Part shown: positions 1 to 64,000 of the stretch, piece after piece
Layout of the letters: each line of letters opens with the position of its first letter
Position numbering within the stretch: the first letter of the stretch is position 1
Origin: Haliclona indistincta
Lineage: Eukaryota; Porifera; Demospongiae; Haplosclerida; Chalinidae
Assembly (NCBI GenBank): GCA_964017065.1
Contig: OZ024786.1
Coordinates: 10,235,047 to 10,299,046, forward strand
Direction: 5' to 3'
Length of the DNA: 64,000 nucleotides
Notes under the pieces: model-generated
Seen by the model: only the letters and a program-made list of their open reading frames with translations
Told to the model about the DNA's origin: nothing
The model's database searches: none
Position numbers and translations under genes: made by a program

Positions 1-434
1 TGTCAAACTAATTATACACGAAATATTTCAGGTGTAATTTTCTTTGCCTCGCGTATCTACATCTATCTACTTTTAGTTTGTTCTTTGTGTAAATATTCGT
101 ATATCGTGTATACACGTGCGATATCTGAAGAATATTCTACTAATGACGAAAGAAGTATTAACCCTTTAAACCCTAATGACGCCATACATACTTCAGACAC
201 CATAACTTTACCAAAAAGTGCTAAAATGGAATGGAACAGGGGTAAAACTTAAAATCTGGATTGTATGGAGGAAACAGCTTAAAGTGACTAATCGTGTCTT
301 ACTTGTGTGCATGTTTCAGGTAGTGCTAGAAAATCCTCCAAATAGATTTATAGAAATACATACACACACTCTTGTATAACTCTGGTGGCTATGCCCATCG
401 AGGCTAATACAATTTAGATACACAATTCGTTTAC

Positions 435-2179
435 CTGGAGATGTAGTAGTTGTAGTGGATGAACTAGTGGTAGAGCAGTCTTGCTGACCTGTGTAGTAAC
501 AATGAACATTATTGATAATGAGTGTTGCTACTAAGATTTTTGCTACATCATTGATCCATAGTGTTGCTACTAATATAAGTTTCATTTATCATTCCTACTT
601 GTGCTGAGCGGCAATGACAATAGTATATAGTCTATGTAATAGTTAGATCACCGGAAGAGGGATCTAACTGACATGAACGCCCCGCGGGACAATCCCGCGC
701 CCAAGGATGGTTTTACAGCCCGAGGGCGAAGCCCGAGGGCTGTAAGACCATCCGAGGGCGAGGGATTGGCCCAAGGGACGTTCATGTCAGTTAGATTCCG
801 AGTCCAGGTGATCTAACTGACTTAGACCACGCTTACACTGACCTGACGACGACGGCCGCCATTTTATGCGTGCTGGGAGCTCGTTCGCCGTTCGTGAAGA
901 ACGTAGCGGCGTAGTTTCTTCGCTCCAGGCCACGCGAGGAACTGCACTTCGTCTTGGTAAGCTCTTCGACACATTCTCGATCTTCCACAGCGAAAGAAAC
1001 GGTGTTTTGACAAAATGAATTTATTCATAAGGATCTAACTGACACAAACGCCCTCCGCTAATTCGTGACTTCAAAGCTTCCGACTCAATGAATTATTAAT
1101 GAGTGGTCTAAGGGTACAAAGCGCAATTGCAGTGCAACACACTCCGGGCTCATGTTTGAAAAAGTTTAATGAAAAGCAGCATAACTTTCCCCCCCTGCAA
1201 TACAATCGAGACATCACAGTACGAAAGGGTCCATGGCTAACAGCTTGCACGCAAGGCTAATGCGAGCTCAGATACACAAGTAAGAAATAACTAACGTTTA
1301 AAATTAAGATCAAGTCTAGATTGCGCATACACAACTCATTTATCCTTAAACAAGTTACCTGATTTCTGCATACAGTTTTAATGGTTGATATTATGCACAG
1401 TTGAAAATGATTGACAAAAATAGTGATGAACAACGACAAGTAACGATTACATGTGAAGAGGGACAGCATTATACAATCCTAGTTGGTCAGCAACACAAAT
1501 CAAGGCATAATTCGTGAACAGCTTCATATAAAACTTACATATTCAAACGCGAGATAATTATTGTTATAAAGTTTCAATGCTCAACTTTAGCGTGCATCTA
1601 GAAACTGATGTAACAGACGGAATGACAGACCAACTACAGTATGGCTCATGGCTCTGCCCACACTGAGGGATAATAATATTTGCGTAAGTCAGTACTCACT
1701 TGTATCATCATAATTATTATACATCTGCTATAGAAAATGCATGCAATATACTTTACCTGAAGCAGTAGTAGTAGTTGTGGATGGAACAATAGCAAGTCCA
1801 GTATGATCTGGTAGTGTAGAGCAGTCCTGTTGACCTGCTAACGGCAAAATGTATTTTTCTCTCAGTTTAGCTGATAGTGTGTGGTGACCGATTGTCTTCA
1901 AAGCGACTATGATATCACTCCACGAGGCATCAGGTGTTGAGTTCAGCCAATGCTGTAGCAAATCAATCCTCCATCGTTGTATTCCTTCCAGTGGAGACAA
2001 TTTCTGGATCTCTTGTAGCTTATTGGGATGAATCCTCAAAGCCACACCCAGAGAATACCAGTCCATCATTTCTATCAATTCAGTTGTCAACTGGAAGATG
2101 GTTGGGGCTGGAATATCTGTGTACAGGATCCAAATCATGATTTGCATGAAATATTTTATTGTAACTCACTGTCAGACAT
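435..2179 (-). CDS. beta3: 5' part of Death domain gene, runs off window
   Basis: Three exons are visible: 2170-2179 (ATG, reads MSD and one base), 1757-2116 and 435-488. The tiny first exon ends at a consensus GTGAGT donor and joins in phase 1 to give MSDNIPAPTIFQLTTEL. Exon 2 is a Death domain (about residues 5-98; MDWYSLGVALRIHP, RWRIDLLQHWL, SWSDIIVALK) and continues without an intron into a Thr-rich linker starting GQQDCS. Exon 3 repeats that linker (GQQDCSTTSSSTTTTTSP). Borders match the beta1 paralogue. The unrecognised module and SH2 exons expected downstream would lie left of position 1. The Death domain should mediate homotypic assembly; this is family knowledge, not shown here. Positions 1-434 hold intron sequence, including a piggyBac-like terminal motif (TTAACCCTTTAAACCC) near 158. 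Confidence 0.7.
661..796. repeat. GC-rich hairpin insertion
   Basis: The arms GATCTAACTGACATGAACG and its complement enclose an inner palindrome CCCGAGGGCGAAGCCCGAGGG at about 720-741. The outer motif GATCTAACTGACA recurs near 810 and 1031, so a second part of the repeat may follow. It lies in the beta3 intron. The stretch 800-1750 otherwise holds intron sequence related to 19860-20110. Confidence 0.6.
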
Positions 2180-2405
2180 TGTTAAGGTTATACACAACTA
2201 AGAATAAGTAGAGAGAGAGCTTCAGCATAGATACAGCGCTAGCTCTTGACCGTTTTTGTTTGTGTCCGCGGTCCTTGTTTTCTTCGCACGTGAGAGAAAG
2301 TGGGTGGGGCTCGTATACTGGCGGCGGCGCGGCGCGACTAAAAACTGCTGAACACGAAGCAGTACATACACAACTAAAGAATCTATCATGTGCTTGGAAT
2401 CTATT
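2180..2405. promoter_or_regulatory. Putative divergent promoter of beta3 and a cupin gene
   Basis: This upstream sequence is shared with beta1 (46327-46600) and in part with 59930-60110. It contains the conserved string GTGGGTGGGGCTCGTA near 2300 and CGCACGTGAGAGAAA just before it. In beta1 the same block lies between the minus-strand Death gene and plus-strand cupin sequence, so a shared divergent promoter is plausible. No TATA box or start site can be proved from sequence. Confidence 0.35.
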
Positions 2406-2899
2406 ATGCCACGCGGTAGACGTGGCATATTTAGGGTTGAGCGGAAAACAAGATGGCGGCTACACTTAGGCTAAACGCAATAATTCACGTATATCTTGGC
2501 TGTTGGCGACATCAGTAGTATTTTAACTACCTAGGGGCTATCCTAAGAGGTAAGCGCTTACAATGAGTCTACTAGTAAAGACTATTAGGCCAGTTGCTAT
2601 AGGCATGACAAGATGGCGTCTCGCATGGAGGCACTAAGTACGGCACTACCATATCTTCGCCGTATGGGCGTTTCAAGCGTATGTAACGTTCTGAAGCTCC
2701 TTGCACGATTTGTGCGATTACAAAGAGACCTTTAGAAGCAAAAGAAACCAGGTCTAAGGTGGTAAACCAGACTTCACGTGGTCACCCGTTTGTTCATCTT
2801 CTTCTTTCTTTCTTTCTTTCTTTCTTTCTTTTTTCTTATTCTTCAGAGAGTCTAGCACAGTAGTGAGGGAACCAAACGCAACTAAACCTACACAGAAGC

Positions 2900-3398
2900 C
2901 AGACCTCTCAACTCTCACGGTTTGACCGTGTGTCACACGGTTTTGGGGGAAATCTCACGGTCTCACGGTCAAGGCTTGCCTTTCTCACGGTCAACAGTGC
3001 TTTCACTAGAAGTTGGGCGTTGTCAGTAGGCAGGGCCAGTAAAATTAATTATAAACACAGTTATTTTTAGCACCAGGTGTACTAATCTGCTAACATAACT
3101 ATGGATAACTGGTAATGTTGCTGATCGCAGCAATAATATCAACGCACGAGGTTCTAAGTTAACTCAGCTGTGAATCAGTGATCTCAGTTATCATTGACTT
3201 ATCAAGTTGCAACCATGGCCAGCAGTAGTACCACTATCTACCCTGATACTTAAGAAGATTCTGACTTCAAATTCCCTCTTGTAATTATATTCATATCAAT
3301 TATAATGAATATTAATCATTAATTATCATTATTATTAATTATTATTATCATGAATATTAATATCACACGGTCAGCCAAAATTTTAGTTGAGAGGTCTG
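2900..3398. mobile_element. hAT-type MITE
   Basis: Ends are CAGACCTCTCAACT and its complement AGTTGAGAGGTCTG, flanked by the 8-bp direct repeat ACAGAAGC at 2892-2899 and 3399-3406. An 8-bp duplication and CAG ends fit the hAT superfamily. The homologous element at 33.8 kb lacks the insert, so the empty site is visible. There is no coding sequence inside; the interior is AT-rich with repeats of TCTCACGGT. Confidence 0.85.
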
Positions 3399-3893
3399 AC
3401 AGAAGCAACGCTACCTATGACCATCAGTGCACCTGATATCTATTTAGGCCTAAAACACTGGGACAAGCGAGTATTTCCAGAAAAACAGCGATTTTTTGGT
3501 CCATAACAGACTCCATTCCATCATTCTGTTTGATTTCCGTTACTAGGTTACGCCTACTCGCGCACGCCCGTGTATGTAATTATTCTAATACAAGCGCACC
3601 TTAGTTTTAGTACAAATTGCTTGGAACGCGAGTGCTGCTGCCACTAGCAGTGTTCACAGCAGACAACGAGCATATCTTCACTGTTACACTGGATTTGTCT
3701 GTTCAGGCTTGTAAGAATGCTATCTTAAGCTTAGCTAATGTTGCATGGTACATGTAACTGTTGCATGCAGTGCAGATCTAGTCGATCGAGTGCAGTCTGC
3801 TGCCGGAACTATTACTACAATTATTACTTTTGGAAACTATGTATACACTGTATTAGCATAAGTGCCAACTAAGTCATTAATAAAAAAGAAGAG

Positions 3894-4185
3894 AAACGAG
3901 TAATAAAAACATTTTAACCAAAATGGAAGAGATTTAGGGTTGGTACATTTATCGAAAAAGTATGGTAACAAGATTTGAAATGAAAAGGATTGTAACAATA
4001 GCAGTGTAATACTACCTCCCAAAATTAACTGCTTTCGATAGTTGTAGTTAATTTAATAGGGAGGTAGCATTACACTGCTATTGTTACAATCCTTTTCATT
4101 TCAAATCTTGTTTCCATACTTTTTCGATAAATGTACCAACCCTAAATCTCTTCCATTTTAGTTAAAATGTTTTTATTACTTGTTT
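3894..4185. repeat. Long palindrome, foldback end, copy 1
   Basis: Two arms of about 130 bp are near-perfect complements around a short AT-rich centre that includes CTTTCGATAGTTG. Outer ends read GAGTAATAAAAACATTTTAA and its complement. Copies 2 (33083-33375) and 3 (63512-63800) are nearly identical, which suggests recent spread or conversion. Confidence 0.9.
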
Positions 4186-4190
4186 CTATA

Positions 4191-4685
4191 GATTTGGATC
4201 AAGCACTTAAGCTTGTTCATGTTGTGTACAGCTACATGTAAATTTATAATCAAGAGATTAGCTTGCAATACAGATCACTGTTTCCACACCACTGCATCCA
4301 ACACTATGAATTTAATATCAGAAATATTAAAAATGATTCAACAGGTATTCATGTGCACTGTCAATCATGAATATACTACTGTGCATGCATCGTTGTCAAA
4401 CAAAATGGGTTTGTTCCCAGCACCGTATGATGTTTAGAGACACTGCACCTTCAAATAATTTCTCATGGCACAATGTTCCACGATGACTGTAGTACATAGT
4501 CAACCTTGATGCTGATGTTGAGATCACTGTGAGCAGTGGAGATACTAAAGTTATCAGACAAGGAGAGGTGTTCTTTGTAGAGGACACACATAGTAAACAG
4601 CATTGTGTACATAGTTGATTGTGACACAGTAATGTTTTTTCAGGGCAAGACAGGTATTTTTGATTTTAGTCTTGTCTCCACTTGA
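4191..4685 (+). pseudogene. Cupin final exon, broken copy
   Basis: The segment from about 4426 matches the cupin exon at 40648-40943 (VNLDADVEITVSSG region), but an indel near 4482 (CACGATGACTGTAG against CACGGCGACAG) breaks the frame. The possible internal splice donor is changed from GGTAAAC to AGTAAAC. The 5' part (4191-4420) is shared with 46620-46740 and 60113-60310 and looks like cupin upstream or intron sequence. The copy sits between beta3, which it diverges from, and the 3' end of alpha2, which it faces. Confidence 0.6.
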
Positions 4686-5170
4686 TGTGCTAGCTAGTGA
4701 TAGATTTGGAAAAACACTGCACTGTTGCAGAGCAACTCACTGTCACTGAGTGCACATAGTGAAGAGAATAGAAGCCAAAAAGCATGCATGCTACTATCAA
4801 GAAATCATCGAGACCTATACCCGTCGAAGAAGCGTGTAACTGTAAACGGCAAAATCCTGATGCTAAATAATATTATAGTATCATCTAAAAAGGTCTTCAT
4901 GGTCCAAAAGGGAGGAAATGCGTTGATTATGCCCTGTGTTTAGTCTCACAACTCTCACCTAGTCACCTTTCAGATCACAGCACATGTTATTGAGAGTAGT
5001 AGTAATCAACATACCCTAGCAGTGGTAGACAGCAGATTCCAGTGTCAAACGACAGCCATGTTTGGATTTCGTCATTGTATTGTGAAAATACAGAGTTGCA
5101 CGCTCCCTTGATCACTTCGTGGTCCTAGTGACTTTGTTACTAGATATTACAGGGCTGGTTAATACATTTA

Positions 5171-5229
5171 TTATTCTCCATCTGTATCGTCCATTACAGG
5201 TAAAGGACACTTCTCAAGGTCAGTAGGTG
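5171..5229 (-). other. Possible alternative acidic last exon of alpha2
   Basis: After a TTCTAG acceptor an open frame reads PTDLEKCPLPVMDDTDGE and stop, with AATAAA overlapping the stop. The same frame is open at 41415-41473, 48356-48414 and 61008-61066. No clear in-frame donor joins it to the preceding SH2 exon, unless CCA|GTGCAC there is used with a later acceptor. It may instead be 3' UTR carrying the poly(A) signal. Confidence 0.35.
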
Positions 5230-5308
5230 CTAGAATGAGACACTCAATGTTTTAAAAAAAATTACCAACATTAATTTTGACAAAATTAATAGATAAAGAA
5301 GCACATTA

Positions 5309-5528
5309 CTATAATGTATGATACTTTGATGAGTGCACTGGATATTGAAACGACACTAGTACTACATGATCACCAATTGGTATAGGAACTGATGTAGTGG
5401 CACATCGCATTACCACTGCATTGATAGAGTCATATCTTTCCCTTTTTCTTTCAAAATGTAACCAATCACCTTCTCTATGAACAAACAGATTGACTACCTC
5501 CCTCTGTACCCTAAAGAACAACAAAAAC

Positions 5529-5603
<75 letters not shown>

Positions 5604-7521
5604 GATGATATTGCATAGTGTATTAATGTCAATTCAAACACTGACAAAATTTTTGAAATTACTATACTAATTATATAGTAGTTATATACCGATCAGGAGG
5701 TGTTTAAGCGATTTAAAGCCCGCGGGCGTAGCCCAAGGGCTTTAAATGCTTAAACACCGACTGTGAGGTATATAACTACTTTAAAACATAGTGCGCTGCT
5801 TGCCTGACGTCTAGCTAGCTACCTTGCATCGCAGGAAGACCCCAGAGCAGCCCGAGCGCCGTTTGTTTGTGGATTCTCGAACGCGGCGGCCATCTTGAAA
5901 CGCGAGCGGGCTGTACACGATTTATAGCCCTCATTAACGGTCGTTACATCAAAGAGAATTATTCATACTATGGTTTAATATACGATTATATGATAAGCTC
6001 GCACCATGCAGTATGGCATTTGCGTCTAATTATTGTTATTACATTGACTTACACAATATCCACTGTGAAGAGGTGACTGGGACCTGACAAGTCAGTTGCT
6101 CTCACTAGGAACGTCTCATCTATTCTCCCTCTCAGCAATCTCTCTGACTCCTCCTTACTGAGCTGTCTGCAGAGCCATGTGCTCTCATCATGGTGAGGGT
6201 AATGCTTGGGAACTAGTGATACCACATCACTGAATGTGTAATACTGAGGAGGTTAAATAACATGTAGTGATTATTATTAGAATCTAAAAACTCTAAGTAC
6301 AGTTACAAAATTTTTAACTAAAGTTCTAATGAACACATACCCGTGCGTTGAGCTAAGATATACATAGTTAGTACACGACTAGTACTACTCCAGCATTACC
6401 GAAACAGTCCATAGACAGCTCAAGATGATGGTACATGTGAGATTGAGTGCAGGCCAGGACGTCGATACGGATGGATATAGGAGGTTGGGAGACACACCCA
6501 CCATGCCGTAAAGTGCTCTTACAAGGACACGTAGCTTTAGAAAGCCATGGATTAGTCCATAGATATTACAAGAAAATTAAAAAGATTTCTATCGAAATCA
6601 AAAGGATGTAGGGTTGTGAAATCTGCCGCTGGTCCACAATGTAAACCAACAAGGAACAAGCATGGAATGGTAACACGATTGACTTGCTAACAGACCATAG
6701 ATCCCTACATCAGTGGCTGCTGTGGTTGGCTATAGCTAGTTTAGCTAGTTGCTCTTGACTGACACCTAACGTGCATCCAGCTTGTGACAAAATAATGATC
6801 TTATATACAGCCACTGATGTAGGGATCTATGCATGGTCTGTTAGCAAGTCAATCGTGTTACCATTCCATGCTTGTTCCTTGTTGGTTTACATTGTGGACC
6901 AGTGGCAGATTTCACAACCCTACATCCTTTTGATTTCGATAGAAATCTCTTTAATTTTCTTGTTTGTGTCCTTTTTTCTTTTTCAGTGAAGTGCAGTTCA
7001 ATATCATGCACGTACTGAGCTGTCTTTGTTTCCACCATTGGTTTAGTTTTCCTGTTGCTGATGGCTTTTCTTTATTATTAAGAATTTAAACTCGTAGCTA
7101 AAATTAATTGTTACTCAGCTCGCCTACGCATGCATGCATATATGCAGTGACACGAGCCCCGCCCACGCTTACTTGTAGACCTGTACGGCGGTTATAATTA
7201 TCTGGCAAGCGCAGAATGGTGATCCTATACGAGCTTATCGTTCTTCGAAGACTCCAGACAAATATGTGTTCTCATACAGCGCGGCGATAGTGCTTGGTCA
7301 CGTGCGTATTGCACAATCACAATAATGGCGTCTAATACTTAGCTGACAATGGATCACGATCGAGAAATCGCTGAATTTATATCGCCGTTTCGCTAAAAAC
7401 AAGGTTCAAAAGGCACCTCCCAGGAGAATTTCACGACTGTTTGTGGGTGTTTTGGTCGCGTAAAGGTGTGGGTGTTTTGGTCGCATCTTACTGCTCGCGT
7501 AAAGGCGCTAGACGCGCTGAA

Positions 7522-7610
<89 letters not shown>

Positions 7611-10600
7611 AGAAAACGAAGATGACGAAAGTCGATTTTCACCGTTTCCAGGTTCGTCACTTTAGTAACAATTTCGATCAATCTCCTTGCTACTGTAAGA
7701 TGGGGCAACGCCAGGGAGCAGATCTAAGTGTCTTTTGACGTATACAATTCATCACCAGGCGAAATATCAACGTTTGAACGCTAATACATTGTATGTAGCC
7801 GTCATCTTGTTTTCCCGTTCAACCCTACATAGGGAGGCACTACTGTGCCTCCCTAATACGGGATAAGAAACTAAAATTTCCTACAAATCAAAATGTATTA
7901 CGTGACGTCACGTGGAGTGGTTGGTGCGTATTACCGCGCATACCAGTGATTACTAATTAGCAGCAGACGAGCGCGTTGGCTGTACAGCTTTCCTTAGCTG
8001 TCTTTCGCCAGGAGCCCATAAGAGGAAGGCGCGTTCAGCCGCGATTTATCCTCCGCCGTGCGCTGTGCGCGGCGGGTAGCGATGACGTCTACTACAGCAA
8101 TGAGAGTGACATAGGTAGTTTAGCACACGCCCCGAGCAAAGTAGTCAGTCGATAGCGTCTCTTGCAGCTACTTGCAGGGAATAAAATCGTCTAGATAGGC
8201 TGCACGGTGGTCACTGAAGACTGTACGCTCGATTGATTGCCATCTATTCAGCACGTGGATCGTGGGCGCGGCCTTTTCTACAAGCACAGAACGAGAGCAG
8301 TCCCGCTTACTTGATTTACTTGATCGTGCTGTTTACAAGTAACAAGCTCCTGTTTGCTACTGTCTGACGTGCAACAAGGCCACAGCCTTCTTTGTATGCT
8401 GCTGGTAAAAAGCTGTTCATGACGTAAAATCAGCCCGTTGGCTGTTGGCCGCATGCAAAAAAACTTCCATATAGGGAAGTTATTTGACGCGCAAGGCGGC
8501 GGAGTTTACGTTTGGATATTACTACATGCGCGATTGGAGTTGAACGCTCCTTCCTCTTATGCACTTATCAATGTGTACCCCACCCCCCTCCTGGGACTAT
8601 GTGGGGCAATGGTGGGGATTTGAAACTTTTAATTGTCAATTCCCCCACCCACAGGGCACAAGAAGCTGTCAAATCCTCATCATATACCCAGGTTGTCACC
8701 TCGGGATCTGATCGTATCAAGCACAACTCACTTAGTTGCACTTTATATGAACTATGAAATTATGAACTATGACATAATGACATTGATAACAATTTGAAGT
8801 GTGCTTTTTAAACACATGAACAATTTTTACATAAGAAAGTATCTAATGTAGAGGAGGAGGAGGAGTCTTCTCATACATCACAAAACCATTGTTCAAATGT
8901 GTCACAATAAACCCAGACTTAAAATTCTTCTGTCTCGTCCACAAAAAGTTTATTGCAAGTACCACAAAATGTCTTAGTTTGTTCCAATGACTTCTTTGCA
9001 TGGGTACGTCAAGTTAATGAAGCTTTAGCTGCTCCACGCTTCCGATTGAGTTGGACAGTGTACAGGTGGTCTAACCATAGTGGGGGGTAAGCACTATGGT
9101 TAGGTGGTCTAACCATAGTGGGGGACAGTGGGGGGGTAAGATGTTAATTTTAAGTCCGTTTTCAATACTTGTGATGGAGGTGGTGTTGATAAGCCGAGAT
9201 CTGCTGTAGTGTCAATATTTTTATGCCTCGGTGGGCGGAGCCATGAGGCATACAGTAATAGTGCGTGTCTGTTTGTGTGTCTGTCCGCTCTAGTTCTGAA
9301 AGACGGCGAAGAATCAGCTGGTGGTAAGTGCAATATAGACATAACACGTTAATAGCTCGAACTTGATGGTGTTAGATTTTTGAATTAAAGCTTTGTTCGT
9401 GAGTTATGGCGTGATTTGCTTACTTTACTTACCGTTGCTGGCGATCTGGACTTCTCTGAAGTCGAATGTATCCATGGTTAACTGGCTAGCAGATTGTAGG
9501 TTTGATCTGGACTACAGGATAGCGTGGCGGGTCCGGATAAACTTCAGCAAAAACCAAAAAAGCTGCTACAAGCATGGCTTGTGTACCCCCAGCTAATTAG
9601 TAACATACTATTGTTTGATGGAATAGCTATAGTTGCTGTGTGCTGTCAAAGCATGTCCATTTTACAGTATGCATGCAATTCCACCGAGGCATCTGCACCA
9701 TTGGTGCTTCATTTATCAGGTAGTGGCCAGAGCAAAATCCCTTGCAGCTACTGCACTCAGTGTTTCCCCAAGGTCTGTCTGGATCTACGACAGGAAGAGG
9801 AAGGTGAGTAATAGCAGGTCCACCCTTGTACCATGTCTTTTGGTTTTCCTTTCTGACACACTGGGTGTAAACAATCATGATTAAAGCAGCAGATCAGCAT
9901 GAAAACATATTGAGAAGGTAGTCCCTTTATCATATGCTTGTTGCGGACAGTCCACACAGATTGAAAGTGGGCATAAAGTGTTGGACTTTTCTGGCGAAGA
10001 GACTCCTTTGCTGATTTGGATCCTTTTAGGAAGGTCAACAACTCATCTCGGGTGCCAAGGTGCACACTAGCATCTGCTCCTCTAAAAAGGTGAATGGATG
10101 AATTCCCACAACGACAATGGTTAACTCGACTGATGTACGCTTCAATTGCAAGATCCATATTCTTTTTAACTTTTTCATCATCAAATTCACCTGTTTGCTG
10201 ATTGTAGCATGAGCCACCAAGTGTCGATGGAATGAATATATGGGCATGACCCAAACTAAGGCACCCATTCTGGAGTTCAACGCGATTTAGGTAAGTACAT
10301 CCACTACTCCTTATTGTCACTATTGTTGCTACTTTCTGCTTTAAAATATGACGTTCTGTCCACCACTATTGCACTTCTTCATGGGACGGACCCTCGTCGC
10401 TAGCACCATCGACTCGTATGCAGTCAACTGACTTTGGTAAACCGGTCTGAGAATTCTGAAAAGCATGTGTCAGCTGTTCCCACTGAGATTCCAGCATGCA
10501 AAGGTCAGCCATGTGCTGAGCAGGATTCTTCTGATGGACTTTTACAGCTTTGACTACTCCAGCACATAATTCATCAGTAGTAACTGTTCGTGAAAAGTTA

Positions 10601-13600
10601 TAGGAAGTTGTCTGTATCACAGATGGGTGTTTGTTGACATAATCAGTTCTAGTAGAGAGCACTTATCTTCCTTGAACTACTGGGGTCGTGTACTGTTTAC
10701 CTGTTGTTAGAGTATCAAGCCTGAATCCAGTTGAGTCATCTCGATTGATATTTACCATGTCAGTGCCATCTGTGTACTGAAGCTTATTTAGTCCTTTATA
10801 GAATGCCCCGCTCCAGTGCTCATCTGGGTTGAATTTAAGATTAAATCCCTTACGGGCTCTTTTGCTCGTTACCATGGCCACCGATTGATACCTCTTTGAA
10901 GACAGCCGCCTTTTGTTCCTGGGAACACACAGCTGAATGACAGTTCTACATGAAAAAGAATGATGGTATTCTTTCTCAAGATGGAGACGAATTTTTTCAT
11001 AATTACCTTTTTCTTTCAATTTTATGTTGCCATCGAACGTAAGTACCCCAGTGCGACGCCAGGCATCGGCTCCTACCTGGTGTGATTCTACAAAAGCTTC
11101 AATTTTTTGTCCAATGTCAGGACACCCTTTCAAAATTTTACTAACTCTTTTGCTTTCTTTTCTTTTTAAAAATTTTTTCTCAGCTATGGCCTTCTCTTGT
11201 CCCCTTTTCCACCTTCGTTGAATTGATTTTCGTCTTTTAAAAATCAGTGGCCTACCTGATGCACTAAGAGGATCGGATACATTTAGATAAGCCTCTGGGT
11301 CATCTGACTCTGAGACAATCTCTCCATTCAAACTTCTGGCAACGCGGCCTTGATCGTAGCTGTTACTTATAGAACTAGAGTTCTAATGAACACATACCCG
11401 TGCGCTGAGCTAGGAGCTAAACACGACTACTCCAGCATTACTGCAACACGCACGTTACAGCTAGCCCATAGACAGCTCCAGAAAAATAGATGATAGCATA
11501 CATGCACTAAAAGTTGATTAGCACATCACAGAAGGCCTCAAGAAAGACTGATCATCATACCGTAGCTATAGGAGCTCTGACGTACGGTACATGTGAGACT
11601 GAGTGAGGACATCGACATGGATAGGAGGTTGGGTGACACACCCACAATACCGCAAAGTGCTCTTACAAGCACACGTAGCTTTAGAAAGCCATGGATCAGC
11701 CGCTCGAGCAAGGCTTGCCAGCACAGAAAAGGTCTTCGTAGGACTATAAATTCAGTGAAGAAGCTGCAGAGAGTGTTTTCGTGGAGAGTTTCAAGCGCTA
11801 AGACGCAAACAGGCGTGTTTTTTGTCCACACACACACATACAGACGCACACAAACGCATAACCCTCGCGCATACTGCGCACAGGTAATAAGCCTCATAAG
11901 ACTGATGCAGGAGATCAACGTGTAAGTCAAGATAGCCGTGGGTGATAATGGCATTAAACAAAGCAGCAGATAAGGTGCAAGATACCTCTTTGTGCAACAG
12001 GTTATCAACAAACTCAAACCAGTTATATTCAGCTTTTTGAAGTATAGTCCTGGAATGTCATGAACTTCGAGTATCTCACTAATGTTGACATCATCTAGCT
12101 GTGACAGTTCAACCTCTTCATCTGATTCACAAGAGCTACACATAGAGGTGTTCTCAACATCTAAGCCAAAAGATTTCAACAAAGATGCATCTTCAACATT
12201 CGCAATGTCAGAAATGGCTTCTCGAATAGACTGAACTTCTGCCAAAGCGGCTTCAACTTCTATAGCATTTTGCCGTACATTTTAAAATCCATACTTGTGA
12301 CGAGCTTGAGTAGGAGTCATTCCTGAAGAAATAGCATATCTCAAGCACTTTCGTTCTTTGTTGGATCCAGCAAAGCTGAGTAGCATCTTTACTACCGACT
12401 TTTTAAGAGAATCGGAATCTTTACAGCAGTGAGTTGAGAGCAATCCATTTATAATTGCACCTAATTTGTTATAATCAGTTTTTCCATCAAGATGGAAAAA
12501 GATTTTCCTTTTAAGAGGTCACCAATTCTTATGCATGCCAGAGGCATTTGAAGAAATTTCCCTTTTGCATGATCAGCAGTGTATTTAACAGTAGGAGACA
12601 CTAACCTGAATGCATCTGATAGGATACAATAGCCTTGTTCAAGTATGATACTAGCAACCTCGAGCATTCCAGAACACTTGGTGCAGGGATTTTGATGAGT
12701 ATCACTACAGTATGCTTTTCGAGCAGTTAAATATTCAAACAGAGATAGATCAGACCAAGAAGAAAGAAAAACACAGTCACCAACAGAACAAATATTGCGT
12801 GCTAAACCACTTTGTTTCACATAAGAGTTCACAAGTTCTAGCAATGGCCTCCCCAGATTAACTGCCTGAGGAGGCTGTTCTAAAAATGGTCTGTTTCCTC
12901 ATCAGTAGTCTATGTGACCATGCGAGGTTGCCTAAGCAAGCGAGGACAACTAGGAGTGTATCGAGTATTGGTTGTAAAAACATTACTTTCATCAGACGAG
13001 AGAATGACTGTGTCCGGATCACTTTCACCGTCACTATCAGACATTAGAGAGATGTCATGCGAGGAATTGCTGGAGCTCGTATTTGACACTGGTGATGAAG
13101 AAACATGACGGTGATCAGTGCTAGATGACGACGATGGAGAAAAATCTAATGTTGATTGTGCAGAATCTTTTCTGGCTACTTTTCTACCATGGTACCACTT
13201 AGATTTCTTCTGTCTCCTGGTTAAGTTAGTTAGTTCAATATTAAGTTTCCTTCTTTCAGATTTTAACTCCGACATTTGCTCAGATATTAGATCACAATCC
13301 TTGTACATGTAGTTGTGCATTACACTGGCATTCTCTCGACGTTTTTCCTTGTAACTCAGCTGCTCTGTAATATCTCCAACTCGTTCCTGTAACTCAGTAA
13401 TTCTTGAAAGACGAATATCTTGATTAATTATTTTCTGTTTGGGAATACATGTAGCTAAATCAGGAACAGGATTTAATTCGCGCGAACGAGATTTTCCTTT
13501 CTTATAGGCATACCCTTCATCATCTAAAATCTTTCGACATTCCTCAAGTAGATACGCTCGATCACGGAGCAAATCAGGATTACGTACACAGAGCTGTGCA

Positions 13601-16600
13601 CTAGCATGATTAATCTGTTCCTCATACTTGCATAATGGCCTTGTCGAATTATTTCCATATATCTTTGACTCTTTTCTGATGTAATCTTTATTGATAGGGG
13701 CAGTCGGAGGTGGTTCCTGTAGAATCAGTTGAGCAATAAATAGAGTACCAATTGAGTTGCAGGTATATATTACCAAGTAATACTTCTGAGTGTAAACACT
13801 TCAAATACAGCTTCCCACAGGAATGCAAACATGGGCATGCAAAAAAATAACAGCATACCTGAGAAACAACTAGAGCACCACTACTAGCTCCTTGCAAATG
13901 CATCTGTCGACTTCCCTGTACAGAAAAGCACATAATAATAATGCAACAATCGTATAATCTATGCGGTTGTACATGTACCTCTTTCACAACCACACCAAGA
14001 TTAGTAGAGGTACTCAATGTCAATCACACCAACATCAATTGAGGTACTCAATGGGAGAGCAGTTTCAGCCTATAATTATAGTTTATATACAACTTTAAAC
14101 AATGTCAATGTATTTTGGAGTGTATTTGTACCTCTTTTGATTTTAGCACCACATTTACTACATAATTTTCAGCAATTTCCTCCTCCGAACCAACATCTAT
14201 GAACACTCCTCTCCACTCTGCACTCTTCATTTGAATATAAAAATCACATCTGGGAGGCAAGATGTCAGCAAACATTTGTTTTATTCCGTTTTTTATTAGT
14301 GCAGTATCCTTCAGCTCAGTGGAAGGGTGAATGCATACAACACGATGGTTCTCACCCACACTAACGAGTATTTGCTTGGTAGCCATAGGCCGAGCCATAG
14401 GCACAGACGAGTACAACAGTCTAGTAGGTAGCACAGACGAGTACGAAAGTAGTAGGTATAGGCACAGACGAGTACGACACGAATTGTTTTCTAGCGCTAG
14501 AAGAACTGAGGGACAGTAGAATGAGCAGAATAGCTGATATACGACTCGTACACACTTTTCGCTTGAAGGAGAACCTCGAGGAGAACACTGACAATGACAG
14601 TAGACTGAGCCTGACACGTGGGGCGCGCGTTTGTTCGCGAATCAAATACCCCAACGCCGGGGACCAGATCGTTGTCAAAACTGAGGTAAATGCCCCACCA
14701 TTGCCCCAAGTAGTCCCAGGAGGGAGGGTGGGGGTACATATTGATAAGTGCATTATGGGCTCCTGCTTTCGCCTATTCTAGTGCATTTATTGTATTGCGA
14801 GGTTCATACTACCGGCCTTGAATGGATACCAGTACTGGCACCTCACGGTAAACAGAAGATTTGTGCGTGTAACGGTGGATTACAGATCTGTATACTCAAA
14901 TTCTCGAAGAGGCAAAGGTTCTACGACTTGATTTGGGTACCAATACAAAGCCATTAGTCGTCTGTGTGTACTGAACCAGTTAGTATACATTGCCAAGAAG
15001 TATACTCTATCCGCTATAGACTCCGCAAACTCAGGATTTTGTATACACAAATTCTCTGGATCAAGGCGGTTTGAAAGCTCTACACCAGCGGTATATACTC
15101 TACGATGTGTACTGGGCTGGATATCCACGCAACTAGACCGTGTAAAAAGGCAAAGGTTTTGGTAGATTCTTGTCTGTGCTATCAGAGATTCTCAGTTTAT
15201 TTAAAACACGGAGAGCTCAATACACAGAACACGGAAAATGTAGTCATCATGTGACATCAAGGGCAATGTGCATTGACCACCCAATTAAGTGTGGCTTCCT
15301 ATCCTGTACTGTACTGGAGTGGCTATGATTAGCCACTCATGCAAGGCTTAACGGCACTGAAAACGTCTTCACAGGACTATAAAGTGTGGAGATTTCGAGC
15401 AGTAAGATGCAAACAGGTGTTTTTTTAATGACACATAATAATACATAGACAGACTCAAATGCATAACCCTCCCACATACTGCGCACAGGTAACAAATGGC
15501 TATAACAGACAATACCATTACACATTGAATCAACACCATCCTCTAAACGTTTGCCTCTCAGTACTTGCAGGATATTAGTTTTTTGCATTGCATCTTGATA
15601 GTAGGTACATAGCTAAAACCAAGCTTCAATTTGGAATTAAATTCACAAAAATGCAAGTACTAAAAAAGAGTGATTCGATAAGTATAACGTACACACTCAC
15701 TCGTCTGATAGTGGGAATATCTGATGGTAGGTTAGCAAGAGTATCTCTACAGATAGTGAGAAGTGATAAACAGAAACAACATCATTGATAGCTCACTTGT
15801 CAGGAAATAGTTGATTGGTCAGTGTAACTGATGTTTTTCCTTCACCAAGAGTAAACCCTGTTCTTGAGAGAACTGCTACACAGTGTTCAACTGATGTGTA
15901 TTTTTCATTATTGAGTGCTCCATAGAAGTGTGCTCTTTTGTAGATTGGTAAATGCCTGACCTTCCCATTGATACTGTACCAACAATGAATGCCAGTTACC
16001 ATGGTGACATGGACTACTCACACAATACTCATGACATGTGTGTTGATTGATGATGACGATGGATCAGTAAAAAGTTTCCCACTCCTCTCTCTGACAAGAA
16101 AGGTTTCATCTGGTTTATAAGTCAAGATATACTCAGCCTCCTCTTCTGTGATCTGCCATATTGAGCTGGAGGGCTCACTCTGGGTATGTTGACAACCATT
16201 ATGTACTATACCATCATCAGTAACACCATCACTCACAGCACTGGAGTGTGTCATACTCTTCATCACATCCTCAGCTGCTGTGGGTAGGAAACACACATGA
16301 CCTATGTGTACAGTATGACTGCAACACAGACACACACAATGTATATTACCATACCTTGAGAATCAGGTCCACTCAACAAGTCTGTGAGAGAAACTAGTAT
16401 TAGATTAATTATTCATTAATGTCTACTTTCACCTTTCAACTCAAGTGCAATGGTTAATTGAAGAACAAGATTTCCCGCTATTGAATTCTGACAATTAAAC
16501 CAAAATTCGACACATGCATGTGACAAAGTCTTAGCAATACCATATCCTCACCTTAGTCAGATCACTGGTGTCCACTACTATAGTGTCTCCTACCCTAAGG

Positions 16601-19600
16601 TAGGTGACACTGCTCTCCACCAGCAGCTCCCTGTTCTTTTGTGCTAGCCTCACTAGTTCGGTCATTAGATACTGTGGAGCACAGCAGATTACCCGTACAC
16701 TCCCTCCTCTAACTACCATGATGTGTACATAGACACACTGATCATCGAAGGCTTGTTGGAGAAGCTCTAGTATATCGGACAGTGTCTTATCATTAGGGTT
16801 CCACCTCAATTTGAAAGTAATCGTTGTAGAAGGTGTTAACTCTATTGATTTGGTTGAGAAAATTTGTTTCATGTAAATGTGGTTTGCCAATTTATACTGA
16901 CAGAATTCATCTACGAATTCATAATACTTTTCAATTTTTTCGATGGCAGCAGAGACACGAAATAAATCAGCAACTCCTTTGAGATATGAGCAAGATGTGA
17001 GAGATGAGTGTCTATGAATGATATTAATGATGTCTGAGATAGTGCGAGCATTATCAAGTGAATCATTGATCTCCGAAAATTTAGACACATATTCTTTGAG
17101 ACGCTTCATGTTGACTGATTCCTTCTCCAATATCTCGGTAACTTCAACAAAGAGTTGAGCAAATTTAGTCTGTATATCTTCGAAATCTCTTCGGTACTTT
17201 CCGGGGACAATGACTGGAGCAGTTATAGCTGTATAAAAACAGTGCATGATGACAAAAATGAAGTGAGCATCTTTATAGCGGTGCTAGGAGCATATCAAGT
17301 GGGTGAGGTAGCATGCAACTCAGCATTTTCAATAAAAACAGTGAAATTAAAACATGGCTGCAGTCTGACAAAGAATAATTCTACTAATGACGAAAGATGT
17401 GAAGTATTATTAAGAGATTTCCTGTCATCAGGCATTGTCTATACCGTTTGTCTGGGAAGTTCTTCTATTGATTCGATGTTAAGAATTATTGCTACTGCTT
17501 AATATTAATTTTACATTTACTGAACACCTTATGTTTCCAATGATAGTAATAGGAACCTGCTTTTTGCTGTCTATACCGCTGCCAGGGAATGTTACTTACA
17601 TCGAAAACTATCCTGCACATGTGCTGTGATCTGAAAGGTGACTAGCTGTGAGTTATAAGACTAATTGCAAGGCATGGTCAATACATTGTCTCCTTATTTG
17701 ATATGTCTATATACGTTATTTGGAGGGACACTGTGGAGGGACATCAGGATTCATCGTTTACAAATCCTTCGACAATTACATCTCAATGAGCTCCTGGCGG
17801 TGCCCAAATGCAAGCACACCAATGATGGCTACAACTACAACAGAAGAACCAGTCACCATACCCCACTTATTGGAGATGGTTAAAATACGAAACCACAGAA
17901 AATGTCTTAATGATCCAGTGGAGAAATACAGTGCTTTTAATCTAGAGGAGCCACTTTTTATTCCAAGAGTTGTGTGTGTAGTTAGTCCACACAACTTTCT
18001 ACATAGCCCTTTCTATTGCATTAATGCAGATTGCAACTATGAGGATGAGAAAATGCAAGACACACGATGCTCTACAGCTCTCTCCCATTGAAGCTAATAC
18101 AATAGCGCCATCATGGTTTGTGACCTCACTATAATTTGTACAACGTCACGACGAACCACACCTACAACACAGCAGCCACAGTCTAGCGCCACAACGAGGC
18201 TTAGCGGTTATTATTCCTCGAGCTTAGCTAATATCTATGCTGTAGAAGCACGCTTAAGAACGGGCAAAGCGCAAAACACAGCTTTTGATCGGCGCCATTC
18301 TTGCCGCTCGACAGTGAGCGGCGCAGCGCACGCAGAAACACGTAATCGATAAACGCTCATATTGGATGAATATCATTATAAAACGGCAGAGAATCGAAGT
18401 CACAGCTAAACTTGGTGTTCTCGCTGACCGCGTTTGCGCATGGATGAACATATCGCGCTAGTTTAAAAACTAGTGAAAACTACAAGTATCTGGCTATCCA
18501 GAGATCAAGCGGTTTTTCTTAACTCGCAAAGATGTCCAGATTTCAGCCTTAACACTTTTATCACCAAAAATCGCCAATTTCTGGTACATTTAGGGCTCAT
18601 AATTCACTACGCTTGCAAGTTAAGCTCTCTAACTTGCTGAGATTAAAACTGAATAGTCATTCAAGCAGACTGCAAAGGGAATTTTCTTAACTCAGCTCCA
18701 TACTATTTTCCTGGCCTTAACACATTTTTTCATAATTGCAAGCCAATGCCTGGTACACAAGCAGCAACAACTTTACTGTCAACTAGCATAATCAGTCCAG
18801 ATTTTCTACACACACTACAGAATGATGTGTGAACACTCATAGCAAATTTCAGTCCAATAGCAACTATAGTTACTTTTTCTGAACACAAAACATACTTGTT
18901 AACCACAAAACACAAAAGTGGCTCCTCTAGATTAAAAGCACTGCACAATGGAATGAAACAGAACAAGGGTTAAAACTTAAACACAGAATGAGTGCAAGAA
19001 ACAGCTCATAATATAAAGACTAATCATGTCTTAGTTGCTTGTGTGTATGTTTCAGGAACATACTGCTTGAAAATCCCCCCAATAGATAGATGGAAACACA
19101 TACATATACTCTTGTATGACTCTGGTACTATGCCCATAAAGGCTAATACAATTCGGATACAAATGCAATTCATTTACCTGGAGATGCAGTAGTTGTAGTG
19201 TATGAACTAGTGGTAGAGCAGTCTTGCTGACCTGTGTAATAACAATGAACGCTATTGATAATAATATGAGCATTGCTACTATAAGTTTCATTTATCATCC
19301 CTACATGTGATTGCCGAGCGGCAATGAAAATAGTAGTCTGGGCACCAGAGCAGGGTCGAAGATCCAGATGTTCGAACAATTCGTTCGGGTATCCAACCTT
19401 CAAATGATGCCTTAAGTCTTCGAATGTTTGGTTACGGCCATTTGCCACGTCCATATACACGTGGTCAACACGCGATGGCGAGTTGATCAGGTGAAAGTTT
19501 TGAATCGAGCAACACGAGTTCTGTTCAGTCCACATCAAGCAGTACGACATCAGGTTCAGGTGTGTGGAAATACTTTGAGAAGAAGAAAGAACTGAGAAAA

Positions 19601-21535
19601 GCTATATCTGCACCAGATGTACTGCAGAGGAACTACGAATCTAAGGGAACACTTGGAGACAAGCCATTCAGCTTTGTATGACCCAAAGCGTTTGCAAAAA
19701 CGCTCGTAAACGTAGTTTATATGCAACAACAATTACATGGGTACAAAAAAACAACAGTAAAATGTATTAAAATCAGTGGGTGTGGTCGTTTGAAGTATTT
19801 GAACAGAATTGCATTTTACGCCATTGACACAGCACTGATGCACAAATCGCGATTGCATTGCAACACACACTCCAGGTTTGTGCTTGAAAAAATTTAGACG
19901 AAAAGCAGCCATAACTTTCCTCCATAGCTGCAGACTTCGCAGTATGAAAGGATCCATGGGTAACAGCTTACATACAAGGAATACGGGAGCAGAGATATAC
20001 AGGTAAAAAAAATAATAATAAACGTTTGAAGTTAAGGTCAACTTGCTCATTTACAACTCCTTTATCCTTAAACATGTTATCTGATTTCTGCATACAATAT
20101 TTTTAATGGGTTGATATTGTGCACAGTTGAAAATGATCGACAAGGAATGATGAACAACGTACCATGAGTAATAGCAGTAGAGCTAGTAGCTGATACTGAA
20201 GTGTCAGTTGTTGCTATAGTAGATGTTAGATGTGTAGCTGATGCAGTAGAACAATCTTGTACATCTAAAGGATTAGTCTAATAATATCAACTGTGCATGA
20301 TTATAATTGTATCACTAGTACATGCACATAACAAACATGTGTCAAATACATGCACCAATGGTGTAATCTAGCCGCTGTGTTAATGCTGCTGTTCATGCTG
20401 ATAAAGCTGAAAGTAGTAGTCTGAATGTGAATTTTGAAAAAAGAATGTATCAAAACGTAAAGACTGATTCGTGCCTGTATAATTTATTACTCTTCTTAAA
20501 ATGGTTTATCCTCTATTGTCGATGCAGTTCAAGAAGTAGTTAACCACTGTATCATGTCTTATGTCTGACTAAAGGGTTCGGTAACATGTTACTGTACGTA
20601 ACTACACAATACCATGCATGACGATGAGCTGTAGGTAAAGTATATAAAGGAATTTACTCAAGTCCTGACTGTCCCTACACCGTCGCTATACAGTACAAGT
20701 TGAACCTACAAGTTTTACGGCAGTCATCAGTAAATAGGTTCAGAGCAGCCATCAGGTTAGTTTTTAACAAATCAAATCATACAATGTATCGAAGCAGTCA
20801 TTTCATTCATACAGCTAAAACGAAGCACCTGATTTAGAACCAATTCAAGGGTTTCGTGGGTTTCTAACTAAGTTTGGGTTTATAGGCTCCCAGTAGTTTA
20901 CTGGGAACCAAGCTTAGCCCACTGGATTTAGGGTTCCAAACCAGATGAATGAAGTGAATTCTACCACCATTAGAACCTGGACAGTCACAGCCTCATCAGA
21001 CAAACCCTCTAAAGCATATTATGTGCTAGCCGGCTAACTACTGTAACCAGTCACACATTGTAAACACAAGTGCATTGTTGTGGTGCTATCAATCATGCAA
21101 GTGCTTCATTAGATTATACATGTTCAGTTGTGTTGTAGTACCTGAGCGAGCTAGAGGGCAACCAACTGCTGTAGCTAGCTCCTGAGCTACAGCAGGCTCG
21201 TCACACATCACGACAGCATCAATCAACATGACCCACTGGTTGCCGGTAGTGCTGCTGCCTCGAACCCATCTCCGGATCAGCTCTTGCAGCTTGTCGACTG
21301 ACGTCCTGCAATCAGCATCGATGATTGGGACAGTGGTTGCCATCTTCAAACCACCGGCAAGAGACCGCCATTTGTCCGCGGGGAAACGAGCTTTGTGCAG
21401 CTCGAAAACTACTGAGTCGACGTCAAAACCTAAAGTTAAACACAAAGATCAAAGACATAGATCTAGTTATTAACAAATATGATAGTGGTTTACGAGCTCT
21501 TTACCTTGTACCGTGGAGAGAGAAGCTTGAGACAT
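5309..21535 (-). CDS. alpha2: Death / unknown module / tandem SH2 protein, intact
   Basis: Twelve exons (21505-21535, 21142-21429, 20163-20264, 19178-19231, 16552-17228, 16433-16487, 16355-16381, 16022-16277, 15797-15973, 15701-15746, 6053-6243, 5309-5510) sum to 2106 nt, an open frame of 701 aa with consistent phases. Residues about 12-102 form a Death domain (FDVDSVVFELHKARF, WRSLAGGL, LIRRWV). Two Ser/Thr linker exons follow (DVQDCS, GQQDCS). Residues about 159-384 are the unrecognised module, ending near VTYLRVGDTIVVDTSD. Two SH2 domains follow. SH2a has W-x-I-T-x-E-E-A-E and FLVRERSG; SH2b has WLCRQLSKEES and FLVRATD. Each SH2 is split by an intron. The intron between the SH2 domains (6244-15700) holds nested transposons. 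Predicted role: cytoplasmic adaptor linking phosphotyrosine to death-fold assemblies (inferred from families). Alpha1 is the closest copy. Confidence 0.75.
5532..5601. repeat. (AC)n microsatellite
   Basis: About 35 AC units lie just upstream of the last alpha2 SH2 exon. The other paralogues have only a few units at this place (for example near 24541 and 41818), so the expansion is specific to this copy. Confidence 0.95.
5675..5785. repeat. GC-cored hairpin insertion in alpha2 intron
   Basis: Outer arms AGTAGTTATATACC and complement, middle arms GGTGTTTAAGCG and TGCTTAAACACC, and an inner core AAAGCCCGCGGGCGTAGCCC are nested around one centre. It is absent from this intron in other paralogues. 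The core resembles those at about 720, 44890 and 52410. Confidence 0.6.
6330..6556. repeat. Array-intron repeat, left half, split by insertion
   Basis: The sequence from TTCTAATGAACACATACCCG to AAAGCCATGGATTAG matches the left half of repeats at 25315, 42915, 46738 and 49255. The right half resumes at about 15325, so about 8.8 kb of mobile DNA interrupts this copy. ATTAG is present on both sides of the break. Confidence 0.7.
6570..6962. repeat. Long inverted repeat
   Basis: Arms 6570-6719 and 6810-6962 are near-perfect complements with a loop of about 90 bp. Arm landmarks are GATGTAGGGTTGTGAAATC and CTTGCTAACAGACCAT. Confidence 0.85.
7524..7612. repeat. (GAAA)n tract
   Basis: More than 20 GAAA units. 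Lys/Glu-rich open frames across it on both strands are artefacts of the repeat. Confidence 0.95.
7855..8559. other. Unassigned mobile-like DNA left of the 6.2-kb transposon
   Basis: No gene is seen. The block starts GGGATAAGAAACT, which resembles the terminal repeat of the MITE at 36149. GGAGCCCATAAGAGGAAGG at about 8010-8033 is the reverse complement of the joined target site of the 6.2-kb transposon (8547-8559 plus 14753-14765), so that transposon inserted into one arm of an older inverted repeat. Confidence 0.4.
9214..9730. repeat. Repeat shared with 29066-30265
   Basis: The hairpin-like TGCCTCGGTGGGCGGAGCCATGAGGCA and following 400 bp match 29071-29440. The segment with GCATGCAATTC and GAGGCATCTGCACC near 9670-9700 matches 30222-30255. 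The two shared pieces are about 1 kb apart at 29 kb but nearly joined here, so one copy is deleted or the other expanded. Confidence 0.6.
9627..14386 (-). pseudogene. Multi-exon gene of the 6.2-kb transposon, decayed
   Basis: Exons chain in phase: 14132-14386 (starts MATKQILVSVGENH), 13859-13915, 12919-13716 (coiled-coil-like, Ser-rich tail), 12606-12865 (Cys-rich: CSDTHQNPCTKCSG) and 12507 downward (HLDGKTDYNKLGAIINGLLS). Coding continues at about 11369-9627 with DAWRRTGVLTFDG, YTDGTDMVNINRDDS and a Cys-rich end (CSSCKGFCSGHYL). In-frame stops lie at 12282-12284, 10663-10665 and 10366-10368. Frameshifts lie near 12035 and 9830. A 0.5-kb repeat interrupts it at 11377-11890. I do not recognise a transposase catalytic domain. 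The text resembles multi-copy uncharacterised proteins of sponges and cnidarians from memory of the family style only. It lies wholly inside the TIRs, so it is probably the transposition gene. Confidence 0.6.
11377..11890. mobile_element. Array-intron repeat inserted in transposon gene
   Basis: The sequence from AACTAGAGTTCTAATGAACA to GCGCACAGGTAA matches the repeat found in the SH2a-SH2b introns. Here it sits inside the coding region of the 6.2-kb transposon, so it is mobile and not only a duplicated intron. Inverted motifs ACCCGTGCGC and GCGCACRGGT lie near its ends. Confidence 0.65.
14753..15324. other. Unassigned DNA right of the 6.2-kb transposon
   Basis: A minus-strand open frame at 14880-15128 (NPEFAESIADRVYFLAMYTN, STHRRLMALYWYPNQ) looks protein-like in composition, but I do not recognise it and it has no clear start or splice context. 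It may be a fragment of an older element. The palindrome AGTGGCTATGATTAGCCACT lies at about 15313-15332. Confidence 0.3.
15325..15500. repeat. Array-intron repeat, right half
   Basis: From GATTAGCCACTC and GCAAGGCTTAACGG to TACTGCGCACAGGTAAC, this continues the repeat broken at 6556. It marks the right limit of the nested insertions in the alpha2 intron. Confidence 0.65.
17490..18945. other. Insertion in alpha2 intron, no gene recognised
   Basis: Sequence flanking this block (about 17380 and 18946 onward) aligns with 139-330 of beta3, where the block is absent. It contains short inverted motifs (TCTAGAGGAGCCACTTTT near 17940 and its complement near 18914). Open frames here are short and not convincing. 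Confidence 0.4.
19240..19685. other. Unrecognised coding-like fragment in alpha2 intron
   Basis: On the plus strand 19495-19680 reads a Ser/Thr-rich stretch, then GVWKYFEKKKELRKAI and stop at 19679-19681. The VWKYFEKK string recalls the start of BED-type zinc fingers in hAT transposases, but the Cys/His ligands are not visible. The minus strand has an open frame with HVYMDVANGRNQTFEDLRHH at about 19400-19460. Either could be a transposon fragment. Confidence 0.25.
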
Positions 21536-22488
21536 GGCTTGGTCACCGTTGGTCACAGTAATCAAGTCACTTAGATAGATCTAATCTCTTAATAACTAAC
21601 CAGCCCATAAAAGTACATCCTGGCCTTTACACTGCGGTGCAACATCCGGCACATATCAGTGAACCTATTGTTCTCAACTCGGATCTCTTCAGTGATCTTC
21701 CTGCCCTCGTTCAGTATATCTAGCGATGAGCTATAGGTCTGTATTCTCCATCAATAATGTAAGTGAGCTGTTTTTAAGTTGCAAGCACAGAACTATTAAT
21801 TGTACTGAGCTCATCAACTACTAACTATCCACTATATATTATTGTGAGTGGGTCCAATGAAGTGTAATGATAAAACGCCGATAGCAATATTCTTCTCCTG
21901 CAACCCCAATCTGCATCCCCTCATCTGCATGGTACACTCTGTCCTTCATCATTCTTTCTTTCTCGGCACTGCTACCTCGAGTGGATCGATTCCCATGAGC
22001 AGAGTTGTCTCTTTTCCTCCTCTTTCTCAATCACAAGGATCACTTGGTTGTGCAGAGATTACAAGTGACTAGTGATACTCACTTCATTCATGTGTTGATA
22101 TCTTGATACCCTCTCATTACATGCATAAGGAACCTCCTCCTCAGTCCTGACACAACAGATTATTTAAAGTGATCAACTCATATCATCTCATAACAGCTGC
22201 TTGTTTGATAATGATACACAGTAACTAGTAAATGCAGATTTTGTTTTGTTAGAGCCTCTTCTGGTCTTGAGAATACCAGCTGGCTCAGTATAGGAAAAAC
22301 ATTGCATGAGACAAGATTTGTATAAACTCTTTCTATGCTTGAAATGTGTCACAATAGTTTGATTTGCTACAATGTAGTTACCAGTTTCACTCACTGTACA
22401 TTGTGCATGTATGTTTTATGATATAATGTGATTATCTTGTTCCTTGTAGAGCTAGTTCATGACATAATGATGTGACTATCAAGAAGGA

Positions 22489-22592
22489 TTGACGTACAGT
22501 TTAACTGAAATTGATGAAACTTCACCATGTGACTATAGCTACCATGGCACTCAAGGTGTGGTGTTCATCTGCTTACCTGGTGATAGACAGGT
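22489..22592 (+). other. Possible plus-strand exon upstream of alpha2
   Basis: An open frame reads SLTEIDETSPCDYSYHGTQG and VVFICLPGDRQ and ends at a GTGAGT donor. It is conserved at 58391-58492 with only a few changes. I do not recognise the product and no joined exon is certain. The longer open frame past the donor is probably intron. Confidence 0.35.
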
Positions 22593-23124
22593 GAGTGGGT
22601 GTGTCTTCAGTTTGTTACTGCCCACTTACCACCTCCTTCACCATACCAGACTCCACCCTCTCTTCTGCACCACGCTTAGCTATTTAGCCTCTTCTCTTCC
22701 ATCTGCTGGTGGTGCTACCCTGAGTGGATCGATTCCCATGAGAAGGGTCATGCATTCTCACTCACAAGGATCACTTGGTTGAGAACAGATTACTATAGTG
22801 AATGACTCACATGTGTACACACATGTCCTTCATCATCTTTATCTTTTTCTCATAGAACTAATCCTTTCCGATAACTAAAAATTGAAGTATCTTGCCGGAG
22901 AAAAAAGTTACTAAGAACGTCAAAAGGGAACAAAACTTAATAATTATTATTTAAAAAAATTTTTGAGGTGAAAGCTAGGGTATGAAAAGATAAAAAACAT
23001 TCCCTACAAAAACAAGCAAATCAATGGAATGCATAAATATCTTTTTACTCTTATTAAATTAATTGTGTTGTTTTATGGAGCGATGAATCTAATTGAGTTT
23101 TTATATCATCTCCATTGATTCGAC

Positions 23125-23690
23125 ATGAAATGTTATTCAGTGATTATAACGAGGTCAGTAATTTCAATGTGCTCAAGAGAATGTATAAGACTGTTCCCTC
23201 CAACCACCACACTCTGGATCCACTCTTTTACGTCCTCTTCTGACTGCAATGACGGAGAAAAAGACCATAGTTTTAGATGTTTCATCGTCATTCTTCCTAC
23301 AGTCACTCTCTCCGATCTTATTCAAAGTTTCATCTGGATGGACAAAAACCAGACCAATTCTAACTTCTTCAGTGATTGTAGTCTTGGCAGTGCTTCCAAC
23401 AGTGGCACCAGTCCCATGTCCGTTACGATGTCGTTACCAACACTCAGTGTTTTAAAAGTGTTGTTGGAGATAAGATCTCTGCATGGCAATGTAAGCAATT
23501 CCAGTGACTGTGTATTCATTAAACTCCACTATTATAATCAGTGTTTCTACAGACACTAAAACACTTGATGTACAGGATGTCTCAGCATGCTCAGTAGAAA
23601 TTCCTAGTACATGTAGCATACCTGACTTATCAAATATCTTAGGATAAGTCGGTCTAGATCTAAACAACAGAGAAGTGTCTAGAGACATTT
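23125..23690 (-). pseudogene. NLR-type leucine-rich repeat fragment A
   Basis: The minus strand reads NEYTVTGIAYIA, then DLISNNTFKTLSVGNDIVTD and MGLVPLLEALPRLQSLKKLE, typical of NLRC3/NOD-type LRR units. The C-terminal tail seen at 59 kb is frameshifted here (SEEDVKEWIQ-like text near 23250 in another frame). No NACHT domain is in this copy. It lies between the cupin exons at 23.8 kb and the alpha2 upstream region. Confidence 0.6.
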
Positions 23691-23801
23691 TTAACTTCTA
23701 TAATTGTGAAGCTGCTGAGAAGAGTTGCGGAACCTGCTTCACCACAGAATCCACGTGGTGTTGATAGGTGTGGCAGTTAATATACTGGGGTGTTTACAAA
23801 G

Positions 23802-24002
23802 ATGGCGACTACTAGTGATAACACATCTTCAAGCTCCGGGTGATTCTAGGAGTAAACCTTAAAGTATTAATTAAGAGTAAGGTCTATCACAATAAGTTGA
23901 GTATTCCTGTACACTGCATCAGGTTCCCTGTTACCAGGATCTACACTGATGAGAATGGTGAATCTCATTTTGGTATCTTCCACATTGAAATGAAGAGTGA
24001 TG
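23802..24002 (+). CDS. Cupin gene, first two exons
   Basis: Exon 23802-23839 starts ATG (MATTSDNTSSSSG) and joins in phase 2 to 23923-24002, which reads FPVTRIYTDENGESHFGIF and HIEMKSD and ends at a GTATGT donor in phase 1. The phase and text fit the cupin final exon at 40648, which begins (G)AIGLLSQIVPSTG. No final exon follows before the beta2 3' end at 24323, so the gene is truncated here. Single-domain cupins of this type are often metabolic or of unknown role; none can be assigned. Confidence 0.55.
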
Positions 24003-24951
24003 GTATGTGTATTAGATCTGGTTCAATTACATGTACATACTATCACAACTGGGTTTGCAGTCCATCAGTACACACCATACGTAGCTAACTATCTAATAAT
24101 TGAGCTGACATCACTGTTACACCTTACAGTATGTACCTCTGTATGTTAGTGTACCTAAAGCCTGCTATCCATGTTAACATTGTGTGTTACTAGCTATATA
24201 GCTGTCATAATTATTATTATTGACGTCACCACTGCATGTTGAGAACAAGAACAATGAATAATGTCATTTTGTTTAAAAAAAAACACTTTTAACCGAATTT
24301 GACAAACGGAAGAAGAAGCACATTATATATCATACTTTGATGAGTGCACTGGATATTGAAAATGTACTAGTACTTCATGATCACCAATTGTTATAGGGAC
24401 TCTTGTAGAGACATATCGCATAACTATGGTGTTGATAGAGTCATATCTAGCTCTTGTTCTTCCAATTCGTAACCAATCACCATCTCTATAAACACACAGA
24501 CTGACCACCTTCCTCTGTACCCTAAAGAACAACAAACAACTAACACACACACAGTGATGATAATGTATAGTGTATTAATGTCAATTCAAACACTGACAAA
24601 ATTTTTGAATATAATTGAAATTACTATAATAATTATACGGATAATTAGGAAAACCATGCAGTATGGCATTTGCGTCAGATTAAAATAATCATTAATTGTT
24701 ATTACATTGATAGACTCACACAATATCCACTGTGAAGAGGTGACAGGGATCTGACAGGTCAGTTGCTCTCAGTAGGAATGTCTCATCTATCCTCCCTTTC
24801 AGCAACCTCTCTGACTCCTCCTTACTGAGCTGTCTGCAGAGCCATGTGCTCTCATCATGGTGAGGGTAATGCTTGGGAACTAGTGATGCCACATCACTGA
24901 ATGTGTAATACTGAGGAGGTTAAATAACATGTAGTGATTATTATCAGAAGC

Positions 24952-25274
24952 CAGAGGAGGTTGGAAGCATTAGTATGCACAAGTGATTGTAGGCTGTTAT
25001 TATGCGCACGTGATTTCGAATGAGCATAGCTAACGTTCCATCATGAGGCGTGGCTCAATGGTGCTAGCATACAGCACTAGAACTCATTCGTGGATTCTTT
25101 CTAAAAATGGTATTGCGTAGAGCTTGATTACTGGTGTTACTTAAAGATGATCTTAGAATATTGGTTTAGCTATTTGTATAGTGCACTGCACACCAGTTTC
25201 TGTGCTTTGTATGTCATGAAATCTAGGAAGAAGTAGCACACATGACTGAATATTAATGCTTCCAACCTCCTCTG
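24952..25274. mobile_element. MITE with 9-bp target duplication
   Basis: Terminal repeats CAGAGGAGGTTGGAAGCATT and complement are flanked by ATCAGAAGC at 24943-24951 and 25275-25283. The other array copies have a single ATCAGAAGC here (for example near 42890), so the empty site is known. A 9-bp duplication suggests a Mutator-like family. A longer relative is at 62216-63310. Confidence 0.85.
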
Positions 25275-25314
25275 ATCAGAAGCTTAACACACTACAGTTA
25301 CAAATTTTTCAACT

Positions 25315-25945
25315 AGAGTTCTAATGAACACATGCCCGTGCACTGAGCTAAGATCTACATAGTTAGTACACGACTACTCCAGCATTACTGCAACAGTCCA
25401 TGGACAGCACCTGATGACGGTACATGTGGGATTGAGTGTTGGCCAGGACGTCAACATGGAAGGCTATAGGAGGTTTGGTGATACACCCGCAATGCCGAAA
25501 TGTGCTCTTAAAAGGACACGTTTGCTGAATAAAGTACTGAAAACATCTTCACACGACTATAAGTTCAGTGAAAAAGTTGCAGAGAGTGTTTCGTGGAGAT
25601 TTTCGAGCAGCAAGATGCCAACAGATGTGCTTTATTTACACCTTACATAATATACATACATACATACATACATACATACATGCATGCATGCATGCATGCA
25701 TACATACATACATACATACATACATACATACATACATGCATACATACATACATACATACATACATACATACATACATACATACATACATACATACATACA
25801 TACATACATACATACATACATACATACATACATACATACATACATACATACATACATACATACATACATACATACAAACATACATACATACATATGCAGG
25901 AAACTCAAATGCATAACCCACACACATACTGCTCATGGGTAACAC
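25315..25945. repeat. Array-intron repeat with (TACA)n expansion
   Basis: This repeat lies in the SH2a-SH2b intron of beta2 and starts TTCTAATGAACACATGCCCG. A (TACA)n tract with a short ATGC part fills 25649-25893, replacing the short ACACATAC part of other copies. Tyr/Ile/His and Met/Tyr/Val/Cys frames through it are artefacts. Confidence 0.8.
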
Positions 25946-27683
25946 ATGCTATAATAGACAATGCCATTAGACATTGAATCAACATCGTTCTATAAACGTT
26001 TGCCTCTCGGTACTTGCAGGTATTAATTTTTTTAATATGGCATCTTGATAGTAGGCACGTAGCGAGCTTGAATTTGGAATCAAATTCAATTAAAATGCAA
26101 ATACTAAAATCGAGTGATTAGAAAAGTACAATTTACACACTCACTCGTCTGATAGTAGGAATATCTGATGGCAGGTTAGCAAGAGTATCTCTGCAGATAG
26201 TGAGAAGTGAGAAACACAAACAACATTACTGATAGCTCACTTGTCAGGAAACAGTCGATTGGTCAATGTAACTGATGTTGTTCCTTTATGAAAAATAACC
26301 CCTGTTTTTGAGCGAACTGCTACAAAGTGTTCAACTGATGTGTATTTTTCATTATTGAGTGATCCATAGTAGTGTCCTCTTTTGTAGACTGATATGTGCT
26401 CAACCCTCCCATTGACACTGTACAAACAATAAACACCAGTTACCATGGTGACATGTACTACTCACACAACACTGATAAGATGTGTGATGATTGATGATGA
26501 TGATGATGATGATGATGGATCAGAATCAGGTTTCCCCTTTCTTTCACAGACAAGAAAGGTTCCATCTGGTTTATACGTCAAGATATACTCAGCTTCCTCT
26601 AACGTGATCTGCCATATTGAGCTGGAGGGCTCACTCTGCATGGGTATGTTGACAACCATTATGTATTATACCATCATCAGTAACACCATCACTCACAGCA
26701 CTGGAGCGTGTCATACTCTTCATCACATCCTCAGCTGCTGTGGGTAGGAAACACACATGACCCATGCGCATAGTATGAATACAACACGGACACATACAAT
26801 GTATTACCATACCTTGAGAAATAAGTCTCCTCAAGAAGTCTGTGATTTGAAGCAATTAAGAGCAGCATGTTAGTATTTAGTAATAAATCTACTTTCAACT
26901 CACCTTTCAACTGAAGCGTAATGGTTAGTTGAAGTACAAGATCTTTCACAAGTGATATCTGATGATGAAAATCTAAAGTGACACAGTTTCTATGATAACA
27001 TATCCTCACCTCATTCTGATCACTGGTGTCCACTACTATAGTGTTTCCTACCCTAAGGTAGGTGACACTGCTCTCCACCAGCAGCTCCCTGTTCTTTTGT
27101 GCTAGCCTCACTAGTTCGGTCATTAGATAGTATGGAGCAAAGCAGATTACCCGTATACTCCCTCCTCTAACTACCACGATGTGTACGCAGATACTCTGTT
27201 TCTCAAAAGCTTGTCGCAAGAGACTTTGAATATCGGAAAGTGTTTTCGAGTCAGGCCTCCATTGCAATTTAAATGAAATAATTCCAGAATTGGTCATATT
27301 TATCGATTTGGCTGTGATAAACGGTTGCATATAGACATGATGTTTCAGTCTGTGTTGACAGAAATCATCCACTGACTTGTAGTAACTATTAATCCTCTCA
27401 ACAGCTGATGTAATCTTGAATTGTGTGGCAGCGTGTTTCAGGTAAGAGCAGCAGGTGAATGATGACTGTTCTTGGATGACGTCCATGACATCAGCAATTG
27501 TGTCAGCATTACACAGTGGATCCCTTAGATTTGGGTATTTGGAGAGAAATCTCTTCAGCTTACTCATCGTGAGTGATTCTTCATTCTCGAATAGCTCAGT
27601 GACCTCATAGAATAGTGATACAAACTTTCCTTGAATATCGTCATAATCTCTTCTGTAGTTCTCTGACACAATCACCTGAGTTG

Positions 27684-28667
27684 CTTTAATCAGAAATACT
27701 CAGTCATGACTGCATGTAATATCATTGCCAGAAACAAGCGGTCACTGAGCAAATTTTCACGTATAATCTATTTTATCCGAATACGGCATCTTTGAACTGT
27801 ATGGCGAGCTGACCTCGACAAGGGCTCACGCTGTACTCAGTTCGAAAAAGTTCACTACATTTTCAGATTGAAAATATTGATCAAATTCCGAAATGCTCTA
27901 TACATTATTGTGCAAAAACTGAGTACGTTCACCACTTTGCTGCAATGTTTCACAGTGATACGTATATACACGTTTTCTTGCTCCCAACTTTCCTACTCGA
28001 CTAAGAAGAGTTGTACTAGAGGCTGAGTTGGTCGCTTTTCTTGTACATGAAAAAATGTCACTACAAAATTGACATGAAAATAATTGCTGATTTAGTTAGA
28101 TTTTCATGGGCGTAACTGAACTTAATGAGCAATTATGGCGCCTAGTTGTGACGTGCATGTACCGTTGCAGCTTTGTCTTGCCATAGTGAGTGTTAAGCAT
28201 GGACAATCGTGCAAATGTAAATCGCCACAAGAGTTTTATAGTTATTATTTTCATTTTATAACAGTTTTGCAAATGTGACCACCAATAGTATTATATTTCT
28301 GGCCAATCAAGTATAATGCTCACATGTGTAAGTATTCAATCCTGCATTAATATCATGAGGCTTCAAATAACCAATTTGTTAAACATGTTACATTGTCAAT
28401 AGGTTGATACTGTGCACCGATTGACAAGGAATGATAAACAATCGGTAATATCCATACCGATATTGTCAAAATGGTTGGAACTTCATATTCTTTCCTTTTT
28501 TAATATTCGTATTTTCTATTTTTCCAGCTCACAGCACACAGCTTTAGCTTTGTTAGCATCACAGACTGTTGAACTCTAGCTACATGATCGTAAATTCCAT
28601 TAAAGTTGCGTATCAGTGAGCACAACAGATTTGTATCGATAAAATGTCATTTTGGTGCATCACTAAC
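27684..28667. other. Intron of beta2, nothing recognised
   Basis: This is AT-rich intron sequence between the unknown-module exon and the linker exon. Its right part (28380-28660) resembles 55845-56160 of alpha1. Confidence 0.5.
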
Positions 28668-29065
28668 CATGAGCAGTAGAGCTAGTAGCTGATACTGAAG
28701 TGTCAGTTGTTGCTATAGTAGATGTTAGATGTGTAGCTGATGCAGTAGAACAATCTTGTACATCTAAAGGATTAATATAGAAAATGCCCAAAAGCTGTCT
28801 AAAATAGCATACCGTATAGTGGGTAAATTACGCGGGACCAATTTTCCACATTTACACAGTTTTTGCTTTAACCATGAATATATAACATACGAATATTGGG
28901 AAATGATTGGGTTGGTTTGCTGTCAGGACATGTCGATGAAAATTGAATTCGCAAAAATGCTCAAACACTTAATTCGCGAAAATTTAGCCCCATGAAAATT
29001 ACCCGCAATAGGGTATTCATGTTTACTCTTAATTGGTACAATAAAACTTCTGCCAGCCTGGTTAG

Positions 29066-30265
29066 GCATAACTATGCCTCAGTGGGCGGAACCACGAGGC
29101 ATACAGTAATTGGTGTGTTTTTGTCTTTGTGTGTATGTCCGCTCTAGCTAGTTGTGAAAGACATCCCCCGAAAGAATCACTGCTGGTGCACAGTAAGTGC
29201 ATTATCGACATAATAGCTCAAATTTGATGTTCTTAGATTTTTGCTTAGTTCGTGAGTTATCCATGGCGTGATTTCCTTACTTTGTCTACTGTTGCTGGCG
29301 ATCTGGACTTCAGTCTCCGAAGTCGAATGTGTCCATGGTTAACTGGCAAATTGTAGGTTTGATCTGGATTACAGGATAGCGTGGCGGGTGCGGATAAAAT
29401 TCAACAAAAACCAAAAAGCAGCTACAAGCATGGCTGTGTGCAGTCGTCTAGTTCCCAGACCACACCTCCACCTATTGCGAGAGAGGTCCCGGTGGCTTTA
29501 GTTGCACTTTCTTGGGCTTTTAATGTACGAGAGTTACGTAGCACTAATGAATCTGTGGAATTTGCACCTGCAAAAGAAAAATGGCTGCTACACACAAATA
29601 TGTAGTTGCGCGTTAGACGAGGGAGGCAATCTACGAAGGCAAAGACGTCTAGACAATTGTTCTCAAGACTTGAAGAAGTACATAGAGATGATTGGGTTTA
29701 AACACTAGTCATACGACAATCCTACGCACGCTTGTCGAATATGCTTCTCTGACTTCGAGAAAGGAGCTAAGACTACAGGTGCACTGCAATCTATAAACAT
29801 GTGGCTCGAGAACGTCAAGCATATTGACTATAGTCGTATCGAGGTACATGTATCTTCAAGGCCATAATTCTATCGATGTGGTTTGTATTGCGTAAGAGTT
29901 GGCTTTCTGATGAATCAGATATTCTATCCCAGACATTCCGGGGAAGATATTACTTCCGGCTCAAAGAAAATGGACTAAAGCCACCAGACCCTCTCCGGCT
30001 CGCAATAGGTGAGGAGTGTGGTCTGGGGATGAGTCTATAATTATAGGCTGTGTGCTTGCCTAGCTTTGTGCACACCCAGCTAATTATTACACTGTGGTAG
30101 CATACCACTGGCTTCTGTTATTTTTGCCAGCTTGTATCAATAGCTTGCATTGTACTTTATAAATCTGTTACAATCATCATCTGCATTGCTGTGTGCTGTC
30201 AAACCATGTCCAGTGGGCAGCATGCATGCAATTCTACCGAGGCATCTGCACCTTTGTAGCTTCAT
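29066..30265 (+). repeat. Dispersed repeat with coding-like fragment
   Basis: Ends match 9214-9620 and 9650-9720. Between them a plus-strand frame near 29720-29870 reads HACRICFSDFEKGAKTTGAL and NMWLENVKHIDYSRI, and another near 29885-30010 reads SWLSDESDILSQTFRGRYY. The two are in different frames. CRICF could be half of a zinc-binding site. I do not recognise the family. Confidence 0.4.
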
Positions 30266-30270
30266 TTTAA

Positions 30271-31416
30271 CCCTTTAATTACTAAATTATCTTACTGAAT
30301 TTTTAACCTCGTAAATGCTGACCACTTCTATCATGAATATCTCGTGTGTCTTTTGTACGTGCTACTGGTCTCAAATTTACGTCCTTTTACACCAGTCAGT
30401 AGCCGCAATTGCCCACACTCAAGTCGGTCGATATGCCCCTCCCACTTCGAAAGTGAAGCCGATAAAGTGCAGCGACCTCGTCAAATTTTGCTCAAAGTTA
30501 GTACTTAGGGGCTGGCTACTGAAAAGTACATATAAATAGCAGTGGTTTTGGTGAGTGTAAAATGTAGCCCAGATCATAGAGAATGCGCAAAAATGTGTTT
30601 TCCGAGCACCCAAAGCCATAAAATGTCCAAATTTTCTTGGCAGCCATTTTGTTTTTCCTAACATGTTGTGAAATTTGCACTGAAGCCATAGAAATGCTAG
30701 CGCCAATACATTTAGCGCAGGGGGCGCACCGAAAACCGGTCAATTTTTTGCGGTTATAGTGAAACCTGTCTTAGCGACCACTTGCACATAGCGACCACCT
30801 CTCTCCAGCATCCACGACAAAATACCCCGACCAACAGCTATTAATATAGAAAAGCACCTAGGGCCAACGTGTCTACAGCGACCACCTGCCCAATGTGGAC
30901 AACGACCGCACATACCAGCACGTAGTGTACAAAACTACACTGTCGATTACGGCCAGTAGGCGTAGCAATTAGGCGAAGTTACTGATTACTGGCGCGAACA
31001 GTTACGATCAGTTGCTATTGACTCGACATTGCTAAGCTAAGAAGTATTTCTGTAAAACAAACTGTACTGGAGGACTTTTTCACTAATGTATGCTGACTTA
31101 ATAATTATCGAAACCAGCCCGAATATTATCAGTCAATTCATTGTAATTTATTTTAGCTGTGAAGAGTTTTCTGTTAGCTACATTTGTTGAATTGATTGCA
31201 CATTATAAATGCATGAATCCTGTCTAATGAGGTCACATTCGGTAGTGGTCGTTCTTCACAGGTAACTGCCTACAGAGTCCACCTGTCTATTACACCCAGT
31301 AAAAATTGGCCCATAGGTGGTCGCTTTAGACAGGTTTCACTGTATTTGTATTCTTCAATTTGGCATAATTTTGGGATATTTTAGCACTTTTTCATACGTC
31401 ATTTGGGCTTAAAGGG
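30271..31416. mobile_element. piggyBac-like nonautonomous element
   Basis: TTAA at 30267-30270 and 31417-31420 flanks ends CCCTTTAA and TTAAAGGG. TTAA duplication with CCC/GGG ends is the piggyBac pattern. It contains a nested pogo/Tigger-like MITE at 30757-31342 and no recognisable transposase. Confidence 0.7.
30757..31342. mobile_element. pogo/Tigger-like MITE
   Basis: Ends read TAGTGAAACCTGTCT (first C changed to T) and AGACAGGTTTCACTG, flanked by TA. Subterminal motifs AGCGACCACC and GGTGGTCGCT repeat at both ends. TA target and CAGTG ends fit the pogo/Tigger group of Tc1/mariner. Confidence 0.8.
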
Positions 31417-31940
31417 TTAAAGCACAATGTGGTTCTGTTCCTCTGACACACAAAGTAAGTCATACACTACGTAAAAAGATGGTAATCCTGACAGTTATAA
31501 CCACAGTATTCCCACCGTGCAACACAGTTACCCTGTGGTTGCACTGGCGTCGATAACTGAGTTATACCGTGGTTATACTGGCAGGCTAACTTCAGGATAT
31601 GTTTCTATGGTTAGGCGGTGGTTATACATGGCCAGTGCAACTTGCGTGTAACTACAGGATAACCACGGGATAACAACAGCAGCGAATAACTGTGCCAGGA
31701 TAACTACCGGGATAACCAGTGCAACAACAGTATACCCACCGCGAAACTACCGTCCACAACCAGGCGGCCGGTAGCGCCCCTGCGCCCGATCCACTGCTAT
31801 ACACGCCCATTACGAAATGCTTCTTGAAACACTTTTTTAAAAGAACACACATGCATAATAGTACTACGAAGTTTGCTGTACAACATCCAGATACATGATC
31901 ATGTGCTACAGGAAGCAGCTGCTAAGAGTAGCACACAGAT

Positions 31941-32503
31941 GCCATCACTCCTGTATAATATGGAAACCCAGTAAAGCACACACGATATCTACCGAACCTG
32001 ACAAACAAGACGTCATCATGACCCTCACTCCTCTAGTCTAGAGAGATACAGACGCCATCACTCCTGTATAATATGGAAACCCAGTAAAGCACACACGATA
32101 TCTATCGAACCTGACAAACAAGACGTCATCATGACCCTCACTCCTCTCTATATACAGACGCCATCACTCCTGTATAATATGGAAACCCAGTAAAGGACAC
32201 ACGATATCTACCGAACCTGACAAACAAGACGTCATCATGACCCTCACTCCTGTAGTCTACAGAGATACAGACGCCATCACTCCTGTATAATAAGGAAACC
32301 CAGTAAAGCACACACGATATCTATCGAACCTGACAAACAAGACGTCATCATGACCCTCACTCCTCTAGTCTACAGAGATAAAGACGCCATCACTCCTGTA
32401 TAATATATGGAAACCCAGTAAAGTACACACGATATCTACCGAACCTGACAAACAAGACGTCATCATGACCCTCACTCCTCTAGTCTACAGAGAGACAGAC
32501 GCA
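31941..32503. repeat. 113-bp minisatellite, five units
   Basis: Units start at 31941, 32054, 32160, 32273 and 32386 with GCCATCACTCCTGTATAATA and contain CCGAACCTGACAAACAAGAC. Unit 2 is 106 bp; the others are 113 bp. It lies inside the CACTA-like element. Confidence 0.9.
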
Positions 32504-33082
32504 AACTGGGAAATAGTAGCACACTGGGAAATACACACCATGAACACTATCGTTTTGAGAGCTGAACTTGGACACAGAAACTTGAATGAAGCATCTCCTA
32601 GTCACCTCATGTAAACAGTCGCGATTATTATGAAGCACAGTGCACACAACCTATACTAATTTAAACCTTGCTAGTTTATATACTACTAAAATACTGATCA
32701 TGAACTCACTAGAGAATTTGGTAACAACGTTAAAGCTTTAGCATCAGTTCCATTTGACACGGCATCTGTAAAACAGCAATAGTTACACTAGATTCACACA
32801 TCAGTAACCTTTTCTCTTGCCTATAAGCAACTGAGCAAGCTCTGCTGAAAGAATACGCCAAATCCCACTCACCACGTTGCGTACAAGATGGCGGACGAGT
32901 ACGTTTTGGCGCCAATCAGCTGACCAATGGGATCAATTCGCGCGGAATGTTTAGCGCGTAATTCACTTATTGATTCCAGTGGTATCATAACTTATTTTAC
33001 GCAGCTAAGGTTGAATCTAGCACCTGTCACAAGGCATCTAGATGTGCATGCTTGATTATTACAGTTGTCCAACACTATTATA
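32504..33082. other. Interior of CACTA-like element, nothing recognised
   Basis: No coding sequence or known repeat is visible apart from AT-rich DNA. Confidence 0.4.
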
Positions 33083-34302
33083 ACAAGTAATAAAAACATT
33101 TTAACCAAAATGCAAGAGATTTAGGGTTGGTACATTTATCGAAAAAGTATGGAAACAAGATTTTTGAAATCAAAGGATTGTAACAATAGCAGTGTAATGC
33201 TACCTCCCTTTTAAATTAACCACAACTATCGAAAGCAGTTAATTTAGGGAGGTAGCATTACACTGCTATTGTTACAATCCTTTGATTTCAAAAATCTTGT
33301 TTCCATACTTTTTCGATAAATGTACCAACCCTAAATCTCTTGCATTTTGGTTAAAATGTTTTTATTACTTGTTTCTTTTCTTTTTTTATTAATGACTTAG
33401 TTGGCACTTATGCTTTTACAGTGTATATAAAAGAGAACTATTTCAGCTTAGCTTATGCTGATTGACTCAGTACTCGATCGACTCTGCACTACATGCAACA
33501 CGTACATGCAACATTAGCTAAGCTTAAGCTAGTATTCTTACAAGCCTGAACAGACAAATCCAGTGTAACAGCGAAGATTTGCTCGTTGTCTGCTGTGAAC
33601 AGCAGCAGCACACGCGTTCCAAGCAATTTGTACTAAGGTGCGCTTGTATTAGAATAATTACATACACGGGCGTGCGCGAGTAGGCGTAACCTAGTAACGG
33701 AGTTCAAACAGAATGATGGAATGGAGTCTGTTATGGACCAAAAATCGCCGTTTTCCTGAAAATACTCGCTTCTGCTAGTGTTTTAGGCTTAAATAGATAT
33801 CAGGTGCGCTGCTCCCAACGACTAGTGTAGTTTCTGTGTAGGTTTTGTCTTGAATAGCTCACTAGCCACGGGGCTAGACTGACTGAAAAAGAAGAAGAAG
33901 AAAGAAGATGAACAAACGGGTGACCACGTGAATTCTGGTTAACCACCTTAGACCTGGTTTCTTTTGCTTCTGAAGGTCTCTTTACAATCGCACAAATCGT
34001 GCAAGGAGCTTCAGAACGTTAGATTAGCTTGAAACGCCCGTATGGCGAAGATATGGCAGTGCCGTACTTAGTGCCTCCAGACGAGACGCCATCTTGTCAT
34101 GCCCAAAGCAACTGCTCTTATAGTCTTTATTAGTAGACTCATTGTAAGCGCTTACCTCTTAGGATAGCCCCTAGGTAGTTAAAATACCCCTGATGTTGTC
34201 AACAGCCAAGATATACGTGAATCATTGCGTATAGCCTAAGTGTAGCCGCCATCTTGTTTTCCACCCAACCCTAAATATGCCACTGCTACCGCGTGGCATA
34301 AT
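33083..34302. mobile_element. Composite foldback element, copy 2
   Basis: Palindrome 33083-33375 is followed by sequence that is the reverse complement of copy 1 (2406-3893) without the hAT insert, ending at AACCCTAAATATGCCACTGC and a short hairpin. It is nested in the CACTA-like element, so it inserted later. The stretch 34303-35040 holds nothing I recognise. Confidence 0.75.
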
Positions 34303-36148
34303 AGCCTCAATTTAAAAATCAACTTCTCAGGTGAAGAGAAATCAACAACATAATGTCTCAATGGAACACATTCATTGACTGAGTCTGTCCGTAGTGATTT
34401 AGGTAGACAATGTTTCAAAGCTTGTCTCTTCAGTCAACATCGCATAGAATCAGTCAACAATACACTGAAATCAGTTTGTTGTTGTCAATGCCGTCAGAAT
34501 TGATCTAGAATAAGTGAAAACACTAGTTAATCCAGTACAATAATTCTAGTAGTTAAAGGTGTGTAAACAGTGTTAAATATCATTGTGGTAGTTAGTTAAC
34601 AAAAATGACGTGCTAATGGAGGAAAATCTATACTGAATGATGAACCAAGGCATGAACCATAGAACAGAGATTCAGAGCATAAAGAATCCTGGTGATAGGC
34701 ATAGCTAGAGTATAGGTACTGAAGGACACGCACTTAAGTTTGAGTCACTTTTCTGTATGAAAGCATGTACAGGCCTTAGGGAGTAGAATAAAACTGAAAT
34801 ACCACTAGTGATCGAGTGAATGTGCATGACCAGATTCTTACAGAGGCTATTTATGCAACATACCGTCCAACTACGCCTGTACTACAGTAAATGACGTACA
34901 GCTCATGATAATGCTGAAGAAATCCTGAAGCTGAAGGAATCATAGCCTTATCGATAACAGCTCACGATCGTAGTAGCGCTATCGCTGACCTGCCCTGCCA
35001 TGATCGCCATCTTAATGTAGGCGTTACTACCACACCTTTCATTCTAGCAGGATGTGGTCTTAACCAATGGTTATGCAGGTCCACCGCAGCGCAGTATAAC
35101 CCAGGATAACTAACGTAGTAAGTTATTCGGTAGTTGCACCGTAGTTATACTGTACAAGTTATACCGTGTGCAGAATTCCCCAGGGTAACCTAGTTATACT
35201 GAACAGTGGAAAACCACGGGTAACCATCCTTTTCTTGTAGTGATAATGGCGATAAGCACAAATATATTATTAATCACATCGTGCCTGAAATTATTATACT
35301 TCTCTCAGTATTGCTGACAGTGAGTGGTGTCCTGTCAGCAAGACTGACAAGACAAGTTTAGTTTACTGGCTTGGTTCATCATGTGGTTAGCCAAGTATCA
35401 TGCACTGATGAAAAGATCGACAAGAATATAATTTTTATGAAATTTACCAGGAGGTAGCACAAATTTTAACATGCTTGTGAATCATATGCAGTATATACCA
35501 GGCCTTCATTGAAGAAGGCCTGAGTACAAAGCTAGCTTTTTACACCATCAATAATTTCATAGACATGCACTCAATCATATTAGAGAGAGGTACTATAATA
35601 TAGTACCGAAAAAGAGATACTAAAAGCCTGGTCACAAGCTACGCTAACCACTAGACACACTGTACCTGTTACTGGTAAGATGTATTTGTCTCTCAACGAA
35701 ACTGACAGCGTTTGGTGATTGCTACTCTCTAGAGCGACTATGATATCATTCCACGAGGCATCAGGTGTCGAGTTTAGCCAATACTGGAGCATATCAATCC
35801 TCCATCGTTGTACTCCTTCCAGTGGAGACAATTTCTGGATCTCTTGTAGCTTATTGGGATGAATTCTCAAAGCCACACCCAGAGAATACCAGTCGTTCAT
35901 GTTTTTTAATTCAGTTGTCAACTGGAAGATGGTTGGGGCTTGAACGTCTGTGTACAATAAATCATTGTGGAAGCATAGATATGGTGGAAGGTTCAAGGTA
36001 AGACCACGTACACATAGTGACAACTCGATATAGTGGATTTATACTCATGCACACTAACACGTTCAGAATCAAACAACACGGAATGTACATATGCTGCATC
36101 CATGAAGAACGCAAACAATATTGTAACTCCACTAATTATTAATCTATG

Positions 36149-36766
36149 ATACTACATAACCGGGATAAGAAACTGTGGCAATCTGGTGTCCCAGGAGTCC
36201 ATAATCGACTGCGCCTACGCACGTTTTTTTTCCGTTAAAAACAGTGGTTATACAGAGCTTAAATTATGATATTTACACAATGCAATGATCTACCTAACAA
36301 AAGATACTGTGAAAACAAACAACAAGCCAACAGATTTTGTACGGTTGTGTTCACAAAAGCAGGACCAAGAAATGTCTTCAACCGTCTCTGGTGCGAATCC
36401 AAAGCTATCAAGAAGCACAAAATGTGTATATTATTTTACACGCACCAGTACTCGAACTTTGACCAATAAACTAGGCAGGAACTACTCATGAAACTCAGGA
36501 ACTCATATACTCAGGAACTCATGGTGCACAACGCACTAAACTATTAATTTTACATCGCCACGCACACAGATTCACCCTTGTCGACCTCGACAGTCTTCGA
36601 CTAGGAGACAGTAGTAGGAAGAATCGAAACACGTCGAAAGAGTAAGTGCTAAAGCGAGCAAGCGTTCATACAAACTCCGCTTTCTTGGTGGTTCTTTGGC
36701 GAAACACGCTTGGGCACCGAGTCTCTTGCGATTGACAGTATCTTATCCCGGTTACGTGGTATTACT
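36149..36766. mobile_element. MITE in first intron of beta2
   Basis: Terminal repeats of about 28 bp include ACCGGGATAAGA and TCTTATCCCGGT. TAATCT lies at both flanks and may be the target duplication. The beta1 intron at this place is only about 50 nt, so the insert is clear. Confidence 0.65.
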
Positions 36767-37037
36767 AATCTTTGTTGTAACTCACTGTCAGACATTTTCC
36801 AGGTTATGAACCGCTAATAATCGTGAGATAAGTCGAGAGAGAGAGTCTCAGTCACAGCCCTGTTTTGTTTTTTGTTTGGGTCCCGCACATACCTTGAATC
36901 GTGCGTGGGCGTTACATGTAAGCCTACCTTGTCGCACTTGAGTGATTGTGGGTAGGCCTCGTTAGCAACACATGTTGTGGCCGCTTCAGATAAGACAAGG
37001 GACGCACACTTGGAACTCTTCACATATCCACATATTA

Positions 37038-38597
37038 GAGTAACACGGGGCTATTTCGTGACGGGGCTATTTCGCGTCACATACAAATCAATTGAGGAAG
37101 CCAAACTTACCTCCGGAATAAGCCCCGCTTGACTACCTTCGTACTTTCCGTCGTTACATTCGATACAGTTGTTTGCGAAGATCTTGCATAACGGAAGCGA
37201 AAGCGGAAGTAAGACATTGGCCAATCAAACGCACGTAGGCGTGACTAACTGAAGCTGTACACGTGACGAAAAGTGAATTTGATTGGCCAGCGTCACACTT
37301 CCGCTTTCGCTTCTGTTAGGCAAGATCTTCGCAAACAACTGTAGCAACGATTGTGAATGTCGAGCCTGGTACTGCTAACATGAGAATAGATTCCTCTATA
37401 CACTGGTACCAGACTCGTAGACCAATAGAAAGCGCTTGCGAGAAAAATAAGCGGGGAAAAACAATAATCATTAACAAAACGCTGGAGATTTGCGTGTTTT
37501 TTTGCTGTTCTGAGCGCTTTTTAGCTGGTTTTTGGCAGTTTTGTTGCAGACAAGGTAAGTATTCACTCATTTAAATAGTATGGTAACAAAAAAATGAACA
37601 GATTTCACGAAACCCTCGGCGTGTTGCACATTGTAGAGTTAGCTCCTTAGTTATGATTTGCAGAAGGAGCTTTGCAGCTAAAGCCAACCTGTTTGCTATT
37701 GAAACTGCACTGCTAACCAGAAGACAGCAAAGTGCTGACCACAAGTCAATGGAGACAAGGTGTGTCAAGTGGGCGTGACCGTGAACACTGAGTAGGTAGC
37801 CATTGCTCTTGGCTTTGATAGGCTTTTTCTTGAGATGTCTACGCACCCCCGAGCTGTCCTGCTGTTTAGGTGGAATCTACAAGTACCTATAGGTAGTCAA
37901 CTATGGGCGCCTTTGTTGTCAGAGAAGTCTAAGATGGCCGTCATGCAAGGTGAGCCAGCCATAACTCAAGAACGAAAGCACTTTAGCAAAATTCACAAGT
38001 CACATTGCAAGCCATTGTCGTGCTAAGCCTGTTCATACCTTTACCGAGTTTCGGAAGTGCGCGATGGTCTCTGCAGCTCATTGGACAGACAGACAGAATG
38101 AATGAATGACAAACTGAGTACCGTAACCCTCGCGCATGCGCCGAGGGTTAATAAGTCAAATCAAGAACAGAAAGCTCTGAGGTGCAGTATGGTACGTGCA
38201 GATGAAAGTCTCGCACTACGGTAACTCTTCCACCGTCCAGCCAATATAACCACAGCATTCTGATATCTGCGAGGCAGAATTAAGTATAACAATCAACAGT
38301 ACTAGTGATCTGCATCATGCATGCGTGCACTTACAGCTTTATCCATGATGCAATCCGTCTCGAAATATAGCCCCGGTGGTGTCGAAATAGCCCCAAGACG
38401 GCCGAGTGAAAAAACGGCTTGCTGTCCAATATTCTTACACTGTATCAGCATAAATTTAGATGCGAGCAGTTCGAATAAGACTGCTAATTCTGTAGGTGCA
38501 AGTAAAATTTGGATCCTGGGTACGCGAAAAGAGTTAGCAGCCAAGTAAAGTCGAACGAACGCTCTAACGCCAGTCACGAAATAGCCCCGAGTTACTC
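37038..38597. mobile_element. 1.56-kb TIR element with TA flanks
   Basis: Ends GAGTAACACGGGGCTATTTC and the complement of GAGTAACTCGGGGCTATTTC are flanked by TA. An inner inverted repeat (37155-37356; ACAGTTGTTTGCGAAGATCT arm) may be a separate insert. Short open frames inside are not recognisable. TA flanks suggest the Tc1/mariner group, with low certainty. Confidence 0.7.
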
Positions 38598-38599
38598 TA

Positions 38600-38712
38600 G
38601 CCTCGTCCCCAGGCCCCGCCTCCCAAAGCTGAGGAGAGGGCCTGGTACACATTGTATGCGCATGCGTTCATTGTGCACCAGGCTCTATATCGAGAGCCTG
38701 GGGACGAGGCTA
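38600..38712. mobile_element. 113-bp MITE
   Basis: Inverted ends GCCTCGTCCCCAGGC and GCCTGGGGACGAGGC are flanked by the direct repeat CGAGTTACTCTA (38588-38599 and 38713-38724). The duplicated flank includes the end of the 1.56-kb element, so this MITE arrived later. Confidence 0.8.
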
Positions 38713-38894
38713 CGAGTTACTCTACTGATGCGAAATCCAGGTGATTATATAAAAGGGAATATTTAGTTTACAGCAGCATACAAAAAGGAAGTGCAGTAGA
38801 CAGATAAATTAGGCAAGTGCGCATGGTACAGTGCCAGTTATGTAAAATATCGAACACAATTGCATGATGACCATGACTATACAAGTTATCATCG

Positions 38895-38935
38895 TACACA
38901 CTGCTGCAGGTTCTCTGTTACCAGGCTAGGATCTA
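38895..38935 (+). pseudogene. Remnant of cupin second exon
   Basis: CAGGTTCTCTGTTACCAGG matches the start of the cupin exon at 23921-23940, then similarity stops. The MITE at 38961 follows closely. The final cupin exon at 40648 may once have belonged to this copy. Confidence 0.4.
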
Positions 38936-38960
38936 TTCCACACTGCCATAATTATACTCC

Positions 38961-39497
38961 TAGTCTCGCGGGCCAGACGTTCTGGGGGAACGTCTGGTCA
39001 CTAAGGCCAGGTTTCTGTGAGCGACGCCAACATTCCGGCGCGCCCTCATAAGCAATCAATTGCGTGGGTTTTCACGTGACTACGGGGCGCGATTGCGCAT
39101 GAAGCTGTTTACAGAGCTTTTTAGCTGCCAAAACTGGCGTGTTCGTCGTGAAAAGTCTTACAAGCGACGGCAAATACCTGCTACTCGTTGTTCTCGAGGC
39201 TGCTGACGGTATATTGTATGTGATTCATGTTCACGCAATGGTTCTCTTGTTGTCTCGTGACTGCTCCAGCGATCATGAACATCGCGATTGTAGCCAACCA
39301 GGTTGGTATTGCTCTAGGAAGAGTTTTAGCATGCTAAAAGCCTGTTAACATGCTACACGCTTGCTAACTAGACTGGTGACGTCGACTAAAACACGTGATT
39401 TCAAGCGTGACGTGTCGTTTGCTTACATTCCATTGTGCCACGAAAACCTGGCCTTAGTGACCAGACGTTCCCCTAGAACGTCTGGCCCGCGAGACTA
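38961..39497. mobile_element. MITE with 10-bp target duplication
   Basis: Ends TAGTCTCGCGGGCCAGACGT and complement are flanked by ATTATACTCC at 38951-38960 and 39498-39507. Each end also contains an internal hairpin (CCAGACGTTC and GAACGTCTGG). The ends run inward to AAGGCCAGGTTT. Confidence 0.8.
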
Positions 39498-39634
39498 ATT
39501 ATACTCCCTACGAAGCATGCATAATTATGGAGTTTTCATAGAAAATTTGTCAAAGTGAAACAGTATATAGATAATGAGTTAGGATACATAGCTAATTAAA
39601 ACAATTGCACTTGATCTGTATATGATGTGCTTCA

Positions 39635-40015
39635 TGACATTGAGTTCACTGGATATTGATAATAATTATGTTAGTACTGTGTGATCACCAATTGGTATAA
39701 GAACTGCTGCTGTGACACATCGCATTACCATTGTATTGATAGAGTCACATCTTTCTCGAACATCTTTGAGTCGCAACCAATCACCATCTTTATGAACACC
39801 CAAACTAACAAATTCGTTCTGTATACTCTAAGAATCAACAGTTTAAACATAATAATATCTATTCATGATGCAATATTCTAACTACTTACACAATATCCAT
39901 GCACTGTGAAGAGGCAACTGCATGGTCCTGACAGGTCAGTTGCTCTCACTAGGAATCTCTCATCTATCCTACCTCTCAGCACCTCTCTGACTCCTCCTTA
40001 CTGAGTTGTCTGCTG
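39635..40015 (-). pseudogene. Decayed SH2b remnant
   Basis: Both halves of the second SH2 domain are recognisable by alignment: the 3' half at about 39640-39835 and the 5' half at about 39895-40010. Indels (for example near 39910 and 39985) break the frame. It shows that the array once had another gene between beta2 and beta1. The stretch 40020-40480 holds nothing recognised. Confidence 0.6.
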
Positions 40016-40488
40016 AATTTCAACTACTGAGAGGGAATGCAGTTTTTTTATTATAGTAGGCTAAATAAATGACCAATGAAATAATGATTATGTTTTCAGA
40101 AGTGCATTAAAACGTCAGACGTTGTAGATCTTATCGTTTATTTTCAAAGTCCTTTGAACCCTGCTTTAACAGGCTTTGATGCTATTATTCTTTTTAATTA
40201 AAAACCAGTGAATTTTTTCATGTAAAATTGTCTTTGACAATAAGACTAAAGCCTAAATTTGACAGTCAATAAGGGACTCATGACATCAAAAGTAGTTGCA
40301 TGGAGACAATATTACTAGACAGCATTAGCTTAGTGGTGTATTTATTATTAATAATTTTTGTATTTTAATATTAAAGCACTAGATGCTAACCATTAATTTT
40401 CACCGACATAAGAGCCATTAAGAGATGTTGATTTTTCAAGATATTGTTACCATGCACATGTGCATCACCCTCAACTGGTATTTACCCC

Positions 40489-40627
40489 TCTCTCTCTCTC
40501 TCTCTCTTTCTAGATCTCTCTCTCCCTCCCTCCCTCCCTCCCTCCCTCCCTCCCTCCCTCCCTCCCTCCCTCCCTCCCTCCCTCCCTCCCTCCCCCCCTC
40601 TCTCTCTCCCTCTCTCTCTCTCTCTCT
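40489..40627. repeat. (CT)n and (CCCT)n tract
   Basis: Low-complexity pyrimidine tract just before the cupin exon. Pro/Ser/Leu open frames through it are artefacts. Confidence 0.95.
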
Positions 40628-40647
40628 ACTCATTGGTATAACAACAG

Positions 40648-40943
40648 GTGCAATAGGTCTATTATCTCAGATAGTTCCCAGCACTGGTATGATGTTTAGA
40701 GAGACTCCACCTTCATATAATTTCTCATGGCACAATGCTCAACGGCGACAGTACATAGTCAACCTTGATGCTGATGTTGAGATCACTGTGAGCAGTGGAG
40801 AGACTAAAGTTATCAGACAAGGAGAGGTGCTCTTTGTAGAGGACACACATGGTAAACTGCATGTGTACATAGTTGATTGTGACACTGTAATGTTGTTTCA
40901 GGGCAAGACAGGTATTTTTGATTTTAGTCTTGTCTCCACTTGA
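40648..40943 (+). CDS. Cupin domain final exon
   Basis: After an AACAACAG acceptor, the exon reads GAIGLLSQIVPSTGMMFRET, then WHNAQRRQYIVNLDADVEIT and GETKVIRQGEVLFVEDTHGK. This is the small-barrel cupin pattern (RRQYIVNL, G-x-V-x-x-VEDTHG). The open frame runs to a stop giving FSLVST. A possible 50-nt intron (40852-40901, GTAAAC to TTTCAG) would instead give EDTHGQDRYF and stop, which looks more like usual cupin ends. Upstream exons of this copy are missing or only a remnant (38895). It faces the 3' end of beta1. Confidence 0.6.
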
Positions 40944-41414
40944 TGTGCTAGCTAGTGTTAGTTTAGAAAAAAACTGCACTGTTGCAGAGCAACTCACTGT
41001 CACTGAGTGCACATAGTGAAGAGAATAGAAGCCAAAGAGCATGCATGCTACTATCAAGAAATCATCGAGACCTACCCGTCGAAGAAGTGTGTAACTGTAA
41101 ACAGCAAAATCCTGATGCTATCATCCAAAAAAGGTTTCATGATCCAAAAGGAGGAAATAATTATGTTGATTATGCCCTGTGTTTAGTCTCGCAACTCTCA
41201 CCTAGTCACCTTTCAGATCACAGCACATGTTAGTGAGAGTATAGTAGTAATCAACATACCCTAGCAGTGGTAGACAGCATATTCCTGTGTCAAACGGCAG
41301 CCATGTTGGATTTGACCATTGTATTGTGAAAATACAGAGTTGCACGCTCCCTTGATCACTTCGTGGTCCTAGTGACTTTGTTACTAGATATTACAGGGCT
41401 GATTAATACATTTA

Positions 41415-41473
41415 TTATTCTTCATCTGTATCATCCATTGCAGGTAAAGGACACTTCTCAAGGTCAGTAGGTG
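41415..41473 (-). other. Possible alternative acidic last exon of beta1
   Basis: The frame reads PTDLEKCPLPAMDDTDEE and stop, with AATAAA overlapping the stop codon. Same situation as at 5171-5229. Confidence 0.35.
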
Positions 41474-41896
41474 CTAGAATGAGACACTCACTGTTCATTC
41501 TACTTAGAACCATCTACTTACTATAGAACAATGAACAATGTCATTTTGTTTAAAAAACACTTTTTAACAAAAATTTGCCGAACAGAAAAAGAAGCACACT
41601 ATTTATAATAATTTGATGAGTGCACTGGATATCGAAAATGTACTAGTACTATCTGATCATCAATTGGTATAGGAACTACTCCAGTGAGATGATCCATCAC
41701 TAATGTGTTGATAGAGTCATATCTTTCCCTTTCTCCTTCAAAATGTAACCAATCAACATTTCTATAAACACACAGACTGACCACCTTCCTCTGTACCCTA
41801 AAGAACAACAAACAACTAACACACACACAGTGATGATAATGTATAGTGTATTAATGTCAACTCAAACACTGACAAAATTTTTGACTAATTGAATTA

Positions 41897-42577
41897 CAGT
41901 GAAAACTGCTGATTAAGGTGGCGATACACGCTTGCTCATTAATTATTCATGAGTTGCAAGCAAAATATTATGCGGACACTGTATCAAGACGAAACGCGCT
42001 ACAATGGCGCAAAGACAAGTAACAGAGGCGCCAAGGACTGTTCTTCTGCAGCACCGACCACAAAGCACATCGTTGAATTTTTCGAGTTTCTGCGTCAACT
42101 TTTGTCTCAGCCTTGCCAGAGAAACACGAAAAAACACCGCCAATCGATGGTTGTACATCCAACGGAGGGCCATTCCTAGTCTGCAGATGTCCTGATAAGC
42201 TAGCGCTGAGAAATGACACGATATGTTAAAACTCAAGGGCGATCCCGCGCCTTCTTCGAGCCATAAATCTCAAACTACTTCTTTTTCGACAATATTTTTA
42301 GTCACTGGCCCTGCCCATGCCTTTGTAGAACCGAGAAAACCTGGTCACACGGTCCGCTGAATAGAGCTGATCGAAAACTTTGACGCAGAAAAAGTCCACC
42401 AGTACCGAGTCTCAAGTAAACCGCGAGCCAACCACATGCAGCTGTATTAGTACATACATGGGGCTAGACCGCCTAACAATATTCACAGAGGCCACATGAT
42501 GATATTCAATTGTGATCTTAATATAGAAGTGGTCTTATTAAAATGTACACAAATGGTCCTTAAGACAGGTTTTACTG
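41897..42577. mobile_element. pogo/Tigger-like element 2
   Basis: Ends CAGTGAAAACTG and the complement of CAGTAAAACCTGTCTTAAG are flanked by TA. The empty site is seen in paralogues (ACTAATTGAAATTACTATA). No transposase frame is seen. Confidence 0.65.
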
Positions 42578-42914
42578 TATTAAAAAGTTTATTATATGAT
42601 TTGATAAGTTCGCACTATGCAGTATGGCATTTGCGTCAGATTAAAATAATTAATTTTATTACATTGACTTACACAATATCCACAGTGAATAGGTGACTGG
42701 GACCTGACAGTCTCACTAGGAAAGTCTCATCTATCCTCCCTCTCAGCAACCTCTCTGATTCCTCCTTACTGAGCTGTCTGCAAAGCCATGTGCTCTCATC
42801 ATGGTGAGGGTAATGCTTGGGAACTAGTGATGCCACATCACTGAATGTGTAATACTGAGGAGGTTAAATAACATGTAGTGATTATTATCAGAAGCTAAAC
42901 ACCAAAATTTAAAA

Positions 42915-43275
42915 CTGGAGTTCTAGTGAACACATACCCGTGTGCTGAGCTAAGATCTACAAAGCTAGTACACAACTACTCCAGCATTACTGCAACAGTC
43001 CATAGAGAGCACCTGATGACAGTACATGTGAGATTGAATGCAGGCCAGGATGACGACATGGATGGATATAGGAGGTTGGGTGACACACTCACATTATAGG
43101 AGGTTGGGTGTCGTGTGAAAACGTCTTCACACGACTATAAGTTCAGTGAAAAAGCTGCAGTGAGTGTTTTCGTGGAGAGTTTTGAGCGATAAGACGCATA
43201 CAGGCGTGTTTTTTGACGACACATATATACGTACATACGAAGACATGCAAATAACCCTCCCGTGTATCGTGCACG
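42915..43275. repeat. Array-intron repeat in beta1
   Basis: It lies in the SH2a-SH2b intron and starts TTCTAGTGAACACATACCCG. It is internally deleted compared with 49255-49700 and ends GTGCACGGGTAAC. Confidence 0.75.
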
Positions 43276-44330
43276 GGTAACAAATGGCTATAACAGACAA
43301 TACCATTACACATTGAATCAACACTATTCTCTAAACATTTGCCTCTCAGTACTTGCAGGTATTAGTTTTTTCGTATGGCATCTTGATAGTAGGTACCTGT
43401 ACGTAGCTAAAATCAAGCTTCAATTTGGAATTAAATTCACAAAAATTCAAATACTAAAATCGAATGATTGGAAAAGTACAATTTACACACTCACTCGTAT
43501 GATAGTGGGAATATCTGATGGTAGGTTAGCAAGAGTATCTCTACAGATAGTGAGAAGTGATAAACACAAACAACATTACCGATAGCTCACTTGTTAGGAA
43601 ATAGTCGATTGGTCAGTGTAACTGATGTTGTTCCTTCATTCATAGTAAACCCTGTTCTTGAGAGAACTGCTACACAGTGTTCAACTGATGTGAATATTTC
43701 ATCATTGACTGATCCATAGTAGTGTCCTCTTTTGTTAATTGCTACATGCTCAACCCTACCATTGACACTGTACAAACAATAAACACCAGTTACCATGGTG
43801 ACATGTACTACTCACACAACACTGATAACATGTGTGTTGATTGATGATGATGATGGATCAGTAACAGGTTCCCCACTCCTCCTTCTGACGAGAAAGCTTC
43901 CGTCTGGTTTATAAGTCAAGATATACTCAGCCTCCTCTCCTGTGATCTGCCATATTGAGCTGGAGGGCTCACTCTGGGTATGTTGACAACCATTATGTAC
44001 TATACCATCATCAGTAACACCATCACTCACAGCACTTGAGTGTGTCATACTCTTCATCACATCCTCAGCTGCTGTGGGTAGGAAACACTCATGACCCATG
44101 TGCACAGTATGACTGCAACACAGACACATATACAATGTATTACCATACCTTGAGAATCAGATCCCCTCAAGAAGTCTGTGATTTGAAGCAAGAGCAGCAT
44201 ATTTGTATTTAGTAATAAATCTACTTTCAACTCACCTTTCAACTGAAGTGCAATGGTTAGTTGAAGTACAAGATCTTTCACAAGTGATATCTGATGATCA
44301 AAATCTAAAGTGACACAGTTTCTATGATAA

Positions 44331-44973
44331 CTTAGAGTATAGCTCAATGTTATTGACCAATCAGATTTATTAGATCCGAGGATCTATTTGCTGTAGAGAC
44401 CATCCGCAAACCGGGATAGAGTCCATCCGCGAACAGATAGAGTCCTTCCGCGAACAGATAGACCACAGTTTGGGGGAGTGGCCTGGAGGCGAGGCTAATT
44501 CATAACAAGCCATAAAATTGTTATTACAGGCACACGTGATGTGAGGCCTTGTACACGTGTGAGCGTGAGTGAGTTCCAGAAACGACCTTCTTGTAGCGTC
44601 AGAAAGCCACTAGCAGACGCGAAAGCGATGGCGGAAGGACGGTAGGAGACGAGACAGAGTACCAGCAAAGTGTAACAAGACAAGGGAAACCGTTTAGCGA
44701 CGTACTCTAGCTAAACTCGCCTGTGTTTTCCATCGCTGAATTACGGCCGTGTTCTTCACAAAACATTTTGCTCAGCGTCGAAAATTCCTTGGTTGGATAG
44801 CAACGGTTGCTATACTCTAAGCCGGTTAGAGACCTCGGCCAACGGGATCTACGCGGTATAGAAACCCTCGCGTCGCCATAGAACCCTCGCGCTACGCGCT
44901 CGGGTTCTATATGGCTTCCTTTCGGGTTTCAGGCTATCCCGCGTAGATCCCTTGGCCTCGGTCTCTAACCTAT
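44331..44973. mobile_element. Two adjacent insertions in a short beta1 intron
   Basis: Part 1 (44331-44821) has ends CTTAGAGTATAGC and GCTATACTCTAAG. Part 2 (44824-44970) is a hairpin with arms GGTTAGAGACC..GGCCAA and an inner CTCGCGCTACGCGCTCGGG core. Paralogues have an intron of about 50 nt here, so both parts are insertions. Translation of the flanking exons is not affected. Confidence 0.7.
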
Positions 44974-46326
44974 ACATATCCTCACCTCATTCTGATCACT
45001 GGTGTCCACTACTATAGTGTCTCCTACCCTAAGGTAGGTGACACTGCTCTCCACCAGCAGCTCCCTGTTCTTTTGTGCTAGTATCACCAGTTCGGTCATT
45101 AGATCCTGTGGAGCACAGCAGATTACCCGTACACTCCCTTCTCTAACCACAATGATGTGTACGTAGATACTCTGTTTTTCAAAAGCTTGTCGCAAGAGAC
45201 TTTGAATATCGGACAGTGTTTTAGTGTCTGGACTCCATTGCAATTTAAATGAGATAATGCCAGAATTGGTCATATTGATCGACTTGGCTGTGATAAATGG
45301 TTGCATATAGATGTGATGTCTCAGCTCATGTTGACAGAACTCATCCACTGACTTGTAGTAGTCATTAATTTTTTCAACAGCTGATGTAATCTTGAATTGT
45401 GTGGCAGCGTGTTTCAGGTAAGAGCAGCAGGTGAATGATGACTGTTCTTGGAGTACTTGCACAACATCAGCAATGGTGTTAGCATTACACATGTGGGGCT
45501 TTTAGGTTGGGATATCCAGAGAGAAATATTTTCAGCTCACTAATTGTAACTGATTCTTCATTCTCAAATAGCTTAGTTACCTCATAGAATAGTGATACAA
45601 ACTTTCCTTGAATATCGTCGTAAACTCTTTTGTAGCTCTCTGATACAATCACCTGAGTTGCTTTAATCAGAAACACACAGTCATGTTTGATATTATAGCA
45701 TAATAATGCTCACGTGTGTAAGTATTCAGTCTTCAATTTGTACGAGGCTTAAAATTCATTAAGGTATAGTGGTCAAGCTGAGTGTGGGCAGCCAACCACA
45801 GTATGCCTCTGCCCACACTCAGGAATAATAATATTGGTGTAAGTCAGTGCTCATGTATCATCATACTATACATCTGCAATGTCTGCTATTGCTATATACT
45901 TTACCTGAAGCAGTAGTAGCAGTAGTGGATGGAACAATAGCAAGTCCAGTATGATCTGGTGGTGTAGAGCAGTACTCCTGTTGACCTGCTAACGGCAAAA
46001 TGTATTTTTCTCTCAGTTTAACTGATAGTGTGTGGTGACCGATTGTCTTCAAAGCGACTATGATATCATTCCACGAGGCATCAGGTGTTGAGTTCAGCCA
46101 ATGCTGTAGCAAATCAATCCTCCACCGTTGTATTCCTTCCAGTGGATACAATTTCTGGATCTCTTGTAGCTTATTGGGATGAATTCTCAAAGCCACACCC
46201 AGAGAATACCAATCGTTCATATTGGTCAATTCAGTTGTCAACTGGAAGATGGTTGGGGCTGGAATATCTGTGTACAGGAAATCATGAAGTGCATGAAATA
46301 CGTTATTGTAGCTCACTGTCAGACAT

Positions 46327-46740
46327 TGTTCAGGTTATAAACAACTAAGCATAAGTAGAGAGAGAGCCTCAGCATAGATACAGCGTTAGGCTGCGCTAGC
46401 TCTAGACCGTTTTGTTTGGGTCCGCGGTCCGACCTCCTCCTGCATTCCATTGCTTGTGGGAATTTGTTTGTTCGCTTTTCGCACGTGAGAGAAAATGGGT
46501 GGGGCTCGTACAACGGCAGTTAGCTTTGTAGCAACTCAACCGACTAAACTGCTGACCACAAATCAGTACATAAACATCTAAAGAATCTATCATGTGCTTG
46601 CAATCATGAAGAATTATTCTATACCTTTGGATCAAGCACATGTTCATGTTGTGTACAGCTACGTACATGCATGTAAATTTGTAATCAAGAGACTTGCAAT
46701 ACAGATCACTGTTCCCACACTACTGCAACCAATTGTTAAC
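46327..46740. promoter_or_regulatory. Putative divergent promoter, beta1 and cupin
   Basis: The spacer lies between the beta1 ATG (minus) and cupin-upstream sequence (plus, from about 46620). It is conserved with 2180-2405 and partly 59930-60220. Shared motifs are CGCACGTGAGAGAAA and GGGTGGGGCTCGTA near 46480-46510. Confidence 0.35.
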
Positions 46741-47228
46741 TAGAGTTCTAATGAACACATACCCGTGCGCTGAGCTAGGAGCTAAACACCTGCATTACTG
46801 CAACAGACCTAGCCCATAGACAGCTCCAGAATAATAGATGATAGCATACATGCACTAACAATTGATTGGCATATCACAGAAGGCCTCAAGAAAGGCTGAT
46901 ACTGTAGCTATAATAAGATTTTGCGCACGCATCTCTCTGGGCTCTGGATAGGAGGTTGGGTGACACACCTATATGTATACAATACCGTAAAGTGCTCTTA
47001 CAAGGACACGTAGCTTTAGATAGCCATGAATTAGCCGCTCGAACAAGGCTTGCCAGCACAGAAAGCGTCTTCTTGTGACTATAAATTCAGTGAAGAAGCT
47101 GCAGAGAGAGTTTTTGTGGAGATTTTCGAGCGGTGAGACATAAACAAGCGTGTTTTTTGTCCACACACAAACACACATACCGACGGACACAAACTCATAA
47201 CCCTGGCGCATACTGCGCACGGGTAACA
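46738..47228. mobile_element. Array-intron repeat outside an intron
   Basis: AACTAGAGTTCTAATGAACA to GCGCACGGGTAACAA, inserted in cupin-upstream sequence. Paralogous sequence at 60220-60240 lacks it. This supports mobility. Confidence 0.7.
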
Positions 47229-47297
47229 ATGAATTTAATATCAGAAATAAAATGATTTTAACAGGACTATTCTTGTGCACTGTCAATCATGATTATA

Positions 47298-47536
47298 CTC
47301 CACCTTCATATAATTTCTCATGGCACAATGCTCCACGGCGACAGTACATAGTCAACCTTGATGCTGATGTTGAGATCACTGTGAGCAGTGGAGAGACTAA
47401 AGTTATCAGACAAGGAGAGGTGTTCTTTGTAGAGGACACACATGGTAAACTGCATGTGTACATAGTTGATTGTGACACTGTAATGTTGTTTCAGGCCAAG
47501 ACAGGTATTTTTGATTTTAGTCTTGTCTCCACTTGA
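47298..47536 (+). pseudogene. Cupin final exon, 5'-truncated copy
   Basis: Open from YNFSWHNAPRRQYIVNLDAD to the FSLVST stop, but the stretch encoding GLLSQIVPSTGMMFRE is missing, replaced by cupin-upstream sequence. The possible 50-nt intron is present (GGTAAAC to TTTCAG). It faces the 3' end of alpha1. Confidence 0.55.
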
Positions 47537-47990
47537 TGTGCTAGCTAGTGTTGGTTTCGAAACAACACTGCACTGTTGCAGAGCAACTCACTGTCACTGA
47601 GTGCACATAGTGAAGAGAATATAGAAGCCATAAGTAAAGCATGCATGCTACTATCAAGAAATCATCGAGACCTATACCCGTCGAAGAAGCGTGTAACTGT
47701 AAACAGCAACAACCTGATGCTAAATATAGTACATGATCATTTAAAAAAGTCTTCATGGTCAAAAAAGGAGGAAATGCGTTGATTTTGCCCTGCATGTGTT
47801 TAGTCTCGCAACTCTCACCTAGTCACCTTTCAGATCGCAGCACATGTTATTGAGAGTAGTAGTGATCAACATACCCTAGCAGCGGTAGACAGCAGATTCC
47901 TGTGTCAAACGGCAGCCATGTTTGGATTTCGCCATTGTATTGTGGAAATACAGAGTTGCACGCTCCCTTGATCACTTCGTGGTCCTAGTG

Positions 47991-48310
47991 CAGGCGCGTA
48001 TCCACGACAGGGCTCAGGGTGCTCTAGCACCCCCTCAGCATTGAAGTTTTAAATTATACATTGCATTAAGTACACTGTGGCTATAAATTTATCACAACTG
48101 TTATTGCAACAAACTTATCAGCTGCCAATATTCCATTCTAAGGTGGTTTAGGCCGTTTTCCATCAGTTCTAGCGAAGAACAAATTCAAGATAATAATGAC
48201 GAAAATGACGCAATTTAATGAATAATTTTTTATAATGAATATTAATTAGATTTTTCGGGCGCGCTTTGCGCGCGCGCATCTATCTTTCCTCATTTCTGGA
48301 CACGCGCCTG
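47991..48310. mobile_element. 320-bp MITE with 5-bp target duplication
   Basis: Ends CAGGCGCGTATCCA and TGGACACGCGCCTG are flanked by TAGTG at 47986-47990 and 48311-48315. Paralogues read GGTCCTAGTGACTTTG without the insert. Ends resemble hAT elements; hAT lineages with 5-bp duplications have been described, so this is a possible assignment. Confidence 0.85.
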
Positions 48311-48355
48311 TAGTGACTTTGTTACTAGATATTACAGGGCTGGTTAATACATTTA

Positions 48356-48414
48356 TTATTCTTCATCTGTATCGTCCATTGCAGGTAAAGGACACTTCTC
48401 AAGGTCAGTAGGTG
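48356..48414 (-). other. Possible alternative acidic last exon of alpha1
   Basis: PTDLEKCPLPAMDDTDEE frame with stop and overlapping AATAAA, as in the other copies. Confidence 0.35.
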
Positions 48415-48549
48415 CTAGAATGAGACACTCACTGTTCATTACTGTACCAGATAATTACAAAGTACCATCTACTTAGAACAACGAACAATTTCATGAATTT
48501 GTTTTAAAATAACTTTTTAGCAAATTTAACTAACAGAAAAAGAAGCACA

Positions 48550-51500
48550 TTATTTATAATACTTTGATGAGTGCACTGGATATCGAAAATGTACTAGTAC
48601 TACATGATCACCAATTAGTATATGAACTGTAGTAGTGAAACGACGCATCACTAATATGTTGATAGAGTCATATCTTTCCCTATCTCTTTCAAAATGTAAC
48701 CAATCACCATCTCTATAAACACACAGACTGACCACCTTCCTCTGTACCCTAAAGAACAACAAACAACTAACACACACACAGTGATGATAATGTATAGTCA
48801 ATTCAAACACTGACAAAATTTTTGACTAATTGAAATTACTCCATATAATAATAAAAAATATGCACATGTGCGAAAACTCATTTTAACACATGAGTAGCCG
48901 CCATCTTAATTCGAGGTCATCCCTACATATTATTGCCGATCGGCAATGATAATTATTATACGACTATATAAAAATTATTGGTATTACATTGACTTACACA
49001 ATATCCACTGTGAAGAGGTGACTGGGACCTGACAGGTCAGTTGCTCTCACTAGGAATGTCTCATCTATCCTCCCTCTCAGCAACCTCTCTGACTCCTCCT
49101 TACTGAGCTGTCTGCAGAGCCATGTGCTCTCATCATGGTGAGGGTAATGCTTGGGAACTAGTGGTGCCACATCACTGAATGTGTGATACTGAGGAGGTTA
49201 AATAACATGTAGTGATTATTATCAGAATCTAAACACACTACTGTTACCAAGTTGTAACTAGAGGTCTAACGAACACATTCCCGTGCGCTGAGCTAAGATC
49301 TACATAGTTAGTACACGACTACTCCAGCGCTAGCATTACTGCAACAGTCCATAGACAGCACCTGATGACGGTACATGTGAGATTGAGTGCAGGCCACGAC
49401 AAATATGGATGGACAGAAGTGGTTGGGTGACACACCCACAATGCAGTAAAATGCTCTTACAAGGACACATAGCTTTAGAAAGCCATGGATTAGCAGCTTG
49501 AGCAAGGTTTGCCAGCACAGAAAACGTCTTTACATGACTATAAGTTTAGTGAAAAAGCTGCAGAGAGTGTTTTCGTGGAGATTTTCAAGCGGTAAGATGC
49601 AAAAAGGCATGTTTTTGATGCCACAAATATGTATACAAACGTACATAGACAAACTCAAAATGTAATGCATAACCCTCCCACATACTGCGCACGGGTAACA
49701 AATGGCTATAACAAACAATACCATTACACATTGAATCAACACCATTCTCTAAACGTTTGCCTCGCAGTACTTGCAGGTATCAGCTTTTTCATATGGCATC
49801 TTGATAGTAGGCACGTAGCTAAACTCAAGCTTCAATTTGGAATTGAATTCACAAAAATGCAAATAAAAATCAAGTGATTGGAAAAGTACATTAGTGAATT
49901 CACACACTCACTCGTCTGATAGTGGAAATATCTGATGGTAGGTTAGCAAGAGTATCTCTGCAGATAGTGAGAAGTGATAAACACAAACAACATTACTGAT
50001 AGCTCACTTGTCAGGAAATAGTCGATTGGTCAGTGTAACTGATGTTGCTCCTTTTGTTATACTAAACCCTGTTCTTGAGAGAACTGCTACACATTGTTCA
50101 ACTGATGTGAATTTTTCATCATTGAGTGGTCCATAGTAGTGTTCTCTTTTGTAGATTGGCAAACTCTCAACCCTCCCATTGACACTGTACAAACAATAAA
50201 CACCAGTTACCATGGTGACATGTACTACTCACACGACACTGACAACATGTGTGACGATTGATGATGATGATGGATCAGTAACAGGTTTGCCCTTTATTTC
50301 TCTAACAAGAAATGTTCCATCTGGTTTGTAAGTCAAGATATACTCAGCCTCCTCCCATGTGATCTGCCATATTGAGCTGGAGGGCTCACTCTGGGTATGT
50401 TGACAACCATTATGTACTATACCATCATCAGTAACACCATCACTCACAGCACTGGAGTGTGTCATACTCTTCATCACATCCTCAGCTGCATGGGCAGGAA
50501 ACACTCACGACCCATGTGCACAGTATGACTGCAACACAGACACATACAATGTATTACCATACCTTGAGAATCAGGTCCCCTCAAGAAGTCTGTGATTTGA
50601 AGCAAGAGAAGCATGTTTGTATTTTGTAATAAGTTTCAGCTCACCTTTCAACTGAAGTGCAATGGTTAGTTGAAGTACAAGATCTTGCACAAGTGATATC
50701 TGATGATGAAAATCTAAAGTGTCACAGTTTCCATGGTAACATATCCTCACCTCATTCTGATCACTGGTGTCCACTACTATAGTGTCTCCTACCCTAAGGT
50801 AGGTGACACTGCTCTCCACCAGCAGCTCCCTGTTCTTTTGTGCTATCCTCACTAGTTCGGTCATTAGATACTGTGGGGCACAGCAGATTACCCGTACACT
50901 CCCTCCTCTGACCACCATGATGTGTACGTAGATACTCTGCTCTTCAAAGGCTTGTTGGAGAAGATCTTGTATATCAGAAAGTGTCTTCTCTGCTGGGCTC
51001 CAGCGCAATTTGAAAGTGATGGTTGTAGAAGAAAAATATATCGACTGGCCAGTAAGGAATGGTTTCACGTAGATATGGTCAATTAACTTTTTATGACAAA
51101 ATTCATCCACATCTTGGCGGTATTTCTCAACTTTTTCAGTGACAGAAGGGATATTGAATCGTCTAGCGACTCCTTTGAGAATCGAGCAACATGTGAGTGA
51201 CGAATGATTATGAATTATATCGATGATATCTGAGATTGATTTAGTATTGTCTAGTAAGTTATTCATCTCAGGGATTTTGGCGACAAATCGTTTTAATCGT
51301 TCTGGAGTGACTGATTCCTCATTCTCTAATATCTCGGCTACTTCATCAAAGAGCTGAGCAAATCTATTTTGAATGTCTTCAAAATCTTCTCGAAACTTTC
51401 CAGGTACTATGACCTGAGTTGATGTATCTACAGTGAAGAGACTACACATCATTGCCAGCAACAAGTGGACACAGAGTCAATTTTCTCGTGTATTATTACA

Positions 51501-54500
51501 ATGCATGACCACATCGATCTGTATGGCAGTTATTTGGTGGTTGACTTCTCTGGGCATTTCTGAATGCCTACTTACATCTTCATAATTAATTTCATCTTCA
51601 TAATGACATCTTCATAATGACGCCGCCCGTGCTACAACTAGGTTGTAACACCGGAAGCATTTGTTGCCTGGTCAACAACTAGCAACAATCGGAAGACCCC
51701 GTGGAAGTGATTTTTGCTCGAACCAATGTTCAAAAAGCGATCGAGCGATCTAACAGCGCCCAGTATGGACCTAACGGCGCCCAGTATTATATACTATTCT
51801 AGCTGGCACGTTTATAGGCGAACTACTGGGCGCCGTTAGGTCCATAATGGGCGCTGTTTTCACTGAGTACTTCTTCGTTGCTTCCTCCAAGTCTCTGTCA
51901 TCAACAGAAAAAGAGAACCTATCTTTTGCCAAAGAAAGCGACAGTTTTGCTCGTTTAGCTTCTGGTTCTGCCGATTGAGGAAGATTCTCCTTATCCTCCA
52001 TGATAACAATAAGCTGGTATACACGGCGCGGTATGGCAACGTGCTGACCATGTGGAATAAATTTGCGCATGCGTCTAGCGCCCACGCAATATGAATACAA
52101 ATTACTCATAACACGGGTAGTCGGGATGTATTGAATTTAAACTATGATATGAATAATTCTCTTTGATGTAATGAGGTATCCAAATTCGCGTATTGACCTG
52201 TGCGTGGGCGGGTGTAAAAAACATGGCGTCACCGCGCACTAGGCAGAAAATTATGCGCCGTTTATCAGGCTATTTGTATCTTCTGCGCCGTTTCGGGTAG
52301 CTTGCTGGTACAAGAGTGTCATTTTCTCTCCAGGTAAGTCGAAATCATAGTTTAAACCGGTTGGTTATAAACCTCGGTTTTCGGTGCATATGTGAATTTG
52401 GATTCCTCGGGCTTCGCCCTCGGTATCCAAATTCCCATATACACCTCTACCTCGGTTTATAACCTACATTTATTGACCTCGCCCTCGGGCGCTACGCGCC
52501 CTCGGGCTCAGTCAATAAATTCAATACCCGTGTTATAACTATTACTTGTGAAATTCAGTATGTTGGTCGATAGCTGAATGAGCTGGCACAGTACTCAGTT
52601 CAAAAAGTTTAATACATTTCCAGATAAAAAATAATGACCAATTTCCTAAAATTTATGGGCTAATACAAAAACGCATACAAAAAACGCAAACGGGCTACCT
52701 GCTAGCAGTAATTAACGCATACAAATTTCTTCCTCCCATCATCTTTATGCAAAGGTCAAGAGTTCTACTATAGGCCGAATTGCTCGTTTTCATTGCAAGT
52801 GAAAACGCAGTTCAATGCTCACTCTAACATCATAGTTTTAGTATAAATTTAAGGGGAGTGGCTGCAGTTAGCATTCTACAATCATGGCGTCTTGTTTCGA
52901 CATGCATTGTAGTGTTCTTGCTATGGAGCATGTTTAGCTAAGTCGCTACTATAGTTTTGTAGTAATACAATGCAGTTTATAACAGTAATTAGCAATGGTT
53001 AGTATTACAGCGCGTTACACTTGTGGAACCGTTCTGGTCCGGTCTTTGGGATTGATCTGGGAACGGTTCTGTACCCCGTTTATACTATCCAGAGCCAACT
53101 GAATCACAACCATGCCTCTAGCATCACGTGATCTGACCACACCTCTTGTACTGGGTGTGGCTGTTAACGCCCAACTACGTCTACAATCATGGAGCCAGAG
53201 CTGGCGATACGTATACCGCTTATTATGACTCTTGTTGTTAATTCAGCCTCTCGTAATGCATCAAGACGCCTGTCGTGACACCTGTGAGCAATGCGAAAAC
53301 GCCCATTTTAGTACGCTAAAACGCATACTGTACTTGGGATCGCTTCCGTTTACACTATAAAAAATAACCGTTCTGAATTGGTCTGGACCTACACTTGTAT
53401 GTCGAACCGATCCTAGCGAAACGGATCGGTTTGGAACGGTTCTGCATCCGTTTACATTGGGCTTGGAACGGTTCTGGAACCGTTCTAAGCTCAAGTGTAA
53501 ACGGGCTGTTAGATATCTGGCAATGAATCATAGCAAGAACAAGTGCAGTGTAGCTAGTGTAGTGACTGCCTATCATCGCTGACCAGCAATGAGCAATGAT
53601 AATAATGATTCGCAAATGCATCTCATGGTACCTTGAGTATTAGAAATAGATGCAGTAGTAGCCAGACCAGTAGTAGTTGTTGTGGTAGCCAGTGCAGTGA
53701 CTGGTGAGGTACATTCCTGTTGACCTAATAATAACAAAACTTAATGTGCATACGTTTTGACAGGTATGTGAACTGAATTATTGCTTATCAAAAATATTTT
53801 GCATATAATTTTGAATAAAGTCAAAGGGTTCCAGCTTTTAAAATGTCAGCCGATTTTTCAGTTTGCCCCGTTACCCACCACCCACTACGTCATTTTCCCA
53901 TCATTATAATGATATTTATAATTAGTGCTTGATTATTCATGGTGTTAATATTCATGCAATACCACGTACTTAATATTCATGCATCGATTGCGAATACTAC
54001 GTGAACGATGGCTATGGAAGTGCAGCAGCAGCAGCAGCAGAAAAAGCGCTGTTACTGTGACTGTGGTATTTAAACAACAGCTACCATACAGCAGAACACA
54101 AAAGAGCAAACAACATAAGCCATGACAGCAAACATGCAAGATGTAACGCCTGGACAGCAACTTTCCCAAGGCTGCAGCAGCGCAGAAAATAAACAATCTA
54201 TACCTCATTTATGAACATGATAGTAGAAATTATGCATATAAAAATTATTTGGTCAGAAATAGACCAGAAACTCCTAAAAATGCCTGTACTATTTTTTCAA
54301 TAAATGGACTTTTTTAAAAATAGTATTTACCCACCCGCCCATTTTTGGCTAAGGGTCCGGGCTGAAACTTTTAGGCTCATGATCTACTACATGTAGCTCA
54401 TGAAATGTTTGACTTAGACATAGTAATACATAATGTCCTGTCTCTAATAAATGTATTTGTAGCACTTTGTGTGGGTGTATCAAAGGCGCCACCTGTTCTA

Positions 54501-57481
54501 TAATTTCCATAATGCGAATGGTGGGAAAATATGACTCCATTAAGGGCAGAGATTCAACGGGGTCAAAGGTCACAAAATTAACTCTTTCCTTGCTTGGCTC
54601 GATTCGGGCTCACTCCAAATCCACCTGAATGTAAGAGCTCGATGTGGCTCCTCTCCAAGACCTTTCTGGGACAGAGATCATCCTCTGAAAACCAGGTGAG
54701 TGCCGACTCCAATAGAGGCTTGTAGCACACCCATGCACCTGCACCTACAATGCTTGGTCGAATGCTTGTAGCTGAGTAAACGTGTAGATGGGTAGTTTCA
54801 GTAATGTTATCTCCAAAGCATCTTTGGTATCCAAGTGCTCTTCATTGTATGCTAATGCTTTACTGTGTTGAGTCTCAAGTATCACTGATCCCACTAAACT
54901 ACTATCATCATGTTTCATTGTTTGACGCGTCCACGATGACTATAATATGTAGCAATAATACTTTATTACTGACAATTAATTTTAGTCCTCACACCTTTCC
55001 GGTTACTGATGATACAACGCTATTAAAGTGGGAGTTTATGTCGTATTGTAGTGAGATCATGAGATGGCCCAGGAACGTCCTGCTTTCAGCATTTGTAGGG
55101 CATCAGGGTGCTCGGAAATTTATACTTTGGCACAGGGGGTTCCAGTACTAAAAGTTTCAGACCCGAAGCCAAAAAGAGGGTGGGTGCATGGGTAAAGACC
55201 ATTTTGGAAAAAAGTCCATTTATTGAAAAAATAGTACAGGTTATTTCAAGTGTTTTTTTTCCTTCAAAAAGAAAGGACTTGGTGCTTCTCTATTTGTCCG
55301 TTCCATGTTCGGGTCAAACCACTCTACACACCGAGACGTAAGCCCGCTGAATCTGTGTTAATTTTTTTCATTGGGAACCCTATCTTTGTGTTCTGCTGTG
55401 TGCAGTCACTGAGGGCTGTTGTTTTAAAACCACAGCCACAGTAACAGCGCCTTTTCTGCTGCTGCACTTTCATAGCCATCGATTCATCGTTCGCGCGATC
55501 GATGCATGAATATTAAGTACGTAGTATTGCGTGAATATAATTAAAACCATGAATAATCAATCGCCGATTATGAATATCATTATAATGATGCAAAATGACG
55601 TAGTGGGTGGTGGGTAATGGGTGCAAACTGAAAAATCGGCTTCGGGTCCGTAATTTCCGACGCTGGAACCCCCCGCTTTGGTATAGAATATGGTCTAAAC
55701 TGTGCTGTTTGCTTGGACACCACCAGGTTTTTGTATTAGAGGCACTGTACAGATGTACTAATCAGCATAATGCTCACATGTGTAAGTATTCAATCCTGTA
55801 TTAATATCATGAGGCTTCAAATAAGCAATATATTAAACATGTTATGTTGCCAATAGGTTGATACTGTGCACTTAAGTCCCCTATTGTTTTTATTTCTTGT
55901 TAACATTTTCTCTTGATATCTATGCATTGTATTAAATTATTTCTCATAGTAAAAAGTCTAAAACAAAAATTGACAAGAAATGATGAACAATCGGTAGTAT
56001 AAATACTGATATCATCAAAATAAATGAAATTCAGATTCTATTTTTTTAAATCTCTGTATTTTCCATTTTCCACCTCACAGCACACAGCGCTTTATGATCG
56101 TAAATACCATCATTAAAAATTGCAGATTAGTATCAATGAAAGTCATTTTGGTGCATCACTAACCATGAGCAGTAGAGCTAGTAGCTGATACTGAAGTGTC
56201 AGTTGTTGCTATAGTAGATGTTAGCTGTGTAGCTGATGCAGTTGAACAATCTTGTACATCTAAAGGATTAGTCTAATAATATCAACTGTGTATGATCATA
56301 AATTGTATCACTAGTACATGCACATAACAAACATGTGTCAAATACAACAAGGGTGTAATCTAGCCGCTGTGTTCATGCTGCTGTTCATGCTGATAAAGTT
56401 GAAAGTAGTAGTTTGAATGTGAATTTTGAAAAAAGTACGTAACATAACGTAAAGAGTGATTCGTGCCTGTTTAAAATAGTTAACCCTCTATTGTTGACAC
56501 AGTTCAAGAAGTAGTAAACCACTGTATCATGTATGATGCCTGACTAAAGGGTTCGGTAAGGTAGGCTAACATGTTACTGTACGTAACTACACAATACCAT
56601 GCATGACGATGAGCTGTAGGCAAAGTATAAAGGCTTTACTCAAGTCCTGACTGTCCCTATACGCCGTCACTACATAGTTAAACCTACAAGTATAACGGCA
56701 GTCATCCGTAGATAGGTTCAGAGCAGCCATCAGGTTAGTTTTTAACCAATCAAATCACACAATGTATCGAAGCAGTCATTTCGTTCATACAGCGCACCTG
56801 ATTCAGAACCAATTCAAGGGTTTTGTGGGCCGTTTCTAACTATGTTTGGGTTTATAGGCTCCAGTAGTTTACTGGAAATCGTGCTTAGCCTACTGGATTA
56901 GGGTTCCAAACCATCTGAATGAAGTGAATGCTACCACCATTAGAACCTGGACAGTCACAGCCTCATCAGACAAACCCTCTAAAGCATATTATGTGCTAGC
57001 TGGCTAACTACTGTAACTCTTCACACATTGTAAACACAAGTGCATTGTTGTGGTGCTATCAATCATGCAAGTGAGATTATACATGTTGTGTTGTAGTACC
57101 TGAGCGAGCTAGAGGGCAACCAACAGCTGTAGCTAGCTGCTGAGCTACAGCAGGCTCGTCACACATCACGACAGCATCAATCAACATGACCCACAGGTTG
57201 CCGGTAGTGCTGCTGCCTCGAACCCATCTCCGGATCAGCTCTTGCAGCTTGTCGACTGAGGTCCTGCAATCAGCATCGATGATTGGGACAGTGGTTGCCA
57301 TCTTCAAACCACCGGCAAGAGACCGCCATTTGTCCGCGGGGAAACGAGCTTTGTGCAGCTCGAAAACTACTGAGTCGACGTTGAAACCTAAACACAATGA
57401 TCAAAGACATAGTTATTAACAAATATGATAGCGGTTTACGAGCTCTTTACCTTGTACTGTGGAGAGAGAAGCTTGAGACAT
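48550..57481 (-). CDS. alpha1: Death / unknown module / tandem SH2 protein, intact
   Basis: Twelve exons (57451-57481, 57100-57387, 56164-56259, 53632-53724, 50751-51427, 50645-50699, 50563-50589, 50233-50485, 50008-50184, 49912-49957, 48998-49188, 48550-48748) sum to 2133 nt, giving 710 aa with all phases consistent. Death domain about 12-102; linkers DVQDCS (107-138) and GQQECTSPV (139-169); unknown module 170-395, with a helical first half (FREDFEDIQNRFAQLF, CCSILKGVA) and a beta-rich second half (IYVHIMVVRGGSVRVICCAP, VTYLRVGDTIVVD); SH2a about 458-560 with FLVREIKG; SH2b about 600-705 with FLVRATD. The SH2a exon uses a shifted acceptor because the usual CACAG is CATG; this costs one Ala. 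The intron 51428-53631 contains a Harbinger-like MITE and hairpin elements, and 53725-56163 a long inverted-repeat element. Function by domain logic only: phosphotyrosine-reading Death adaptor. Confidence 0.78.
49255..49700. repeat. Array-intron repeat in alpha1
   Basis: It lies in the SH2a-SH2b intron. From GTCTAACGAACACATTCCCG to TACTGCGCACGGGTAACAA. It is a good uninterrupted reference copy. Confidence 0.75.
51765..52001 (-). pseudogene. Basic N-terminal fragment, possibly transposon-derived
   Basis: From an ATG at 52001 the frame reads MEDKENLPQSAEPEAKRAKL, then SLSLAKDRFSFSVDDRDLEE, and stops at 51771. It recalls N-termini of Crypton/ZMYM-like proteins common in sponges, but no recombinase core follows. 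Its 3' end runs into a hairpin (51765-51843; GGACCTAACGGCGCCCAGTA arms). Confidence 0.3.
52108..52535. mobile_element. Hairpin-rich TIR element
   Basis: Outer ends ATAACACGGGTA and TACCCGTGTTAT; inner palindromes around CCTCGGGCTTCGCCCTCGG (about 52407) and GCCCTCGGGCGCTACGCGCC (about 52485). The cores match the style of those at 720 and 44890. Confidence 0.6.
53008..53508. mobile_element. PIF/Harbinger-like MITE
   Basis: Ends CAGCGCGTTACACTTG and the complement of CAGCCCGTTTACACTTGAGC are flanked by TTA (53005-53007 and 53509-53511). Subterminal GGAACGGTTCTG units recur in both orientations. A TTA target suggests PIF/Harbinger. Confidence 0.75.
53826..55673. mobile_element. 1.85-kb element with long inverted arms
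   Basis: Ends GGGTTCCAGC and GCTGGAACCCC; arms of more than 200 bp (53840-54060 and 55430-55660, for example CATCATTATAATGATAT and complement). A second inverted pair lies at about 54285-54315 and 55210-55245. The adjacent 55677-55745 matches 61745-61806. Open frames inside are not recognisable. Confidence 0.65.
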
Positions 57482-59330
57482 GGCTTGGTACCCTCGCTTG
57501 GTACATGTAAACAAGTTGATAATCACTTAATAACTATCCCCGCCCACAAAAGTACGGTCTTTGCACTACGGATCTGCGGTGCAACATTCACATATCAGTG
57601 AACCTATTTTTCTTGACTCTTATCTCTTCAGTGATCTTCCTGCCCTCGTTCAGTAGATCTAGCAATGAGCTAGGTCTGTATTCTCCATCAATAATGTAAG
57701 TGAGCTGTTTTTAAGTTGCATGCACAGAAACATTCAAGCAACATTTAAACATTCAAGCAACATTCAAACATTCATCAACATAGCAAAATTCCTCTCCTTC
57801 ATCCCCAATCTCCATCGCTCATCTGGTTCACTCTGTCCTTCATCATTCTTTCCATCTAGGCACTGCTACCTCGAGTGGATCGATTCCCATGAGCAGAGTT
57901 GTGTCTTTTCCTCCTCTTTCTCACTCACAAGGATCACTTGGTTGTGTAGAGATTACAAGTGACTAGTGATACTCACTTCATTCATGTGTTGATATCTTGA
58001 TACCCCTCTCATTACATGTATAAGGAGCCTCCTCCTCAGTCCTGACACAACAGATTATTTAAAGTGATCAACTCATATATCATCTCATAACAGCTGCTTG
58101 TTTGATAATGATACACAGTAACTAGTAAATGTAGATTTTGTTTTGTTAGAGCCTCTTCTGGTCTTGAGTATACCAGCTGGCTCAGAATAGGAAAAACATT
58201 GCATGAGACAGGATTTGTATAACCTCTTTCTATGCTTGAAATGTGTCACAATAGTTTGATTTGCTACAATGTATAGTTACCAGTTTCACTCACTGTACAT
58301 TGTGCATGTGTGTTTTATGATATAATGTGATTATCTTGTTCCTTGTAGAGCTAGTTCATGACATAATAATGTGACTATCAAGAATTCGGATTGACAACCA
58401 GTTTAACTGAAATTGATGAAACTTCACCATGTGACTATAGCTACCATGGCACTCAAGGTGTGGTGCTTATCTGCTTACCTGGTGATAGACAGGTGAGTGT
58501 GTGTGTCTTCAGTTTGTTGCTGCCTACTTACCGCCTCCTTCACCATACCAGACTCCACCCTCTCTTCTGCACCTCGTTTAGCTATTCAACAGCCTCTTCT
58601 CTTCCATCTGCTGGTGGTGCTACCCTGAGTGGATCGATTCCCATGAGAAGGGTCATGCATTCTCACTCACAAGGATCGCTTGATTGAGAAGAGATTATAC
58701 TAAAGTGAGTGATTCACATGTGTTCACACATGTCCTTCATCATCTTTATCTTTTTCTCATATAACTATAGAACTAATCCTTTCCAATAACTCAAAAATTT
58801 AAGTACCTTGCTGGAGAAAAAGTTATTAAGAACGTCAAAAAGGAACAAAATATTATTTCTTTGAGGTGAAACGAGTATGAAAAGACAAAAATTATTCATT
58901 GTTGGATTACCATACATGAACAAGCAAATCAATGGAATGTCTTAAATTACCCATTGTTTTTTGGAGTGATGAATCTAATTGAGTTTTTACATCATCTGTA
59001 TTGAATCGAAATGAAATGTTAATGAGTATAATGAGGTCAGTATCCTGATTGTGCTCAAGAGAACGTATAAGACTGTTCCCTCCAACGACCACACTCTGGA
59101 TCCACTCTCTTACTGCCTCTTCTGACTGCAATGACGGAGAAAAAGACAATAGTTTAAATTTTTCGGTGTTATTCTTCCTACACACTCTCCGATCTTATTC
59201 AAAGTTTCATCTGGATGTGTCAAAGTGTTGTTGGAGATAAGAGCTCTGGCAATGTAAGCAATCCCAGTGTCTGTGTATTCATTCAACTGCACTATCAGGG
59301 TTTCTACAGACTCTAAAACACTTGTTGGAC
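56164..59330. repeat. Segmental duplication block B
   Basis: Collinear with 20163-23690: alpha 5' exons, upstream region, plus-strand exon-like frame and NLR fragment. The duplication is probably the event that made two alpha genes. Confidence 0.8.
58391..58492 (+). other. Possible plus-strand exon upstream of alpha1
   Basis: SLTEIDETSPCDYSYHGTQG frame followed by a GTGAGT donor; partner of 22489-22592. Product unknown. Confidence 0.35.
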
Positions 59331-60096
59331 AGAATGTCTCAGCACGCTTGGTCCAGTCACCATGAGGATAAAAAGCAATAGCACTGACAACCCATTGGAC
59401 TCAGAGAAACTAACTTGTGAACTTAGAGTACGATCCATTTTTCAAATAGATTGATCCTGTATTTGTGATTCGAAAATGAAGTACGGAAATGCTAAAAGGC
59501 AATGTTTTGATTTTTCTTTATAATCAAGGTGAAATCCAGTGATGAGGTTTCTCACTCTCTCATTGGTGAGCCCGGTCAGACCAGAATAGAATTGGAGTTA
59601 ATAGAAACTTGAGATTGTCATTCAAGAGATCAGATTTTCAAATTGTTTACGTACAATGCTCAGCTGGTTCTAGTCGAGAGATATAGTAGGCAGCAAGGAG
59701 ATCTTGGACGGCTAGATGGATAAAGTTGCAAGTGACTAGGACACTATGAAGCAGACCTATAATGCAAAGAGTGATGTTACTTCCTTCTGTGTAAAAACAA
59801 TCTTGTTCATCTTCAAGGACTCTATTGGATTGACGAGTTTCCAGGTCACAGACAACTATGCATGCATATAGTATAAGCTCCTGAAACAGCTCACATCGAA
59901 TGATATATAGGTAAGGTTTGGTCATGATTAAGGTATAATATGCTTGTGGGTGTTCATTTGTTTTTTCGTACGTGGGTGGGGCTCGTATACCGACGTTGGG
60001 GGTTTCAGCAGGTTTGTAGCATCTGATTAAATTGCCGACTACAAAGCAGTACATGCACAACAGTCTAACGAATCTATGATGAGCTTGCAACCACAA
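58907..60096 (-). pseudogene. NLR-type gene fragment B
   Basis: Order on the minus strand: 59647-59950 reads FIHLAVQDLLAAYYISRLEP, the end of the helical domain that follows NACHT in NLRs; 59110-59292 has an LRR start NEYTDTGIAYIARALISNNT and then a deletion; 58907-59185 reads SEEAVREWIQSVVVGGNSLI and SLEHNQDTDLIILINISFRF, a C-terminal tail. NACHT itself and most LRRs are absent. The 5' side abuts beta-type upstream sequence at about 59930, so the locus is a mosaic. NLRs are intracellular sensors; this copy cannot be functional as read. Confidence 0.6.
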
Positions 60097-60314
60097 AGAA
60101 TTATTCTATACCTTTGGATCAAACACATGTTCATGTTGTGTACAGCTAAGTACATGTAAATTTGTAATCAAGAGACTTGCAATGCAGATATTCCCATACC
60201 ACTGCAACCAACACTGATGTTAACAATGAATTTAATATCAGAAATAAAATGAATTAACAGGTATTCTTGTGCACTGTCAATCATGATTATACTACTGTGC
60301 ATGCATTTGTTCCC

Positions 60315-60576
60315 AGCACTGGTACGATGTTTAGAGAGACTCCGCCTTCATACAATTCTCATGGCACAATGCTCCACGGCGACAGTATATAGTCAACCTT
60401 GATGCTGATGTTGAGATCACTGTGAGCAGTGGAGAGACTAAAGTTATCAGACAAGGAGAGGTGTTCTTTGTAGAGGACACACATGGTAAACTGCATGTGT
60501 ACATAGTTGATTGTGACACTGTAATGTTGTTTCAGGGCAAGACAGGTGTTTTTGATTTTAGTCTTGTCTCCACTTG
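60315..60576 (+). pseudogene. Cupin final exon, frameshifted copy
   Basis: Retains CACTGGTACGATGTTTAGAG and the VNLDADVEITVSSG region. One T is missing in the run CATACAATTCTC against CATATAATTTCTC, which shifts the frame. The possible 50-nt intron is present. It faces the 3' end of gamma. Confidence 0.55.
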
Positions 60577-61007
60577 ATGTGCTAGCTAGTGTTAGTTTCG
60601 AAAAAACACTGCACTGTTGCAGAGCAACTCACTGTCACTGAGTGCACATAGTGAAGAGCATATAGAAGCCAAAGAACTTGCATGGTACTATCAAGAAGTC
60701 ATCGAGGCCTATACCCGTCGAAGAAGCACGGTAACTAACTGTAAACGGCAAAATCTTGGTGCTAAATAATATAGTATCATCGAAAATGTCTTCATGGTCC
60801 AATAAGGAGGTAATGCGTTGATTATGCCCTGTGTTTAGTCTCACAACATACCCTAGCAGCAGTAGACAGCAGATTCCTGTGTCAAACGACAGCCATATTT
60901 GGATTTCGCCATTGTATTGTGAAAATACAGAGTTGCACGCTCCCTTGATCACTTCGTGGTCCTAGTGACTTTGTTACTAGATATTACAGGGCTGGTTAAT
61001 ACATTTA

Positions 61008-61066
61008 TTATTCTTCATCTGTATCGTCCATTGCAGGTAAAGGACACTTCTCAAGGTCAGTAGGTG
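61008..61066 (-). other. Possible alternative acidic last exon of gamma
   Basis: PTDLEKCPLPAMDDTDEE frame, stop and overlapping AATAAA. Confidence 0.35.
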
Positions 61067-61201
61067 CTAGAATGAGACACTCACTGTTCATTACTGTACC
61101 AGATAATTACAAAGTACCATCTACTTAGAACAATGAACAATGTCATTTTGTTTGAAATAAATTTTTTTACCAAAATGTGACAAATGGAAAAAAGAAGCAC
61201 A

Positions 61202-61400
61202 TTATTTATAATACTTTGATGAGTGCACTGGATATTGCAAACGTGCTAGTACTTCATGATCACCAATTGGTATACGAACTGTAGTAGTGAGACGATGAAT
61301 CACAAAGGTGTTGATAGAGTCATATCTTAGTCTTGATCTTTCAAAATGTAACCAATCACCATCTCTATAAACACACAGACTGATCACCTTCCTCTTTACC
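61202..61400 (-). CDS. gamma: last SH2 exon, rest lost at gap
   Basis: The exon after a CTTTAG acceptor encodes the C-terminal half of SH2b (KVISLCVYRDGDWLHFER, GDHEVLARLQYPVHSSKYYK) and a stop. Upstream there is a piggyBac-like MITE, then the N gap, then an alpha-type first exon at 62128-62148. The middle of the gene is missing, probably collapsed in assembly. Confidence 0.6.
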
Positions 61401-61457
61401 CTAAAGAACAAGAAACAACTAACACACACACAGTGATGATAATGTATAGTGTATAAA

Positions 61458-62054
61458 CCCTTTAAGGCCTATAGCGGCTTTAGGTGTCATAATTGACTCC
61501 ACCTACTCTAGACGTCATAAAAAGTGCAAAAAGTGCTCTAGAAAGGTCAAATCAAGTTTAATTGCAAAAGATGACTTTACCTGAAAAAACCCAGTGTTTT
61601 TCGGCGCCCTCCCCACTAAAACGTACAGCATGGGGGAATTTTAAAGGAGGTGTCCCTTGTTAACCTGGGATTCGAAGGGACGAAGCCCCCCCCCGACACT
61701 TTTGGCATTTTTAAGGCTTCAGGATGCCCGGAAATGCATACTTGGGCATAGAATATGGTCTAAACTATGCTGTTTGCTCACCTGGACACCACCAGGTTTT
61801 TGTATCAGTCACCAGGGCTAAACGAAGACCAAAATTGGCTGAAAAATGATGAGGTTGCAGCACTTAAGCGGCTTCAGTTCCAAAGTGGGAGTGGCCAACT
61901 CAGAGTTTAGTACATGGTCGTAAACTCTGACATGCCAGGAAAAAACAGTGCTAGTTTGGAACAGCTAGCGTACTGCATGTTATAGAAATCGCAAGACAAA
62001 CTGTCAGTTCAGAGCAAGCCAAATTTTCGTCAACAAAATTCAGTCACTAAAGAG
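61458..62054. mobile_element. piggyBac-like MITE in SH2b intron of gamma
   Basis: Starts CCCTTTAAGGCC and ends CTAAAGAG before TTAA (62055-62058). The paralogous site reads GTATTAATGTCAATTC, giving TTAA as the target; the left TTAA has lost one T. It shares 61740-61806 with 55677-55745. Confidence 0.65.
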
Positions 62055-62104
62055 TTAATGTTAATTCAAACACTGACGACATTTTGACTAATTGAAATGA
62101 TTAT

Positions 62105-62127
62105 NNNNNNNNNNNNNNNNNNNNNNN
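62105..62127. other. Assembly gap
   Basis: A run of 23 N. Array geometry predicts several kilobases of missing gamma sequence here. Confidence 0.99.
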
Positions 62128-62148
62128 GGAGAGAGAAACCCTAGCCAT
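62128..62148 (-). CDS. gamma: first exon, cut by gap
   Basis: ATG at 62148 reads MARVSLS, aligned with MSQASLS of the alpha genes. The upstream sequence (CCCATAAAAGTAC) matches alpha upstream regions. Confidence 0.5.
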
Positions 62149-62215
62149 GGCTTCATAAACAAGTAAACATGTTAATAATCATTTAATAACTAGCCCTGCC
62201 CATAAAAGTACACTC

Positions 62216-63310
62216 TGCATATGCGCACGTGATTTTTAGGCTGTTAGTAGGCGCACGTGATTTTTGAATACGTTCCATTCGTCGTGAGGCGTGGCTCAAT
62301 GGCGCTAGCATGCATACAGCACCCGAACTCATCCGTGGATTCTTTCTAAAATTGTATTGCATAGAGCTTGATTGTGGTCTTACTTAAAGATATGATCTTA
62401 GAACACTGGTTAAGCTATTTGTATAGTGCACTGCACACCAGTTTCTGTGCTCTGTATGTCGTGAAACATAGGAAGAAGTAACACAGCTCCAGTAGACAGT
62501 ACACTTGTGCTGAATTCAGGAATCTGATGTGAAACAGCTTACATTTTAGCAACTTTCTTAGTTCTAGCTCTGACCAGGTCTCGTCAGCTGTATATTGTGT
62601 TTTGCAGGTAGCAATGGAGCTGTCTCTTCACTCGTCATTTTTAACGCTAAAAATTTGCTTTGGGACGTCTGTAGCAGACTTGTCAATAAGCTGATTGCTT
62701 GCACGAACAATAAATGTAGTGTTTTCCACTGTTGAGAATCATCACTACTTTCTCGCCCATAGTGGCTCAGGGACCCATGGGCTGGATCGGGCAGATCGCA
62801 TATTCGTAATCTTCTTTGCAAGAGCTATCGATTGATACTAAATTTGTTAAATTTCGTCCAGAGAAGCGTGCAAAACGTAGCTACTAGGATTTCCCATACA
62901 GGCTTTGTATTGGAGCGCCATTTTTTTAATTCAAGTTATAAAGCCTGGATACATACAATAGCAAAAAATGCTAACACTATAGGTATGCACCCCAAATAAC
63001 AAATAATTACACTAAAATAATAAGTATACAGTAACACACAGCACAAAAATTAAGGTTTGGTACTTTTTTTAAAAGACCAAAAGCTAGATAAGAAACAACA
63101 TCATAACTTAAACTGTTCCAAAGTTTAGTTGAAGAGGGAAAGAAAGAAGCGGAGAATTGACTAGTTTTAGACGGATAACTGGCGATACTCAGGGAATGGA
63201 GTGATCTAGTTGAATATAATGGATTAGAATCGAAACGTATGGGAGCATCGGGGAAATCTAAAAGGGAATAACCGCAAGTCACATGGCTGTTTAATGCTTC
63301 CAACCTCCTC
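62216..63310. mobile_element. Longer relative of the 9-bp-TSD MITE
   Basis: 62216-62490 matches 24985-25235 and the right end GCTTCCAACCTCCTCTG matches the right end there. The left terminal repeat is missing. The extra 800 bp includes the retrotransposon-like fragment below. It interrupts alpha-type upstream sequence, which resumes at 63311. Confidence 0.6.
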
Positions 63311-63315
63311 TGATC
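63007..63315 (-). pseudogene. LINE reverse-transcriptase C-terminal fragment
   Basis: The frame reads DQRRLEALNSHVTCGYSLLD and SASFFPSSTKLWNSLSYDVV. The FFPSxxxLWNSL string is usual at the C-terminus of non-LTR retrotransposon ORF2 proteins. Only the last 100 residues or so are present, as in 5'-truncated copies. Confidence 0.5.
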
Positions 63316-63511
63316 TGCATGTGCACTGCGGTGCAACATCCACACACCAGTGAATCTATTGTTCTCAACTCGGACCTCTTCATTGATCTTCCTGCCCTCG
63401 TTCAGTAGATCTAGCGATGAGCTAGGTCTGTATTCTCCATCAATAATGTATATGTGAGCTGTTTTTAAGCTGCATGCACAAAACTATCGCACTGAGCTGA
63501 TCTATACTACT

Positions 63512-64000
63512 ACAAGTAATAAAAACATTTTAACCAAAATGGAAGAGATTTAGGGTTGGTACATTTATCGAAAAAGTATGGAAACAAGATTTGAAATGAA
63601 AAGGATTGTAACAATAGCAGTGTAATGCTACCTCCCTATTAAATTAACCACAACTATCGAAAGCAGTTAATTTAGGGAGGTAGCATTACACTGCTATTGT
63701 TACAATCCTTTTCATTTCAAATCTTGTTTCCATACTTTTTCGATAAATGTACCAACCCTAAATCTCTTCCATTTTGGTTAAAATGTTTTTATTACTTGTT
63801 TCTTTTCTTTTTTCTATTAATGACTTAGTTGGCACTTATGCTAATACAGTGTATACATAAGTAATAATTGTAATAATAGTAAGTTCCGGCAGCAGACTGC
63901 ACTCGGTTCAGTGACTCTGCACTGCATGCAACATTAGCTAATCTTAAGACAGCATTCTTACAAGCCTGAACAGACAAATCCAGTGTAACAGTGAAGATAT
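63512..64000. mobile_element. Composite foldback element, copy 3, cut by window end
   Basis: Palindrome 63512-63800 in the same orientation as copy 2, followed by flank matching 33376-33580 (AGCATTCTTACAAGCCTGAA). It continues past the right edge. Confidence 0.85.

Follow-up and report, generated by a model that had tools for sequence, protein, structure and literature searches.

Genes that join an N-terminal death-fold domain, a conserved module and two SH2 domains form what exon matches indicate is a very large family in the sponge Haliclona indistincta. New here is a contrast between parts of these genes: the module and those SH2 halves that hold the phosphotyrosine pocket appear conserved (pN/pS 0.27-0.59), whereas the specificity halves have ratios of 1.76 and 1.38. 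Taking together gene structure, domain types, copy number, N-terminal domain exchange and this selection contrast, all established by computation, we give slightly better than even odds (about 0.55) to a rapidly diversifying family of phosphotyrosine-reading immune or allorecognition adaptors with a death-fold output.

Gene A and its relatives in the window

Gene A lies on the minus strand of the window (the whole stretch of 64,000 nucleotides analysed here) at 57481-48550. It has nine exons, all introns are GT-AG, the frame is kept and the product of 698 aa has no internal stop (Table 1). An earlier note, made from the letters alone, had proposed a frame of 710 aa; one intact gene is indeed present, with the shorter modelled length, and the splice sites, the open frame and dozens of repeats together give good support to a union of Death domain, module and two SH2 domains in one gene. 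Because dozens of copies repeat the exon order, chance is a very unlikely explanation of this layout. The introns ahead of exons 2 to 6 are all in phase 1, which makes exons 2 to 5 symmetrical, as would be expected of exons open to exchange. Intron 4 holds a 121-codon open frame on the same strand (52136-51771).

Gene B (21535-5309, minus strand) is a second intact copy of ten exons, with GT-AG borders at all introns and 671 aa up to the stop, whose position at 5309 was counted, the modelled last exon running beyond it. Its Death exon is at 21429-21142 (minus strand). We ruled out that gene B is broken, an extra short GT-AG intron in the module exon keeping the frame. It is probably the second full-length frame of the earlier note, given there as 701 aa, and lies outside the interval 48550-57481 in which that frame had been placed.

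Genes C and D carry a Death domain of canonical type. For a Pfam cut-off of 22.6 bits, the Death frame of gene D (46334-45864) passes with 25.4 and the Death exon of gene C (35948-35664) is slightly below with 21.2. The latter gene continues with a linker (28763-28668), a module (~27684-26899) and SH2 exons (26734-24323), and its SH2-1 has FLVC in place of FLVR. The module of gene D contains one stop and an insertion of ~650 bp, and its SH2 exons are located at 44068-41599.

Table 1. Positions of gene A exons and of related features in the window.
Feature	Position	Strand	Evidence or remark
Gene A exon 1, start codon	57451..57481	-	open frame, GT donor
Gene A exon 2, putative divergent Death domain	57100..57387	-	GT-AG, phase 1-1; profile, AF2, Foldseek
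Gene A exon 3, Ser/Thr-rich linker	56164..56259	-	GT-AG, frame; paralogous exons 28763-28668, 20264-20163
Gene A exon 4, Thr-rich linker	53632..53724	-	GT-AG, frame; similar gene B exon 19231-19178
Gene A exon 5, conserved module, probable helical and RRM-like (TRADD-N-like) parts	50645..51427	-	fold of relative P0004
Gene A exon 6, linker and first half of SH2-1 (FLVR)	50233..50485	-	splice model, Pfam SH2-1
Gene A exon 7, second half of SH2-1 (specificity half)	50008..50184	-	family pN/pS 1.76
Gene A exon 8, first half of SH2-2 (FLVR, p85 C-SH2-like)	48998..49174	-	splice model, structure match
Gene A exon 9, second half of SH2-2 (specificity half) and stop	48550..48748	-	family pN/pS 1.38
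Gene C, canonical-type Death	24323..35948	-	exon, domain and module matches
Gene D, damaged copy	41599..46334	-	Pfam Death; stop-bearing module; SH2 exons
Remnant of a further SH2-2	39672..40017	-	
Last SH2-2 exon of a copy with remaining exons outside the window	61205..61399	-	
Canonical-type Death exon	1833..2117 (C4:10236879-10237163)	-	no module between exon and left edge of the window

The SH2 pair and signs of selection on its halves

The Pfam SH2 profile accepts the whole gene A protein with 38.6 bits (cut-off 21); taken alone, SH2-1 scores 27.9 bits and SH2-2 20.1 bits, slightly below the cut-off. Among solved structures, the closest to SH2-2 is the C-terminal SH2 domain of p85alpha (6.1e-9). 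The FLVR arginines that the earlier note had reported are present in both SH2 domains of gene A. When the genome was searched with the Pfam SH2 profile one exon at a time, no match was listed in the window, because introns split both domains. Across the family, the FLVR arginine of SH2-2 is found in 13 of 22 rows, the remaining nine stopping short of the site and none having another residue. The SH2-1 arginine is present in 19 of 28 rows (gene A being entered twice, and 6 of 30 loci being without an SH2-1 row) and is replaced in the nine others by Trp (six), Cys, Ser or Gln (one each); these domains may therefore now serve structural or non-phosphorylated binding. About 15-45 residues, depending on where SH2-1 is taken to end, separate the two domains, which therefore have no long inter-SH2 coiled coil. 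Within exon 6, the linker (50485-50379) shows a difference of 0-2% between the copies of three window pairs, less than the adjoining SH2-1 halves.

For each exon, we estimated pN/pS from 11 to 15 nearest-neighbour pairs without overlap. The ratio is 0.27 in the first and 0.30 in the second half of the module, 0.59 in the phosphotyrosine half of SH2-1 (SH2-1a) and 0.34 in that of SH2-2 (SH2-2a). In the specificity half of SH2-1 (SH2-1b, exon 7) it reaches 1.76 (95% over pairs 1.28-2.74), and in that of SH2-2 (SH2-2b, exon 9) 1.38, with a range over pairs of 1.00-2.13 that touches 1 and a codon bootstrap of 0.94-2.11. The site models M1a and M2a, in an implementation of our own rather than a standard program, were compared on alignments that retained 23 to 31 copies in codon form, after dropping copies with stops or less than 80% coverage and merging identical ones. 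M2a was favoured over M1a for SH2-2b (2dlnL 115, omega 4.9 at 30% of codons) and SH2-1b (2dlnL 49, omega 3.7), and brought no gain in either module half (2dlnL 0). It was also favoured for SH2-1a (2dlnL 59, three sites) and SH2-2a (6.8, one site), so that the contrast between the SH2 halves is not absolute. With loop ranges that were set after the variability had been seen, 14 of the 18 selected SH2-2b codons fall in the EF/BG loop region, and the loops of SH2-1b are not significantly enriched (7/12, P 0.16). According to the available part of PMC9783222, the EF and BG loops shape the specificity pocket of SH2 domains and the FLVR arginine binds phosphate; the pattern in SH2-2 therefore suggests a phosphate pocket that is held and a peptide-choosing part that varies.

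Ratios above 1 might be sought in a family of ordinary signalling adaptors in partial decay, with specificity halves under relaxed constraint and pseudogenes among the copies. The damage to gene D, the stops in some module matches, the nine of 28 SH2-1 rows without FLVR arginine and the SH2-2b codon interval that takes in 1 would all fit such decay, but relaxation predicts a ratio of ~1, not the value of exon 7 or a site class of 3.7-4.9, and the adjoining exons of the same family hold at 0.27-0.59; we consider this account unlikely.

Divergence is also distributed unevenly along these genes. Median dS is 0.60 in the first module half vs 0.11 in exon 7, and intron 6 (50232-50185 and paralogs, 48-63 bases, within SH2-1) is almost identical in 24 copies, with a median divergence of 0.02. 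The near-identity of this intron contrasts with the variable exons on both sides. Its use as a reference for neutral divergence was given up, because introns 5, 7 and 8 contradict it; intron 7, for instance, diverges by 0.108-0.250 in window pairs. Taken over its full length, exon 9 is less divergent (0.106-0.146) than the preceding intron (0.258-0.289) in three window pairs, and any excess in this exon is therefore limited to some codons. The uneven divergence of exons and introns suggests gene conversion, which can distort codon models. By cutting silent differences in exons 7 and 9, homogenisation could have inflated their ratios, and both the strong inequality of silent divergence and the near-identity of intron 6 speak in its favour. 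Conversion, however, should hit silent and replacement sites alike, whereas, counted per site, replacement exceeds silent divergence only in exons 7 and 9 out of six segments, and the selected SH2-2b codons cluster in the EF/BG region (with the reservation on ranges made above), which leaves such an artefact a quite improbable source of the contrast.

N-terminal domains, module and tandem family

The Death domain that the earlier note had assigned to gene A is rejected by Pfam, which gives no match to exon 2 even at E 10; three other approaches agree on this domain, namely a profile of exon 2 with distant paralogs, an AlphaFold model and a Foldseek search. The profile matches the Death domains of THOC1 and FADD, with one designed TIM barrel (0.0028) ranked among Death domains. 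The AF2 model has six helices, with a pLDDT of 88 in the best of five models and 70.7 in the worst. Foldseek returned FADD as the best match (prob 1.00, TMq 0.72, E only 0.13), and its first 15 rows are all Death-domain structures. Designed TIM barrels matched by a profile of close exon 2 paralogs (A1; PDB matches to 1.7e-7) were set aside as spurious. Pfam detected Death in 3 of 28 close paralogs of exon 2 (best 0.016) and NFRKB_winged in 12 of them (best 0.056), and Death in 6 of 17 members of a set that includes distant paralogs (best 0.00015). A third type of N-terminal domain has a CARD fold in the fold analysis; Pfam matches among its 19 members are all weak (CARD in one, 0.011; Trp_repressor in four, 0.013). 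The N-terminal domain of the family is thus exchangeable: canonical Death, exon-2-type Death or CARD. Genome-wide, at least 150 exons exceed the Pfam Death cut-off (150 of 150 scored), among 1372 first-look candidates.

The module is probably composed of a helical part and a TRADD-N-like domain, as judged from the predicted fold of the relative P0004, which is 61% identical to gene A in the module. Its second half has the RRM-like beta-alpha-beta-beta-alpha-beta fold of TRADD-N (NCOA6 clade), and the TRADD-N motif, as described in the available text of PMC8195603, is GS in 13 of the 16 rows of alignment A8 and GC in three. The matches listed by the PDB profile search and the fold search include no known TRADD-N sequence or structure. 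Protein searches returned five proteins. The best genome identity of P0004 is 75%, and that of P0001 is 90%; their source is therefore a different individual, haplotype or species, or else sequence that the assembly lacks. Four ankyrin-ended relatives (L088-L091, contigs C8, C7, C9 and C2) are single-exon frames of ~700-1200 aa with the order Death, same module, ankyrin repeats (two loci by Pfam, two by eye). At a further locus (L092, contig C10), the module is located upstream of an LRR-looking frame (by eye), with a CARD-like exon just ahead; this looks like another C-terminus on the shared Death/CARD-module backbone.

Family members were searched exon by exon over the genome (144 Mb, 46 contigs), and all counts are lower bounds. 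On contig C4, at about 8.8-11.3 Mb, we grouped 70 module, 66 SH2-1, 71 SH2-2, 47 canonical Death, 14 exon-2-type Death and 12 CARD matches by order and strand, with gaps of at most 13 kb, rather than by transcripts. This grouping omits six short module fragments, two CARD fragments adjoining listed ones and matches elsewhere, and it includes damaged copies such as gene D, intactness being no criterion. Among the 69 module-bearing groups, 57 present the full order N-terminal domain, module, SH2, SH2 (38 with canonical Death, 9 with exon-2-type Death and 10 with CARD), six have no detected N-terminal domain and in six at least one SH2 part is missing. Of the ten CARD matches, three are stop-bearing fragments, lying in each case 1.1 kb downstream of an exon-2-type Death exon (one of which has a stop too), as if one N-terminal domain had been replaced by another. 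It is very unlikely that the Death/CARD exons and the module-SH2 exons belong to separate, neighbouring transcripts: some complete groups are 10-20 kb long and gaps to 13 kb were permitted, but the common order recurs on both strands, several groups span only 2.2-2.8 kb, phases are compatible in genes A and B, and single open frames, which may cross unspliced introns, connect CARD with module in P0004 and, in P0001, P0002 and four copies of the genome, module with SH2-1.

Proposed function and known systems

If the family indeed consists of immune or allorecognition adaptors, its genes would encode lineage-specific, tandemly amplified cytosolic adaptor-receptors. SH2-2, whose phosphotyrosine pocket is conserved, would bind a tyrosine-phosphorylated partner, and the EF/BG loop region of SH2-2 and the second half of SH2-1 would diversify under positive selection, allowing different copies to read different peptides. 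Binding would be relayed via the helical/TRADD-N-like module to the N-terminal Death domain or CARD, which would assemble with other death-fold proteins and produce a death or inflammatory output. Expression, phosphopeptide binding, the direction of the signal and the immune or allorecognition role are what we infer in this scheme. From the domain content, one may fairly infer that the family ties tyrosine phosphorylation to death-fold assembly. The association of a fixed output with variable recognition, and the selection pattern, resemble those of immune or allorecognition receptors. More tentatively, SH2 domains might be the variable part of an animal recognition system that combines a shared pocket, diversified loops and Death/CARD outputs and reads invader or non-self phosphoproteins. 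SH2 domains are usually regarded as conserved wiring; here they would act as a variable recognition element joined to a death fold, the specificity half diversifying while the phosphotyrosine pocket is held. This raises a testable question: are phosphotyrosine patterns read by some animals for immunity or self-recognition?

The combination of Death and SH2 domains, for which the earlier note knew no human counterpart, has a precedent in the sponge Amphimedon, and the novelty lies in the selection contrast between SH2 halves. According to the available text of PMC8195603 (eLife 2021), Amphimedon has Death-like plus TRADD-N proteins with variable C-termini, including SH2, which are placed in animal immunity and cell death; its NCOA6-clade TRADD-N proteins number 357, with C-termini including ankyrin, SH3-LRR and SH2. 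The present family shares with them one or more N-terminal Death-like domains, what is probably a TRADD-N-type module and a variable, often fast-evolving C-terminus. The same text describes no tandem p85-like SH2 pair, Death/CARD exchange or FLVR loss, and no test for selection, the term 'positive selection' being absent from its main part. The SH2 pair as apparent variable part would be an addition to this picture.

Three better-known systems can also be compared. The likeness of SH2-2 to the p85alpha C-terminal SH2 domain recalls the PI3K regulatory subunit p85 (PIK3R1). In p85, a long inter-SH2 coiled coil binds p110; the family differs by its short inter-SH2 spacing and by its Death/CARD-type domain, and for gene A Pfam listed no SH3 or RhoGAP. 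NLR / STAND receptors have a death-fold N-terminus, a central module and a variable recognition C-terminus, and the family resembles them in this layout and in being large and tandem. Unlike in these receptors, the variable part would be SH2, and no NACHT/NB-ARC was found in gene A, whose Pfam matches are confined to SH2 and a weak one to Elf4. With FADD / TRADD adaptors the family shares the Death fold, FADD being the top Foldseek match of exon 2, and it differs from them by C-terminal SH2 domains and many diversified copies.
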